Shown here piece by piece: positions 1-64,000 of a stretch of DNA of 64,000 nt. This DNA comes from Anaerolineaceae bacterium (GTDB taxonomy: Bacteria; Chloroflexota; Anaerolineae; Promineifilales; Promineifilaceae), in NCBI GenBank assembly GCA_002699125.1, contig PABI01000123.1, positions 62,001 through 126,000 on the forward strand. Reading direction: 5' to 3'. Position numbers and translations under genes: made by a program. Position 1 is the first letter of the stretch, and the number at the start of each line of letters is the position of its first letter. Under the pieces are notes generated by a model. That model worked only from the letters and a program-made list of their open reading frames with translations. It did no database searches and was not told where the DNA came from.

Positions 1-683
1 TAATTTTGTGTAATCCACACAATCCGGTTGGCCGCGTATGGACCCAGGAAGAACTGGAAAAAGTGGCTGAAATTTGTGTCCAACACGACGTTTTTGTCAT
101 CTCCGATGAAATTCATGGCGATTTCGCTTTCCCGCCCCATCGCTATGTCCCCTATCTCACCATTTCTGAAACGGCCGCTCAAAACGCAGCCACCTGTATT
201 TCACCTGCCAAAACGTTTAATATTTCCGGCATGGTTGATGCGTTTGCCGTCATCCCCAATCAAGAAAGTCGGCAGCAGCTTCACAGCTTTGCCCACCGTT
301 ACCAAATCAACAAGGTGAACGTTTTTACCTCCGCTGCCGTCGAAGCCGCCTTCAGGGAAGGCGCAACCTGGCTGGATGCGCTATTAACATATCTTCAGGG
401 CAACATCGCGCTAATCCGACAGTTCCTGCAGGAAAATAAGATAAACGTTTCCCTGATTGAACCAGAAGGAACATTCCTGGCTTGGCTCGATTTTCGCGGA
501 CTGAAATTAGACGCAAAAGAATTGGAAAAACGCCTCGGGCAAGACGCGCAAGTCGCACTGAGTCCGGGCTACTGGTACGGGCGAGAAGGCGCGGGCTTTG
601 CCCGGATGACGATTGGCTGTCCTAGAAAAATTGTGCAGCGAGCACTCGACAATATTTGCAGTTCTTTTCAAAAACAATCGTGA
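1..683 (+). CDS. PLP-dependent aminotransferase, MalY/PatB (cystathionine beta-lyase-like) family, 5' truncated by window edge
   Basis: ILCNPHNPVGRVW motif followed by VISDEIHGDF and SPAKTFNISGM (Schiff-base Lys context); reading frame is open to the window edge. Confidence 0.85.
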   Translation, partial: ILCNPHNPVGRVWTQEELEKVAEICVQHDVFVISDEIHGDFAFPPHRYVPYLTISETAAQNAATCISPAKTFNISGMVDAFAVIPNQESRQQLHSFAHRYQINKVNVFTSAAVEAAFREGATWLDALLTYLQGNIALIRQFLQENKINVSLIEPEGTFLAWLDFRGLKLDAKELEKRLGQDAQVALSPGYWYGREGAGFARMTIGCPRKIVQRALDNICSSFQKQS

Positions 684-688
684 TTTAA

Positions 689-1474
689 ATGAAACAGTTA
701 GATGAAGTTGCGCAGGCGAACCAAACTATGTGGGAAGCCGAAGTACAAAAAGGCGGAGGCTATACGCAGCCCTGGCTTGATTTGGACGTCGCGGACTTGC
801 AGCAGCTGGCGGCTGGTGAGTTAGACCCCTTCCCCAAACCGTTGTATGAACTATTTCCCTATCACCTGCTGCAAGATGTGGCGGGGAAGGATGTGCTTTG
901 TTTGGCGGCGGGCGGTGGGCAGCAAACGGCCGTATTCGGCCTGCTAGGTGCCAATGTTACTGTTGTCGATTTAACCCAAGGCCAGCTAGACGGCGACGAA
1001 AAAGCGGCCGCCCACTACAGCTACCCCATCACCACCATCCAGGCCGACATGCGCGATCTGTCTGCACTGTCTGCTGACGCTTTCGACCTGGTGTTTCAGG
1101 CCGATTCCCTGGCCTACGTGCCCGATTTGCGGCCGGTGTATGGCGAAGTGGCCCGCGTGCTGCGCCCTGGCGGTTTATACCGGGTAAAGCACAACCAGCC
1201 TGCGGTGCACCGTACGGAGTGGAACGGCCGTCATTACATCGTCAACGCCCCCTACGCTGAAACCATCCAACATCGCGAGGACGGCGGCATTGAGTTCCGC
1301 CACCGCATGGACGACATCTTTAACGGCCTGCTGGACGCCGGATTCACCATCCAGCGCGTGCACGAGGCGCCCCATTACCGCCAATCCTACGCCGATGCCG
1401 AGCCAGGCAGTTGGGGCCACGAAACGCGCTACGTCGCCGGCGGCTTTGCCATCATTGCCCGATTGACTCCCTGA
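689..1474 (+). CDS. Class I SAM-dependent methyltransferase
   Basis: VLCLAAGGGQQTAVFGLLGANVTVVDLT motif I; FDLVFQADSLAYVPDLRPVYGEVARVLRPGG post-motif region. Confidence 0.85.
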   Translation: MKQLDEVAQANQTMWEAEVQKGGGYTQPWLDLDVADLQQLAAGELDPFPKPLYELFPYHLLQDVAGKDVLCLAAGGGQQTAVFGLLGANVTVVDLTQGQLDGDEKAAAHYSYPITTIQADMRDLSALSADAFDLVFQADSLAYVPDLRPVYGEVARVLRPGGLYRVKHNQPAVHRTEWNGRHYIVNAPYAETIQHREDGGIEFRHRMDDIFNGLLDAGFTIQRVHEAPHYRQSYADAEPGSWGHETRYVAGGFAIIARLTP

Positions 1475-1475
1475 T

Positions 1476-1565
1476 TGTCATGCCCGCGCAGTGCCTGCCC
1501 CCGCGAAGGCGTGGGGCGGGCATCCACCATTTGAAGTATGGATTCCCGCTTTCGCGAGAATGACA
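1476..1565. repeat. Dispersed inverted-repeat intergenic element (TGTCAT...ATGACA; SRESGNP-type in spurious translation)
   Basis: Starts TGTCATGCCCGCG, ends ATTCCCGCTTTCGCGAGAATGACA; a related copy lies at 25098-25166. Confidence 0.6.
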
Positions 1566-1615
1566 AGCGGAGGTTACGGGTATCTGTTTGCAGTTAGTTG
1601 GTGATGCGTGTGAGA

Positions 1616-4600
1616 TTATTGCTCGCTGTTTGCCGTGCTGCTTTCTTTTTCTTTGGCGACGGATTTGTAGCCGTTTTGCGTGGGGAGTGAGATGGAGAAG
1701 GTGCAGCCTTCGCCCTGCTGGCTGTAACACCAGGCGCGCCCACCGTGCCGCTCAGCAATGGAGCGCACAATAGCCAGCCCCAGGCCGGACCCTTTTACCT
1801 TTTCTGTGCCGCGCTGCTTCACCCGGTAAAACTTCTCAAACAGGCGCATCTGATCTTGCTTGGGGATACCAGGCCCGCTGTCTTGTACGCTGAGGACCAG
1901 TTCGCCATTTTTTTGCTCGGCGCGCAGCCACATGGGGCCGCTGTTGGGCGCATATTTAATAGCGTTACCCACTAGATTGGTGAGCGCCTGCCGAATCAGG
2001 GAACCATCCCCCTGAACCGGCGAAATGTTGTCGGAAACATCTACCTGGAGCTTAATGCCTGCCAGATGGGCGTGCTGCCAATACTCTTCGGCAATGCCTT
2101 CCAGCAGCGGCTTCACCTCAATGCGCTCCTGAGCCAAATCAACCCCAGCCTCAATGCGGCCTAAATCGAGCAAATCGTCCACCAGTTGGGACATTTGATC
2201 AATCCCCACCAGGATTTTCTCCAAATATTCGTGCTGCTTGGGGCTGAGCTCATCTACCATGGGCACCATGGTGGCGTAGCCGCGCATGTAGGTGAGCGGG
2301 CTGCGCAAATCATGCGACACGGTGGCGACAAAGTCGGACTTCATCTCGTCGATTTCTTTGAGATGGGTGATGTCGCGCAAGACGGCCACCCGGCCAAACA
2401 CCTGCCCTTCATTGCTGATGATGGTCGAAGCGCTGGCGTAGTAAGTTTGGCCATTGGGCAAGGGCAGCTCTAAATTACGGGTGTGTTCGTCCTGGCCGGT
2501 AAGCGCTTTAACCAATTTAGCCGGTTCAATCACTTTGGCCACCGGTCGCCCCACCACTTTGCTGGCGTTCAGGTTAAATATGCGCTCGGCGGCGCGGTTG
2601 ATGAGCAAAATGCGTTCGGTCTGATCGGTGACAATGACGGCGTCTGTGGTGCTGGCCAGCACGGCCGCTAAGCGGCGACGTCCCCCTTCAGCAATGGCAT
2701 ACAAGCGGGCATTTTCAACGAGAACGGCCGTCTGGCTGGCCAACGTTACCAACAAATTGCGCTCAGAAATATCGTAGCTGTGTGCCTGCCGGTAACCCAA
2801 CCACAAAATCCCCTGGAAGCGATCGTGCGAATAAAGGGGAATGGCCACCAGGGCCGGGACCGGTGGTTCGGCGTCACGGTCCAGCTCCAAGGCGGCACGA
2901 ATCTGGTTCGGCGTGGCCAGCATCAGTTCCTGCATGTGGCGCAGGCGGGTCATGATGGGCCGATCCAGTTCCTTCATTGCCGGGGCGGCGGGACCTTCGC
3001 CAAAGGAAAGCGGTGCCCCACCACTGGGATTGAGCACCACGGCACGGGCCCCGGCGGCACCCGTACCGCGCAGCGCACCACGCAAAACTGCCGGAATCCC
3101 CTGCGTCAGGTCAATGCTGGTGGAGACATCATGGCTGGTGCCCAGCAGCAGCGACAGATCGTTGAGCTGCTTGCGGGTGGCCCGCTGCATCTGGATAAAC
3201 GCCTGGTTAAGTTCACCAATTTCATCTTCGCGCTGCTCCAATTCGGTGGCCGACCAGCTGCCGCCAGCGGCCATCGTCTTGCTGGCCGCTACAATCTTGT
3301 TGATCGGTTGGGTGATATCACGCCCCAGCAGGGTGACGTTGGTGTAAAACAGAACCGTGCCCAAAATCAGCACGAGCAAAAGCGGCCAACCGATGCGCAG
3401 CGCCTGTCCCAACACAATTTCGTAGGGAACGGCCGTTACCACCGTCCAGCCAGGCTCTGCGGCCGTTTGCGTATAAATCAGGTCGCGCGTGCTGCTGCCT
3501 TGCAGCCAGCCCCGGTATGCCGCGCCCGATTCCACGTCAGCCAGACCCAGGAACCAGAGGGAGCGCAATCTATCTTCCTCGCCGGGCCAGTCGGCGCGCA
3601 AATACATGTTTTGCGGATGGGCAATAATTTGCCCTTGTTCATTAACCAGAAAGCCGGTGCCGCCGCCAACGGTGCCTTGCAGCCCCACCAGCAAATCATC
3701 CAGGCTAAAATTGGCCAGCCGCCCGATGAGGACAACGCCGGTTTCTGCATCATTAGCCACGGGCACAACCAGACTGAGCACCTGTTCTGCCGTGGGCATA
3801 TTGGCCAGGGCCACGCTTTTGGGGTTCGGGGTAAAGGCATCGGCCACGGCTGCGGCTTCGTCGGGGGAAAGTTCAGGGTTCGTGTTGCTATTGGGGTAAA
3901 CGGCCGTTACTTCCCCTACCTCATTCACCAGCAGCAAATGTTGGTAGGTAGGATTGCGCTGGTAAAGGTTGGCTAACGCTTCGCTGGCAACGGCCGTATC
4001 AGCACTTAACAGCGCCGTCTGATCATCTTCAAACAAAGTGAGCTGGGTTTCTAACTGATTGACAAATTCGGGGATTTCTTCGGAAACAACGGTGGCATTG
4101 TAAGCCATCTGGTTGACCACCAGCCGAGTAGAAACAGAAATAGCCAGGTTGTACACAATGGTGATCGAGAGCAAAATGAGCAGGGCGGCAAACGTAAAAT
4201 AGTTGAGCTGGAGCCGTTTTTGCAGGCTGCGCCGGGTGGGTGGGGGAATGAGGGATTGAGACGGCCGTAAGTCAGGCATATTGCGCAGCACCACAGTAAC
4301 CACGACGCCCGCCACTACACCTTCTAGCAGACGCGGCCAAAAGTTGGCCGTAGCCACCACCAGCGCCTGGTCCAGTGCCGACAGCCCAGCCACGCTGGCC
4401 GCAGCAAAGCCACCAAATCCGCTGAAAATGGTAAGCAGCAAGCCGCTCAACAAGCCGGCTACCCAGGGCTGTCGCAGCCAATGGTAAACCGGACCGATAT
4501 AATTTTGTTGTAGAAGAAAGGCGATGGAAACGGCCGTAAATGCGCCCCAGAAAATATCAAACAGCTGGTGCGTTTGGCCCAACGTTGTGCCCAATCCGGT

Positions 4601-4942
4601 AAACACGCCAACAAGCACAGCCCCGGGTGGCCCCAACACCACGCCGGCCAACAGCAGCGGAATGGCACCAAGCAGCATGGCCGCACTGTTCGGCAGTTCC
4701 GCCACAGGAGGCGATGTAAATGGGAAGCGAAGGGGGAGTAGTTGGCTGGTGATTAGGCCAGCCAGCGAAAGGGCACCCGTCCAAAGCCATTGTTTCTGGG
4801 AAAAACGTTGGTAATTTGAACGAAAATAATAGGCTAGGTAAATAAAAAGGGCCGCACAGAAAAGTAAAAGCAGGTAGCCCACCGCACGGCTCGGCAGGTT
4901 AAGCGAAACTTCCCTACTTACACCCCACAGACTTACTGGCAT
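1616..4942 (-). CDS. Large membrane sensor histidine kinase (multi-TM N-terminus, Cache-like sensor, HAMP, GAF, PAS, HisKA, HATPase)
   Basis: FVATVSHDLRSPLTYMRGYATM H-box; NLVGNAIKYAPN, DSGPGIP, GSGLGLAIVRSI ATPase motifs; PAS segment ASTTDAVIVTDQTERILLINRAAERIF. Confidence 0.9.
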   Translation of the reverse strand: MPVSLWGVSREVSLNLPSRAVGYLLLLFCAALFIYLAYYFRSNYQRFSQKQWLWTGALSLAGLITSQLLPLRFPFTSPPVAELPNSAAMLLGAIPLLLAGVVLGPPGAVLVGVFTGLGTTLGQTHQLFDIFWGAFTAVSIAFLLQQNYIGPVYHWLRQPWVAGLLSGLLLTIFSGFGGFAAASVAGLSALDQALVVATANFWPRLLEGVVAGVVVTVVLRNMPDLRPSQSLIPPPTRRSLQKRLQLNYFTFAALLILLSITIVYNLAISVSTRLVVNQMAYNATVVSEEIPEFVNQLETQLTLFEDDQTALLSADTAVASEALANLYQRNPTYQHLLLVNEVGEVTAVYPNSNTNPELSPDEAAAVADAFTPNPKSVALANMPTAEQVLSLVVPVANDAETGVVLIGRLANFSLDDLLVGLQGTVGGGTGFLVNEQGQIIAHPQNMYLRADWPGEEDRLRSLWFLGLADVESGAAYRGWLQGSSTRDLIYTQTAAEPGWTVVTAVPYEIVLGQALRIGWPLLLVLILGTVLFYTNVTLLGRDITQPINKIVAASKTMAAGGSWSATELEQREDEIGELNQAFIQMQRATRKQLNDLSLLLGTSHDVSTSIDLTQGIPAVLRGALRGTGAAGARAVVLNPSGGAPLSFGEGPAAPAMKELDRPIMTRLRHMQELMLATPNQIRAALELDRDAEPPVPALVAIPLYSHDRFQGILWLGYRQAHSYDISERNLLVTLASQTAVLVENARLYAIAEGGRRRLAAVLASTTDAVIVTDQTERILLINRAAERIFNLNASKVVGRPVAKVIEPAKLVKALTGQDEHTRNLELPLPNGQTYYASASTIISNEGQVFGRVAVLRDITHLKEIDEMKSDFVATVSHDLRSPLTYMRGYATMVPMVDELSPKQHEYLEKILVGIDQMSQLVDDLLDLGRIEAGVDLAQERIEVKPLLEGIAEEYWQHAHLAGIKLQVDVSDNISPVQGDGSLIRQALTNLVGNAIKYAPNSGPMWLRAEQKNGELVLSVQDSGPGIPKQDQMRLFEKFYRVKQRGTEKVKGSGLGLAIVRSIAERHGGRAWCYSQQGEGCTFSISLPTQNGYKSVAKEKESSTANSEQ

Positions 4943-5324
4943 ACGGTTGTTCTCTTCACGCTGAGGTGACTACTTGCCTCTCTCAATGCTAACCGCAGTT
5001 TGGCGCAAACATGATTTGTAATCAATGATCCTCTGCCAAATTGCTTAGCGCACAGTCTGCCCGGTACAATTTAGTCGCAATGGAATTGGGCATAACCATA
5101 CAAGTAAACAGTTTACAAGAGTTACTTTACAATAACGATACAACATCGGGATTATAACATGCGCTCATAGCCATAGCAATCAACATCTAGCAAAAGAGAC
5201 AAACCGAAAGTCATGGGTAAGCTGAACGCTAAATGATGTGGCCGCAATTACGAACCAGTCGAATTGGGATATTTTCATGTCAAACTGTTTGTCATTTATA
5301 AAGTTGTAAACTATCATCCCCTAA

Positions 5325-5906
5325 ATGAATTCTCGTCGTCGCACTTATCTTATTTTGATTGGCGTTATCTTACTTACAGTTCCTTGCTATATTGCTGGCG
5401 TCTTTTTGCTGGTCATTGCCCCAGATGCGCCTGTGAGTGAGTTACCGCCTACCCTGCCGGTTGTGGTTTCGTCTACGCCATCGGCGACCAGTCCCGCCAC
5501 AGAAGTTTTGCCGCCCGGTACGTTAACGGCCGTTCCCACCCGCACCCAAGGGCCACCAACTGCTACCCTGCCACCCACCCCGGACCAATTCCAGACACCC
5601 ATTGTGCAACCCACGGCTACGGCTACAGAGCCAGCCACAGCCACGGCAACCGGCACCGCCACTGGAACTGCTACAGCTACCAGCACGGGAACGCCCACAG
5701 CCACGGCGACGCAAGGTAACACGCCAACACCTACCAACACCGCCACGGCGACGCCCACAGCCACAACGGCCGTTACCCCCACGCTCACCAACACGGCCAC
5801 CAGTACACCGACGGCAACAACGGCCGTTACGCCAACCGCTACTAACACCGCCACAACGGCCGCGCCAACCGAAACTGCGACTACCGAATCTGAACCAGAA
5901 CCATAA
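5325..5906 (+). CDS. Single-pass membrane protein with Thr/Pro-rich low-complexity stalk
   Basis: N-terminal TM LILIGVILLTVPCYIAGVFLLVIA followed by about 140 aa of TATAT/TPT repeats. Confidence 0.55.
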   Translation: MNSRRRTYLILIGVILLTVPCYIAGVFLLVIAPDAPVSELPPTLPVVVSSTPSATSPATEVLPPGTLTAVPTRTQGPPTATLPPTPDQFQTPIVQPTATATEPATATATGTATGTATATSTGTPTATATQGNTPTPTNTATATPTATTAVTPTLTNTATSTPTATTAVTPTATNTATTAAPTETATTESEPEP

Positions 5907-5941
5907 CCAATGCCAGGTTCCAGTAAACTTTGAGAGAACAT

Positions 5942-7033
5942 ATGGACACATTTAAACTCCTAAAAACCTTAACCGAAACCCCCGGTCCCTCCGGCAATGA
6001 ACAGGCCATTGCCAACGCTGTGGAAGAATGGTGGCAGCCGTACGCCAGCCGCTTTGTACGCGATCGCGTCGGTAACCTGATGGCCATCAAGGAAGGCAGC
6101 GGCGAGGCCCCCCGGCGCTCTATTTTGCTGGCGGCCCATATGGATGAAATTGCCCTGATGGTGCACCAGATTGTTTCCCACAACGACAACGGTTTTTTAC
6201 GTGTGACCAACGTGGGCGGCGTCGATATTCGCCATTTGTATGGACAGGTGGTGGTGGTTCATGGGAAAAACAAGAATTTTCCCGGCGTACTGGGCAGCCT
6301 GCCCAAAACGATGCTGCCCCATGAAAAGCAAAACAAGCCGTTTGGCTACGAAGATTTAGTGGTCGATGTGGGACAGCCCCTCTCTGAGGTAGAAAAGGAA
6401 ATTTCGGTGGGCGATTTTATTAGCTTTCGCCAACCGCTGCGCAAATTGCAAAACGGCCGTGTTGCCGGTAAAGCGCTCGACAATCGCGCCTCCATCGCTG
6501 CCGTCACCATTTGTTTGGAGTATTTGAGCCAGCGGACGCATAGTTGGGATGTGGTAGCTGTGGCCACCGTGCAGGAAGAGACACGCCTGCTGGGGGCCTT
6601 CACCAGCGCCCATTCACAGGAACCAGACGCCGCCATCGCCATTGATGTGACTTTTGGCAAAGGCTCCGGGGCCAGCGATACCGGCACCTTTGAACTGGAC
6701 AGTGGTCCAGCGCTCGATTTGGGACCTAATGTCCACACCGGCATGTACAAGGCGCTTAAGAAAACGGCCGAATCCCTGGAGATGTCTATCAGCACCGGCA
6801 CCCACAGCCGGGCCAGCGGCACCGACGCCTTTGGCGTACAGGTCGCCCGCAGCGGCATTCCTACCGGCCTCATCTCCATTCCCCTGCGCTACATGCACAC
6901 GATGGTAGAATCTCTCGCACTAAAAGATGTGGAGCGATGCGGCCGTTTGATGGGCGAGTTCATTGCCAATCTGGACGATGAATTTTTGGACAAACTGGCA
7001 GCGGGGATGATGGAGGAAGACAGTAAGCGGTGA
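5942..7033 (+). CDS. M42 family metallopeptidase (copy 1)
   Basis: LLAAHMDEIALMV, KALDNRASIAA, ATVQEETRLLGA M42 motifs; ATG at 5942. Confidence 0.88.
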   Translation: MDTFKLLKTLTETPGPSGNEQAIANAVEEWWQPYASRFVRDRVGNLMAIKEGSGEAPRRSILLAAHMDEIALMVHQIVSHNDNGFLRVTNVGGVDIRHLYGQVVVVHGKNKNFPGVLGSLPKTMLPHEKQNKPFGYEDLVVDVGQPLSEVEKEISVGDFISFRQPLRKLQNGRVAGKALDNRASIAAVTICLEYLSQRTHSWDVVAVATVQEETRLLGAFTSAHSQEPDAAIAIDVTFGKGSGASDTGTFELDSGPALDLGPNVHTGMYKALKKTAESLEMSISTGTHSRASGTDAFGVQVARSGIPTGLISIPLRYMHTMVESLALKDVERCGRLMGEFIANLDDEFLDKLAAGMMEEDSKR

Positions 7034-7109
7034 ACGGTAAGCAGTAATCGGTAAATAGTTCACCGCTCACCGACTACGGATAACCGATTACCGATCACGG
7101 ATAACCAAC

Positions 7110-8147
7110 ATGAACGAACTACTCAAAAACCTGACCGAAGCCGTCGGCGTGTCCGGCGAGGAAAAAGAGGTGCGGCTGCTCATTCGCGACCTCATCGCCG
7201 ACCATGTGGATGAATGGCACGTCGACGCAATGGGCAACCTGATTGCCCTGAAAAAAGGCACCGGCGCGCCTGATTTGCGCGTGATGGTTGATGCCCACAT
7301 GGATGAGGTGGGCCTCATTGTCACCGATTACGACAGCAACGGCACATTGAAATTTAGCGGCGTGGGCGGCTTTGATGACCGTGCCCTGCTGGGCAAAGTG
7401 GTGCAGGTTGGCCCCAAAAAGATTACTGGCGTTATTGGTGCGCGACCTGTTCATCTGCTTAACGCCACCCAGCGCAACACCATCACCAAGATGGATGCCA
7501 TGCGCATCGACATCGGCGCGAAGAATAAGGACGCCGCCAGCAGTAAGGTCGATATCGGTGACCGCGCCGCCTTTGTCACCGAGTACGAGGAGTTGGGGCC
7601 AACGGCCGTTGGCAAAGCATTCGACAATCGGGCAGGCTGTGCCGCGCTGATTGAGCTGTTGCGGGAACGGCCGTATCCCTTCGACCTCATCGCCACCTTC
7701 ACCGTGCAGGAAGAAGTAGGACTGCGCGGGGCCACCACCGCCGCCTACGGCGTCAAGCCAGACGTGGCCCTCATTTTGGAATGCACCCCGGCTTATGACC
7801 TGCCCAACAAAAAAGACGAAAGTCCCAACGTGGCGCTGGGTAAAGGGCCATCCATCTACGTGATGGACAGCGGCACGCTGCAAGACCCGCGCCTGGTGAG
7901 CCTCATCACCCAAACGGCGGCCAACTACAACATTCCTTTCCAGATTCGCCGGCCGGGCGGCGGCGGGACCAACACATCGGTTATCCAGCGCGTGCATGGC
8001 GCTATTCCAGCCGCCACCATCGCTGTACCAGGCCGTTATGCCCACACGCCGGCCATGATGATCAACCTGGATGATTATGCGAATGTGGTGAAACTGGCCA
8101 AGGCAACGTTGTTGAACCTGACAGTGGATATTGTGAAACGTAATTGA
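7110..8147 (+). CDS. M42 family metallopeptidase (copy 2)
   Basis: MVDAHMDEVGLIV, KAFDNRAGCAALIELL, FTVQEEVGLRGA. Confidence 0.9.
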   Translation: MNELLKNLTEAVGVSGEEKEVRLLIRDLIADHVDEWHVDAMGNLIALKKGTGAPDLRVMVDAHMDEVGLIVTDYDSNGTLKFSGVGGFDDRALLGKVVQVGPKKITGVIGARPVHLLNATQRNTITKMDAMRIDIGAKNKDAASSKVDIGDRAAFVTEYEELGPTAVGKAFDNRAGCAALIELLRERPYPFDLIATFTVQEEVGLRGATTAAYGVKPDVALILECTPAYDLPNKKDESPNVALGKGPSIYVMDSGTLQDPRLVSLITQTAANYNIPFQIRRPGGGGTNTSVIQRVHGAIPAATIAVPGRYAHTPAMMINLDDYANVVKLAKATLLNLTVDIVKRN

Positions 8148-8155
8148 GGTGTTGG

Positions 8156-8187
8156 GTAATTACGTAATTTCTCAATTACCTAATTAC
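8156..8187. other. Intergenic hairpin between M42 copies 2 and 3
   Basis: GTAATTACGTAATT-TCTC-AATTACCTAATTAC; 14-nt arms with one mismatch. Confidence 0.6.
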
Positions 8188-8221
8188 GACCAAAGCACTC
8201 ATCCCATTTTTCGAGGACAAG

Positions 8222-9217
8222 ATGAACGATTTAATCAAAAAACTGGTAGAAGCTTACGGCCCGTCGGGCTTTGAAGACCAAATGCGAGCGCTGATTCGGC
8301 CTGAGATTGAAAAGTATGCCGATGAAATTTCGGTGGATGCCATGGGCAATCTCATTGCCCGCAAGCAGGGCAAGGGCAAAAATGGCCTCAAAGTGATGAT
8401 TGCTGCCCACATGGACGAAATCGGCCTGATGATTTCCCACATCACCGAAGATGGTTTTTGCCGCTTCACCAACATCGGCGGCATTTATCCGCACACGCTG
8501 TTGGGCAGTCGGGTCCAGTTTGCCGACGGCCGTATCGGCATCATTTACAGCGACCGCATCAAAGACCGCAGCAAGGTACACGGTCTGGATAAACATTACA
8601 TTGATGTGGGGGCCAGCAGCAAGGAAAATTGTCCGGTGCAGGTGGGAGATGCGGTGGGATTTGTACGGCCGTTCCTGGCCCAGGGCAAACGTCTCAGCGC
8701 CAAAAGCATGGATGACCGCATTGGCTGCGTAGTGGCGATTGAAGCGCTCAAGCGGCTCAAGAAAACGCCCCACGACGTCTACTTTGTCTTCAGCGTGCAG
8801 GAAGAAGTGGGCACGCGCGGTGCCCAGGCGGCGGCCAACATGATAGATCCCGACGTGGGCATCGCCCTGGACGTGACCCTGGCCGGCGACACGCCCGAAC
8901 CCACCCCAATCGCCGTCGAATTGGGCAAAGGCACGGCCATCAAAGTAAAAGACACTGGCATGATCGCCCATGCGGGCCTGGTACGCTTGATGAAGCAGCG
9001 CGCCGAAGAGGCCAAGATTCCCTACCAGCTAGAAGTGCTTACCGGGGGCTCCACCGATGCCCGCTCCATTCAGATTGCCAACGGCGGTTCGGCGGCGGGC
9101 TGCATCTCCATCCCCTGCCGCTACGTGCACTCCCAAAGCGAAACCGTCGACGCCGACGACGTGGAAAACTCCATCAAGCTCCTCGTCGAAATTCTCTCCA
9201 AACCCATTGAGCTTTAA
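8222..9217 (+). CDS. M42 family metallopeptidase (copy 3)
   Basis: MIAAHMDEIGLMISHI, KSMDDRIGCVVAIEAL, FSVQEEVGTRGAQAAA. Confidence 0.9.
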   Translation: MNDLIKKLVEAYGPSGFEDQMRALIRPEIEKYADEISVDAMGNLIARKQGKGKNGLKVMIAAHMDEIGLMISHITEDGFCRFTNIGGIYPHTLLGSRVQFADGRIGIIYSDRIKDRSKVHGLDKHYIDVGASSKENCPVQVGDAVGFVRPFLAQGKRLSAKSMDDRIGCVVAIEALKRLKKTPHDVYFVFSVQEEVGTRGAQAAANMIDPDVGIALDVTLAGDTPEPTPIAVELGKGTAIKVKDTGMIAHAGLVRLMKQRAEEAKIPYQLEVLTGGSTDARSIQIANGGSAAGCISIPCRYVHSQSETVDADDVENSIKLLVEILSKPIEL

Positions 9218-9235
9218 GATTTTTACGCACCGAAG

Positions 9236-9278
9236 AATCCAATCTTAGGAAGTCCTTAAAACTCCCTAAGATTGGATT
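9236..9278 (+). terminator. Rho-independent-type terminator after the M42 cluster
   Basis: AATCCAATCTTAGG / CCTAAGATTGGATT perfect 14-bp arms followed by TTTTC. Confidence 0.75.
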
Positions 9279-9349
9279 TTCAATATCTCTCAACAGCCAT
9301 CATTTGACATTCTAGCTTACCCATTTTTCCGTTATCGGAGATTTCCAAC

Positions 9350-10366
9350 ATGAGTGATCAACCTTGGGCTTCAGGAATCAGTGAAATTCTCAAGCATGGT
9401 TTGTCCCTGTTGGACAAGGACACAGATACAAACCGGCGTCTAGCAATGATAAGTATCGACAATGCTGTTGAGCTAATGATTAAAACCTATCTTGGTTTGC
9501 CAAAACGTGTAGTTGGGTTCAAGATTTCTCGAAAAGAACTCTCAGAAATAAACTCTGGATTTCCAGATCTCCTTGACGGTTTAGAAAAATACGGAGTCGG
9601 TAAATTAAAGGGGCTGAATTTAGGGGAAATTGAATGGTATCATCGCCTAAGAAATGAACTTTATCATAATGGGAACGGATTAACTGTTGAACGGGAAAAG
9701 GTGTTAGTTTATTCAGAATTGGCTAAATTACTCTTTAATAATCTTTTTGGTTACGAGATCATCCATGAACCTACCAACGAAGAAATTCTAGGATTGTTCT
9801 TAAGAAAAATGGCAACTTTAATGAGTTTAGCGCCGATACACATGCTCCCAATATACTCCCAAAATGGAATCGTTGATAAAGATGTTGAAAAACGCATCGC
9901 AAAACTTTATGAAATCAGAGAGAAAATTGTGTTGGGTGAGAATGGTTACGGGATGCTTCTTAACAAGAAAACAATTTTTGAAGCTGAGGAATTGATTGTT
10001 TTTCTCGACAAAAATACAATAGAACTTAAAGAAAATCTACAAGAATTTGAAACCCTTACCGAACAGTACCTTAGTTTAAAAATAGAACGAACAGCTTTAG
10101 AGGCATCTTTGCCAGCCTTAAAGGAACAAATGGATAGGCTAAAGGGAAGAATAGATGACCTATTAAACAAAAATCTACTGTCTTGCCCACTCTGTGGCCA
10201 ACCAATCAGCGAGGACCATCGCGCAGTAGTGCTGCTTGAATTACAGTCGGAAGGAAGAGCTATAGGGGACCGTTATCGAGCAAATCAACAGACTATTCAA
10301 GCGCTATCCAGCTCCATCAAGCATCTGGAAACGTTAACGTTAAGGAATCCAACCGATCCTACATAA
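9350..10366 (+). CDS. HEPN-like N-terminal domain, coiled coil and CxxC zinc-hook-like motif
   Basis: RLRNELYH (Rx4H motif) in a helical N-terminus; coiled coil; LLSCPLCGQPISEDHR resembles a Rad50/SbcC zinc hook; AT-rich relative to flanks. Confidence 0.5.
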   Translation: MSDQPWASGISEILKHGLSLLDKDTDTNRRLAMISIDNAVELMIKTYLGLPKRVVGFKISRKELSEINSGFPDLLDGLEKYGVGKLKGLNLGEIEWYHRLRNELYHNGNGLTVEREKVLVYSELAKLLFNNLFGYEIIHEPTNEEILGLFLRKMATLMSLAPIHMLPIYSQNGIVDKDVEKRIAKLYEIREKIVLGENGYGMLLNKKTIFEAEELIVFLDKNTIELKENLQEFETLTEQYLSLKIERTALEASLPALKEQMDRLKGRIDDLLNKNLLSCPLCGQPISEDHRAVVLLELQSEGRAIGDRYRANQQTIQALSSSIKHLETLTLRNPTDPT

Positions 10367-10402
10367 TATCCCATCTTTTTTTTGGATTACTGCCTCCCAA
10401 AA

Positions 10403-10789
10403 TCACTGAATTGTGCCAGGGAAAAGGCGCACCCAAATCCAGGCGAGGGTCATCGTGGGGATGGCCTGGGTGAAAGGGACAAGCGACTCCACCATAGAGA
10501 CGCCGCGCAGCGCCTTTAGCCCCAGCCGGTCCAAAATAATCCAGGAAATAGGCGCAGCCAGAAAGTCCAGGGCAAAGTCAAGCAGGTCGATCATAAGAAC
10601 AACCAGAAACGGGGTGAGCAGCAAGGTTTGGCCAAAGGTAGCATCTGGGGGAATGTGGATGCGCTTGACCTGCCGCCAAACGATAAAGAGGAGCAGTAAA
10701 GCCAGAATGAGCGCCACGCCCATTAGCGTGAGAAGGGTAAGGCCAAAATTGCGTAAAAATTCAGCTGGGTCCATAGTGCATACTTTCAA
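10403..10789 (-). CDS. Small multi-TM membrane protein, unknown function
   Basis: Hydrophobic segments LTLMGVALILALLLLFIVW and LLTPFLVVLMIDLLDFALDFL. Confidence 0.5.
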   Translation of the reverse strand: MKVCTMDPAEFLRNFGLTLLTLMGVALILALLLLFIVWRQVKRIHIPPDATFGQTLLLTPFLVVLMIDLLDFALDFLAAPISWIILDRLGLKALRGVSMVESLVPFTQAIPTMTLAWIWVRLFPGTIQ

Positions 10790-10852
10790 TTTCCCGGAAA
10801 CTTTCAGGCAAGCTATTGGTTCAACCAGTAGTTCCTGGGGAAATGGTTGTTT

Positions 10853-11416
10853 CTAAAAAAATCCCTGCCACAAAAAGATAACAAAAATAAAAACGCCGCC
10901 AATAAATTGGATGACCGTGGCAATCCCCCAGCCGGCCAGCCCCCCAAGTCCCGACTTTTTAGCAATCTCCCAATCACCATGCTGCCAATATTCACCCAGC
11001 AGCAGCCCGGCAATGTAGCCGGCAATGGTGCCCACAATAGGAAATAGAAACGAGCCGACGATAGCGCCCGCTGTGCCAATCAGCATCGACTTGACGGAGG
11101 CGCCCCCTTTTTTGGTGCCGAACAGAGTAAGCCAGATATCAGACGTGCCGGTGAACAGGGCAATAAAGCTGATGACGATGATAGAAGTGGTGGAAACGGC
11201 CGTAAATCCATCCACCCACGCATACACAAACACAATCACCCACATCAGCAACACCCCGGGAATAATGGGAATGATAGTGCCAATGAGGCTTACCAACAAC
11301 AGAAAAATGACAAAACCAAGGGAAACTGCTTCAAATAGCTGGGCCACAATGCCTCCGACCAAATTAATTTTCAGGTGCGACACACTTTCTCTAGAAGTCT
11401 CGGTTAACAAAATCAC
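10853..11416 (-). CDS. DUF456-like membrane protein
   Basis: GTIIPIIPGVLLMWVIVFVYAW and GAIVGSFLFPIVGTIAGYIAGLLLGEY pattern. Confidence 0.7.
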   Translation of the reverse strand: MILLTETSRESVSHLKINLVGGIVAQLFEAVSLGFVIFLLLVSLIGTIIPIIPGVLLMWVIVFVYAWVDGFTAVSTTSIIVISFIALFTGTSDIWLTLFGTKKGGASVKSMLIGTAGAIVGSFLFPIVGTIAGYIAGLLLGEYWQHGDWEIAKKSGLGGLAGWGIATVIQFIGGVFIFVIFLWQGFF

Positions 11417-11494
11417 ATATCAAAGTGCGTTGCACCTCTGGTAGTTAATTTTACCGGTGAACTGTACGCAGGGAGCAACTGATCGTCGCAAAGA

Positions 11495-12724
11495 TTAGAG
11501 GGAACGGTAAGCCAGCAAAAAGCGCTCAAACACGTTAGCGAGATACGGCCGTAACTGCAAAAAGCCGTGCAGCGGCGTGTCAACAAAGTCATGATCGGCC
11601 ATTCGGTTTACCTTTTGCCAGGTGTATCGATTGGGCATCTCTTCAAACCAGGTGGCAAAATGGGGGAACCAGTTGGTGAGCACATACAGGCAGCGCGCCG
11701 CCGGGATGGCCTGGCGCATGGCCCGCGTATTAATGCGATTGCCCAACCGCTGCGACAAAGCCAGCATGTAGCTGTCGATCATTGTCTCTTCATCCACGGG
11801 CCAGGTTGGTCGTGTTCTCAAGTTAGGCGCACTTTCGGCGTCATCCAGCAGGCTGAACTGCTCAATGAAGCTGATCAAGTCACAGATGCCGGGGCCGATT
11901 GCGGCCGTTTGCCAGCTGGTTAGCCGCTGGTCCTCAAAAACGGTGACGCGCCAGCGCCGATTATTGGGATCGCCATGCAGCAAGGTATACGGTAGCTGGC
12001 GCAGCGGCTCCAGCAAAGGCACCGGATCATCCAAAAGATCGGCAACGGCCGTTAAATGCGACTCGCCCAAAATGCCCGGCCAGCCACCCAAATCACGCAT
12101 CACCACCAGCCCGTTGGCCGCCTGCAAAAAGAGCGGTGCCAGCTGTCCGGCCTGTGACAAGGCATGTTCAGACAATACCGCGGCTGGCCCTTCCTCAAAA
12201 TAAACCGATTGCTCAGCCACCAGCGACTCCCACCGGTACGCCGAGCGATCCAGCAGCAGGCCCAGGCCAGCGTTTGTTAGATCGGCCGTTTTGTCGAAGA
12301 ATACAGCGTGCAGATGGGCCAGTTTTTCCACAATGGCATTGATATCTTCGGTGGACCATCTTTCGGGAGAAATATCGTTGGGCACATCATCCAGCACGGC
12401 CCAGCCTTCGCCGTTGGGCTCTGCCTGATGCAAAAAGTGGCAGCCAGGGACCAGCTCTGGCAGGCGGGGAGCAAACTCCAGGTAAAACGCAGCTTCTGCG
12501 GCATTAATGTACCGCCCAATAAAGGCGATGGGATCAGAATGACCGGCCAATGACAGGAGGTAGCGCGTCATGCGGCGGCTGGATTGGGTATGCGGTCTGA
12601 TCGGTTTGGCAGATACGGCCGTTACCACCAACTCTTCCACTTCCATATGATCGCGCAGGAGCGCCGTCCAGGCATTGGGATCGCGTCTTTGCAGTTGGGT
12701 GGCCAGTAATTTTGATTGTCTCAT
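11495..12724 (-). CDS. Aminoglycoside phosphotransferase/kinase-like (APH fold) protein
   Basis: LPYTLLHGDPNNRRWRV (HGDxxxxN variant) and TAAIGPGICDLISFIEQ. Confidence 0.65.
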   Translation of the reverse strand: MRQSKLLATQLQRRDPNAWTALLRDHMEVEELVVTAVSAKPIRPHTQSSRRMTRYLLSLAGHSDPIAFIGRYINAAEAAFYLEFAPRLPELVPGCHFLHQAEPNGEGWAVLDDVPNDISPERWSTEDINAIVEKLAHLHAVFFDKTADLTNAGLGLLLDRSAYRWESLVAEQSVYFEEGPAAVLSEHALSQAGQLAPLFLQAANGLVVMRDLGGWPGILGESHLTAVADLLDDPVPLLEPLRQLPYTLLHGDPNNRRWRVTVFEDQRLTSWQTAAIGPGICDLISFIEQFSLLDDAESAPNLRTRPTWPVDEETMIDSYMLALSQRLGNRINTRAMRQAIPAARCLYVLTNWFPHFATWFEEMPNRYTWQKVNRMADHDFVDTPLHGFLQLRPYLANVFERFLLAYRSL

Positions 12725-12938
12725 TGCGGCTACATTGTAAAAGCTAAGTGGACACCTGACAAGCGACGACGAGACAATGAGAGCAATTCGTTTGGCCTAT
12801 TTACAAACTTCTCAGGCAGACCTGCCCCCAAATTGTCACCAATTTACCCAGATGCGGAACTTTTCTCCCAGAGACGACGTTTTCCCAGTAACCCTGGGGA
12901 ATTTATCAAGCAAAACATCAAAAATCAGGAGAGAGAAA

Positions 12939-13886
12939 ATGAACGCCAAACGTTTTTCCTGGCTGGCGGCGATGGTCGCCATGCTGCTGGTGCTGGCTGC
13001 CTGCGCCACCCAAGCAGAAACGGTGGAAGTAACGCGCGTGGTAACTGAGACGGTTGTGATGGAAGGCGAAACAGTGGAGGTTACCCGCGTGGTGACCGAA
13101 ACCGTTACCAAAAGTGCCGAGGCCTCTTTGCCCAATGGGCAACCACAAGCGCGGCTCATCATCAAAAATGGGGAGCTGGCGATTATGGTGATAGATACAG
13201 AAACGGCCGTCGCCACCGCCACCCAACTTGTTGCCGATCTGGGCGGCTACATCATCAGCCAGCAAATCTTCGACACACAGTTTGGCCTGAGTGCCGCCAA
13301 TATGCAGCTGGCCGTGCCGGTGACCCAGTTTGAAACTGCCTTGAACCAGCTGCGCGAACTGGGCCAGGTAACCAACGATTTTGCCGGTGGTCAAGACATC
13401 ACCGACGAGTACGTCGATTTAGGCTCGAAGTTAGATAACTTGATTGCCACTCGCGACCGCCTGCGCACCTTCCTGGATGACGCCGAAACCGTTGAAGAAG
13501 CGCTGCACGTCAATGACCAGCTTAAGCAGGTTGAGGAGGAGATCGCCATTATTCAAGGGCGACGTAATTACCTCAGCGACCAGGCCGCCTTTTCCACCAT
13601 TGACCTTTCGCTGCAACCGCTGCTGCCTACGCCAACACCTTCCCCCATTCCCACGGCCGAATCATGGCAGCCGGGCAACACGGCGAAGATAGCCATGGTC
13701 AACCTACAAGAATCAGCCCAGCAAACGGCCGATTTTTCCATCTACTACGGCATTATGTGTGGCCCCTGGCTGCTGCTCCTTGGTTTGGGCGTCTGGATTT
13801 TCAGCCGAATCAGGCAGCGCTTCACTACAGCTATCCCTCAGCGGGAAGGGGATAGCCAGGAAAACGAAACGCACGAATCTGCCTGA
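12939..13886 (+). CDS. DUF4349-type lipoprotein
   Basis: Lipobox LLVLAAC; duplicated ETVEVTRVVTETV linker; VTDEYVDLGSKLDNL-type DUF4349 core; C-terminal TM; ATG at 12939. Confidence 0.75.
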   Translation: MNAKRFSWLAAMVAMLLVLAACATQAETVEVTRVVTETVVMEGETVEVTRVVTETVTKSAEASLPNGQPQARLIIKNGELAIMVIDTETAVATATQLVADLGGYIISQQIFDTQFGLSAANMQLAVPVTQFETALNQLRELGQVTNDFAGGQDITDEYVDLGSKLDNLIATRDRLRTFLDDAETVEEALHVNDQLKQVEEEIAIIQGRRNYLSDQAAFSTIDLSLQPLLPTPTPSPIPTAESWQPGNTAKIAMVNLQESAQQTADFSIYYGIMCGPWLLLLGLGVWIFSRIRQRFTTAIPQREGDSQENETHESA

Positions 13887-14066
13887 GCTTATCACCTTTG
13901 TGATTGATTTGTTTGGCTGATGTTAGTTTTATGAAAGCGCGATAACGGTTAAGCATGATAATCTAATGATGTATCGAGTTTGGGCTGTGTAGCAAATCAC
14001 AGAAAAACTTTTGAAAAGAAGCAACATTTCTTGTGATTGGCTTAAATGACACTTAGGAGGTGCAAC

Positions 14067-14171
14067 GTGATCGCAATTCAACTCTCAACGATTATCATTA
14101 TTGCGCTTATCGCGCTCATCATTGGCATCATTGTTGGTGTATCGATGAGCCGGCCAGTGTCCAGATTTTAA
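14067..14171 (+). CDS. 34-aa small membrane protein (GTG start), not in the ORF track
   Basis: AGGAGGTGCAACGTG (strong RBS 6 nt from GTG); translates MIAIQLSTIIIIALIALIIGIIVGVSMSRPVSRF. Confidence 0.5.
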   Translation: MIAIQLSTIIIIALIALIIGIIVGVSMSRPVSRF

Positions 14172-14262
14172 GTAGGCAGATGAAGTAAGAAACGGCCGTA
14201 ACTGGCCACAAACAGTGGCACCTAGGTGCTTGATTACTTCTCAATAATATTGTACCTTTTCC

Positions 14263-14310
14263 CGCAGGTGATTGAGGTCCTCGACCTTAATTATTTGCGG
14301 GTTTTTCTTT
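14263..14310 (+). terminator. Terminator-like hairpin followed by T tract
   Basis: CCCGCA...TGCGGG enclosing AGGTCCTCGACCT, then GTTTTTCTTTTC. Confidence 0.6.
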
Positions 14311-14432
14311 TCTGCCTGATGGGGTACTCGCCAACCGATTCCGCCAACACGCTTGATTTGTTAATAACAACTGAAAATCTTCATTGAGACCTTAACCAAA
14401 CGATGTCATTCTTTGTGCATGGAGGAAGTTCG

Positions 14433-16748
14433 ATGAAAAAAGTACTTTTTATCTTGAGCGTGTTGATTCTCTTAACTATTACCATTTCATACGCTGGCAC
14501 TGTCCAACTCAAGGCCGCTCCAGCCGTTCCTGAGGCAGTCACGCCGGATGACCCACAGGTTCCCGGAATGGGAATAATTACAAGCCGAACGATGCGAGAC
14601 GGCCGTATGGCCACTTCTAACCAGGCCATTTTAGGCCCACAAAGCTGCACCCACATGGGCGATCCCTACTCTCCGCTGGATAGCACCTGGGCAACTGGAC
14701 CCTACACCTATACCTATCGCATTTATATTCCACCCACCTATGACCATGATGTTATCCGCGTGGAACTCTTCGACCCGGACTCCATGAACGCAGACCTCAA
14801 CTCATTTACCATTAACCGATCCAATACGGCTATTAACAACGGCCTTTCAGCGTTGGCTTCTAAAAGTTGTGGTGTAAATGGCGGCAGTTCAAGCCGGATT
14901 CAGCCTTGCCTCCTGCATACCGATGAGTTGGACTTGGTGAACGGCGCCCCTAACCTGGATCTGGATGAGGTAAATCCATATTGGTTTGTGCGCATCGACG
15001 AAAACCGTGTCCGAACTTCAGAAACAACGTGCGGTAGTCCCGCAGGCTACACAGCCAGCGCCAATACTCAAACGCGCTACAGCTTGTCCTACTTCGCCGA
15101 AAATCCTGATAGCACCATTGTAAAAATTCCCCTGGTAGATTACTTTGGGCAAACTGGGGATGGCGTTCGTGACGCAGGTGACCACCAGACAGATATGCGA
15201 TGGGTATCACCGGGAGCTAATGTGCCGTTTTCCACCATCGACGATCCTGGTGTCACTGTACCCGCTACGCCAAGAACCGTAGACAGTTTTGAAATTGATC
15301 TGACAACCGATGTACCCAATATTCTTGTCGAGCCAAACACCGGCGCAAGGTATCTCTATTTGGACGTACAGGCCATGAGTGGTACTTCGGAAAATGGGTA
15401 TGAAGTTTGGGCAGGTCTAGCTGATTATGTAAACATTGTCCCCAGTGAGGTGAATGCTCGCAATTTGTATCTACTCAATCATCCAGGTTCGCATGATTCT
15501 CAGGGGGTGGAAGTTACGGCCGTTAACACCCTCGTCCAAAATTCCAACTTCAACGATCCACTTGGTATTCCCCTAGCATACGTCGGGCCAGAACTAGCCG
15601 GTGAAACGATGCATATTACCATGTTTGACAGTGAGTTCGGTGCTCAACCACCATTGATTTTCTACTTTGATACGATCGCCTTCACACCTGATAATAGCAA
15701 CCTACTTGGCTATGATCCTGATCAGACTGATTGGGCTGTGGCCTTTGCGGTTGCGGGACGAGATGATCCAGATGGAATCGCTGAAGGCATTCGCTGTACG
15801 CCAGATGACTGTAATAATCAGTGGGTTGTTCCAGCCTATCAAATTTCCATCCCAGGCGATTTAAGCAGTTGCGATTGGCAAAATCCCACAGCAGAAGGCT
15901 GCACGCCCTTTTACGGCGGTCGCCTCATGGCACTTTACGATGGTGGTTTTTCAGATACTTACACCTGGGAGCTTTCCGCAGTTTTAGACAACGTTCCGAT
16001 TGATCAAACCGCCGGCTGTACCGCCTTTCCCATTGGTATTCACGAAGTAGCCCGTTCCGTCACTGCACCAGGTGCGGGCAGCAATCCGTATCCAGACGGA
16101 GGTGATTTTAGCTACCCATCCAACCCGCCAAACTATGCCAGCTTCCTGGATCATCAGGATGATGTGCCGCTGCTCAACGCCACGCCCGGCGATATTTTCC
16201 GCGTGCAAAATGGCTTTGGCGATGGCAACTTCAGCTGGCTGGTATGGAATGTTGGCATGGCCGCAGATTCAAATACGTTAGCATACAGCCTTACCTGGCC
16301 TGGCGACAGCACAGATTACAATCCATGCAGCGGGCCGGGCTGTCCCGGTGGTGCAGGCATTCCAGGCTCTGGCTTCCCTTACAATGTTCGCGGCTACATT
16401 GAACCGGTCGATCCGACAGACCAAGCTTTACATATTGGTGACTGGTTAGCCAGCAGCGCCAGCGGAATTAGCGCTTCTACTGTACAGACCCAACTGCAAA
16501 CCCACATTAACTTAGAACGCACATTGCGTTTGCCTGTTTGGAATGCTAGCACAGGTATCGGGGTAAACGGCCGTTTCCAAACCACCCAGTTCGCTATCTT
16601 TCGCATCCTTGGCTACAACATCACGGAAAACTGGCTCCTGCTCGAATTTTTGGGCTTTGATTCCAGCTGTGGCCAGGTACCGGTCGCCCCGCCCTCGGCC
16701 GACAAATTGCTCTATTTGCCGATCATCGTCAAAAACACGTCGGATTAA
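14433..16748 (+). CDS. Secreted protein of unknown function (paralog of the next gene)
   Basis: Signal peptide MKKVLFILSVLILLTITISYAG; RBS GGAGGAAG; extensive colinear similarity to the 16913-20581 product. Confidence 0.75.
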   Translation: MKKVLFILSVLILLTITISYAGTVQLKAAPAVPEAVTPDDPQVPGMGIITSRTMRDGRMATSNQAILGPQSCTHMGDPYSPLDSTWATGPYTYTYRIYIPPTYDHDVIRVELFDPDSMNADLNSFTINRSNTAINNGLSALASKSCGVNGGSSSRIQPCLLHTDELDLVNGAPNLDLDEVNPYWFVRIDENRVRTSETTCGSPAGYTASANTQTRYSLSYFAENPDSTIVKIPLVDYFGQTGDGVRDAGDHQTDMRWVSPGANVPFSTIDDPGVTVPATPRTVDSFEIDLTTDVPNILVEPNTGARYLYLDVQAMSGTSENGYEVWAGLADYVNIVPSEVNARNLYLLNHPGSHDSQGVEVTAVNTLVQNSNFNDPLGIPLAYVGPELAGETMHITMFDSEFGAQPPLIFYFDTIAFTPDNSNLLGYDPDQTDWAVAFAVAGRDDPDGIAEGIRCTPDDCNNQWVVPAYQISIPGDLSSCDWQNPTAEGCTPFYGGRLMALYDGGFSDTYTWELSAVLDNVPIDQTAGCTAFPIGIHEVARSVTAPGAGSNPYPDGGDFSYPSNPPNYASFLDHQDDVPLLNATPGDIFRVQNGFGDGNFSWLVWNVGMAADSNTLAYSLTWPGDSTDYNPCSGPGCPGGAGIPGSGFPYNVRGYIEPVDPTDQALHIGDWLASSASGISASTVQTQLQTHINLERTLRLPVWNASTGIGVNGRFQTTQFAIFRILGYNITENWLLLEFLGFDSSCGQVPVAPPSADKLLYLPIIVKNTSD

Positions 16749-16912
16749 CGTCATGCTAACTCGCCAGCGTCCCTTTAAATTTTTAAGTGATTCCTTTGCA
16801 AAGCGTACTCTTCTCATCGGAAATAAAAAGGAAACAAAAAGCTTCATCTCAATTCACGATGTTTTACCGGTTCATCAAAGTTCCACAAATAAATTGTGGG
16901 GGAGTAAAAAAG

Positions 16913-19900
16913 ATGAAAAAAGCATTTCTGGTCATCAGTTTGTTTGTTCTTTTAACCGCAACCGTCTATTCAGGCAGCATGCGGTTGCAGGCGGCATCGC
17001 CGGCACCGCAAGGGTCCACGCCAATTGATCCTATCTTTCCCGGAGTGGGGGTGATCACAAGCCAAACGATGGCAGACGGCCGTATCGCTACCTCCAACCA
17101 GGGCATTTTTGGCCCGCAAAGCTGCGTTCACTTAGGTGATCCATACTCCCCGCTAGACAGCCCGTGGGTGCCCGGCCCGTACACTTACACCTATCGCATT
17201 TACATTCCCCCGACCTATGCCCACGATGTGGTTCGGGTTGAACTGTTTGATCCGGATTCTATGAATACGGCCGTTAACAGCCTAACCATTAATCGTTCCA
17301 ACATCGCGATTAACAATGGACTTGAAGCCGTCTCCTCAAAAACCTGCGGCTCAGATGGAGGCAGTTCATCTCAGATTCAACCTTGCCTGCTGCGCACCGA
17401 TGAACTCAATTTAGTTTCCGCTCCCCCAAATTTAGACCTGGACCAGGTAAATCCGTTTTGGTTTGTCCGCATTGATGAAAATCGCATCCGCAATAACCCT
17501 ACATCATGTGGTTCGCCTGGCAGTTACACAACAAGCGCCAATACCCAAACGCGCTACAGCCTGTCTTATTTCGCCCAAAATCCTGACAGCACCATCGCAA
17601 AGATTCCTCTCGTTACTTACTTTGGCCAAACAGGCGACGGTGTCCGCGACAATGGCGATCATCTGACCGACATGCGTTGGGTATCACCCGGTGCCGATGT
17701 TCCTTTCTCTACGGTTGATGATCCTGGCGTCACCGTGCCGGCAACCCCCATTACCACAGACAGCTTTGAAATTGATCTCACCAGCGACGTACCCAACATC
17801 ATGGTCGATCCGGCTACCGGCGCGCGGTATCTGTACCTAGATGTGCAGGCCATGAGCGGCAGTTCGGAAAATGGGTATGAAATCTGGGCCGGTCCCCCTG
17901 ATTATGTAAACAGCGTTCCCAGCGAGGTGAATGCCCGAAATTTGCATATTCTGAATCATCCAGGTTCGCATGATTCGCAAGGGGTGGAGATTACGGCCGT
18001 TAACACCCTCGTCCAAAATACCAATTTCAGCGATCCTCAAGACATTCCCTTGGCCTACATAGGCCCAGAAGCAGCTGGTCTAGAGTTGCAAATTGCTATG
18101 TACGACAGTGATTCTGGTGCGGAACCACCCTTGATTTTCTACTTTGATACAATTGCCTTCACGCCCGATGATGGCAATCCACTCGGCTATGATCCGGCTC
18201 AAACTGACTGGGCAATGGCCTTTGGCGTCACCGGGCAAGACGACCCTGACGGAGTAGCCGAAGGTGTGCGCTGCCTGCCCGGCAACTGTAACACCCAGTG
18301 GGTCGATCCGTCTTACCAGATCACCATCCCAGGAGATTTGAGCAACTGCGATTGGCAAAATCCTACGGCCGAAACTTGTACGCCCTTTTACGGAGGCCGC
18401 CTTATGGCCCGTTACGATGGCGGTTTCTCAGATACCTATGCCTGGGATTTTGGTCCATCTAATGGTGAGCTACCCAACAACTCCACCGCAGGCTGCTCCG
18501 CCTTCCCCATTGCCATTCATGAAGGGGCACGCTCAGTTAGTGATCCCGCAAACGGAGGCATCAATCCTTATCCCGGTGCAGGCGAGTTCAGCTACCCGTC
18601 CAATCCACCAACCTACGAAAGCTTCCTGAATCATCAGGATGATATACCTTTGCTTAACGCCACACCGGGCACTATTTACCGCGTACAAAACGGTCTTGGT
18701 ACCGGCAACTTTAGCTGGCTTGTGTGGAACACTGGCATATCTGCCAGTGCAGCAACTTTAGCCAATAGCCTCACCTGGCCCGGTGATGCCACCGATTACA
18801 CTAATCATGGAGACGGAGGGATTGGTATTCCTGGCTCAGGTTTTTCATATAATGTGCGTGGCTACATTGAGCCGGGCGATCCCACCGACCAGGCCCTGCA
18901 CATTGGTGATTGGATCGCAGGAAGTACGGGCAGCATCAATTCATCTGCTGTACAAGACGTGGTAAATGGCCATATTGACCTGGAGCGTACGCTGCGTTTG
19001 CCTGTTTGGGATGTCATATCGGGCATTGGGGCAAGCGGCCGTTTCCAAACGTCCCAATTCGGCATTTTCCGCCTGATTGGCTACAGCATTGACCAAACTG
19101 GCGGGGGATCATGGCTCTTGCTTGAATTTTTAGGCCTGGACAACAGCTGTGGGCAGCTGCCGCCCGATACAATTACCACAACCTTTAATCCGGTAGCGGA
19201 CGCCAGCGTGCTCTCCAACCGGCCCGACAACAATTTTGGCGGCAGCCAACTGCGGCTGGATGCCGCGCCCACAGTCAACTCTTATCTGCGCTTTGACGTG
19301 CAGGGGCTAACGGGCACGGTCACCAACGCCACGCTGCGACTGTACGTGCAAAGCACCTCGTTGGCCGGCTTCACCGCGCATGAGGTAGCCGACAACAGCT
19401 GGGCCGAAGGTGGCATTACGTTTAACAATGCCCCGGCCATCGGTGCCGCTATTAACGGCTCCGGAGCAACCACGGCGGACAGCTATGTGGAAGTGGATGT
19501 GACCTCTTACGTCATGGGGAATGGGCTGGTCAGCCTGGCCCTCACCACAACAGACACATTGCTGCTCGCTGCCCAAAGCCGCGAAGGAGCCAATCCGCCA
19601 GAGCTGATTGTGGAAACCACAGCTGGCGGGCCAACGCCAACCAACACGCCAGCACCGCCAACACCCACCGTCACGGCGTCAGTAACTGCCACATCAACGG
19701 CGACCGTGACAGCGTCGCCCACGCCAACAGCGACGATAACGTCAACCCCAACCAACAGCCCGACGCCAACAAGTACACCGGTCGACCCGACACCAACCTT
19801 TACGCCAACACCTCGCTGTGATGTTCAGTTCGAGGGGAACCCCATTGCCGGAAACAACTTTGTCCTTGTTACCGGGGAGGTAGACACTCACGTCACTGTC

Positions 19901-20581
19901 ACCAATCTATCAACTAGCAGCACCTTAGGCAGTGGCACTTTGAACGGTCCCATTGATGGCCATGCCTGTCCAGGTTTTGCGGCCATAACGCTTAATCCGC
20001 CGCTTACTTCTAGCAATATTGGGAATGTATTACTGGTCATGGAAACTGGAGTTCCGGACAACAGCGACACCGCAATTGTTATCGGCGCAACGCCAACGCC
20101 AACGTACACGCCAGGGCCTGGTGGCAGCACGTTCACCTTCAGCAGTGTTGATGACGCCATCGTGCTTGGGCACCGGCCTACCAGCACCTATGGTGGTGCC
20201 ACCATCTTGGGCACAGATGATTCGCCAGACATTCTCAGCTATCTAAAGTTCAATGTAGAGGAGTTGGATGGTTCTGTGGCTTCGGCAACCTTGCGCGTGT
20301 TTGTGACAACGGCCGTAACCCCCTTCAACGTAGCCCAAGTAGCTGATAACGGCTGGTCTCAAGACGGCATCACCTATGACAATGCGCCGACAGTCGGACC
20401 TATCATAAACAGTTCTGGTGCGATTAGCAGCGGTACCTGGGTGGAAATTGACGTGACCAGCACCATCAACGGCGACGGCACCTTTAGCCTGGCCCTGCTG
20501 GCTGATGCCGCGGGACGCAACCTGTTCAGCAGCAGCGAATCCGGCAATGGACCCGAACTAGTTGTGACAACTGGCCCCTAA
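16913..20581 (+). CDS. Secreted protein with two C-terminal DNRLRE/CBM-like beta-sandwich repeats and Thr/Pro linkers
   Basis: Signal peptide MKKAFLVISLFVLLTATVYSG; repeats ADASVLSNRPDNNFGGSQLRLD... and VDDAIVLGHRPTSTYGGATILGTD... Confidence 0.75.
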   Translation: MKKAFLVISLFVLLTATVYSGSMRLQAASPAPQGSTPIDPIFPGVGVITSQTMADGRIATSNQGIFGPQSCVHLGDPYSPLDSPWVPGPYTYTYRIYIPPTYAHDVVRVELFDPDSMNTAVNSLTINRSNIAINNGLEAVSSKTCGSDGGSSSQIQPCLLRTDELNLVSAPPNLDLDQVNPFWFVRIDENRIRNNPTSCGSPGSYTTSANTQTRYSLSYFAQNPDSTIAKIPLVTYFGQTGDGVRDNGDHLTDMRWVSPGADVPFSTVDDPGVTVPATPITTDSFEIDLTSDVPNIMVDPATGARYLYLDVQAMSGSSENGYEIWAGPPDYVNSVPSEVNARNLHILNHPGSHDSQGVEITAVNTLVQNTNFSDPQDIPLAYIGPEAAGLELQIAMYDSDSGAEPPLIFYFDTIAFTPDDGNPLGYDPAQTDWAMAFGVTGQDDPDGVAEGVRCLPGNCNTQWVDPSYQITIPGDLSNCDWQNPTAETCTPFYGGRLMARYDGGFSDTYAWDFGPSNGELPNNSTAGCSAFPIAIHEGARSVSDPANGGINPYPGAGEFSYPSNPPTYESFLNHQDDIPLLNATPGTIYRVQNGLGTGNFSWLVWNTGISASAATLANSLTWPGDATDYTNHGDGGIGIPGSGFSYNVRGYIEPGDPTDQALHIGDWIAGSTGSINSSAVQDVVNGHIDLERTLRLPVWDVISGIGASGRFQTSQFGIFRLIGYSIDQTGGGSWLLLEFLGLDNSCGQLPPDTITTTFNPVADASVLSNRPDNNFGGSQLRLDAAPTVNSYLRFDVQGLTGTVTNATLRLYVQSTSLAGFTAHEVADNSWAEGGITFNNAPAIGAAINGSGATTADSYVEVDVTSYVMGNGLVSLALTTTDTLLLAAQSREGANPPELIVETTAGGPTPTNTPAPPTPTVTASVTATSTATVTASPTPTATITSTPTNSPTPTSTPVDPTPTFTPTPRCDVQFEGNPIAGNNFVLVTGEVDTHVTVTNLSTSSTLGSGTLNGPIDGHACPGFAAITLNPPLTSSNIGNVLLVMETGVPDNSDTAIVIGATPTPTYTPGPGGSTFTFSSVDDAIVLGHRPTSTYGGATILGTDDSPDILSYLKFNVEELDGSVASATLRVFVTTAVTPFNVAQVADNGWSQDGITYDNAPTVGPIINSSGAISSGTWVEIDVTSTINGDGTFSLALLADAAGRNLFSSSESGNGPELVVTTGP

Positions 20582-20601
20582 ATTCAGGACCCATACCATC
20601 G

Positions 20602-20653
20602 AGACTAGAGACTGGAGACCAACCCAATCTCCAATCTCTAGTCTCCAATCTCT
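20602..20653. terminator. Inverted repeat between convergent genes, likely bidirectional terminator
   Basis: GAGACTAGAGA ... TCTCTAGTCTC arms between the secreted protein gene and uvrC. Confidence 0.55.
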
Positions 20654-20657
20654 TCTT

Positions 20658-22532
20658 CTACGCCAGATGGGCCTTGACCGCCTCGGCAACCTCCACCGGA
20701 ATCCCCGGCACCGAAGCAATCTCTTCCATCGTCGCTTTGCGCAAATCATCCAGCGAGCCAAAATGGGTCAGCAGCAGCTTGCGCCGCTTGGGGCCAACGC
20801 CGGGCACGCTGTCCAGAATAGAGGCCACACCTGCCTTAGCCCGTCGCTTGCGGTGGCCCGTATTGGCAAACCGGTGCGCCTCATCCCGCACCCGCTGCAC
20901 CAGATAAAGCCCTTCGGAGCGACGCGGCAGTAAAATGGAGGTCGGCTTCCCCGGTACAAACAGCTCTTCTTCCTGCTTGGCCAGCCCGGCCAGCGGCACC
21001 TCGTTTTCCAAATCAAACTGGCGCAGCACGTCCACGGCCATCGCCAACTGCCCCTTGCCCCCATCCACAATCAGCAAATCGGGCAGCAGCGACCACGCCG
21101 TCTCCTTTTTTTGCTTGCCAATCTGGCTGGGATCGTGCAGTTCGCCGGCCAGCGAATCTTTATACCGCTCAAAGCGGCGCGTCAGCACCTCTTTCATCGC
21201 GCCGTAATCATCGTTGCCCACGGTCATCACGTTGAAGCGCCGATAATCGCTTTTCTTTGGCGCACCCTGGACAAACACCACCATCGAGGCCACCGTCTGC
21301 GCGCCCTGGGTATGGCTGATGTCATAACATTCAATGCGGGCCGGCGGCGCGGGCAAATTAAGCGCCTCGTGCAGCTCAGCCATGGCCGTGACGTGTTTGG
21401 AGCGATCGGCCGCCCACTGCTGCCGGATCGTTTCCAGCGTATCCTGAGCGTTGGTTTTCACCATCTCCACCAACTCTTTCTTCTTACCCCGGGTAGGCAC
21501 CTGGATGGTCACTTTGGTACTGCGCTTGCGCCGCAGCCATTCTTCAATCACCATTGCTTCTGAAACCTGGTTAGGCAGCAGCACCTCACGCGGAATGTGG
21601 GCCGCGTCATCATAAAACTGGGTAACGAATTCGCTCAAGACATCTTCGTCGCTTTCGCCTTCGGTGCCTTCCAGCATGAAATATTCCCGCCCGATGAGCT
21701 TGCCGTAGCGAATGAAGAAGATTTGCACGCAGGCATCCCCCTGCTCGCGAGCAAAGGCAATGACATCCTGGTCCGCATTGGCGGCGGAAATCACTTTTTG
21801 CTTGGAAACAACCAGGTTGATCGCTTTGAGCTGGTCACGGTAATCGGCCGCTTTCTCAAAGTTCAGATCTTCGGCCGCTTTTTCCATTTTGGCCTGCACG
21901 TCCTTGACAATATGTTCCGATTTGCCGCCCAAAAAATCCATCAGCGACTGGATCATGTTACGGTATTGCTGCTGGTTAACCGCACCGATGCACGGCCCGT
22001 TGCACAGCTTGATATCGTAATAGAGGCAGGCGCGCTCATCATTGCCGTCAATCACCCGGTCGCAGGTGAGATAAGGGAAAATTTTGCGCAGCATGTCCAG
22101 CGTTTGGTGCACGGCCCACACGGAAGTGTAGGGGCCAAAATAGCGCGAGCCATCCCGCTCCATGCGCCGGGTAACCGTCACTTTGGGATACGGATCGGCC
22201 CAATGCACCTTGATGTAGGGATAGCGTTTGTCATCCTTGAGGCGGACGTTGTACTTGGGCCGGTGCTTTTTGATGAGCGTGTTTTCCAGCAGCAGCGCTT
22301 CCAGCTCCGATTCAGTAGTGATAATTTCCAGATCGGTGATTTCGCGGCGCAGGCGCTGGGTTTTGATGGAATCGACGTTTTTATGGAAGTAGGAACGAAC
22401 CCGGTTGCGCAGGTTAATCGCTTTGCCCACGTAAATAATGGTGCCGTGTTTATCCTTGTGCAGGTAAACACCGGGCTTGGTGGGCAGCTTTTTCAGGATT
22501 TTTTGTACGTTCTCAGGAGGTGTATACGCCAT
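20658..22532 (-). CDS. uvrC: UvrABC excinuclease subunit C
   Basis: LPTKPGVYLHKDKHGTIIYVGKAINLRNRVRSYF (GIY-YIG), UVR motif, IECYDISHTQG, C-terminal HhH VPGVGPKRRKLLLTHFGSLDDLRKA. Confidence 0.97.
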   Translation of the reverse strand: MAYTPPENVQKILKKLPTKPGVYLHKDKHGTIIYVGKAINLRNRVRSYFHKNVDSIKTQRLRREITDLEIITTESELEALLLENTLIKKHRPKYNVRLKDDKRYPYIKVHWADPYPKVTVTRRMERDGSRYFGPYTSVWAVHQTLDMLRKIFPYLTCDRVIDGNDERACLYYDIKLCNGPCIGAVNQQQYRNMIQSLMDFLGGKSEHIVKDVQAKMEKAAEDLNFEKAADYRDQLKAINLVVSKQKVISAANADQDVIAFAREQGDACVQIFFIRYGKLIGREYFMLEGTEGESDEDVLSEFVTQFYDDAAHIPREVLLPNQVSEAMVIEEWLRRKRSTKVTIQVPTRGKKKELVEMVKTNAQDTLETIRQQWAADRSKHVTAMAELHEALNLPAPPARIECYDISHTQGAQTVASMVVFVQGAPKKSDYRRFNVMTVGNDDYGAMKEVLTRRFERYKDSLAGELHDPSQIGKQKKETAWSLLPDLLIVDGGKGQLAMAVDVLRQFDLENEVPLAGLAKQEEELFVPGKPTSILLPRRSEGLYLVQRVRDEAHRFANTGHRKRRAKAGVASILDSVPGVGPKRRKLLLTHFGSLDDLRKATMEEIASVPGIPVEVAEAVKAHLA

Positions 22533-22609
22533 GGGCTAATTATAGCTCATTTGAGCGAATCGCAACTTTTACGCACACTGTTTCAGTAGTCAAACTTCTA
22601 AATGAAGTA

Positions 22610-22676
22610 GGACGCGGATTAACGCCGATGAACGCTGATCTTTGTTTTATCTGCGTCATCTGCGTTATCCGCGTCC
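22610..22676. repeat. Intergenic imperfect inverted repeat (GGACGCGGATTAACGC...GCGTTATCCGCGTCC)
   Basis: Arms visible directly upstream of the ECF sigma factor region. Confidence 0.55.
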
Positions 22677-22843
22677 CATTATTCTTTGACTTCTGAAAAG
22701 CCCTGAACTTTTACGGCCGTAAGTTGTACTATTGAGAAAGCGAGTAGTTGGGTAATTAAAGACAAAAAACTTGGCGCGCTTTGCGTCCTTTGCGGTGAAT
22801 TTTATCAATTTTGAACAGTTTGGCTCACTGGCGCATTGTATAG

Positions 22844-23413
22844 GTGATGAACGTCATGACAATCAATCTCGATTACCTGCTTGAACGTAAGCAAGCGACG
22901 GAAGACCAAATTGTGACCTACCTAGTGGCTCACTTCTACGAACCGATGCGCCATCTGGCGCTAACCATTTTGCAAGAGCCGCTGGCCGCCGACGATGTGG
23001 CCCAGGAAACGTTGATCAAAGCAGCCAACCGCATTCACCAATATGAGCCACACACCAATTTGAAGGCGTGGGTGTATCGGATTGGGCTGAATGAGGCGCG
23101 CGGACACTTACGGAAGCAAAAAGCGCGGCAGCGGATGCAGCGCTGGTTTAAACGGGAGACGGAGGTGGATACGGCCGTTCCCTCCCCCGAAACCCAAACC
23201 ATTCAAAACGAACGGGACCAAACGCTGTGGCAGGCTGTGAACCAACTGCCGCAAAAGCACCGGCTGCCCGTCCTGCTGCGCTACAGCCACAATCTTTCTA
23301 CCCAAGAAATTGCCGAAGTTTTACAGCTGCCGCCCGGCACGGTGCGCTCCCGATTGCATTATGCCCACCGGCAGCTGCACCATTTGTTAACCCAAGATAC
23401 GGTGACGTTATGA
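22844..23413 (+). CDS. ECF-type RNA polymerase sigma factor
   Basis: EPLAADDVAQETLIKAANRIHQYEPHTNLKAWVYRIGLNEAR; LPVLLRYSHNLSTQEIAEVLQLPPGTVRSRLHYAHRQL. Confidence 0.93.
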   Translation: MMNVMTINLDYLLERKQATEDQIVTYLVAHFYEPMRHLALTILQEPLAADDVAQETLIKAANRIHQYEPHTNLKAWVYRIGLNEARGHLRKQKARQRMQRWFKRETEVDTAVPSPETQTIQNERDQTLWQAVNQLPQKHRLPVLLRYSHNLSTQEIAEVLQLPPGTVRSRLHYAHRQLHHLLTQDTVTL

Positions 23414-25071
23414 ACGTAACAACTCATAAACAGGTTCGCGCCTGGCTGGAAAGCGAATATGCCTTAGACAGTGAAACAGAAGCGGCCTTGCAGGCCCATC
23501 TGCAAACCTGTACCGACTGCCGCGCCTACGCGGAGATGATCGCCCAGCTCAAAGAAGGGAGCTGGAATCCATTCCCGCGCCAGCGGCTAACCCAGGCAGA
23601 ATCGCAAAAAATTGTGAACCAAATTCGTCCCCAGCTCAGGAGAAACTCTATGACCCAAAAAACCGGCTTCTTTAACCTCTCATCAGCCTTGGGCCTGGTT
23701 GGCCTGCTGGCCATTGTTGGTTTGTTTGCCTTGATGATTGCCCAATTGAACCAAACGGCCGTTGCCCCCGCCGCCCCCTCCACCCAAGCCGAAGCAGCCA
23801 GCTACACCTGGTACGATGGCTGGGAAACCGGCGTCGCCTTCCAGTTCCCCGCCACCTGGACCATTGCCAATTTTGACACAGACGACAGCTCCATTATTAC
23901 CTTTGCCACGCTGCTAAACGAAACGGCCGTTGCCTGTTCCCAATATATGCCTGCAGATGCGAATGCCGGCATCTGGATCGTGCCTTTCGATGAAGCGCTG
24001 CCCCTGACACCCGTGGAATTTCTGGACCGCTTTGTTGAATTTGATGCGGGGAGCGTTCAGGAAACATTACAGGCGGTAACGGTAAACGGCCGTTCCGCCG
24101 CCTACACCCGGAGTGAAGTTCCCTGTGAAGAGCCGTTTAACCAGATCACCATCATGACGGCCGAAACGGACACACACCACGTTTTGTTAAGCACACGCCA
24201 TACTGCAAACGGAGCAGCGGCCGCCCGCACCGAGCTGGAAGCAATTATCACCAGCCTGACCCCTGTCGATTACACCGGCTGGCAGCCGTGGCGGCCCGGC
24301 GAATTTAACTTTACCGTCATGACGCCTGCGGAGTGGAATGTTTTTGATGCCCTTAAATCGCTTGAGCTGACAACCAGTTCGCAGCCCATGTGGAGTTCAT
24401 TTGCCGTGCCGGACCAACCGGCCAACCCCCTGCGCATGCTCATCTTTCACAACCTCAACGGCCAGTTTGGCAATACGCCGCAGGCCGTGGTTGAACAACA
24501 CATTGCCCGGATGGAAGCCGAGTTAACGATGCAGCAAATGGAGCCACCAACTACCCATCCGCTCATCCCTGAGTTGGTAACGGCCGTTTACACCACGGAG
24601 GATACGGCCGTCTTCTTTGGTGCCATTGCCTATCCACACGAATCTATTTCGCTGGACCCCATTGGCGCGATGGCCACCGTGCCGCTGGATCAACTGGACA
24701 GCTTCGGCGACACCTTCGAGCGCGTGCTGCGCAGCCTGAACGGCTACTATTCGGCCATTCCCGGCGTGTCGGTTCGGACGGCGATCACTGGCAGCAACCT
24801 GGTTGGCCCGCCAACGGCTACACCGATTCCCCCAACGGCACCAGCTCCCGATGAGCCAATTTTTGCGACGCCTACGCCAACGGCCGTTGAATTCTCAACC
24901 GACTTAACCGCAACCGCAACACCCTTTCCCCCAACCTTACCAGCACCTGGTGAAGCAACGCCTACACCAACGCCGATTGATTTTTCCACAATCTTGACAC
25001 CGATGACGCCAACGCCGTTCCTGGCCACGCCAACACCGATTCCCTTTCCAACGCCAACGGCCCAACCTTAG
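23410..25071 (+). CDS. Anti-sigma factor with zinc-finger N-terminus, TM and large extracytoplasmic domain
   Basis: ATGA overlap with the sigma gene; HLQTCTDC zf-HC2-type motif; TM LGLVGLLAIVGLFALMIAQL; C-terminal Thr/Pro stalk. Confidence 0.85.
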   Translation: MNVTTHKQVRAWLESEYALDSETEAALQAHLQTCTDCRAYAEMIAQLKEGSWNPFPRQRLTQAESQKIVNQIRPQLRRNSMTQKTGFFNLSSALGLVGLLAIVGLFALMIAQLNQTAVAPAAPSTQAEAASYTWYDGWETGVAFQFPATWTIANFDTDDSSIITFATLLNETAVACSQYMPADANAGIWIVPFDEALPLTPVEFLDRFVEFDAGSVQETLQAVTVNGRSAAYTRSEVPCEEPFNQITIMTAETDTHHVLLSTRHTANGAAAARTELEAIITSLTPVDYTGWQPWRPGEFNFTVMTPAEWNVFDALKSLELTTSSQPMWSSFAVPDQPANPLRMLIFHNLNGQFGNTPQAVVEQHIARMEAELTMQQMEPPTTHPLIPELVTAVYTTEDTAVFFGAIAYPHESISLDPIGAMATVPLDQLDSFGDTFERVLRSLNGYYSAIPGVSVRTAITGSNLVGPPTATPIPPTAPAPDEPIFATPTPTAVEFSTDLTATATPFPPTLPAPGEATPTPTPIDFSTILTPMTPTPFLATPTPIPFPTPTAQP

Positions 25072-25097
25072 TTGCGTCCATGATTGACGCTTCGTCG

Positions 25098-25166
25098 TGT
25101 CATACTCGCGTAGGCGGGTATCCAGTTTATTTACCAGAGTGGATTCCCACATTCGCGGGAGTGACA
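25098..25166. repeat. Dispersed inverted-repeat element, second copy of SRESGNP type
   Basis: TGTCATACTCGCG...GGATTCCCACATTCGCGGGAGTGACA, related to 1476-1565. Confidence 0.55.
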
Positions 25167-25187
25167 ATCAAAAGTGCAAACAAAGTA

Positions 25188-26183
25188 TTAGGGAATACAG
25201 GGCGGCGGGAGGTTTTCAAGCTGCCAGCTGGTTAAAAGTTGCCCGGAAGTGAACAGCTGCGTGGCCAAATTCACCCCCACGTAGCGAAAATGCCAAGGCT
25301 CCCATTTGATGCCGGTAATCTCATACGTGTTGGCCGGGTAGCTGAGGGTGAAGCCGTACAGGTGGGCATTGTTCGTTAGCCAGACGCCTTCGGCCGTGTT
25401 GGCAAAATCAACGTGAAACAGATGATCGATGGCCGGTGAGCCAAAATCAACCGTGGTGCCCAGCTGGTGCTCGCTGTAGCCGGGCCGGGCGCTTAAGATG
25501 GCCACCCGCCCCGGATATTGACTGCTCCACCATTTCCAGGCCAGGGCTTGTTCGCTGTAGCTGCGATAAGCGGAAATGATAGACGGCCGTAACCCAACCT
25601 CGTGCATCGCCCCAATAATCCTTTGCAGCGGATCGATAATCGCCTGCCGGGCAAATAAATCCTGCCCCAGCGTGATGCTGTCGTCGAAATAGTCGGACAA
25701 GGGCACCAGATCCGGCGGGGCATACGTTTCCGGCAGCGAAAATTGCTGGGTCACCATCGCCAGCAGTTCGGTATCCACAATACGGGTTTGGCAAGGAGCC
25801 AGGCCCGCACTGACAGATTCCGGCAGCACCTGGCGCGTGACGGTGGGCCAAAAGGTGGCGGTTGGCTCAATCGTAGCCGTAGGCGTTAGCGCCGCCGTAG
25901 CCGTCCACGCCGGGGTTGGGGTGGTGGTGGCTGTCGGTTCTTCGGTTGGGGCTACGCTGGGTGACGGTGCGACTGTGTTTGTGGGTGGGAGTGTGGCGGA
26001 GGGTACGGCCGTTTCCAGCAACAAGGCAACCGATTCGGCCGTTACAGCATTGCTTAACTTATCCGTCGTCTCACTGCTATCAATGGCAATGGTTGGCACC
26101 AGCGTAGGCGGCACATGTTTCACCGTCAGGCAGGCGCTCAGCAAAAGTGTGACAACCACCAGGAACAAGAGGCGTTTCTTCAT
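25188..26183 (-). CDS. VanY/LdcB-like D,D- (or L,D-) carboxypeptidase lipoprotein
   Basis: Lipobox LLLSAC; ISAYRSYSEQ, GYSEHQLGTTVDFGSP, IKWEPWHFRYVG (M15 metal ligands). Confidence 0.88.
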   Translation of the reverse strand: MKKRLLFLVVVTLLLSACLTVKHVPPTLVPTIAIDSSETTDKLSNAVTAESVALLLETAVPSATLPPTNTVAPSPSVAPTEEPTATTTPTPAWTATAALTPTATIEPTATFWPTVTRQVLPESVSAGLAPCQTRIVDTELLAMVTQQFSLPETYAPPDLVPLSDYFDDSITLGQDLFARQAIIDPLQRIIGAMHEVGLRPSIISAYRSYSEQALAWKWWSSQYPGRVAILSARPGYSEHQLGTTVDFGSPAIDHLFHVDFANTAEGVWLTNNAHLYGFTLSYPANTYEITGIKWEPWHFRYVGVNLATQLFTSGQLLTSWQLENLPPPCIP

Positions 26184-26212
26184 AGCTTAAATCCTTTCAC
26201 CACCATTATGGC

Positions 26213-27877
26213 CTAATTCGCTGGCTCCAGGAAATAAGTGCTGCCGCTTTCCTCAACGCTCCAGCCCACCACTTGAATACGCTCACCGGCCGAGTTGGTA
26301 AACGGTTCGCTGCGGATCTCATACCAAAGCTGCCCATCATTGCATTCTGGCCCGCCGATAATGTCTACTACGCGGCCCGGCAGCAAGGTGTTTTCCACAC
26401 CAAAGTTTGTGCCTGGCCCTGTGCGCACATTGATTTGATAGTTGACCACTCGGGCTTGGTCCCCTACTGAAAGCCGCGTAGGCAAAGCACCAACACAGAC
26501 AACCATGGTAGGCGTGGCTGAGGGCAAACTGGTACCGGTAGCAGTCGGTGGCTCTGTGGGCATTAAGGTCGGCTCAAATGTAATAGTGGCCGATGGTGGC
26601 GGTAATGTTGGCTCGGTTTCATCCGGTGCAGGTTCAGGTGTTGCGTCCTCATCAGCATCATTGACGGCAATCAGTTCCGGTTCTGGTTCAGGCAGATCGG
26701 TGATGGCAGCTTCTGGGGCTGTGGTGGGTACAGCCTGCCCTGAGCGGCTCAACTCTGTTGCGCTTGTCGCAGGGGCCGTATCCTCCACAACAGACGGCTC
26801 AGCCGTATCATCTGGTCGCAAAAACGTAACAGCCGCCAACCCACCCACTAAAATAATCACCGAAATAATAACCCAAAGGGGAATGCGCCTGCCGGCAGGC
26901 TGATCCGCTATGTGCGGCAGGCTTGTTCGGGCAGTGGAAGCCACGCGCAAGGTGCCGCCCCGGCTGATAAGACTGCCATCGTCCAAACGGGTGAGCACCT
27001 GGGTAGCCTGTGGATTGGGGCCAAAACCACCTTCGGCGGCAATGGCCCGATCAATGGCAGCCACCAACGCATCAGCCGTTTGGAAGCGCTGCTCCGGCTC
27101 TTTTTTGAGCAAGGTTTCCACAATCGACAGGGTTTGCGGGGTCAGGTCCGGGCGCAGGCGATGCAGCGGTACCGGCTCTTCGTGAACGTGTTTGTACATG
27201 ATCGCCGTAATATCTTCGGCGTCAAACGGCCGATTTCCGGCAAACAGTTCATAGAAGATAATGCCCAGGGAGTAGAGGTCGGAACGGCCGTCCAGTGGCA
27301 AACCGCGAAACTGCTCCGGCGACATGTACGCTGGCGTGCCGACAAAGCCGCCCGTATGCGTCAATTTGGCCCCACTTTGCACCGCGGCAATGCCCAAATC
27401 CACCAACACCGGCGTGCCATCGGGCCGGATCAAAATATTGCCCGGCTTCAAATCACGGTGAATAACTTGGGCCTGGTGGGCAATGCCCAAAGCAACAGCC
27501 AGCTGGCGCATGATGTTCAACACCTGCTCCGTCGTCAGCAATTTATTGCGCTCGGCCAGCTCCTCCAGCTTCTCCCGCAGCGACCCGCCGGGGATGTACT
27601 GCATGGCAATGTACGGCTGGCCCAGCGGCGTTTGCCCGGTGCTGTATACCTGCACAATGTTGGGATGATCCAGCCGGGCCACCGTGCGCGCCTCACGCCG
27701 AAAGCGGCGCACAAACTGGTCATCTGTGGCCAGCGTATCCAGCATCACCTTAAAGGCCACATGGCGCTCTAAATCTTCATCCTTAGCTAGATAGACATCG
27801 GCCATGCCGCCCCGAGCAACGTGCTGCTCAATTTTGTACTGGTCTATTTTGTGTCCAAGGAGTCGTTCGGTGTCCAT
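26213..27877 (-). CDS. Ser/Thr protein kinase with TM and extracellular SH3b-like domain
   Basis: VIHRDLKPGNIL, VDLGIAAV, GTPAYMSPEQ; TM IPLWVIISVIILVGGLAAVTFL; C-terminal QINVRTGPGTNFGVENTLLPGRVVDIIG. Confidence 0.93.
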   Translation of the reverse strand: MDTERLLGHKIDQYKIEQHVARGGMADVYLAKDEDLERHVAFKVMLDTLATDDQFVRRFRREARTVARLDHPNIVQVYSTGQTPLGQPYIAMQYIPGGSLREKLEELAERNKLLTTEQVLNIMRQLAVALGIAHQAQVIHRDLKPGNILIRPDGTPVLVDLGIAAVQSGAKLTHTGGFVGTPAYMSPEQFRGLPLDGRSDLYSLGIIFYELFAGNRPFDAEDITAIMYKHVHEEPVPLHRLRPDLTPQTLSIVETLLKKEPEQRFQTADALVAAIDRAIAAEGGFGPNPQATQVLTRLDDGSLISRGGTLRVASTARTSLPHIADQPAGRRIPLWVIISVIILVGGLAAVTFLRPDDTAEPSVVEDTAPATSATELSRSGQAVPTTAPEAAITDLPEPEPELIAVNDADEDATPEPAPDETEPTLPPPSATITFEPTLMPTEPPTATGTSLPSATPTMVVCVGALPTRLSVGDQARVVNYQINVRTGPGTNFGVENTLLPGRVVDIIGGPECNDGQLWYEIRSEPFTNSAGERIQVVGWSVEESGSTYFLEPAN

Positions 27878-27895
27878 GTTTGCCTCTTGTCTGTG

Positions 27896-29773
27896 CTAAG
27901 GGCGATATTCAACGGAGATTCCCACAAGATTGAGTGCAGGATCAAGCGAGCCAACGGTTTCTGTAGAGCTGTCGATAAGTTCAATGCTGGTGAGACGGCC
28001 GTCCTGGCAAATCTGTGGCAGTTCGAGCGACAGCAAATCAATTGTGCCCCGCACGTCGTCGGTGATTGGCTCGCTCCACACCGAGCGGGCCAGCGAAGCC
28101 GTCGTGATGACGCCCTGCCCATTGTGCCATTCCCGCACATGCACGCCCGCCTGGAGCTGGGCTAAAACTATCAGCGTGTCATCACACACAATTTCCACAC
28201 GTCCCACCACCTGATTGGCAAACTGGGTAAAGCCATTGCCCAGCGTTAGGAGCAAATGCAGCTGCTGCGCCTGGGCCACGTTGGCGGCCAGCGGCAGTCG
28301 AACGGGTGCCGCGGTGAAAGGCGAAGCTGAAGCCTGACTCTTGAAAATGGATGTCGATAGCTGAAAAGGCACACCACCCAATGTCACCTCCCCGACAGGC
28401 GGCGCGCTGAAATCAATGGTGCCGTTGGCCACCGCTTGCAGCGGAATCGGCTGAAAAACATTGTCAGGGATAACCGTTGCAGTTTCGGTAGGCAGGGGTG
28501 TGGTGGGCTGTGCCGTTTGTGTAGGTGCCGGTGGTTCCGTTGCCGTCGCAGAAGGTTCCGGTGTTGGTACGGCCGTTGGCGGTTCGGTAGGGGCCATGGT
28601 AGCCGAAGTGGCTGTGGTGGGTACGGCCTGCCCTGAGCTGCTCAACTCTGTTGAGCCTGTCGCAGGGGCCGTTTCCACAACTGCGATTTCTGGCACATTT
28701 GTTGGATCGTCTGCTGGCTCATCCCCTCTTTGGCTAAACAGCAAAAATGCCGCTGCCAGCAAAAACACACCAGCCGAGACCATAACCCAGACCGGTGGTC
28801 TTTTTCTTTTCAGCTCCGGTTCAGCTTCCACTTCTGGAGGAACAATTTGCTTGCGGCTGATCAGGGCGCTGTCCGAGAGATGGGTGAGCACCTGGGTCAT
28901 CTGGGGATCGTAGGTACTGTTTCCTTCGGCCTGGAGCGCCGCGTCAATGGCCGGAATCAGGTCGGCTGCGCTTTGGTAACGATCATCACGGCTTTTCTGC
29001 AGGCAGGTGGCAATAATTGCCTGGGTTTGCCGGGAGGTGTCGGGGCGCAATTGCTGCAAGGGCACGGGGTCTTCGTTAACTTGTTTGTAGAGGATGGTTG
29101 TTAAGTTCTCTGCCTCAAACGGCCGTCTGCCCGCCAGCAGTTCATACAAAATAATGCCAAATGAGTAGATGTCGGAACGGCCGTCTAAAGGCCGGCTGCG
29201 CGCCTGCTCCGGCGACATGTAGGCCGGGGTGCCTACAAACCCGCCCGTCTGGGTCAACTTTGGCCCCCCACTGCTAACGGCGGCAATTCCCAAATCGACC
29301 AGCACCGGCGTGCCGTCTGGCCGGATGAGAATGTTGCTCGGCTTCAGATCACGATGAATGACGCCGGCACGATGGGCCACGCTTAAAGCCAGGGCCAGCT
29401 GGCGCGCCAGGTTTAAAGTTTGTTCCGTCGTCAGCAGCTTGCCCCGTTCGGCCAGCTGCTCCAGCCGGTCGCGCAGCGAGCCACCGCTAATGTACTGCAT
29501 AGCAATGTACGGCTGGCCAAACGGCGTTTGTCCGGTGCTGTAAACCTGAATAATGTTGGGATGATCCAGCCGGGCAACGGTGCGTGCCTCACGCTGAAAG
29601 CGTTGGACATACTGCGGATCAATCGCCAATGCATCCAGCATCACTTTAAAGGCGACGTCACGCTTCAGGGTTGTATCCTGGGCCAAATAGACGTCGGCCA
29701 TGCCGCCCCTGGCAATATGCCTGGCGATGTAAAATTGATCTATCGTCTGCCCAACAAGTCGCCCTGTCTCCAT
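27896..29773 (-). CDS. Ser/Thr protein kinase with TM and extracellular jelly-roll/NPCBM-like domain
   Basis: VIHRDLKPSNIL, GTPAYMSPEQ; TM; C-terminal IDFSAPPVGEVTLGGVPFQLS... and VEIVCDD... Confidence 0.9.
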   Translation of the reverse strand: METGRLVGQTIDQFYIARHIARGGMADVYLAQDTTLKRDVAFKVMLDALAIDPQYVQRFQREARTVARLDHPNIIQVYSTGQTPFGQPYIAMQYISGGSLRDRLEQLAERGKLLTTEQTLNLARQLALALSVAHRAGVIHRDLKPSNILIRPDGTPVLVDLGIAAVSSGGPKLTQTGGFVGTPAYMSPEQARSRPLDGRSDIYSFGIILYELLAGRRPFEAENLTTILYKQVNEDPVPLQQLRPDTSRQTQAIIATCLQKSRDDRYQSAADLIPAIDAALQAEGNSTYDPQMTQVLTHLSDSALISRKQIVPPEVEAEPELKRKRPPVWVMVSAGVFLLAAAFLLFSQRGDEPADDPTNVPEIAVVETAPATGSTELSSSGQAVPTTATSATMAPTEPPTAVPTPEPSATATEPPAPTQTAQPTTPLPTETATVIPDNVFQPIPLQAVANGTIDFSAPPVGEVTLGGVPFQLSTSIFKSQASASPFTAAPVRLPLAANVAQAQQLHLLLTLGNGFTQFANQVVGRVEIVCDDTLIVLAQLQAGVHVREWHNGQGVITTASLARSVWSEPITDDVRGTIDLLSLELPQICQDGRLTSIELIDSSTETVGSLDPALNLVGISVEYRP

Positions 29774-29862
29774 ACTGCTGTGTTATACCTCCCAAACCCT
29801 AAGAGTTTGCTTACCTCTGGGAAATGGCCTTCCTTACCACGATTGGACCAAACTAGAGTGGT

Positions 29863-32328
29863 TTAATTACACTCATCAAGTCGTCCCTGCCACAGCCAGC
29901 CGGTGGCCGACTGGTCTTCGGTGGTAAGTTGCCACCACCAGCCCTGGTCATCCGTGTCCAGGCGGATAGGTCCCCAAACGGGACCATCGACAACCCGCAG
30001 CGACGCACCGTTGGGCAAGCTCTGCCCAAGCGATCCGGCAACCACATCTGGTTGTGACCAAAATCGGGCATTAGCACCAACGGTAACGGCCGTTCCCACC
30101 GGCAAAGGGCACGCTTCCACACCCGTCTCGCTAACAGGCCAGTCGCTGCTATCGTCGCTTTCCGGCAACGTTACCACACCGGCCTGCGCCAGATTATCTA
30201 GCATCTCCTGCGGCACAATGGCCCAGGACGGATCGTAGCAACGGCCGTTTTGCGTCAGTCGCACCGGGACTTGCGTATCCAAATTCATCACCCAAATATC
30301 CACCTCATCCTCGTCAGCTTGCAGATGGTTGGAATGGAAGGCAATCTGCGTGCCATCGGGCGACCAGGCAGGGCGCTCATCGCTGTTACCCAAGGCAACA
30401 ACTTGGCGCAAATCAGAACCGTCGGGCCGTGCAATCCAAATATCGCGGTCCCCTTCAATGCGCGATTCAAACGCCAGCCACTGACCATCATGGGACCAGG
30501 CAGGCGTGCTGGAAGATTCACCCAGCGTGATGAGTTCCAGGTGTGGGCCACCCTCTGGCGGAATCAGGAAAATGCTGAAACGGCCGTTTGCATTGCTCTC
30601 ATAAATAATCTGTCCATCTGGTGACCAGGAAGGATCATCATTAACAGCGGTGTTGGACGTTAGCCGCAGCTGATTACTTCCGTCGTTGTCCATCATATAT
30701 ATTTGTTTGGTTCCATCCCGACTTGAAACAAACGCAAATTGGCTATCATCGGGTGACCAAACGGCTTCAAAATTGGGGCTGCTGCTGTCGCCGCTGGTAA
30801 TCTGACGTAAATTGGTACCATCGACGTTGCTCACATAAATCTGCCAGGAGCCTCCCACATCAGATCGGTACGCAATCTGCCGGCCGTCGCGCGAGAAGGC
30901 AGGCACAACGCTGTCGCCAGGCTGTCCGGGCAGCTGGAATTGGGTACGGCCGCCTGGCGAACTCAAAAAGATGCGGTTTCCCCCACTGTTCACGGCACAA
31001 CTGTAGGCAATGAGTCCATCGGGAAAAGGATTGACAGCCAAAACCCCTGCTGTTGCTGTAGGCGTAGCTGATTCAAGGGTTGGGGCAGCAGTGGGATCAG
31101 CGGCGTCATTGAATAGTGTTACAGGCTCTTCGGTGTGAACGGCCGTCGGCTGGGTGGTGCTGGTAGGCAAAGCCGTCTCCGCCTCGCTTGCCACAATGTT
31201 GGCTGCTGCGGTCGTGGCTTCAGCTAGATCAACAGGCTCAGCTGTGGCCGTAGGCGAAGAGATGGTAAACCCATCACGAAAAAAAAGTATGCTGCCGACA
31301 ATTAAAATCAGCAGACCAACGGGAAGGATGTAGTGCCAATACGGCCGTTTCTCTCCATTTGCCGCCGGCGTGCCCCCAGCCGGTTGCTGGAGGCGGCGGC
31401 GCGTGGTTGGCGGCCCATCAATCACGCGAGGCGCTGCCGGCTGCCAGCTGCCCACCGACACATTTTGGTTATTGTCTTCAGCCGCCAGCGCCCGATCCAG
31501 GGCAGCCACCAGTTCATCGGCGCTTTGGTAACGATTTGCCGGCTCTTTTTGCAGGCAGGTGGCCACAATTTGCAGGGTTTGCGGCGTAAGGTCGGGGCGA
31601 AACTGCTCCAGTGGGTGCGGCGCTTCATAAATGTGCTGGTGAATCATGGCCCAGGGCGAATCGGCTTCAAACGGCAGCTGACCGCTCAACAGTTCATAGA
31701 GGATGATGCCTAGAGAGTAGATGTCGGAACGGCCGTCAACTGCTTTCCCCGCCCCCTGTTCCGGCGACATGTAGGTGGGCGTCCCCAACACATTGCCCGT
31801 CTGTGTCAGGCGCGTGGTGGCCTGCTGGATAGCGGCGATACCCAGATCAGACAGCACCGGGGTGCCGTCGCGCCGCAGTAAAATGTTGCTTGGCTTCAGG
31901 TCACGATGGATGATTTCCGCCTGGTGCGCCACCCGCAGTGCGTCAGCAATCTGGCGCACAATGGAGAGCGCATAAATGGTGCTGACCCACTGCTTTTGTT
32001 CGGTCAATTGGCGCAAATAATCGCTCAGCGAACCGCCGTTGACGTACTGCATGGCAATGTATGGCTGACCGGCCGGCGTCTTGCCGGTGACGTAGATGGG
32101 CACAATGTTGGGATGTTCCAACCGGGCGGTGGCCCGGGCTTCACGCTCAAAGCGGCGCATCAGCTCTTCGTTTTGGGCCAGCGCAGGCAGCATGGTTTTC
32201 AGCACCACCTCACGGTCCAACGTGAGATCCCGCGCCAGGTAAACGGCCGCCATCCCCCCCTGCCCAATCAGGCGGATAACTTTATACTGATCGATTTGCT
32301 GCCCAACTAAAGAGTCAAATTCTGTCAT
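29863..32328 (-). CDS. Ser/Thr protein kinase with extracellular TolB/WD40-like propeller and SH3-like tail
   Basis: IIHRDLKPSNILL; repeats IYVSNVDGTNLRQITSGD, IYMMDNDGSNQLRLTSN, IWIARPDGSDLRQVV. Confidence 0.93.
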   Translation of the reverse strand: MTEFDSLVGQQIDQYKVIRLIGQGGMAAVYLARDLTLDREVVLKTMLPALAQNEELMRRFEREARATARLEHPNIVPIYVTGKTPAGQPYIAMQYVNGGSLSDYLRQLTEQKQWVSTIYALSIVRQIADALRVAHQAEIIHRDLKPSNILLRRDGTPVLSDLGIAAIQQATTRLTQTGNVLGTPTYMSPEQGAGKAVDGRSDIYSLGIILYELLSGQLPFEADSPWAMIHQHIYEAPHPLEQFRPDLTPQTLQIVATCLQKEPANRYQSADELVAALDRALAAEDNNQNVSVGSWQPAAPRVIDGPPTTRRRLQQPAGGTPAANGEKRPYWHYILPVGLLILIVGSILFFRDGFTISSPTATAEPVDLAEATTAAANIVASEAETALPTSTTQPTAVHTEEPVTLFNDAADPTAAPTLESATPTATAGVLAVNPFPDGLIAYSCAVNSGGNRIFLSSPGGRTQFQLPGQPGDSVVPAFSRDGRQIAYRSDVGGSWQIYVSNVDGTNLRQITSGDSSSPNFEAVWSPDDSQFAFVSSRDGTKQIYMMDNDGSNQLRLTSNTAVNDDPSWSPDGQIIYESNANGRFSIFLIPPEGGPHLELITLGESSSTPAWSHDGQWLAFESRIEGDRDIWIARPDGSDLRQVVALGNSDERPAWSPDGTQIAFHSNHLQADEDEVDIWVMNLDTQVPVRLTQNGRCYDPSWAIVPQEMLDNLAQAGVVTLPESDDSSDWPVSETGVEACPLPVGTAVTVGANARFWSQPDVVAGSLGQSLPNGASLRVVDGPVWGPIRLDTDDQGWWWQLTTEDQSATGWLWQGRLDECN

Positions 32329-32462
32329 AATCCCCTTACTCGACGGAAGGCAGAATTTTATTTTGGCACAAGATAAAAAATCTTGTTGAAGAGTAACATA
32401 GACGTAGTCAAAACGTCAACGCATCATAGAAAATATGTGTCCGGAAGAATTTTGGATAAAAG

Positions 32463-32512
32463 ACGAGGCCTGAGCCTGTCGAAGGCCGGCCTTCGACAGG
32501 CTCAGGCCTCGT
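32463..32512. repeat. Perfect 50-bp palindrome
   Basis: ACGAGGCCTGAGCCTGTCGAAGGCC|GGCCTTCGACAGGCTCAGGCCTCGT; 25-nt arms, no spacer. Confidence 0.95.
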
Positions 32513-32561
32513 GTCACTTTAGTGGTATATCAATTAAATCTGCCGTTTTGAGGCGCCGGTA

Positions 32562-34169
32562 TTATGGCAGCGGCGTGGCACTCTCTGGCGAGGGCGATAC
32601 GGGTAAGGGTGGAGCCGGTATCGTAGCGGCTACGGGTATCTCACCGTCGCATACTTCGGGGTTGATTGTTTCGACCACCGTGATGGAAATCCAGCCGGGC
32701 TGCTGCCCGCTCAGCTCAATGAGATACCAGGAACCGATCTCCATTCTAGCAATAACAGGCAGCACGTCTCCCTCGGAAACAATCGCAACCGATTCGTAAT
32801 TGATGCCTGGGCCGCTGCGTACATTGGCGGTGACAAGGGTCACGCGCACCTGCGGGGCGGGGCAGGGAGTAGCTATAGCGGTGGCTGTTGGTGATGGAGT
32901 CACTGTGGGGGGCACGGCCGTTTCTGTGGGCACGGCCGTTTCCGTTGGTGTTTCTGTGGCCGTGTTTGTTGGCGTAGGGGACGGCGGAGGCGTTAGCGTA
33001 GCTGTTGGTTGCAGCGTGGGCGTTTCGGTGGAATCTGCCAGGAGGATGGCAGCGGCCGTTTCCGCCCCATTCCCATTTGATTCAGCAGTCGGCCCACCGC
33101 CATCGCCCCAAATGACATTAATGCCCCAGGCTAAAAGAAGCAGGGCAGCAACGGCCGTAACCACCCACAGCCACGGCGGAATCTGTCGCCTGGCGGGGGC
33201 AGCAGTTGGCTGGGCGGCTGCATCGGGTGCAGGAACTGTGGCAGGTGGCGCAGCAGGCTCGGCTGATTCCGGCAGCGCCTCTGTCTCTTTAGGAACGGGG
33301 GCGGCCGCAAAATCCACCTTTTCCACAATGGCAGTAGATGGTAGCGACGGCACAGTGGCCCCCAGCGACAATGCCGCCACGCTTTGGGCCAGCTCCGTAG
33401 CGGTCTCATACCGATCCTGCGGCCGTTTGGCCATTGCCCGATTGATAACCGCTTGAAAGTGGGGCGGCAGCGCGGCATTTCGGCTGCGAATATCAGGGAT
33501 AGGATCGTGAACATGTTTGTCAGCGAGGGCGCTCGGGCTTTCTGCCATGTAGGGCTGCTGTCCCGTCAGCAGTTCAAACAGGATCACACCCAGGGTGTAA
33601 ATATCGGAACGGCCGTCTACCGTTTCCCCTTTCACCTGTTCCGGACTCAGGTAAGCTGGCGTGCCAATGATGGCGCTGCCGGTTAAACTGGCCGTGGCCT
33701 CAGCCAGCTTGACCATGCCAAAATCGGCCAGAAATGCGTCCCCATATTGATCAAACAAAATATTCCCTGGCTTTAAATCTCGATGGATGACGCCCTGGCT
33801 GTGCGCATGATCAAGCGCCAGGGCAATACGCTGAAAAATACGGCTTATCTGGCGCGGCAGCAAAGCCCCAGCTGCCAGCTTGTCGGCCAATGACCCGCCA
33901 AGCATATAGCGCATCACCAAATAAGGCTGCCCGTCATCTTCGCCAAAATCATGAATGGTGACGATGGCCGGATGTTCCAGTGCGGCAAGGGCGCGGGCTT
34001 CCAGCAGGAACCGTTCGCGAAACATGGGGATGTCTGTATATTGGCGCGGCAGCAGCTTCACGGCCATATTCCGCCCAGTTTGCGGATCTTGCGCCAGGTA
34101 AACCGTCGCCATACTGCCGCGACCAATCACTTCTATGATTTTGTAACGGCCGATCTGGTCTCGTTCCAT
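32562..34169 (-). CDS. Ser/Thr protein kinase with TM and extracellular SH3b-like domain
   Basis: VIHRDLKPGNILFDQYGDAFLADFGMVKL; TM PPWLWVVTAVAALLLLAWGI; VRVTLVTANVRSGPGINYESVAIVSEGDVLPVI. Confidence 0.93.
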   Translation of the reverse strand: MERDQIGRYKIIEVIGRGSMATVYLAQDPQTGRNMAVKLLPRQYTDIPMFRERFLLEARALAALEHPAIVTIHDFGEDDGQPYLVMRYMLGGSLADKLAAGALLPRQISRIFQRIALALDHAHSQGVIHRDLKPGNILFDQYGDAFLADFGMVKLAEATASLTGSAIIGTPAYLSPEQVKGETVDGRSDIYTLGVILFELLTGQQPYMAESPSALADKHVHDPIPDIRSRNAALPPHFQAVINRAMAKRPQDRYETATELAQSVAALSLGATVPSLPSTAIVEKVDFAAAPVPKETEALPESAEPAAPPATVPAPDAAAQPTAAPARRQIPPWLWVVTAVAALLLLAWGINVIWGDGGGPTAESNGNGAETAAAILLADSTETPTLQPTATLTPPPSPTPTNTATETPTETAVPTETAVPPTVTPSPTATAIATPCPAPQVRVTLVTANVRSGPGINYESVAIVSEGDVLPVIARMEIGSWYLIELSGQQPGWISITVVETINPEVCDGEIPVAATIPAPPLPVSPSPESATPLP

Positions 34170-34178
34170 AATTTTCGG

Positions 34179-36251
34179 CTATTTCACCCAAGAAGGATAG
34201 CTGCCCCGCTCGGTGATTTGGCGGACGTTGCTGCCGTCAGCATTCATCATGTAGATGACGCCGGTGTTCGCCTGATCCTGCGTAAAAATGATGCGGCTGC
34301 CGTCAGCGGTCCAGTCGGCACCCCAATCATAGTTGGGACTATTGTAAAGCAGTTGGCTGTTGCTGCCATCGGCATTCATGATGAAAATTGCCGGGTCGGT
34401 GCCAATGAGGGAGAGGTAGAGTATGAAACGGCCGTCTGGCGACCATTCCGGTGCCCAATCGCTGATGCTGTTGTCCGTCAGCCGGCGCTGGTTTTGGCCG
34501 TCGGCGTCCATCGTGTAAATCTCCCAACTGCTGCTGCCGGATGGTCCCGAATTGTACACGAGTTGGTTATTCACCGACCAGCTCATGTGTCCTTCACGCA
34601 TCTGGTTAAAGGTGAGCTGCCGCCGGTTGGTGCCATCGGCGTTCATAACAAAAATTTCGTAGTCGCCATCCTCATCGGAAATGAAAGCCACCTGTTGGCC
34701 GTCGGGCGACCAGGTGGGCAGGCGATCGTCGCTGGCGGGGGCGTTGGTCAATCGGCGCTGGTCGCTGCCATCGCTGTTCATCACGTACACTTCCCAATTG
34801 CCGTCCCGGTTGGACTCAAACAACACCCGGCTGCCGTCCAGCGAAACGACGGGGTAGTTGTCCTCAGCACTGTTGTTGGTGAGGTTGATCTGGTTGGAGC
34901 CGTCGGCATTCATGATGTAGATATCAAAATCGCCGTCCCGGTCGGATTGGAAGATGATTTTGTTTTGCAGGGGAACGGCCGTATCCGTCGGCGGCAGCGT
35001 GGCAGTTGGTGGGGCTGTAGGCACGGGCGTTTCTGTTCCAATTGCCTCAGCCGCTGGTTCTTCCGTTTCCTCCGACACAATCGGCACCAGCGTGGCCTCA
35101 GACGTTGCTGTAGACACATCTTCAACAACCTGGACGGGAACGGCCGTATCGCTGGCAGTGGCGGTAGGGGACGACGGCCGCTGCCAGACAAAATAGAGGA
35201 TGAGCAGCCCAATCAGCGCGGGCACCACCACAAACACCCAGCGGGGAACAGCAGCAAACTTGCCCGGCTCATCTCCAAGCAGTTCTGTTTTGGTGATGGG
35301 CGTTGCTGGGGGTAACGGCCGTAACATTTCGCTGCGGCGAGTGCGCTGCTGGTAAACCGTCTGTGGCCCCGTTTGCGGCAGGTGAAACGCGCCGCTGTCG
35401 CCCTCGGCGACTAATGCCTGCTCCACATTGGCGACCAGCGTGGCCGCATCCGGCACGCGCTGTGCGGGGTCTTTTTGCAAACAATTGTCTACCAGACGGT
35501 AGGTGGTTTCCGTCAGGTTGGTGCGGGTGTGGGCCAAAGGCGGTGGCTCTTCATACACGTGCTGGTGCAGCACGGCCAGCGGGCTGTCGGCCTGAAACGG
35601 GGTGTTCCCGGCCAGCAGTTCATACAGGATCACGCCTAACGAGTAAATATCGGAACGGCCGTCGAGCGGTTTGCCGCTGGCCTGTTCGGGCGACATGTAG
35701 AAGGGCGTGCCCATGATGTTGCCGGTTTGGGTGAGCCGGGTGAGCGATTCGGCGGAAGCGATGCCCAGGTCCGTAAGCACCGGCACGCCGTCGGGATGCA
35801 GCAAAATGTTGCTGGGCTTTAAATCACGGTGGATGATGCCTGCCTGGTGCGCTGTGTGCAGCGCATCGGCAATTTGGCGCATGATGCTGAGGGCAGCGGT
35901 GATGGTAAACATCTCCTGCTGCTCGGCCAGCGCATGCAGGCGGGCTTGCAGCGTGCCCCCTTTGATGTACTGCATGGCCAGATACGGCCGTCCATCCGGC
36001 GTAAAATCAGTGCTGTAAATCTGGACAATGTTGGGATGGTTCAGCTGGGCGGTAATTTGGGCTTCGCGGCGAAAGCGGGTGATAAATGCTTTGTCCTGGG
36101 CCAAAATGGAGCGCATCACCTTGACGACCACTTCACGGTTCAGGGAGGTATCCAGGGCAACGTAAACCTCGGCCATGCCCCCTTGCGCCAGGAAAGAGAG
36201 AAGGCGGTACGGGCCAATCTGTTGACCGGCATTTAGGTTGCTCTCTGTCAT
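34179..36251 (-). CDS. Ser/Thr protein kinase with extracellular TolB-like beta-propeller
   Basis: IIHRDLKPSNILL; TM RWVFVVVPALIGLLILYFVW; repeated DIYIMNADGSNQINLT, EVYVMNSDGSDQRRLT, EIFVMNADGTNRRQLT. Confidence 0.95.
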   Translation of the reverse strand: MTESNLNAGQQIGPYRLLSFLAQGGMAEVYVALDTSLNREVVVKVMRSILAQDKAFITRFRREAQITAQLNHPNIVQIYSTDFTPDGRPYLAMQYIKGGTLQARLHALAEQQEMFTITAALSIMRQIADALHTAHQAGIIHRDLKPSNILLHPDGVPVLTDLGIASAESLTRLTQTGNIMGTPFYMSPEQASGKPLDGRSDIYSLGVILYELLAGNTPFQADSPLAVLHQHVYEEPPPLAHTRTNLTETTYRLVDNCLQKDPAQRVPDAATLVANVEQALVAEGDSGAFHLPQTGPQTVYQQRTRRSEMLRPLPPATPITKTELLGDEPGKFAAVPRWVFVVVPALIGLLILYFVWQRPSSPTATASDTAVPVQVVEDVSTATSEATLVPIVSEETEEPAAEAIGTETPVPTAPPTATLPPTDTAVPLQNKIIFQSDRDGDFDIYIMNADGSNQINLTNNSAEDNYPVVSLDGSRVLFESNRDGNWEVYVMNSDGSDQRRLTNAPASDDRLPTWSPDGQQVAFISDEDGDYEIFVMNADGTNRRQLTFNQMREGHMSWSVNNQLVYNSGPSGSSSWEIYTMDADGQNQRRLTDNSISDWAPEWSPDGRFILYLSLIGTDPAIFIMNADGSNSQLLYNSPNYDWGADWTADGSRIIFTQDQANTGVIYMMNADGSNVRQITERGSYPSWVK

Positions 36252-36286
36252 GGTTATATTTCCGCTGGCGACCAGATTTGTTTAGC

Positions 36287-37687
36287 TCAAGGCGAACAGC
36301 TTTCTCCTGGTGAAAGCAGCTGAATATTGCTTTCCAAGACCCAGCCTTGCAAGGTGGTATCATCAGCCGATTGCACGTTCAAGAAATCACTATTTACCGC
36401 ACAATTGCCCGGTTCATTGGCAGAACGAGAGGTCGTATCCAAAATAATGACTTCCTGACCCGCGGCGATGATTGTTTCGGCAACAGCGGTATCGCTGCAG
36501 CTGGCCAGCTGGTCATCCTGCCACAGAAAGGCGAATACGTCTGGCCTGATGCAGCCGCGGGCCAGCACAATGTCTGGCGGCGGGGTGTCGGTGGCAGCCA
36601 GGGTGGCAGAGGGCAGTGGTTCCAGCGTGGCGGTGGCGGCAACTGTGGCCGTGGCCTCAGGAACGGCCGTTACGACATCGGTTGGCGCAGGCAGTAAGGC
36701 AGGACTGTCTGTTTCTACCGGTACAACTTCGGCCGATGGGGCAACTTCGGGTACGGTCGTTGCCTCGGCGCTGTCCTCACGCGCATTAAAGGCCGGCAGC
36801 ACATAGAAAAAGAGAATCGCCAAAAGAACAAGCACCGTCACAATCAGTGAGGCAATCACCCAGAGAGGGATGCCAGACCGACTGCCAGCGACCGGCGCTG
36901 CGGCGGCAGTTGGCCGCACCTTACCGGGAATCTGGCCCACGTTGACGACAACGGCCGTTACATTATCATGCGTTTTGGCATTAATCGAAGCCTGCACCAA
37001 ATCTTCGGCTGCGGCCTGGGCTGATTTGCCGTGCAGCAGTTGATGAATCTCCTGAAAGTTGAGCGGATCGTGCAGGCCATCGGAGCAAAGCAGGAAAACA
37101 TCGTTGGAATAAATTTCGACGGGATGGGTCAGGTGAACTTCGATTTCTTCTTTGTTGCCCAGCACCTGCGTCACGACGTTGCGTAACTCATGGTTAGCGG
37201 CTTCTTGCGGCGTGAGCACGTTGGCCTCCACCTGTTTTTGCACCCAGGTGTCATCGCGCGTCAACCGCTTTAGCTGATCACCCATCAAAAAATAGGCGCG
37301 GGCATCGCCGACATGGGCGACGTATAGATAGCCGTTGTGGACAACGGCCGTTACCACCGTGCAGCCCATCTTGCCCCCGCCCCGCGTCTGAGACAGATCA
37401 AAAATCACCTGGTTGGCGGTGCGGATGGCCCGTTCCAGGGCAACCTCAATTTCTACTCCGGCCTGGCGATGGTCGTAAAACGCTTTGCTGATGATTTCCG
37501 TGGCTTTGTTGGCAGCCACGTCGCCCGCCTCTTGCCCACCCACGCCATCGGCCACGATGTACAGCGCGCCCAATTCGGTAGGCGTTTCCGTATGGCTCAC
37601 CCAATAGGCATCTTCATTGGCAGAGCGAACAGGTCCTTTGTCGCTTTTGGCTCCCACTAAATCAGGCATGAAGTTGTTCAATTGCAC
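36287..37687 (-). CDS. PP2C-family Ser/Thr phosphatase with TM and extracellular tail
   Basis: AKSDKGPVRSANEDAYW, LYIVADGVGGQEAGDVAA, LYVAHVGDARAY, DVFLLCSDGLHD, THDNVTAVVV; TM IPLWVIASLIVTVLVLLAILFFYVL. Confidence 0.95.
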   Translation of the reverse strand: MQLNNFMPDLVGAKSDKGPVRSANEDAYWVSHTETPTELGALYIVADGVGGQEAGDVAANKATEIISKAFYDHRQAGVEIEVALERAIRTANQVIFDLSQTRGGGKMGCTVVTAVVHNGYLYVAHVGDARAYFLMGDQLKRLTRDDTWVQKQVEANVLTPQEAANHELRNVVTQVLGNKEEIEVHLTHPVEIYSNDVFLLCSDGLHDPLNFQEIHQLLHGKSAQAAAEDLVQASINAKTHDNVTAVVVNVGQIPGKVRPTAAAAPVAGSRSGIPLWVIASLIVTVLVLLAILFFYVLPAFNAREDSAEATTVPEVAPSAEVVPVETDSPALLPAPTDVVTAVPEATATVAATATLEPLPSATLAATDTPPPDIVLARGCIRPDVFAFLWQDDQLASCSDTAVAETIIAAGQEVIILDTTSRSANEPGNCAVNSDFLNVQSADDTTLQGWVLESNIQLLSPGESCSP

Positions 37688-37695
37688 GCCTCCAA

Positions 37696-38799
37696 TCAGG
37701 CTTTGAGGGTGGTAAAGTGTAAGACGGTACGGCCCAGTTTGATTTGTGTGCCTTCTTCCAGTTCAATCTGGTCTTCCTTTTCCCAGGAATCCTGCCGGGC
37801 ATCATACATAAAAAGGCCGTTGGTGCTGTTTTGATCATTTGCGATATAACGGCCGTCTACCAACCGTACCCGCACATGCAAAGCCGACAAAGCCGTGTCG
37901 TTAATAAAAATATCGCTGTTTGGGTCGCGGCCAATGGTTGTTTCTGCCTTTAGCTCAAACTGCTCCCCTTCCCGTTCACCATTACCGATAACCAGCCAGG
38001 CAACGGTTTTTGGCTCGACATGCAGCACTTCTGTGGGTTCAATTTGGGGCTGCGGCCTTTCGGCCACGGTTGGGGGATAAAAATCATCCTCGTCCTCGCC
38101 AGGAAAACGAAAAGCAGGATGTCCCATTTCACGCATGTCGTCATCCATTAAGGTACGCTTAGACGGATCATCCGCTGGTGCCGGGGCATCATCAACAATC
38201 GTTGCATGGGGATCGCGCGACGGTTGCCCCTCATCAACCATTGTTGCCTTTGGCGCCGCAGAAAAAGCATCGTCTACCATTGTGGCATTGCTATCCAGCG
38301 GGGCTGGACGGCGTGGCTGTGGCGGCGTGGCATGAAACGGGGTTTGTTGCGGTTGGTTACGGCCGTAGCTCACCACCGGCTGTTTCGGCGTACGCCACAG
38401 ATCAAACACTGCCCCCAGGCCAATTCCCAACAGGCCGGCCACTGTTACCCACAAAGCCGGTAAAATCGTCACCTCAAACGCCCCGCTGTTTCCCCGCAGC
38501 TGCAACCATTTGAGCAAAAATACCAGCAGCCCGGCAATAGCGGCCACCACCAGCCCCCAATTGGCGTTGGTTTCCCAGGCAGGCTTCCACAGCGTGCTGG
38601 CCAACAGAAAAAGAGACACCAGTGCCGCAAGCGGCACAATAAAAAAGATAGGGTCCCCGCCGGCATCGGCATCCATAGCCAACTGCAAACCGCTCAGTTC
38701 ACTCTGGGGCATCCCCTCACAAGAAACGGCCACCCAGGGCAAAAAGAAGAGGAATAAGATCAAAATTGCTGCTGGGCCCGATATAACTTTTCCATTCAT
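37696..38799 (-). CDS. Membrane protein with C-terminal FHA domain and TxxD-repeat linker
   Basis: Several N-terminal TMs; linker ATMVDD..ATMVDE..ATIVDD..RTLMDDD; ETTIGRDPNSDIFINDTALSALHVRVRL...NSTNGLF FHA. Confidence 0.9.
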   Translation of the reverse strand: MNGKVISGPAAILILFLFFLPWVAVSCEGMPQSELSGLQLAMDADAGGDPIFFIVPLAALVSLFLLASTLWKPAWETNANWGLVVAAIAGLLVFLLKWLQLRGNSGAFEVTILPALWVTVAGLLGIGLGAVFDLWRTPKQPVVSYGRNQPQQTPFHATPPQPRRPAPLDSNATMVDDAFSAAPKATMVDEGQPSRDPHATIVDDAPAPADDPSKRTLMDDDMREMGHPAFRFPGEDEDDFYPPTVAERPQPQIEPTEVLHVEPKTVAWLVIGNGEREGEQFELKAETTIGRDPNSDIFINDTALSALHVRVRLVDGRYIANDQNSTNGLFMYDARQDSWEKEDQIELEEGTQIKLGRTVLHFTTLKA

Positions 38800-38846
38800 A
38801 TCTGTTTTTCCTGCGCTGTGATGTTATCAACAAAAACAAATCAAGT

Positions 38847-39641
38847 TTACCAGTCGTTTATCAGGGAGACGATGTCTGCTTTTACGGCCGTTTCCACCAC
38901 CAATGGCCCGTTTGCATCCCCCGTAGGCGACGTCATCAGCCAGCTATGCTCCTGGTCTTGCACCAAAGTAAAATCTTGCTTGGCCACGCTCTGGTCGGCC
39001 TGCTGCTTGAGCATTTGAAGGATAGAGACGTGGGGCGAACGGCTTAAGGTGTTGACTAACGCTGTAGCCGCTTCCCGGTTGGGCTGATGTTTGGTGAGAT
39101 GGGTAACGGCCGTATCCACCTCCCCCTCTCTGGCCCACTGTCGCACCTGCCCAAAATCGGTCACCTCCAACGAATAGGTACCATTTTTATGCGCCTTGTC
39201 TTCCCAGGAACACAGCTGCAAAACTTGTTCCACCATTTGGTCTTTTGTTGGAAGTAAAGTAAACAGATGGAGCACGTCGTCTGGCCGAGTATGGGCCACA
39301 AAATCATCGCCGCGAATATGGCCAAAATAACGCACCGGTAGATCGCCGTCTTCTTGCCAATGGTAAACAAAAACAGTCTGCGTGGCATAGGCGCAAATGC
39401 CAACGGCCGTCATCAACAAGTTATGTAAAGCCAGGCTGCCATCATCCTGCACCCGCGCCAGCTCTCTGGCACGCAAAGCCCGGCTGGCCACCGTCAGCGC
39501 CAGTTCCAGGCCATCGGGCGTTAAATTCCCCTGCGGATCGTTATCCAAGCCGGGAATTGAATCCACTTGTAGCAAGCGTAAAGTCAGCAGCAATTCCTCT
39601 CTGGAAAGAAGCAGGTTAATTGGCTCGTTTGAATTGTTCAT
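38847..39641 (-). CDS. Possible EspG-like ESX chaperone/secretion-associated protein
   Basis: LSREELLLTLRLLQVDSIPGL... and DDVLHLFTLLP pattern, size and position beside a WXG100 gene; similarity judged by eye only. Confidence 0.35.
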   Translation of the reverse strand: MNNSNEPINLLLSREELLLTLRLLQVDSIPGLDNDPQGNLTPDGLELALTVASRALRARELARVQDDGSLALHNLLMTAVGICAYATQTVFVYHWQEDGDLPVRYFGHIRGDDFVAHTRPDDVLHLFTLLPTKDQMVEQVLQLCSWEDKAHKNGTYSLEVTDFGQVRQWAREGEVDTAVTHLTKHQPNREAATALVNTLSRSPHVSILQMLKQQADQSVAKQDFTLVQDQEHSWLMTSPTGDANGPLVVETAVKADIVSLINDW

Positions 39642-39664
39642 AAACGATCTCCGTTTTCATCATC

Positions 39665-39692
39665 GTAGGGTCAAGGCATGCCTTGACCCTAC
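39665..39692. repeat. Perfect 28-bp palindrome
   Basis: GTAGGGTCAAGGCA|TGCCTTGACCCTAC, no spacer, between two genes of the operon. Confidence 0.9.
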
Positions 39693-39697
39693 TGCCT

Positions 39698-40861
39698 TTA
39701 ATCATCGTCCCGGTTATTATTGATAGCTTTGCCCAACAAAGCCAAAAAGGGACTGGCCGCGGCCGCACCCAACCCAAGCCCAAGGTTCGATTGACTAGCC
39801 GGGGCACCAGGGGCCACTGCCGCCGCTGGCGCGGAAGCAGCCGGAATGCTGCCCGGCGCACCGCTGCCAGCACCACCACCCAGACCACCCAATGATTGAT
39901 AGCGCAGGCCACCCGCCTGAACAGATTCGCTGGGAACGGCCGTACCAAAACCCCCACCAAAGCTGCGCGGCACATTGCCTCGGCCAAACGGATCGCGGAT
40001 GTCGCTATTGGGCGATGCGCCGCTGCCGCTGCCACCCCCACCACTGCTCAAAGGCTCTGAACCGCCGCCGGACCCGCCACCGCTGCTGCCGCCACCCGAA
40101 AGCGCACTTTCAGTACCTCCGCCACCGGATGCACTGCCGCCACCAGAGGCACCGCCAGCTGTCACATCAGACAGCCAATCGCGGGGAATGCCATAATCAT
40201 TGTAATTATCACTCATGTAGCCATTGAGCGAATCGGTCACGCCAGAGAGCCAATCGCGGGGAATACCAAAATCGTTGCTATTTGCACCAAAGCCAGATGC
40301 GCCGGAACCAAACAGATCGCCACTGAATAGACCACCACCTAGCCCATTCCCCGGTAAAGTGCTGCCAAAAAATGAATCACTCAATGAGCCCGCTCCGCCA
40401 AATCCGGAGCCACCAAGTCCGCCACCAGCACCGCCGAATCCGCTACTGTTGATGAGCCCTTCCAGGCCGCCAAAACCTGCGGCTGCACCGCCTGCACCAA
40501 ATGCGCCGCCGACACCTGCTCCCGCTGCCGCGCCAACGCCGCCTGCACCGGCCGCAGCGCCACCATCTCGAAAAGAGGATGAGGCTTCTTCGTCAGCTTG
40601 CTGCATGACGTTGGCAATTTGGTTGGAGACCCGGTTGGCCTCACCCAACGCTTCGGCCAGCCGCTGCACGGCGGGCAAGATTTCGCTGTTCATCTCGTTA
40701 AAAAAGGCAGCAGAGCCTTTGCCAATCCAGCCACCGCCTTCTAAGGGGTTCATGGAGCCGCGAACGGCCGTTAACAACGCCTCAACTGCCTCTGAATGCT
40801 GCCCAAATTTCTCGGCAACCTGCTGCAAAGCTTCATAATCAACGCGAATAACTTCGGTCAT
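39698..40861 (-). CDS. Extended WXG100 protein with about 280-aa Gly/Ser-rich tail
   Basis: N-terminal YEALQQVAEKFGQHSEAVEALLTAVRGSMNPLEGGGWIGKGSAAFFNEMNSEILPAVQRLAEAL (W-I-G); GGAGGGLGGSGFGG tail; duplicated YGIPRDWLSxVT. Confidence 0.85.
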   Translation of the reverse strand: MTEVIRVDYEALQQVAEKFGQHSEAVEALLTAVRGSMNPLEGGGWIGKGSAAFFNEMNSEILPAVQRLAEALGEANRVSNQIANVMQQADEEASSSFRDGGAAAGAGGVGAAAGAGVGGAFGAGGAAAGFGGLEGLINSSGFGGAGGGLGGSGFGGAGSLSDSFFGSTLPGNGLGGGLFSGDLFGSGASGFGANSNDFGIPRDWLSGVTDSLNGYMSDNYNDYGIPRDWLSDVTAGGASGGGSASGGGGTESALSGGGSSGGGSGGGSEPLSSGGGGSGSGASPNSDIRDPFGRGNVPRSFGGGFGTAVPSESVQAGGLRYQSLGGLGGGAGSGAPGSIPAASAPAAAVAPGAPASQSNLGLGLGAAAASPFLALLGKAINNNRDDD

Positions 40862-41535
40862 GATTGGCCTCCATTACTAAATAAATCGCTACCTGACTCT
40901 GTGCGGACAATAAATTTAAGCGTGATGCTGCTGCGCTCTAGCTGGATGAGATCACCATGCTGCAACGGCCGTTTCACAGCCCCCACTTCTTCTACAGCGC
41001 CTTCCTCATTTTTTACCATCGTTGGATTGCGCGACAGGCTCTCGATGAAAAAACGGCCGTTCTGTTCCGTAATTTGCGCATGGCGGCGCGACACACGCAG
41101 CCCCGTTTGATACGATTCCAAATCCACGGCAATCCGGTCATCGTGCGGCTGATTTTTGTCTGGGCGGCCAATAATGGCCGGCAGCCAGTGCAGCTTGTAC
41201 ACCTTGCCGTTGGCCGTGTCGCGCAGATAGACGGCCTGGCTGGGGCGTTTGGTGCCGGGGGGGAGCGGCCGTTCCACTTCCAGCAGCTTCAGACGAGATT
41301 CATTGGCCACTTGCTGGGCCAACTGCACATCTTCTTGCAATGAAGTTTCCTCATTGTCAGCCGGAACCAAACGGTAATCGGCCGAACTATCGCTTAAATA
41401 TTCCAGCTCCTGAAACTCCTGCAAAATGGCATCGACCAATTCCGCTGGTTTCAGATTGGGCAGCGATTTGGCCCACTGAGCCGGTTTTTCAAAAACATCT
41501 ATGCGCAAATCAAGCCGTTTCTGGTTTGTGCTCAT
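40858..41535 (-). CDS. FHA-domain protein with possible YukD/EsaB ubiquitin-like N-terminus
   Basis: AIIGRPDKN...GLRVSRRHAQITEQNGRFFIESLSRNPTMVK FHA; N-terminal LDLRIDVFEKPAQW...LLEVERPLPPGTKRP; ATGA-type overlap with the downstream WXG100 gene. Confidence 0.75.
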   Translation of the reverse strand: MSTNQKRLDLRIDVFEKPAQWAKSLPNLKPAELVDAILQEFQELEYLSDSSADYRLVPADNEETSLQEDVQLAQQVANESRLKLLEVERPLPPGTKRPSQAVYLRDTANGKVYKLHWLPAIIGRPDKNQPHDDRIAVDLESYQTGLRVSRRHAQITEQNGRFFIESLSRNPTMVKNEEGAVEEVGAVKRPLQHGDLIQLERSSITLKFIVRTESGSDLFSNGGQS

Positions 41536-41554
41536 CGTTTTGCTCCTGGTAAAG

Positions 41555-41610
41555 AACCTCCCGCAGGTTTCGTAAACGGCCATCAAATTGGCCGGAACCT
41601 GCGGGAGGTT
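41555..41610. other. Hairpin downstream of the EccC-like gene
   Basis: AACCTCCCGCAGGTT / AACCTGCGGGAGGTT perfect 15-bp arms, 26-nt loop. Confidence 0.8.
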
Positions 41611-41615
41611 GAAGA

Positions 41616-44600
41616 TTATTTTTTATCGGCTTCTTCCTGCGGTAGTTCCGGGAAGTAGCCTTCGGCTGCGTCAAAAATCTCTTTGGCCGACGTGCCAAAA
41701 AGCGATAAATCATCCATGCCCGTTTCGGCTTTTAAGGCATCTTCCACAAATTTTCGCAGCACGGCCGTATCGTCCCAGTTAGCAATTTCGTCACCCTGAC
41801 CATTCTTCTGCTTGTAAATGATCCGTTTTAGCAAATCAATCACCGGTTTGGTTTGGCTGTCCACCGCAGCGCCATCGGCACCAGCGCCCGGCAGCGGCTG
41901 CGACCACTCCGCTTTGGCCGCTTTTTTGTGCTGCTGGCAAATCTTGTTGACCCAGGTATCCAGCGCCTGGGCCACGCGCGCTTCATCTTCGTCCATATCG
42001 CCGGTTAAAGCTTCACCGATGCCTTCGCCTTGATAAGGCGAGGCCACTTGCAGCAAGGTGGCATAGCCGGAGCGCACAATGAAGCCGCGGCCGGTGTTTA
42101 ACTCTTTCTCGCCGCGCAGCGCCGGGGGCGTTTTGATGACGCCCAGGGTGTTGATCGATTGGCCCGTGCGCAGACCAATCCCGTAATTAGACGCTTTAAT
42201 GCGCTGGCGCAGGGCGCTGCTGCTGTCTAAACTACCGGCAACGATAAAATGTAAACCTTCACGGCCGTAGCGCCGGGCCATCGCCGCCAGTTCCCGCGGC
42301 ACCTCGCGCATCCGCTCCGTTTCTTCCACAAAATCATCAAAATTGTCGATGATGATGAACAATTCGCGATTGTTATCCTCACGCGTCAGGGCTTCGCACT
42401 CATTTTTGAGGGTAGGCAGCAATGCTTCCAGCTCTTCGGCTTCGTGAACGGCCGTTACCACATGAGGCAAATCGGTTAAACTTTTCTCTCCGCCGTACAG
42501 CACAAATCGGCTTTGCAAATCGACCAGCAGGAGCATAATCTGCTCCGGCGAATGGCGGTAGGTCAGCGACAGCACCCAGTTGTAGAGGGCAGTCGTTTTG
42601 CCGGACAGCGGTGGGCCGACCACGGCAAAGTGCGGCCCCATCCGTTTCAAGTCAAACAAAGCCGGCTGGAGCATCACATTTTGCCCCAGCACGCCTTGCA
42701 GCCGTTTCGTTCGCCTGTCGCCAACTGCCTGCATCATGTCGATGAGCGGCACCAAATCAGGCAAAATCTCGATCCCGTCCGGCAGGTTGCTGCCAAAGGC
42801 CGGCGTGGCCGCCATCTGTTCCTGCATGTGTTGGGCCATCAGGCGCAGTTCGTCGCCTTCGGTGCGATTGTCACGCCCGTCCAGTTCATCAAAAATACCA
42901 ACCGGTTGGGCGGCGTGGAACAGCAACGGCCGTCGGCCCACGCGAATGTAGCCCCGCCCGGCCACGTCATCAATCTCAATCGCGCCGCGCCCCACGATGT
43001 CCATGTAGCGGTCCGGGTTGCCCTGCTTAAACGTGATCCGCTCGCCAAACAAATTGTACAGCTTACTGGGCATACTGTTGGGCGCATTGCCCGTCACCAC
43101 AAAGGAGATGCCCACGCTGAGCGAGCGACGCACCAGCGGCATAACGGTGTTTTCCAGCAAGGTTTCGTAGTTTTCGCGCAGTTCGGCAATGTTGTCGATG
43201 GCCACCAAAACGGCCGGAACCGGCTCTTTAGGATGCCGTTCGTTGTATTCGTACAAATTGCTGGCGTCGGCACTGCTAAACAGGTTTTGCCGCTCATCCA
43301 CCATGCGGCCGAGTTTGTCCAGCAGGCGCTGCAACCGTTCCTCAAACGCTTCCTCGTCGGAGTAAATAACCGCGCCAACGTGGGGCAGGTCTTCCAGATT
43401 GCGGAAGTTGCGCCCGCCCAAGTCCAGTACGTACACATGCAGCTCCGCCGGGGAATGAGTGCTCACCAAAGAGGTAACCAGGGTACGAATAAAGGAGGTT
43501 TTGCCCCAGCCGGAATCGCCAAAAACGGCCAGATGGCCCCGGCTCAAATCAAAGCGCAGCGGGCCCTGCCATGCCTCCACCGGGTTATCCAACAACCCAG
43601 CCACCGGGCGCATCGCCTCTTCATGCCAGTTCACGCCGGGCCACAGGTGTTCCGTGTCGCCATTGAGCCAGTCGGTAACAGCCGTTGTCAAAGTAAACGT
43701 CACATTCCGCTGTGCATCAAACAAGGGCGACTGCAAGCTAAACTGCTCCGGCAAGAAGCCCGGCCACGGCTTGCGCGCCATCACACCGTTAACCAGTTGC
43801 GATGTGATGGAAACGGCCGCATCAAAAAACTTGGGCACGTCTTCATTTGTTTCAGCCGCTATGACTCTCTCACGCTCCGGCCATTCCACTGGCGCGTCCC
43901 GCTCATCAGGCTGGTTTTCGCCCGTCCACGATACCTGGATCAACTCCAGGTTTTCGTTGCCCACCTGCAAATAGCCGCGACCCGGCATCCCATTGGGCAG
44001 CAAAGCCGCATCGGGCCGGCGCAGCATCTCGCGGCTGGTGTCCAGTTCCTCCACCCGCAGGCAAAGGCGCAGCTTGATGTTGGCCCGCATCTGGTCCGTC
44101 ACGCCCTTGGGCCGCTGCGACGCCAGAATCAGGTTCACCCCCTGCGCCCGGCCTACGCGAGTGATGCTCTCCAGCTCGGCGCGGTATTCGGGATTATCGT
44201 CAATCATCTCCGAATATTCGTCAATAATCACAAAGAGGTGCGGATACGATTCGCCGGTCAGGTGCAGCCCTTTGCTGCGGTACTCTACGATGTCCTTCGT
44301 GCCTGTTTCGGCATTCAGCCGCTGGCGTCGACGCATTTCGGCATTGATGGCGGCAAACATGCGGTTAACGGCCGCTTTGTTCAAATTCGTCACAATATCG
44401 ACGCAGTGCGGCAGCTTCCGGAACGGCTGGAAGGCCCCACCGCCCTTGTAATCAACCAACACAAAGTTCAAAATGTCGGGCGAATAGTTCAGCGCCAGCC
44501 CCACAATCATCGTCATCAGCAGCTCAGATTTACCGGAACCGGTACCGCCAGCGATTAAGCCATGCACACCGTCCCGCTTGGCCTCAAAGCGCAGCTCCCG

Positions 44601-47600
44601 CTGCCGGTTGCCGGAGGCGATCCCCAGGACCACCCGTAGCCAATCGGCCTCTTCTGCCGAGCCGTTTTTGGCCCACACGCGGCCAGTTTCCCGCTTCAAC
44701 TCATCCAGGAAACTCTTTTCCTGGCTAATCTTGAGAATCTCCGACTGCACCTGTCGATACGAGGACGTTTTAGGCAGGGCGTCGATGCGCAGCGGCGGCT
44801 GGCCTGACCACACTTTGGCCCCTAGCTTATCCATCTGCTCACCCAGCGCGCGAATCGAGCGCGCTTCATCTTGTAACTGACCCTGCTCATCAAAACGGCC
44901 TGCGCCGATGGCAATCTGGAATTCCAGCGGCTGCCGCCCCACGCGCACGTAACCGCGCCCGGCAATTTCATCCACTTCGGTGACGTTGCCGCCCACCACA
45001 ATGCGGTACTGGCTGTTATCAGACAGCCGCAGCGTGAGTCGCTCGGTGAACAGGCTGTACAGCTTGCTAGACAGCTCGTTGGTGCGCGTGGCCGAAATGA
45101 CAAAATGCAAGCCGTACGCTTTGGCCTGTCGCACCAGCAGCACCAACGCCTCTAGCAGATTGTCGTCTTCGGCCGTTTGGTTGACGTTGCCAAAGGATTC
45201 AATATATTCGGCAAAATTATCAATCACCACCAAAATCGCCGGTTCGGCGCGATCCGGGTATTGCACATTAAATTCATACAAGGTAGAGACACCAACTTCA
45301 CTAAAGAGGCGCTTGCGATGGTCCACAATGTCGTTTAGTTCGCGCAAAAGCTGCTGAATGCGCTCTTCGTAGCCGCGTTCATCGGGCATGATGATGGTGC
45401 CTACGTGGGGCAGGGCTTTGAGCACTTCCAGGTTGCGCCCGCCCAGGTCCAGCACGTGGGCCTGGAACTCATCGGGTGAGTGGGTCGCCGCCAGGCTAAC
45501 GATGAGGGTGCGCATGAAGGTGGTTTTACCCCAGCCCGACGCGCCAAAGAGGACAAAATGGCCTTTGGTGAGATCAACAATCAGGGGCAGCTGGCTGGCG
45601 TTGTAGGGATCATCCGCCAAGCCGACGATGGCGCGCATGGCGGTGTCTTTCCAGTTCATACCGTACCAGCTCGCCTGGCCATCTTGCCAATCTTGGATGA
45701 ACGGGTTGAGTTGAGACGGCCGTTCCTTCCGCCCTAACGTCATCAACGGCACATGCTTTTCTTGCATGTACGCTTCTACCAAAGGTGAAGTCAATGTGAG
45801 CTTAGTGGTTAAGAATGGCGGCCAGGGCGTGCGCGGCCGTTCCTGGGCCAGCACCTCATTGGCCAGACGAACCGCCATATCATAAAACTTTGGCTTCTGC
45901 CCGCCTTCCCCACTTTCGACGTCATCAACCTCTTCGCCTGTCCAGGCAATCTGGATCAATTCAATATTCTCGTTGCCAATCTGCAAATAGCCCCGCCCCG
46001 GCATCCCGCTGGGCAAAAAAGCCGCATCGGAACGGCGCAGCATTTCGCGGCTGGTGTCAATCCCTTCTACACGCAAACAAATGCGGAACTTGATGTTGGC
46101 CCGCATCTGATCCGACACACCGGTAGGCCGCTGCGAAGCTAGCAGCAAATTAACGCCCTGCGCCCGGCCCACCCGCGTGATGCTGTCCAATTCATCCTTG
46201 AACTCGGGATTGTCCGTAATCATCTCGGCATACTCATCAATAATGATGAAGAGGTGCGGATAAGGCTCACGGCTCAAGTGATAGCCCTTGGCGCGATATT
46301 CCACAATGTCTTTGGTCTCGGTGTCGGCATTGAGCTTTTGGCGGCGCTGCATCTCGGCATTGATCGCGGTGAACATGCGCTTAACGGCCGATTTGTTCAA
46401 GTTCGTCACAATATCGACACAGTGCGGCAGCTCCCAAAACGGTTGGAACGCGCCGCCACCCTTGTAATCGACCAGCACAAAGTTCAGCACCGACGGATCG
46501 TAGTCCAGCGCCAGGCCCACAATCAGCGTCATTAACAGCTCAGACTTACCCGAGCCGGTGCCACCGGCAATCATGCCGTGCACGCCGTCGTTTTTGGCTT
46601 CCAGGTGCATCTCGCGCAGCCGGTTGCCGGAAATGACGCCCATCGTCACCCGCAGCCAGTCGGCCTGCTTGGGGTCCAGGCTGTTTTGCCAGCTTTGCAC
46701 CATTCGCTGGCGCAAATGGCGCAAAAAGTTATCATCAACCGGCATTTCCATCTGCCGCGCCAAAATTTGCTTGAACAAAATGGCTTTGGGCAGGGCGTCT
46801 ACCCGAATCGGCTCTTTGTATTCGCGGCTGGCGCTGGCGATGAAGTCGTTCATGCTTTGAGCGTACTGCTCCAGCTCCTCACGCTCGTTGGCCAGCTCTT
46901 CACCCCCTTCACGCCGCAAATCGACCGGCTGGGCAATTTGCATGCTTAGGGGCAGGTGACCATGCTTGATGTAACCTCGTCCCGGCACATCGCCAATGTC
47001 GGCCACATGGGCACCCAAAATGGCCCGATAATCGGTGCGATCGGCCAGTTTTAGCGTAATTCGTTCGGTGAACAGGCTGAACAGCTGGTTCGACAAGACG
47101 CTGAGCCGCGTGGCGGTAATGACAAAATGAATGCCGTACGGCTTGGCCTGACGGGCCAGCGCCACAAATTTATCCAGGACGCTTTCTACATTGTCGTTGC
47201 CGTTATCAAACGTCTCGTTGAACTCAATGAAGTTGTCGATGGCTACCAGGATGGCGGGCAGGGTGGCCTGCGGGTGCGCGTCGTTGTAGTGGTAGATGTC
47301 GGACAGGCCCTCGTTGCTGAGTTTGTTTTTGCGGTCCTCTACCAGATCGTCCAGCTCGCGCAGCAGCTGCTCGACACGCTCTTCATACCCTTCAGCATCG
47401 GGGATAATGACGGAACCGACGTGAGGCAGGTTTTCCAACACGCCCAGGTTACGGCCGCCTAAATCCAGCAGGTAGACCCACAAATCATCGGGCGAATGGG
47501 TGGCCGTCAAACTCACAACCAGGGAGCGAATAAACGTCGTTTTGCCCCAGCCGGACGCGCCAAAAATCACTACGTGCCCGCGCCGCAGATCAACCACCAG

Positions 47601-50348
47601 AGGCAGCTGCTGCGCCGCATGGGGATTGTCTACCAGCCCCACCACCGGGCGCATGGCGTATTCGTCCCAATCCAAACGATCCAGCCAGCCGTTTTCGCCA
47701 TTGAGCCATTTGTTGACGGCCGGATTGAGGGTAAGGGTGGTGTCGGGCACGCGTCCCAGCATAATTTTGTCTACGTCGGCCAAATATTCCTGGGAGGTTA
47801 CGGCCGTTGCCTTCGGATCACGTGAAACAAGCAGTTGGGACAGGGCCAGGTAAGCGGGCAAAAATTCGGGCCAGGGAGCGCGCTGCTTCTCCACGCCGTT
47901 GTCCCGCGCCATTTTGTCTAGCGAGGTGATGATCGCTTTGTACAGTTCGGGCGGCTCCTGATCAGATTCCGGATCGTAGCTTTCCAAACGGTCCGGCCAG
48001 ATCACGTTGGCCCGGGGCGATTGATCGGGATCGATATATTTTTCGCCGGTGTAGGCCACCTGAACCAGTTCAATCTCTTCGTTGCCCACCTGCAAATAGC
48101 CCCGGCCAGGCAAACCGCTGGGCAAAAAGGCCGCGTCATTGCGCCGCAGCATTTCCCGGCTTTCTCCTGGGGTTTCTACGCGAAGACAAATCCTGAATTT
48201 AATATTGGAACGCATCTGGTCAGTGACGCCAGACGGCCGTTGCGCCGCCAAAATCAATGAGACGCCCTGCGCCCGGCCCACCCGCGTGATACTTTCCAGT
48301 TCAGATTTATATTCGGAACGGTCGGCAATCATCTCGGCAAACTCATCAATAATGATGAACAAATAGGGATAAGGCTTGTGGGTCTGGTGGAAACCCTGTT
48401 GGCGATAGTCCACAATGTTTTTTGTTTTGGTTTCCACATTCAAAGCTTGCCGCCGCTGCATCTCCGACTTGATCGCCGTGAACATGCGCGTCACCCCTTC
48501 CCCGGCCAGGTTGGTGATGATATCGACACAGTGCGGCAAATCCTGAAACTCTTTAAAGGCACCGCCGCCCTTGTAATCCACCAACACAAAATTCAGCACC
48601 GTCGGCGAATACGTCACCGCCATGCCGGCAATAAGCGAAATCAGCAGTTCCGACTTACCGGAGCCGGTACTGCCGGCCACCATGCCATGCACGCCATCCC
48701 GCTTGGCGGAAAAGACCAGCGTACGGTCTTTATTGCCCGACATGCGCCCAATTTTGACGCGCAGCCAGTTGGCGTATTTGGGCAGTTCGCTGTCCTGCCA
48801 TTTTAGCCAGGTGTCGGCTTCCAAAGCACGCAGCGAGTCGTAGCCCATCATCGGCAAGAAGGAGACAGCGTTGGTAAGGTTAGCCCCTGAACTTTCACGC
48901 ACCTGCATTGTCGCCAGGTTTTTGGCCAGGTGCACCATCGTTTCTGGTTTAGCAATGTAGTCGGCAGTGCCAACGTAGCGGTAAGAGTTAACGCCCACTT
49001 CGGCATAGCGAAAATGGAGCTTCAGATTGCGATTCAGGGTGCTGTTGGTGGCTGGTGTGGTCTTTTGAATTTCGATAACTGCCTGACAGCCGCTGGGCAC
49101 TTTGCTTCGTTCCGGTACCAGGAAGATTACGGCCGCTCCCAAAGCCGCCCCTTCCTCCAGCAAAATAGAAATGGCGGCATCTGCTTCCAAATCACTCAGC
49201 GGCGACTTTTCGCCTTCTTGAATATCCAGCAAATCGACAACCAGCAGTAAAAATGGCTGAGTTGGATCGCTGGCGCTTCTCTCGTCATCTCGGTCATTTA
49301 GCCGAATTTTGCGCGTGGCCAGCGTTTTACGAATACCTTCCAGGAACTGCTCAACCGCTCCTTCATCATCGTCATCAAAGGCGCGCTCTTTTTCATCGCT
49401 CTCGGCCACCTCTTCAACAAAACAGCGGTATTCTGTTTGTTCATCTCCCTGGCTGTGAGGCAGATAATCGGTCCAGGCCCACTCATCTTTACTGGAAGCC
49501 AGCACGTAAAGCCGGGCATCCATCGGCGCATGGTAAACCACGTAATGCCCCAGCAAACCGCGGGTAAATTCATACACTGCCTGGCGGTCTTGTGGATCGC
49601 CGGCAATGCCTAAAGCATGGGTCACCGGCGTGGGTGGGCTGGATTTTTCCTCGCCTTCCTCTTCCTCGCCAAACGTTTCTTCTTTGGGGCGTGGCTGGCG
49701 CAAGTTGATGATGACCGGGATGTCTGAAACGTAGCGGGAGTCCTCTTCCAACTTCATGGCGGCCCGCACCTGTTCATCTTCAAAATTTTCCACATCCCCT
49801 AAAACGTAGGTCACGGTCGAGGGCAAGGTGCCGATACCCAGGCGGACCGCACCAAAATCATCATCCTCGACGCGCCGTTCCCACAGACGGGCTTCAGTGC
49901 GCAGGGTTCGTTCTGCCTTTTCCACTTCCAGGCGGGCGCTACGGACAATGCGAAAGGTGACGGAGCGGTCGGGGTAGTTGTAGCGGTAGAAGCGGCGCTG
50001 CTGGTCATGGTAGCCATTCATTTCCTTGTTCAGCACCACCAGGCGATCATCATACGCTTTTTTAATTTCCTCAAGCTGCTTTTTCTCTTTGAGGTAGGTG
50101 TATAGGGCAAAAACGGTTGAGGCAACGACGGACAACGCCATCGGAATTAAGAGCCAGGGACTACGGCCGCTTCCGCCCAAGGTAGCAATGAGCACATAGC
50201 CAATAATGGTGATGAGCGGCAGCCCAACCTGGATTAGCTGGGTATAACCACCTTCTTCTTTTTCGGGCGGGCTGGGGATCTCAATCTCATCAAAGGGTAG
50301 CTCGGGCTGTATTCTTGGCGGGCGGTCAATGTAGATAGGTTGGGTCAT
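41616..50348 (-). CDS. EccC/EssC-like FtsK/SpoIIIE-family type VII secretion ATPase with seven P-loop domains
   Basis: N-terminal RPPRIQPELPFDEIEIPSPP plus two TMs; Walker A GSTGSGKS, GASGWGKT, GGTGSGKS, GASGWGKT, GGTGSGKS, GDSGWGKT, GPPLSGKT; FVLVDYKGGGAF repeated three times. Confidence 0.95.
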   Translation of the reverse strand: MTQPIYIDRPPRIQPELPFDEIEIPSPPEKEEGGYTQLIQVGLPLITIIGYVLIATLGGSGRSPWLLIPMALSVVASTVFALYTYLKEKKQLEEIKKAYDDRLVVLNKEMNGYHDQQRRFYRYNYPDRSVTFRIVRSARLEVEKAERTLRTEARLWERRVEDDDFGAVRLGIGTLPSTVTYVLGDVENFEDEQVRAAMKLEEDSRYVSDIPVIINLRQPRPKEETFGEEEEGEEKSSPPTPVTHALGIAGDPQDRQAVYEFTRGLLGHYVVYHAPMDARLYVLASSKDEWAWTDYLPHSQGDEQTEYRCFVEEVAESDEKERAFDDDDEGAVEQFLEGIRKTLATRKIRLNDRDDERSASDPTQPFLLLVVDLLDIQEGEKSPLSDLEADAAISILLEEGAALGAAVIFLVPERSKVPSGCQAVIEIQKTTPATNSTLNRNLKLHFRYAEVGVNSYRYVGTADYIAKPETMVHLAKNLATMQVRESSGANLTNAVSFLPMMGYDSLRALEADTWLKWQDSELPKYANWLRVKIGRMSGNKDRTLVFSAKRDGVHGMVAGSTGSGKSELLISLIAGMAVTYSPTVLNFVLVDYKGGGAFKEFQDLPHCVDIITNLAGEGVTRMFTAIKSEMQRRQALNVETKTKNIVDYRQQGFHQTHKPYPYLFIIIDEFAEMIADRSEYKSELESITRVGRAQGVSLILAAQRPSGVTDQMRSNIKFRICLRVETPGESREMLRRNDAAFLPSGLPGRGYLQVGNEEIELVQVAYTGEKYIDPDQSPRANVIWPDRLESYDPESDQEPPELYKAIITSLDKMARDNGVEKQRAPWPEFLPAYLALSQLLVSRDPKATAVTSQEYLADVDKIMLGRVPDTTLTLNPAVNKWLNGENGWLDRLDWDEYAMRPVVGLVDNPHAAQQLPLVVDLRRGHVVIFGASGWGKTTFIRSLVVSLTATHSPDDLWVYLLDLGGRNLGVLENLPHVGSVIIPDAEGYEERVEQLLRELDDLVEDRKNKLSNEGLSDIYHYNDAHPQATLPAILVAIDNFIEFNETFDNGNDNVESVLDKFVALARQAKPYGIHFVITATRLSVLSNQLFSLFTERITLKLADRTDYRAILGAHVADIGDVPGRGYIKHGHLPLSMQIAQPVDLRREGGEELANEREELEQYAQSMNDFIASASREYKEPIRVDALPKAILFKQILARQMEMPVDDNFLRHLRQRMVQSWQNSLDPKQADWLRVTMGVISGNRLREMHLEAKNDGVHGMIAGGTGSGKSELLMTLIVGLALDYDPSVLNFVLVDYKGGGAFQPFWELPHCVDIVTNLNKSAVKRMFTAINAEMQRRQKLNADTETKDIVEYRAKGYHLSREPYPHLFIIIDEYAEMITDNPEFKDELDSITRVGRAQGVNLLLASQRPTGVSDQMRANIKFRICLRVEGIDTSREMLRRSDAAFLPSGMPGRGYLQIGNENIELIQIAWTGEEVDDVESGEGGQKPKFYDMAVRLANEVLAQERPRTPWPPFLTTKLTLTSPLVEAYMQEKHVPLMTLGRKERPSQLNPFIQDWQDGQASWYGMNWKDTAMRAIVGLADDPYNASQLPLIVDLTKGHFVLFGASGWGKTTFMRTLIVSLAATHSPDEFQAHVLDLGGRNLEVLKALPHVGTIIMPDERGYEERIQQLLRELNDIVDHRKRLFSEVGVSTLYEFNVQYPDRAEPAILVVIDNFAEYIESFGNVNQTAEDDNLLEALVLLVRQAKAYGLHFVISATRTNELSSKLYSLFTERLTLRLSDNSQYRIVVGGNVTEVDEIAGRGYVRVGRQPLEFQIAIGAGRFDEQGQLQDEARSIRALGEQMDKLGAKVWSGQPPLRIDALPKTSSYRQVQSEILKISQEKSFLDELKRETGRVWAKNGSAEEADWLRVVLGIASGNRQRELRFEAKRDGVHGLIAGGTGSGKSELLMTMIVGLALNYSPDILNFVLVDYKGGGAFQPFRKLPHCVDIVTNLNKAAVNRMFAAINAEMRRRQRLNAETGTKDIVEYRSKGLHLTGESYPHLFVIIDEYSEMIDDNPEYRAELESITRVGRAQGVNLILASQRPKGVTDQMRANIKLRLCLRVEELDTSREMLRRPDAALLPNGMPGRGYLQVGNENLELIQVSWTGENQPDERDAPVEWPERERVIAAETNEDVPKFFDAAVSITSQLVNGVMARKPWPGFLPEQFSLQSPLFDAQRNVTFTLTTAVTDWLNGDTEHLWPGVNWHEEAMRPVAGLLDNPVEAWQGPLRFDLSRGHLAVFGDSGWGKTSFIRTLVTSLVSTHSPAELHVYVLDLGGRNFRNLEDLPHVGAVIYSDEEAFEERLQRLLDKLGRMVDERQNLFSSADASNLYEYNERHPKEPVPAVLVAIDNIAELRENYETLLENTVMPLVRRSLSVGISFVVTGNAPNSMPSKLYNLFGERITFKQGNPDRYMDIVGRGAIEIDDVAGRGYIRVGRRPLLFHAAQPVGIFDELDGRDNRTEGDELRLMAQHMQEQMAATPAFGSNLPDGIEILPDLVPLIDMMQAVGDRRTKRLQGVLGQNVMLQPALFDLKRMGPHFAVVGPPLSGKTTALYNWVLSLTYRHSPEQIMLLLVDLQSRFVLYGGEKSLTDLPHVVTAVHEAEELEALLPTLKNECEALTREDNNRELFIIIDNFDDFVEETERMREVPRELAAMARRYGREGLHFIVAGSLDSSSALRQRIKASNYGIGLRTGQSINTLGVIKTPPALRGEKELNTGRGFIVRSGYATLLQVASPYQGEGIGEALTGDMDEDEARVAQALDTWVNKICQQHKKAAKAEWSQPLPGAGADGAAVDSQTKPVIDLLKRIIYKQKNGQGDEIANWDDTAVLRKFVEDALKAETGMDDLSLFGTSAKEIFDAAEGYFPELPQEEADKK

Positions 50349-50629
50349 ATCTACTCCTTAATGTGTTGAACCAAATGGTAAACGGCCGTTCCTACCTGGC
50401 ATCTGTTTTTTAGCATGGAATATCTAGATACCATCGGATAAATGCTTGACAGGTTTTGGAGAAAAAAGTAGTGTTGTGCTTATGCAAATCACGTGAAATG
50501 GTGCCCTCTATCTGAAAAGCTATTCTGTGATTTGCCAAACATTGTTCCACAAAATAACTTTTACGTAAACCATAAAATCTGAAGCAACCCGCCGGGTATT
50601 AAGGTTTACGTTTACGCAGTTTGCGTTTA

Positions 50630-50681
50630 GGAGAACAAAAGTATCTTTAAGTTGAAACTATATTAAAGGCTTTTGTTCTCC
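50630..50681. promoter_or_regulatory. Inverted repeat in the 5' region of the pseudokinase gene
   Basis: GGAGAACAAAAG / CTTTTGTTCTCC perfect 12-bp arms, 28-nt loop, in the divergent intergenic region. Confidence 0.6.
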
Positions 50682-50722
50682 ACTAATCCAAAGCCAGCAT
50701 TGGCCTGACGGAGGCAAAATCA

Positions 50723-51808
50723 ATGAAACAAGTGTGCCTTTTGTGTGAGCGCGTTTCCCCCGACAATAATTTGTATTGCCAGGAAACCTACTGCCCAGCC
50801 GAGATGTCGCCCAATATTTTGGATTATGGTGAATGGTTGGGTGACATCGAAATTGTCAAGCCGGTTATGACCTTGCGTTCGGCCGTTTTGTATGAAGCCA
50901 CTCACCAAAAGAAAACTGTCTTTTTAAAGGTTGCCCATCCCGGCGAAGAAAATAAAGAGCGCCTGAAGCGGGAAGCTGACTTTCTAAAAAATATGCAGCT
51001 GCAAAAAAAGCAGCACAAATTTTTACCGGTTTTGCTGCCGCCCTATGCCAGCACCACCATTAAAGAGGATGCTTATGGCAAAGCGATGTTGCAGGGGCAT
51101 CTGCTCTATTTTTACTTGTTTGAGCATGTTGAAGGCGAGCCTTTGCGGGATGTGCTCACCAAAAACCCGCAGCTCTGGATTAACCACGTAGGTTGGCTAA
51201 TGATTAGTTTGGCAACGGCCGTTAACTTTCTCCACGCCAATAACTTTTACCATTTGGGCATCAGTCCTGACATTGTGCTGGTACAGTTTGATGATGAACC
51301 ACACGTTCCACGTATATTGCTGTTTGATCTGGGCGTGATGAGCGATGCCAACACCTTAAGCCACCATTGGCACCACTTCTTTGTGCCACCTGCCTATACG
51401 GCCCCGGAACTGTTGAACAGTTCTGGTGTTCGCGTCAGCCACGCCACCGATGTTTATGGTCTGGGGCTGACGCTGTATGAGCTTCTGGTAGGCCAACCCG
51501 CTTACAAATATAAACTGCACAGCGATCAGGAAGTGTATTGGGCTGTGCAAAACAACCGCCGCATCCACATGAATCGCATTGAGGACGTCAAAAAGGTAGC
51601 CCAAATCGCATTGCAGGCCACGGCTCCGGAAAAATCGCAGCGGCACCCGGATACGGCCGTTTTCATCAATGAGCTAAAAACCTACTTTGGTGCCGTGCCC
51701 GGCCCCAAGCCCAGCCGCTGGCCCAGCCTTAACACCATCTTGCTCATTATTGCCGGCATTCTGGCGGTTGCCTTTGTCATTGCCCTTGCCGTTTCCGTAA
51801 CCGTGTAA
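50723..51808 (+). CDS. Zinc-ribbon pseudokinase with C-terminal TM (EssB-like architecture)
   Basis: CLLCERVSPDNNLYCQETYC; kinase fold with VFLKVAHPG; HRD replaced by YHLGISPDIVLV; LLFDLGV; C-terminal TM LNTILLIIAGILAVAFVIALAVSVTV. Confidence 0.8.
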   Translation: MKQVCLLCERVSPDNNLYCQETYCPAEMSPNILDYGEWLGDIEIVKPVMTLRSAVLYEATHQKKTVFLKVAHPGEENKERLKREADFLKNMQLQKKQHKFLPVLLPPYASTTIKEDAYGKAMLQGHLLYFYLFEHVEGEPLRDVLTKNPQLWINHVGWLMISLATAVNFLHANNFYHLGISPDIVLVQFDDEPHVPRILLFDLGVMSDANTLSHHWHHFFVPPAYTAPELLNSSGVRVSHATDVYGLGLTLYELLVGQPAYKYKLHSDQEVYWAVQNNRRIHMNRIEDVKKVAQIALQATAPEKSQRHPDTAVFINELKTYFGAVPGPKPSRWPSLNTILLIIAGILAVAFVIALAVSVTV

Positions 51809-51817
51809 CCTATTAGA

Positions 51818-51851
51818 AAAGGCGGATTTGAACTCACTCAAATCCGCCTTT
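51818..51851. terminator. Bidirectional terminator between convergent genes
   Basis: AAAGGCGGATTTGA / TCAAATCCGCCTTT perfect 14-bp arms. Confidence 0.85.
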
Positions 51852-51881
51852 GCAATATACCGTAAAGGCCAAGCTGCCAGA

Positions 51882-52184
51882 TTAATGGAAGCGTGTTGAC
51901 CCCAGTTCATCCCCCCGTTCATAGGCTTCAACGGAAGCATCCAAATCTTTATTGAATTCTTCGCATTTTTCGGCAATATCTTCAATTTGCGGCCGTATGC
52001 TATCGATGTAATGAGCCACCGCCAGGCCACCCACCATTCCCACAAATGCCGTTGCCTTCAAGACATTGGACAATGTTTCCATAGCCTTATTCACAGCCTG
52101 CAAAACATCCCCGATGGCTCCAAAATTCTTCGCCATGCCACGCACGGCGTCGGTGTCCATATATACGCCTTGTTGAGAGTCCAT
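51882..52184 (-). CDS. ESAT-6/WXG100-like small protein with C-terminal YxxxD
   Basis: 100 aa, helical, AMETLSNVLKATAFVGMVGG hairpin region, C-terminal YERGDELGSTRFH. Confidence 0.55.
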   Translation of the reverse strand: MDSQQGVYMDTDAVRGMAKNFGAIGDVLQAVNKAMETLSNVLKATAFVGMVGGLAVAHYIDSIRPQIEDIAEKCEEFNKDLDASVEAYERGDELGSTRFH

Positions 52185-52227
52185 ATTAATTAAGCCTCCA
52201 AAGATATCGTCCTGGGGACGTTATTTA

Positions 52228-52560
52228 TTAAAAAATTCCGCCAAACAGATCGCCCAATGAGCTCACCATATTATTGACCTGCTCATCGGCACGGTCCATC
52301 ACGTCAATGGCGTTGTTGATATTTTTACTGAAAACATTGATACCATCACCAATTTTGCCAACGCCGGGCATCATAATGCTTGAAACTTCTTCAACAAAAG
52401 CATCGGCTCCCTTGCCAACCCAAACGCCGTCCATAACCTGCTGCACCATGGCCTGCATGGGGCTGTAAGCCTGCTCCTGTACAACATTAAACTGCTGCAT
52501 AAGCTGGGATAAGACATTTTCTACAACTTTGCGCGCAAAACGAATTAGTGCACCAATCAT
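52228..52560 (-). CDS. WXG100-like small protein
   Basis: 110 aa, QQVMDGVWVGKGADAFVEEVSSIMMPGVGKI (W-V-G turn). Confidence 0.8.
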   Translation of the reverse strand: MIGALIRFARKVVENVLSQLMQQFNVVQEQAYSPMQAMVQQVMDGVWVGKGADAFVEEVSSIMMPGVGKIGDGINVFSKNINNAIDVMDRADEQVNNMVSSLGDLFGGIF

Positions 52561-52629
52561 TTTTTAGCTCCTTGAAATGGAAAAAGACCTTCGTCTGTAA
52601 ACGGAAGCTCTTTTGCCGCGAATAGGCTA

Positions 52630-52920
52630 TTAATACATACGCTCGGTAGATGTATCGGCGCTTCTCATATCTTCCATGGCTTTGTTGATGTCTTCAGCTA
52701 ATTCCTGAAATTTATCGGTAAGCCGGGAAATTGCCGGACACAACTTGCCACGAATCGCCTCGGTAAAGGCCGTGCCGCCCCGCCCCAACAATGCCCCATC
52801 TTCCATTTCATTAGCTACGTTTTGCATAGCTTGCATGGTGTCTTGAAGCTGCTCAACCCCTTGAAGGAAGGTTTTGTTCATATCTTCCATCAATCCATAA
52901 TCCATCTTAATTTCAGACAT
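52630..52920 (-). CDS. WXG100-like small protein with LLG in place of WXG
   Basis: 96 aa, NVANEMEDGALLGRGGTAFTEAIRGKLCPAISRLTDKF. Confidence 0.75.
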   Translation of the reverse strand: MSEIKMDYGLMEDMNKTFLQGVEQLQDTMQAMQNVANEMEDGALLGRGGTAFTEAIRGKLCPAISRLTDKFQELAEDINKAMEDMRSADTSTERMY

Positions 52921-52940
52921 AATTTGCTCCTTTACTAAGT

Positions 52941-52991
52941 GCAGTTTGGCGAAAATTTGTTTCGATGTTCAACACCACTGCGCCAAACTGC
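52941..52991. other. Intergenic hairpin between WXG100 genes
   Basis: GCAGTTTGGCG / CGCCAAACTGC perfect 11-bp arms; a related structure occurs near 4995-5045. Confidence 0.6.
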
Positions 52992-53044
52992 TTAAAGTAC
53001 AGCGGACCCTAAAAGGCCCACATTAAGCTTTTACAAAGCTGTAC

Positions 53045-53344
53045 TTAGCTGGCTCGGAATGGGGAAGATGCTTCTTCCTCTGCCTGTTTTACAGTTTGCA
53101 CAATTTGCTTTGTTACCCGACTGGCCTCATCCAAAGCCTCCTGCAAACGTTGCGAAGCGGGTAATACTTCACTTTGCATTTCAGAAAAGAAGGAATCTGA
53201 ACCACGACCGATCCACCCTCCGTTTTGCAGTGGATCCATTGCGCCGCGAACTTTTTGCAGCATCTGCTGGATGGCCTGTGATTGATTAGCAAATTGATTT
53301 GCTAAATTCTCAAGCCGGTCATAATCTGCCCGAATCTCATCCAT
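53045..53344 (-). CDS. WXG100 protein
   Basis: 99 aa, QKVRGAMDPLQNGGWIGRGSDSFFSEMQSEVLPASQRLQEALDEASRV. Confidence 0.9.
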   Translation of the reverse strand: MDEIRADYDRLENLANQFANQSQAIQQMLQKVRGAMDPLQNGGWIGRGSDSFFSEMQSEVLPASQRLQEALDEASRVTKQIVQTVKQAEEEASSPFRAS

Positions 53345-53750
53345 TATCTATTTTTCCTTTGCGGCTGGTGAGTTCACCATACCGCCTCAGTTGGCTTGGT
53401 CAACAGACCATCAGAACGTGAGTAATTGACAAATAGTATAGTTGACTTGAAGGTTTGATGACTATATTGTATTGATATATTGAACTGCAAAGTTTTATAC
53501 AATCTGGGTCAGATAGAATTGATAGAATTTTACTGGTTTCCTCTGGACACTCTACGGGTAACAGTGTAAAAAAGTAAAAATCATCTGTCAAGACATTATG
53601 CCGGTTGGTTTCTATGTAAAAGTCAAACAGCTTTTTGATCTTGCATCTGGCTTTTACTAAGGTAAATCACAAGATACGGTGCTTTCTTTTCAAACTCCTT
53701 TTGTGATTTGCTTCATCTCGTCAAACAACTTGCTCAGAGGTGCACACCTG

Positions 53751-55964
53751 ATGACAAAGAAGCGTATTGGTTTTTTCTTTCTGATAGGATGGCTGATTTT
53801 TTTACGGCCGTTCACCACCCATGCCCAAACCAATGGCGCCATCATCATTAACCATGTGGTGCCCACAGAAGGGGAGGAAAGCCTGGGGCTGGACGTTTTT
53901 TTTACGCTGACCGACAGCAACGGCCGTCCCCAACCCCAACCAGAAATTGAATCCGCCACCATTCAGCTGCTGGGCGGCAACAGCCAGCCCGTTCCCGTCC
54001 AGATTGCCGATCCGCAAACCCCCGTCTTCATCGCCCTGCTATTGGATACCAGCGGCAGTATGCAAGACGTGATAGAGCAGGTAAGAACGGCCGCAAAATC
54101 AGCCATCGACAACGCTCCGCCCACGGCCCACTTCGCCGTCATTCCGTTTAACGAAACCAGCGTCCCCATTCAAGATTTCACCGACAACCACATTCGCGTC
54201 AAAGATGTTATTGATACCGTCCAGGCCATTCCCAACCGGGGCACCTGCCTCTATGATTCGGTCTTTGACGCTATTCAACGCCTGGATCAGCAGATCAGCA
54301 GCCCGCAGGAACGGCGCGCCATCATTCTTTTTACCGATGGACAAGACCAGTTGACCGTGGACAGCCCCGAACCTTGCAGCACCCATACTTATAATGAAGT
54401 GATTAGCGCGGCACGGCCGTCGGCCGACATTTCCACCATTACCCCCATCCACACCATCGGCATTTACAACCAATCAGAAGCCGAGCTAAATGTGGGGGAA
54501 CTGCGCAACATGGCTGCCGAAACCTCAGCTTTTTCGGCCATTGGCAACCAGTCCAACCTGAACAGTTTATTTCAAGAAATTATTGCCGGTCTAAACAGCC
54601 AACTGTTAGCCCGTGGGCAGGTTTTCCCGCAGCAAGGCGAAAATCAGGCCGTGCTTTCCATTAAATTACGCAATAATGATACACCTATCAGCGCCACCTT
54701 CAACTTCTTCTCCAGCAAAAATTATGATCTACTCCCGCCGCCAGTAGCCACCGCTATCTCCAATTTTCAATACAATGCGGCCACCAACGTGTACACCCTC
54801 TCGTTAAGCGTGGGCAGCGCCGAAACCGTTCGCCAGGTTATCATCAACGTCTGGGACGTACGCGGTGGCACCCAGGTTGCCGGCGACCAGATTTTTGAAG
54901 ACCCGGATTCGACACTAATTGTAGAAATCGACGGCAGCAATCTTCAGGCCGAGCGGGAGTACAGTATCCATGTCCAGGCGCTCAACCAGGAAGATTTTCT
55001 GATTCAGAATGAAGAGGGCGAAACGCTTTTAGCTGAACGCGAATTTACCCATAGTCCTCCACTCTCTGTCCCCTTTACGATTCAAGCAGTAACCCCAGAT
55101 TTTGAAAACGGCCTCTTTTATATTGATTTGGATGTGCCGGAAGCCGGCCGCGTACAAACGTATGAGGGATTCATTGTCGATGACAGCACCGGCAGCAAAA
55201 TCCACGATTTTGGCCCGACCCTTTTTACCGGCGAGCGTCTCCAGGAGCAGCTGCCCGAGGCCATTCGATCGGCCGAAGTACCCGGCACCTACCGGGTCAC
55301 GGTTTATCTGCTCACGGCCGATCAGCAGCGCTCCGAAAATACCTATGACGATTTCAAGCCAATCCCGCCTGAACCACCGGGGTTTTTCACGAGGGCGTTT
55401 ACTGCGCTCACAGCTAATCCCATCTACCTGGGCATCATTGCGCTCATCGTTGTAAGCCTGGGCGGCGTGCTGTTTTTCAGCAGTAGGAAAAAGAAGGAGC
55501 AGGAACCGGTCATTGTCCGACCTCCGGTAGACAAATCAATTGTCTGGTCCGAGGCAGACTACGATCGGAGCAAGCTGATGCCCCGGCAAAATGTATCGCC
55601 CGACGAGGAAGAATTCCTGACACCCCTGGCTGCCAAACCGGCTGCAACCGGCACAGGCGCGCGGCTGCGTCTAAAAGTGGTGCAAACCACTGGCGCAACG
55701 CTAGACAAAATTATAGACACATTTCCCTTTACGATTGGGCGCGAAGGCAGCGATCTTGACATCGGTGGCGATCCACGCATATCACGGAAACATGTAAAGA
55801 TTTCCTGGCAGGACGACGGCTTTTTTATAACCGATCTTGGTGGGGTCAACGGCACGATTTTAGGCAACCAAAAGCTGCCAGCTAATACCCCGACGCCTTT
55901 AGGCAAGCACAAGACCGTGCGCCTCTCTTCACAAACACATCTGGAAGTCGAACACTTGGCATGA
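53751..55964 (+). CDS. VWA-domain protein with TM and cytoplasmic FHA domain
   Basis: ALLLDTSGSMQDVIEQ (MIDAS DxSGS); TM NPIYLGIIALIVVSLGGVLFF; FTIGREGSDLDIGGDPRISRKHVKISW. Confidence 0.92.
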   Translation: MTKKRIGFFFLIGWLIFLRPFTTHAQTNGAIIINHVVPTEGEESLGLDVFFTLTDSNGRPQPQPEIESATIQLLGGNSQPVPVQIADPQTPVFIALLLDTSGSMQDVIEQVRTAAKSAIDNAPPTAHFAVIPFNETSVPIQDFTDNHIRVKDVIDTVQAIPNRGTCLYDSVFDAIQRLDQQISSPQERRAIILFTDGQDQLTVDSPEPCSTHTYNEVISAARPSADISTITPIHTIGIYNQSEAELNVGELRNMAAETSAFSAIGNQSNLNSLFQEIIAGLNSQLLARGQVFPQQGENQAVLSIKLRNNDTPISATFNFFSSKNYDLLPPPVATAISNFQYNAATNVYTLSLSVGSAETVRQVIINVWDVRGGTQVAGDQIFEDPDSTLIVEIDGSNLQAEREYSIHVQALNQEDFLIQNEEGETLLAEREFTHSPPLSVPFTIQAVTPDFENGLFYIDLDVPEAGRVQTYEGFIVDDSTGSKIHDFGPTLFTGERLQEQLPEAIRSAEVPGTYRVTVYLLTADQQRSENTYDDFKPIPPEPPGFFTRAFTALTANPIYLGIIALIVVSLGGVLFFSSRKKKEQEPVIVRPPVDKSIVWSEADYDRSKLMPRQNVSPDEEEFLTPLAAKPAATGTGARLRLKVVQTTGATLDKIIDTFPFTIGREGSDLDIGGDPRISRKHVKISWQDDGFFITDLGGVNGTILGNQKLPANTPTPLGKHKTVRLSSQTHLEVEHLA

Positions 55965-57862
55965 CGGAAGAACTTGTTGGGCAGCAAATAGACCAGTACC
56001 GGATTGAACGCCATCTCGCCCGAGGCGGGATGGCCGATGTTTATTTGGCGCGGGACGTGTACTTGCAGCGGCCGGTGGCGCTAAAGATCATGCTGTCTGC
56101 CTTAACCCAAGACCAGGAGTTAACGGCCCGGTTCCAGCGGGAAGCACAGGCAATTGCCAAACTCAACCACCCCAACATTATCCAAATTTACACAACGGGG
56201 CTGACGACAAACGGATTGCCTTATCTGGCCATGCAATATATCCCTGGCGGCTCGCTGCAGGAGGAGATGACCCAACTTGCCGGCAACGCCAGGTCGCTCT
56301 CCACGCAGCGGGTGCTCACGCTGGCCGGACAGGTGGCCGACGCCCTGCGGGCCGCCCATAAAGCGGGCATTATTCATCGTGATTTAAAGCCAAGCAATAT
56401 TTTACTGCGGGAGGACGGCACGGCCGTTGTCACAGATTTAGGTATCGCTGCCGTGCAAGAAGCGTCGGCCCGCCTCACGCGCACCGGGCACGTGATGGGC
56501 ACACCTTACTACATGTCGCCGGAACAAGCCACGGGCAAGCCGGTAGACGGCCGTGCCGATATTTATGCCCTGGGCGTGATTTTGTACGAAATGCTCAGTG
56601 GCACCGTGCCGTTTAAAGCCGACAGCCCCCTGGCCGTGCTGAGCCAGCACCTGTACGAACCACCGCCGCCCCTGGTTGAACGTCGCCGCGATTTAAGCGT
56701 CGCCACCTACCAAACTGTGGAAATGTGCCTGCAAAAAGAGCCCGAGAAACGGTTCCAAACGGCCGAACAGCTGCGCGCCGCCCTCAACCAGGCATTGCAA
56801 GCCGAAACCAACCCACGCCTGCAAGCAACCGAGCTTTTGGACACGCCCACGCGACAGGTCGCTGTTACCTCGCCTGCTGAGCCTGTTGAACCGGCCACCC
56901 CCGTTACCCCTACCAAACGCCGGCTGCCCGCCTGGCTGCCTTATGCCGGGGGCGCAGCCGCTGCGGTGGTGCTTATTTTGGCAGCCGTTCTGCTCTGGCC
57001 CGGTGGTGATGATGACGGCAACGAACTGCCTACGGCCGTTTCCCAATCAACCGGTCCCTCCGATTTAGCCATTACGGTTTTCCCTACGTCTACCTCGCCT
57101 GTTGAACCCACAGAGATAGTTGCTCCGGCAGATACGGCCGTGCCCAACGCCACCGATACCCCACCACCCAGCAGCACGCCACCGCCAACCCCCATTCCAC
57201 CGATCGTCACGACCAACGCCAACGCCCCTTTCTTTAGTTCCGCTCCCACCATTGACGGCAACCTGAACGAATGGCTGGGCGTCACGTCTGTCCTGGCGGC
57301 GCACCGCACCTTTGAGGATGCCGGTTGGGACGGCAGCGAAGATTTAACCGCTGCCTGGCAGCTGGCCTGGGACAACAGCTATCTTTACCTGGCCGTCACC
57401 GTTTCCGACGATATTCACGCTCAAAACCAAAGCGGTAATCTTATTTTTCAGGGTGATAGTGTAGACATGCAGCTAGACACCAACCGCCAGGGCGATCTGA
57501 GCAGCAGTTTAAGCAGTGATGATTTCCAAATCACCTTCTCGCCAGGCGATTTTAACACCCTGCCGCCGTCTGCCTTCCGCTGGACGGCGGACAGTAACGG
57601 CAGCATTGTGAATGCGCCGGATCACGGTATTATTGTGCAGGCGCAGCGCACCGGAACAGGCTATACAATCGAAGCGGCCGTTCCCTGGCGTGACTTAAAC
57701 ATGACCCCCAGCACCGGCATGGTGCTGGGCGCCTCGTTGAACGCCACGGATAATGACCAGGTGGGCACGGCCGTACAAGAAGTTTTTTACTCTCACGTTG
57801 CCAGTCGTACCTTACTCAGCCCCAACACCTGGGGGACATTGACGCTTACATCAGGAAACTAA
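55961..57862 (+). CDS. Ser/Thr protein kinase with extracellular CBM9-like domain
   Basis: IIHRDLKPSNILL, GTPYYMSPEQ; TM; FSSAPTIDGNLNEWLGV...AWDNSYLYLAVTVSDDIH; ATGA overlap with the upstream VWA-FHA gene. Confidence 0.93.
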   Translation: MTEELVGQQIDQYRIERHLARGGMADVYLARDVYLQRPVALKIMLSALTQDQELTARFQREAQAIAKLNHPNIIQIYTTGLTTNGLPYLAMQYIPGGSLQEEMTQLAGNARSLSTQRVLTLAGQVADALRAAHKAGIIHRDLKPSNILLREDGTAVVTDLGIAAVQEASARLTRTGHVMGTPYYMSPEQATGKPVDGRADIYALGVILYEMLSGTVPFKADSPLAVLSQHLYEPPPPLVERRRDLSVATYQTVEMCLQKEPEKRFQTAEQLRAALNQALQAETNPRLQATELLDTPTRQVAVTSPAEPVEPATPVTPTKRRLPAWLPYAGGAAAAVVLILAAVLLWPGGDDDGNELPTAVSQSTGPSDLAITVFPTSTSPVEPTEIVAPADTAVPNATDTPPPSSTPPPTPIPPIVTTNANAPFFSSAPTIDGNLNEWLGVTSVLAAHRTFEDAGWDGSEDLTAAWQLAWDNSYLYLAVTVSDDIHAQNQSGNLIFQGDSVDMQLDTNRQGDLSSSLSSDDFQITFSPGDFNTLPPSAFRWTADSNGSIVNAPDHGIIVQAQRTGTGYTIEAAVPWRDLNMTPSTGMVLGASLNATDNDQVGTAVQEVFYSHVASRTLLSPNTWGTLTLTSGN

Positions 57863-57863
57863 A

Positions 57864-59819
57864 ATGTCGGACCCGCAGCCCTTTGTCGGCCAGCAGTTAG
57901 ACCAATTTCAAATTCAAAAACATATCGCCAGGGGCGGCATGGCCGATGTTTACCTGGGATACGATGTCGATTTGGAGCGCCGAGTGGCGCTCAAAATCAT
58001 GTTGCCCGTGCTGGCCACCGATGAACAATTTGTGGCCCGCTTTCGCCGCGAAGCCCAAACGGCCGCACAGTTAGAACATCCCAACATCGTACGGGTGTAC
58101 GCCATTGGCACCGCCGCCACCGGGCAGCCGTACATCGCCATGCAGTTTGTTGATGGCGGCGACTTACGCGAGATCATTCAGGAAGCCAAAGCCAGGAATG
58201 AGGCGCTGACGGCCGTTCAAGCCCTGAGCTATTTGCGACCCATGGCCGATGCCCTCATTGCCGCCCACACCGCCGGCATCATTCACCGCGACCTCAAGCC
58301 AAGCAACATTTTGCTGCGCCCCGATGGCGTACCCATCATGGTCGATCTGGGCATCGCCGCCGTACAAACCGGCCCCAAGCTGACCAACACCGGCACGCTA
58401 ATTGGCACCCCGGCTTACATGTCGCCGGAGCAGGCCCGCGGCGCGCCGGTAGACGGTCGTTCCGACCTCTACTCGTTGGGCGTGATTTTGTACGAAATGT
58501 TGACGGGCAGACGGCCGTTTGAAGCCGACGATCCGCTGGCCATTCTGCACAAGCACGTTTACGAAACGCCCACCCCCATCCAGGAGCTCCGTCCCGACAT
58601 CACCGCCGAGACGGCCCGGCTGGTGCAGCACTGCCTGCAAAAAGAGCCGGATCAGCGACCGGCCAACGCGGCCGAGTTATTGGGCGAGATTGATTACGCC
58701 TTGCAAATTGAAGGCGGCAGGCCCGCCACCGGCAGCCGCTATGTTCTGCCGCCCGAGGCAGCGCCATCAAGCCGCCGCAATTTATGGCTTGGATTGGGTG
58801 CCGTTGCCATCGTCGCCATTGTGGTGGCGCTGGTGCTGCTCAACGATCCCCTCACCATTACCGGAGGAGAAACCACCACTTCGCAATCGTCTGCCGCTGT
58901 CGACGACGATGATGAGGAATCAGCAGCTGACTCAACCCCTATTGCCGATGAATCTGACGAAGTTATCCTGGTAGAAACAAGCACGTCAGACTCTGGCCAG
59001 ACCGATGCACCCGAACCCACCGACACCTATCCTCCCCCCACCAACACAGTGCCCGCCACGGCCACCCTGCCACCCACGGAGACGCCACCGCCTACGGAAA
59101 CGGCCGTCTTAATTGAAACCCAAATCATCGGCCAATCCGTCAACAGCCGCGACATCGAGGCGGTGCGCTTTGGCAATGGACCGAATGTGGTCATTTTTGT
59201 CGGCGGACTTCATGCCGGGGCCGCCCCTAGCTCCGTGGCTTTAGCCAACCGCGCCGTCTCCCATTTCACCAACAATCTGGCCGACGTACCCGCTAACGTC
59301 ACCCTATACATCGTGCCCAATGCCAACCCGGACACCCCTTTTGCGCCGGGAGAGCTGGACGGCCGTCTCAATGCCAACAACGTAGACATCAATCGCAACT
59401 GGGACTGCCGCTGGGTAGAGGATGCCCGCTGGCGCAACCAGGTCATCCCCGGCAGCGGCGGTCCCGCCCCGTTTTCCGAACCGGAAACCCAGGCATTGGC
59501 CAATTTTATTACCGGGCACGATACGGTGGCCGTCGTCTTTTGGGAAGCCCGCGCCACCAACGGGCTGTCATCCCCTGGCTTTTGCGAGGGGCGCACGCTG
59601 GTTTCCGGCTCTTTAGCCACCACCTACGGCCAGGCGGCTGGTTATCCGATTGGCGATTTTGAAGATTTAACCAATCAGGAGCTGAATGGGGACGGGACCA
59701 ATTGGCTGGACAGCCAGGGTATTCCGGCCATTGCCGTTTTGCTGCCCGATTATGAAACGGTTGATTGGCCCAGCAACCTGGCCGCCATGCGGGCCGTCTT
59801 AAACACCCATGACAACTGA
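57864..59819 (+). CDS. Ser/Thr protein kinase with extracellular degenerate M14 carboxypeptidase-like domain
   Basis: IIHRDLKPSNILL; TM; FVGGLHAGAAPSS...NNVDINRNWDC...VFWEARATNG...IAVLLPDYE. Confidence 0.92.
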   Translation: MSDPQPFVGQQLDQFQIQKHIARGGMADVYLGYDVDLERRVALKIMLPVLATDEQFVARFRREAQTAAQLEHPNIVRVYAIGTAATGQPYIAMQFVDGGDLREIIQEAKARNEALTAVQALSYLRPMADALIAAHTAGIIHRDLKPSNILLRPDGVPIMVDLGIAAVQTGPKLTNTGTLIGTPAYMSPEQARGAPVDGRSDLYSLGVILYEMLTGRRPFEADDPLAILHKHVYETPTPIQELRPDITAETARLVQHCLQKEPDQRPANAAELLGEIDYALQIEGGRPATGSRYVLPPEAAPSSRRNLWLGLGAVAIVAIVVALVLLNDPLTITGGETTTSQSSAAVDDDDEESAADSTPIADESDEVILVETSTSDSGQTDAPEPTDTYPPPTNTVPATATLPPTETPPPTETAVLIETQIIGQSVNSRDIEAVRFGNGPNVVIFVGGLHAGAAPSSVALANRAVSHFTNNLADVPANVTLYIVPNANPDTPFAPGELDGRLNANNVDINRNWDCRWVEDARWRNQVIPGSGGPAPFSEPETQALANFITGHDTVAVVFWEARATNGLSSPGFCEGRTLVSGSLATTYGQAAGYPIGDFEDLTNQELNGDGTNWLDSQGIPAIAVLLPDYETVDWPSNLAAMRAVLNTHDN

Positions 59820-59922
59820 TAATCCCAAATTGAACAAGTTGGGGACCTTTTTTGTAGCCGAGCAGCAAAGCGGCACGGTCTGGAGACCGGCCGCAGCGCC
59901 GGTAAAGGTTTTACGCTTTGCT

Positions 59923-60975
59923 ATGCTTTTTCAAGGCGTGCTGCTCTTGATTTTGTCTGCCTGTGCGACAGCGCCCCAACCGGCTTTGCCAACGTTGGCC
60001 CCCACGGCCGTTCCGCCCGCCATCGCCACAGTGGCCACCAACCCGTCAGCCTCAGCACTGCCACCACCCACGCTCACCGTACCGGCAACGGCCGTTCCCC
60101 CCACAGAAACCCCCGTCATCAACCTGGAAAACGTTGCGCCCACAGCCGTGCCCACGGCAATATCTATGGCTACCGATACGGCCGTTCCCAGCCCCAGCCC
60201 AGAAACGAGCAGCGCTTTCCCAACAACGGCCGTTTCCTCATCATCCCTCAGCGTCATCGGCAACTCCGTGCAGGGGCGGCCCATTTTGAATTACCAGTTT
60301 GGCAACGGTCTCACGCAGGTCATTTTTGTCGGTGGCATTCATGGTGGCTATGAGTGGAACACCATTTTGCTGGCCTACGAAATCATCGACCATTACACCA
60401 CCAATCCACAGCTGATTCCCAGCGACCTGACCGTCCACATCATTCCTTCTGCCAACCCGGATGGTCAATACTTGGTCACCAACCAGAGCGAGCGGTTCCT
60501 GCCATCAGACGTAGCCGCCGATACCGTGCCTGGCCGGTTTAACGCCAATAACGTGGATTTGAACCGTAACTGGGATTGCCAATGGCAGCCAACGGCCGTT
60601 TGGCGCGATGTCACGGTAAGTGGTGGTCCACGCCCCTTTTCCGAGCCGGAGAGCATTGTCCTGCGCGACTTCATCCTACCCAAAGATCCGGCGATCGTTG
60701 TTTTTTGGCACAGCGCAGCCAACGGTGTTTTTGCCGCTGGCTGCCCAGACACACACGCGCCTTCGCTGGCGCTGGCTAACGTCTACGGCCAGGCAGCCAA
60801 CTACCCCGTCTACGAGCGGTTCACCAGCTATGAAATTACCGGGGATGCCGGCGATTGGCTTGCCACACAAAACATCCCTTCCATTTCTGTCGAGCTGCAA
60901 AACCACCAATCCCTCGATCTGTCACAAAATTTGAACGGCGTTCAAGCCACATTGGATTATCTAGCTGGTCCTTAA
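59923..60975 (+). CDS. M14-family zinc carboxypeptidase-like lipoprotein (alternative start 59809)
   Basis: Lipobox LLLILSAC; FVGGIHGGYEWNT, SANPDGQ, NNVDLNRNWDC, VVFWHSAANG, ISVELQNHQS. Confidence 0.85.
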   Translation: MLFQGVLLLILSACATAPQPALPTLAPTAVPPAIATVATNPSASALPPPTLTVPATAVPPTETPVINLENVAPTAVPTAISMATDTAVPSPSPETSSAFPTTAVSSSSLSVIGNSVQGRPILNYQFGNGLTQVIFVGGIHGGYEWNTILLAYEIIDHYTTNPQLIPSDLTVHIIPSANPDGQYLVTNQSERFLPSDVAADTVPGRFNANNVDLNRNWDCQWQPTAVWRDVTVSGGPRPFSEPESIVLRDFILPKDPAIVVFWHSAANGVFAAGCPDTHAPSLALANVYGQAANYPVYERFTSYEITGDAGDWLATQNIPSISVELQNHQSLDLSQNLNGVQATLDYLAGP

Positions 60976-60979
60976 TGCC

Positions 60980-63151
60980 TTAGCGAATGACAAACGGCAC
61001 ATAGACTTTGTAGGGTAGATCAGGTGGCGGCGGTGCTGTTTGCCCAATGCTTATTTTCAACAAAAACGCCTCTTCGCCCTGGCTGCGACCAGGCTGAAAC
61101 CCGCCCGCCGTTACCGGAAAGGCCAATGACTCCGTTTGACCCACAACGATGAGATTGCCGCTGGCATCCAAAGCAGCGCCTTCAGCCACATCATCATCCG
61201 TGCCGCCGCGATAAGTGCTGAACGACATCGTGCCGTTGGGGGCAAGCTGGGTGACAAAGGCATCGTAACAGTTGCGGCTGGTGCTGCTAAAACATACACC
61301 AGGTCCAAGCTGTGGCTGCCAGGCGGCGGCCGTTGGAAAGTTAGCCGAATTGGTACCGCCGCTGATAAAAACTTGCCCGGCACTGTTCATGGCCACGCCA
61401 GTGGCCCAATCAGTGCCCGCGCCGCCCAGATACGTGCTAAAGCCAATCTGGTAACCATCGCCTTGCTTCACCAGCCGCGTCACAAACGCTTCACTCATGG
61501 TATTGCCCCCCTTGAACTGCCCCTGGACTGCGTTGAGCATAGGAAAATCGCCGGCAAACGTTTCGCCAACCACGGCGATATTGCCACTGCCGTCCACAGC
61601 AATGGCGTGGCCGATGTCTGTGCCGCTGCCGCCATTGGCTGCGCTGCCGCCCAGGTAGGTGCTAAAGAGCAGATCGTCGCCAGCGGGAGGCAGCTTAACC
61701 ACAAAGGCGTCATCGCTGCACGTCCAGCTGTCAAACGTGCCACAGGTGGCCTGCACCGGATTCACCGTGGGCCACGAGTCTGAGCGAATTTTGCCCGTGA
61801 TATAGATGTTGTTTTGGCTGTCCAAAGCAATGCCGTAACCGATGGCTTCCTGTCCGCTAATCATGCGCTCGTATTCATTTTGATAGGTTTGCCCGTTAAT
61901 TTTGGCAAAGAAGCCACCCCAAATAGAGCCGACAAGATGGGCATTGCCTGCGCTGTCCAGGGCAATGTCTTCAGCGGCATCGGCCAAGCCACCGCCATAG
62001 TAACTGCTAAAAGCCAGCGCCCCCGAACTGTTCAGCTGCATTACAAAGGCATCGGTCCCCCCACCGGCGCTGGCCTGAAAGGCGTTCAGCGTGGGCAGGT
62101 TGTTGGAGGTGGTGATACCGGTGAGCCAGACTTTGCTGCCGCCGCTGTTAACGGCAACGCCACCCGGTTCATCGCTGCCGCTGCCGCCAATGATAGTTGT
62201 GTAGAGAACGGCCGTTCCCGCCGCATTGATCTTGGTCACAAACAGATCGTTATAGCCCGCGTTGCCACTGCCTCCACCGGGCAAGGAAGTAGAGTAAGTG
62301 TGCCCGACCACATACAGATTGCCGCTGCCATCCACCGCTACATCTTTAGCTGCATCATCACTGCTGCCGCCAAAGTAGCTGCTGTAAATCAGCGTCGGGT
62401 CAATGATCAGCGGCAGCGCCGGATCGTAGCTGCCCAGCGTAAAACCGATGGTGTTCTTAACCAGTCGGTAGCGCACGGCAACCGGTTTGGCCTGGCCCCG
62501 GACCATCTGGAAGGCCAGCGGCGCTTTTTCGGTGAGCGTGGCGCTGTCGTCGAGGTGAATTTCCAAATCGCCGTTGGGTTGCAGGGAAACGGCCGTTCCC
62601 CCAACATAGCGCCAGCCAATCAGCGACGGGTCCGCGCCCGGTGCCACAAGGTACGTGCCTTTCAACAATCCCTCGCTGCCGTCGTACACCAGGTCGATGC
62701 CAGGGTACAGCGCGATGTAGGTAACCGCAGCGTAAGTCGGCAGGCCGGTTTGCCACTGGTTGGGATCATCTCCGCGATACAGGTTGAGCCTGCCGGGGAG
62801 TGGATTTGTGCCGGAAACGGCCGTTGCCCCACTCGCCCCCAACCATTCCACGGCCAGCGTGCCATCAGGCAGCGCCATTTGTACGCCCGAATTGGTAAAC
62901 CACAAGCTTCCGCTGGAGCCAACTGCTTCAAACAAAACGGATGGGTCTAACTGCCCTACGTTTGGGGCAAACGTAAGCGGCAGCACGTCTGGCGCAGCCG
63001 CCGGAGGAATCACCACTGCCTGGCCCTGGCTGCGCCAAATCAGCCAGCCGATAAGTAAAAATGCCAGAAGAAAACGGCCGATCAGCAGCAGCGCGCCAAT
63101 GGGCATGGATGAGGACGGCCGTTTTGGGGAAAGTCGTTCTACGTATTGCAT
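60980..63151 (-). CDS. SBBP beta-propeller repeat secreted/membrane-anchored protein
   Basis: Repeats YSSYFGGSSDDAAKDVAVDGSGNLYVVGHTYSTSLP, FSTYLGGSAANGG...AIAVDGSGNIAVVGETFAGDFP; N-terminal TM. Confidence 0.88.
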   Translation of the reverse strand: MQYVERLSPKRPSSSMPIGALLLIGRFLLAFLLIGWLIWRSQGQAVVIPPAAAPDVLPLTFAPNVGQLDPSVLFEAVGSSGSLWFTNSGVQMALPDGTLAVEWLGASGATAVSGTNPLPGRLNLYRGDDPNQWQTGLPTYAAVTYIALYPGIDLVYDGSEGLLKGTYLVAPGADPSLIGWRYVGGTAVSLQPNGDLEIHLDDSATLTEKAPLAFQMVRGQAKPVAVRYRLVKNTIGFTLGSYDPALPLIIDPTLIYSSYFGGSSDDAAKDVAVDGSGNLYVVGHTYSTSLPGGGSGNAGYNDLFVTKINAAGTAVLYTTIIGGSGSDEPGGVAVNSGGSKVWLTGITTSNNLPTLNAFQASAGGGTDAFVMQLNSSGALAFSSYYGGGLADAAEDIALDSAGNAHLVGSIWGGFFAKINGQTYQNEYERMISGQEAIGYGIALDSQNNIYITGKIRSDSWPTVNPVQATCGTFDSWTCSDDAFVVKLPPAGDDLLFSTYLGGSAANGGSGTDIGHAIAVDGSGNIAVVGETFAGDFPMLNAVQGQFKGGNTMSEAFVTRLVKQGDGYQIGFSTYLGGAGTDWATGVAMNSAGQVFISGGTNSANFPTAAAWQPQLGPGVCFSSTSRNCYDAFVTQLAPNGTMSFSTYRGGTDDDVAEGAALDASGNLIVVGQTESLAFPVTAGGFQPGRSQGEEAFLLKISIGQTAPPPPDLPYKVYVPFVIR

Positions 63152-63202
63152 AATTTATTTCCTTTTTAGTTCTTTGCTAAATTGCCTGCTTAACAAGACA
63201 AG

Positions 63203-64000
63203 TCATGTATCACGATGACCCCGTTTTTCTGCCAGCCAGGCTAAACCCAGCAGTGCGCCAGCCAGCAGCAGATAAGCCAGGGGAATGCCCGCAGCGGCCG
63301 TTTCCGGGTTAAATGCCATAAAATCAAGCCAACGGTTGCCCACCGCCGCCGAGAGCCACCACAGCAAGTAAAGCACCTGGAACAAACGGCCGTTCCCGCT
63401 CCACACGCCACACGCCAGCGCCAGCGACGAAACAAACAGCGTGCCTGTTAAAATGCCCAGCCATTGCAGCAGATCGCCAGCGGCCAGTGCCTTTAGGCCC
63501 AAGCCAACCGTGGCCATCAGTGCCAGCAACACACCGGCCAGCCAGGGCAGCCAAAACTGCGCCCGGCGCGGCTCCGGCGCGGCGTAAACCAACGTTTGCG
63601 TGTGGAATGTTTGCGTCCGCGTGCCCAGTTCAGCCCAAAGCAGGACGGGCCACAGCCAGGCCAGCGCCGCAACCGGCGGCCCATCGCCAGGCGGAGCAGC
63701 CAGACTGAGCAAGGTGAGCAGTCCGGCCAGGGCATAGAGCCAGCGCGGACGGCCGTTCAGCAGCAGGCGCAGTTCGGCTTGGAGCAGCGTGAGCAGGGAC
63801 GGCTGTTCCAAACCACCGGACAAACTTTTCAGTTGTGCCAACGAGTTGACCGGTTCCAGGGCAAAATCGTCTGGTGAGGCAGCAGCCGTTGGCCGTCGTT
63901 TCCACCGCTGCAAAAATTGCGGGCCGCTGCGCGCCGGGTCAAACCGGTCAAAAACGAGCGCGGTGAGCAGTACCAGCACCACGGCTGCGGCCAGCCAAAG
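63203..64000 (-). CDS. ABC-2-type multi-TM membrane protein, 5' truncated by window edge
   Basis: Multiple hydrophobic segments; reading frame open to the window edge. Confidence 0.55.
   Translation of the reverse strand, partial: LWLAAAVVLVLLTALVFDRFDPARSGPQFLQRWKRRPTAAASPDDFALEPVNSLAQLKSLSGGLEQPSLLTLLQAELRLLLNGRPRWLYALAGLLTLLSLAAPPGDGPPVAALAWLWPVLLWAELGTRTQTFHTQTLVYAAPEPRRAQFWLPWLAGVLLALMATVGLGLKALAAGDLLQWLGILTGTLFVSSLALACGVWSGNGRLFQVLYLLWWLSAAVGNRWLDFMAFNPETAAAGIPLAYLLLAGALLGLAWLAEKRGHRDT

Follow-up and report, generated by a model that had tools for sequence, protein, structure and literature searches.

ATPases of the EccC/EssC type, such as T. curvata EccC (4nh0), EccC5 of ESX-5 and B. 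subtilis YukB, belong to type VII secretion systems (T7SS) and are the closest described relatives of the protein considered here. They are about 1,250-1,550 aa long and combine transmembrane (TM) helices and a D0 domain with three P-loop domains, D1 to D3. Their published pattern is an active D1 next to degenerate, ATP-binding D2 and D3 domains (PMC6954902; PMC11154593). The DUF of EccC5 is also a degenerate ATPase domain (PMC11154593). Eight new T7SS subtypes, T7SSc-T7SSj, have recently been defined, and the main text of that survey gives their ATPases four NTPase domains (Garrett and Palmer, 2024; PMC11217815). Which of the EccC rings work, and how D1 couples to D2 and D3, are the questions at stake. 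The word Chloroflexota does not occur in the main text of the subtype survey (PMC11217815), and in the open-licence literature searched the T7SS of this phylum figures only through mentions of WXG100 proteins; the same literature yielded no description of an EccC with more than one D1-D2 pair. Here we describe such a protein, encoded in a stretch of 64,000 nucleotides from an Anaerolineaceae bacterium of the phylum Chloroflexota (hereafter the window, whose positions are used throughout).

Domain architecture of the giant ATPase

A single unbroken open reading frame at 41616..50348 (-) encodes an EccC/EssC-type ATPase of 2,910 aa with the layout TM-D0-(A-B)x3-C, as seen from the reading frame, Pfam, NCBIfam and module parsing. 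Pfam recognizes seven FtsK_SpoIIIE stretches (E 1.4e-177) and NCBIfam returns EssC with E = 0 and 1,535 bits, EccCa and EccCb also scoring above cut-off, so that the EccC identity proposed in a preliminary description made from the letters of the DNA is upheld. Matches over full domains also rule out chance motif matches. The N-terminal part (48810..50348, (-)) is conserved in the alignment and comprises two TM helices, visible as two hydrophobic stretches, and a degenerate D0/DUF that is comparable to the DUF of EccC5 (PMC11154593) and has GDPQDRQAV at the P-loop position; the EccCa model matches from residue 25.

The seven Walker A motifs of the preliminary description were all recovered at the same coordinates and start at residues 559, 930, 1262, 1602, 1934, 2277 and 2578. 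They mark, on the (-) strand, the modules A1 (47892..48809; D1-like, GSTGSGKS, IIIDE, arginine finger), B1 (46782..47696; D2-like, GASGWGKT, IDN), A2 (45840..46697; GGTGSGKS, IIIDE, arginine finger), B2 (44766..45677; GASGWGKT, IDN), A3 (43770..44681; GGTGSGKS, VIIDE, arginine finger), B3 (42756..43655; GDSGWGKT, IDN) and C (41838..42752; D3-like, GPPLSGKT, IDN). All are supported by module comparison, the A and B modules also by alignment of catalytic residues, and B1, A2 and B2 additionally by Foldseek. The Walker B sequences likewise read as first noted, IIIDE or VIIDE in A modules and IDN in B and C. Identity within the window giant is 61-69% among A modules and 47-51% among B modules, against about 21-26% between types (A-B, A-C, B-C), which establishes two alternating repeat types and a distinct C. 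Linkers are also type-specific: PWPxxL follows every A, an LPK-type motif precedes the next A in most cases, and the linker ahead of C is shorter and of IxxLP type. The protein is an EccC/EssC-type T7SS ATPase with A-B-A-B-A-B-C after D0. Since the D0 of EccC counts as an ATPase domain, though a degenerate one, the giant has eight NTPase-fold domains instead of the usual four; the preliminary count of seven P-loop domains stands, but it had omitted D0.

Catalytic residues and predicted fold

Among 23 giants, the Walker A lysine, the Walker B aspartate and glutamate and the GR-motif arginine are each 100% conserved in A1, A2 and A3 (69/69 modules). This arginine aligns with the arginine finger, presumably R616 of TcEccC. 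The P-loop lysine is kept in 100, 100 and 87% of B1, B2 and B3, respectively, and D-N replaces the Walker B D-E in 91% of B modules. Three further arginines, R621, R1324 and R1996, one per A position, are invariant in a seven-giant alignment and align with what we take to be R543 of TcEccC (offset checked on E593). R543 is reportedly an autoinhibitory pocket residue, a role said to have been assigned by Rosenberg et al. in 2015. At the level of aligned residues, the giant thus matches the published contrast between D1 and D2/D3, with D1-D2 repeated, and the alignment agrees with the earlier assignment of A as intact and D1-like, B as degenerate and D2-like, and C as D3-like. Intact motifs are no proof of hydrolysis, given the very low activity of EccC ATPase fragments studied in isolation (PMC6954902). 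The intact A-module motifs nevertheless support three potentially active motors in each chain, as the preliminary description had suggested. That description also raised the possibility that the geometry of the hexamer might be altered.

A structural model, one of the checks suggested at the outset, was computed by AlphaFold for the B1-A2-B2 monomer from 17 aligned sequences (pLDDT 84.7, pTM 0.73). Its top Foldseek match is the cytoplasmic part of T. curvata EccC, the D1-D2-D3 crystal structure 4nh0 (1,015 columns, E 4.4e-45, TM 0.55/0.62, rmsd 8.5). The B-A-B stretch is accordingly modelled in the manner of D1-D2-D3, with an inter-domain geometry that a TM of 0.62 and an rmsd of 8.5 for a monomer model leave uncertain.

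The giant therefore resembles EccC/EssC in its TM helices and D0, in its catalytically intact D1-type modules and its D2/D3 types with a P-loop and a degenerate Walker B, in its scores with the family models and in its predicted fold. It differs in carrying the A-B (D1-D2) pair three times, in having seven P-loop domains instead of three and in its length of about 2,900 aa. An EccC/EssC protein in the strict sense has exactly D0-D1-D2-D3; all 23 complete giants have D0 plus ABABABC, so that they form a variant of the family and not canonical members. FtsK/SpoIIIE DNA translocases have the motor fold and motifs of the A modules but, unlike the giant, one motor per chain and no T7SS locus.

Distribution and reality of the layout

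Genome contigs were scanned with the seven-giant alignment, and two genome surveys were added. Many Chloroflexota carry the giant, among them Herpetosiphon aurantiacus DSM 785, H. geysericola, H. giganteus, Candidatus Viridilinea, Oscillochloris, Caldilineales and Anaerolineales bins, as well as Ardenticatenaceae, where the gene is cut by a contig end. Giant-type reading frames of 2,870-3,019 aa were found in twelve genomes in one survey and thirteen in the other, the window's genome being in both. The order ABABABC recurs exactly in each of the 23 complete homologues parsed, which excludes chance. An assembly artefact might be feared, as the window comes from a draft genome (188 contigs, 8.05 Mb, completeness 96.1, contamination 8.39%). 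However, the modules differ in sequence, A2 and A3 being just 73% identical at the DNA level in the window, and the identical layout appears in many independent assemblies and on the closed chromosome of H. aurantiacus DSM 785 (L068, CP000875.1). An artefact, named in the preliminary description as a possible refutation, is hardly credible and was rejected.

The three-domain Chloroflexota homologues nearest the giants are mostly 1,420-1,830 aa long. Four three-domain EccCs of the phylum (L075, L086, L087 and L090; 1,509-1,551 aa) have a single A-B-C, share the gene neighbourhood of the giants and lie nearest clade 1 of the giants in trees. No intact gene with two pairs (ABABC) was found in the Chloroflexota genome surveys or among the parsed homologues; four reading frames with two A modules (G574, G633, G570 and G545) either have the third A on a separate contig or lie at a contig start, and look truncated rather than truly intermediate. 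Reading frames with more than one strong A module were absent from the 150 Actinomycetota and 200 Bacillota genomes sampled. The window's genome contains no second EccC-like gene, its other FtsK-family matches being reading frames of 437, 744 and 912 aa. Two homologues stand apart: a clade 1 giant (L081) in an assembly labelled Candidatus Melainabacteria, explained either by wrong binning of the contig or by gene transfer from Chloroflexota, and a highly divergent ABABABC giant from another genome of the phylum (L048), 38% identical to that of the window and of unsure placement in trees.

Duplication history

The final trees left out L048 on account of its very long branches. A modules group with A and B modules with B, and the opposite outcome, which would have spoken against the preliminary description, did not appear. 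In each of two giant clades the modules are related as (A1,(A2,A3)) and ((B1,B2),B3) with high support. The position of A1 outside (A2,A3) and of B3 outside (B1,B2) indicates that the unit duplicated in the second expansion was an internal B-A, and the trees fit a passage from A-B-C to A-B-A-B-C followed by copying of that unit. The proposal that the D1-D2 pair had been triplicated ahead of D3 is thus right as to three pairs followed by C; a simple triplication gives way to this two-step history, which apparently took place twice.

A single origin with strict positional orthology is rejected, both for A1 (p 1.4e-4) and for B3 (p 1.1e-5) grouped across the two clades, and positional orthology of A2 + A3 and of B1 + B2 between the clades is likewise rejected. 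Monophyly of the giants is rejected by the single-copy N-terminus (p 0.0095) and by the concatenated single-copy regions (AU p 0.0047), whose tree places three-domain EccCs as sister to the clade 1 giants with 99/95 support. With the giants rejected as one clade and no positional orthologues shared, two independent triplications are favoured on the sequence data. One ancient triplication, later homogenized by gene conversion, would leave giant monophyly standing, as do the A-only, B-only and C-only trees (p 0.23, 0.088 and 0.15), and clade 2 bears signs of recent conversion between A2 and A3: these pair species by species, with an 89-bp identical run in L073 and 89% aa identity in L074. These observations make a homogenized single origin possible. 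Yet it would have to accommodate the verdict of the single-copy regions, the three-domain sisters of clade 1 and a positional orthology of A1, B1, B2 and B3 that is stable inside each clade, and we regard it as unlikely, though not negligible.

The surrounding secretion locus

WXG100 genes are encoded together with the FtsK/SpoIIIE ATPase at the window locus, the combination that defines a T7SS, and the complement of T7SS genes around the giant is complete. Directly beyond the 3' end of the giant gene, 40858..41586 (-) encodes a YukD/EsaB-like ubiquitin fold fused to FHA (Pfam; 242 aa as listed, with the true start probably at the ATG of residue 18), which neighbours most EccC loci; Pfam detects FHA in 15/15 members of this family and YukD in 7/15. 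Beyond it lie a WXG100 protein of 387 aa with a long Gly/Ser-rich C-terminus (39698..40861, (-); Pfam WXG100 3.9e-14, NCBIfam 8.2e-21), a likely T7SS substrate, and a 264-aa protein (38847..39641, (-)) predicted by AlphaFold (pLDDT 87.5) and Foldseek (EspG3 4w4j, E 4.1e-13, TM 0.73) to be an EspG-fold chaperone, which escapes both Pfam and NCBIfam. A membrane protein of 367 aa with a C-terminal FHA found by domain search (37696..38799, (-)) and a PP2C-type phosphatase recognized by Pfam and NCBIfam (36287..37687, (-)) follow.

On the other side, 50723..51808 (+) encodes a 361-aa protein with a Zn-ribbon-like N-terminus, a pseudokinase domain (Pkinase 3.7e-18) and a C-terminal TM helix. Its 16 aligned members all lack the HRD catalytic Asp and have four invariant N-terminal Cys, and the gene adjoins most giant and short EccC genes. 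The topology is like that of EssB/TshM; EssB structures do not appear in the top 60 PDB matches to the pseudokinase profile, so that the resemblance to EssB is confined to topology. Next come three small genes, a weak WXG100-like match (52228..52560, (-); 3.5e-05, below the Pfam cut-off) and two WXG100 proteins (52630..52920, (-), Pfam 2.6e-09; 53045..53344, (-), Pfam 7.3e-14), then a VWA-FHA protein of 761 aa (53679..55964, (+)) that recurs at many EccC loci, giant and short alike. YukD-FHA, WXG100 proteins, the 361-aa pseudokinase and VWA-FHA form a core set common to giant and three-domain EccC loci.

Seven Ser/Thr kinase genes flank the locus at 26213-36251 (-) and 55961-59819 (+), and several of them are joined to beta-propeller repeats or to SH3, CBM9 or zinc carboxypeptidase domains. 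Elsewhere in the window are three M42 aminopeptidase genes in tandem (5930-7033, 7110-8147 and 8222-9217, (+)), with a reading frame of comparable length downstream (9350-10366, (+)), and a long gene without a Pfam match at 1e-5 (14403-16748, (+)) adjoining another with CBM96 only (16787-20581, (+)).

Measured against the main text of the subtype survey, the locus comes nearest in gene content to T7SSc (Garrett and Palmer, 2024; PMC11217815), with which it shares WXG100, a YukD-like protein, an ATPase lacking an N-terminal FHA, a kinase-like TM protein, a vWA protein, a PPM phosphatase and an EspG-like chaperone. In the terms of that text, it differs in the fusion of YukD to FHA (the YukD-like protein of T7SSc has no FHA, and the fusion is not among the features described there), in the eight NTPase domains of its ATPase as opposed to four, and in its kinase-like protein: the conserved active site of TscD is set against a pseudokinase with a Zn-ribbon-like N-terminus, a comparison made with the 16 members of the 361-aa protein; separate Pkinase genes lie downstream.

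Possible mode of action

By analogy with other T7SS, six copies of the giant would probably ring a membrane pore. On the precedent of EccC and FtsK, D0 would lie beneath the membrane and the other domains would form a stack of rings lining the path of the substrate. In place of one hydrolysing ring (D1) and two ATP-holding regulatory rings (D2 and D3), the stack would contain three A rings that hydrolyse ATP and, behind each of them, a B ring that holds ATP and couples. Most probably, WXG100-type substrates would dock at the single terminal C ring, which would recognize and receive them with the assistance of the EspG-fold chaperone, and the A rings would then move the helical bundle from one to the next, so that pulling would be longer, stronger or more processive. 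Judging from sequence, model and analogy, we consider it rather probable that the giant is a Chloroflexota T7SS motor with three hydrolysing A rings acting in series on WXG100 substrates.

Some A rings could instead be structural. The extra pairs might mainly lengthen the cytoplasmic stack as an antechamber or spacer, hydrolysis being required in one ring only; half of the inserted modules are indeed of the B type, without the catalytic Glu, and all complete homologues seen have exactly three pairs, as expected of an element that keeps length. A spacer, though, needs no catalytic residues, and those checked are kept in all A modules of highly diverged species, which argues against pure spacers and makes this explanation unlikely, if still worth weighing. 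Substrate selectivity is a further candidate, each A pocket being blocked by a linker and freed by a different WXG100 protein. Three small WXG100 genes adjoin the window gene and the equivalent of the pocket arginine is conserved in every A, but three-domain loci (L075, L082, L087, L088 and L093) also have several WXG100 genes. The number of substrates thus does not follow that of the modules; a scheme with one WXG100 for each A-B pair is rejected, and selectivity appears decidedly improbable as the role of the extra pairs. Beyond the serial motor itself, the locus may represent a distinct Chloroflexota T7SS subtype in which the motor evolved twice independently into a stack of eight rings (D0 plus seven), three of them hydrolysing in series on one substrate; this larger proposal is tentative and somewhat less likely than not.

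Implications

Only D1-D2 is repeated, D0 and D3 remain single, and the catalytic residues are found in the D1 copies and not in the D2 copies. This selective repetition points to the A-B pair as the functional unit, and the arrival at exactly three pairs in what appear to be two independent expansions suggests that the number is constrained. Culturable hosts that carry the giant exist in Herpetosiphon. If the serial motor is real, a protein translocase would here have its powered rings present several times within one chain.
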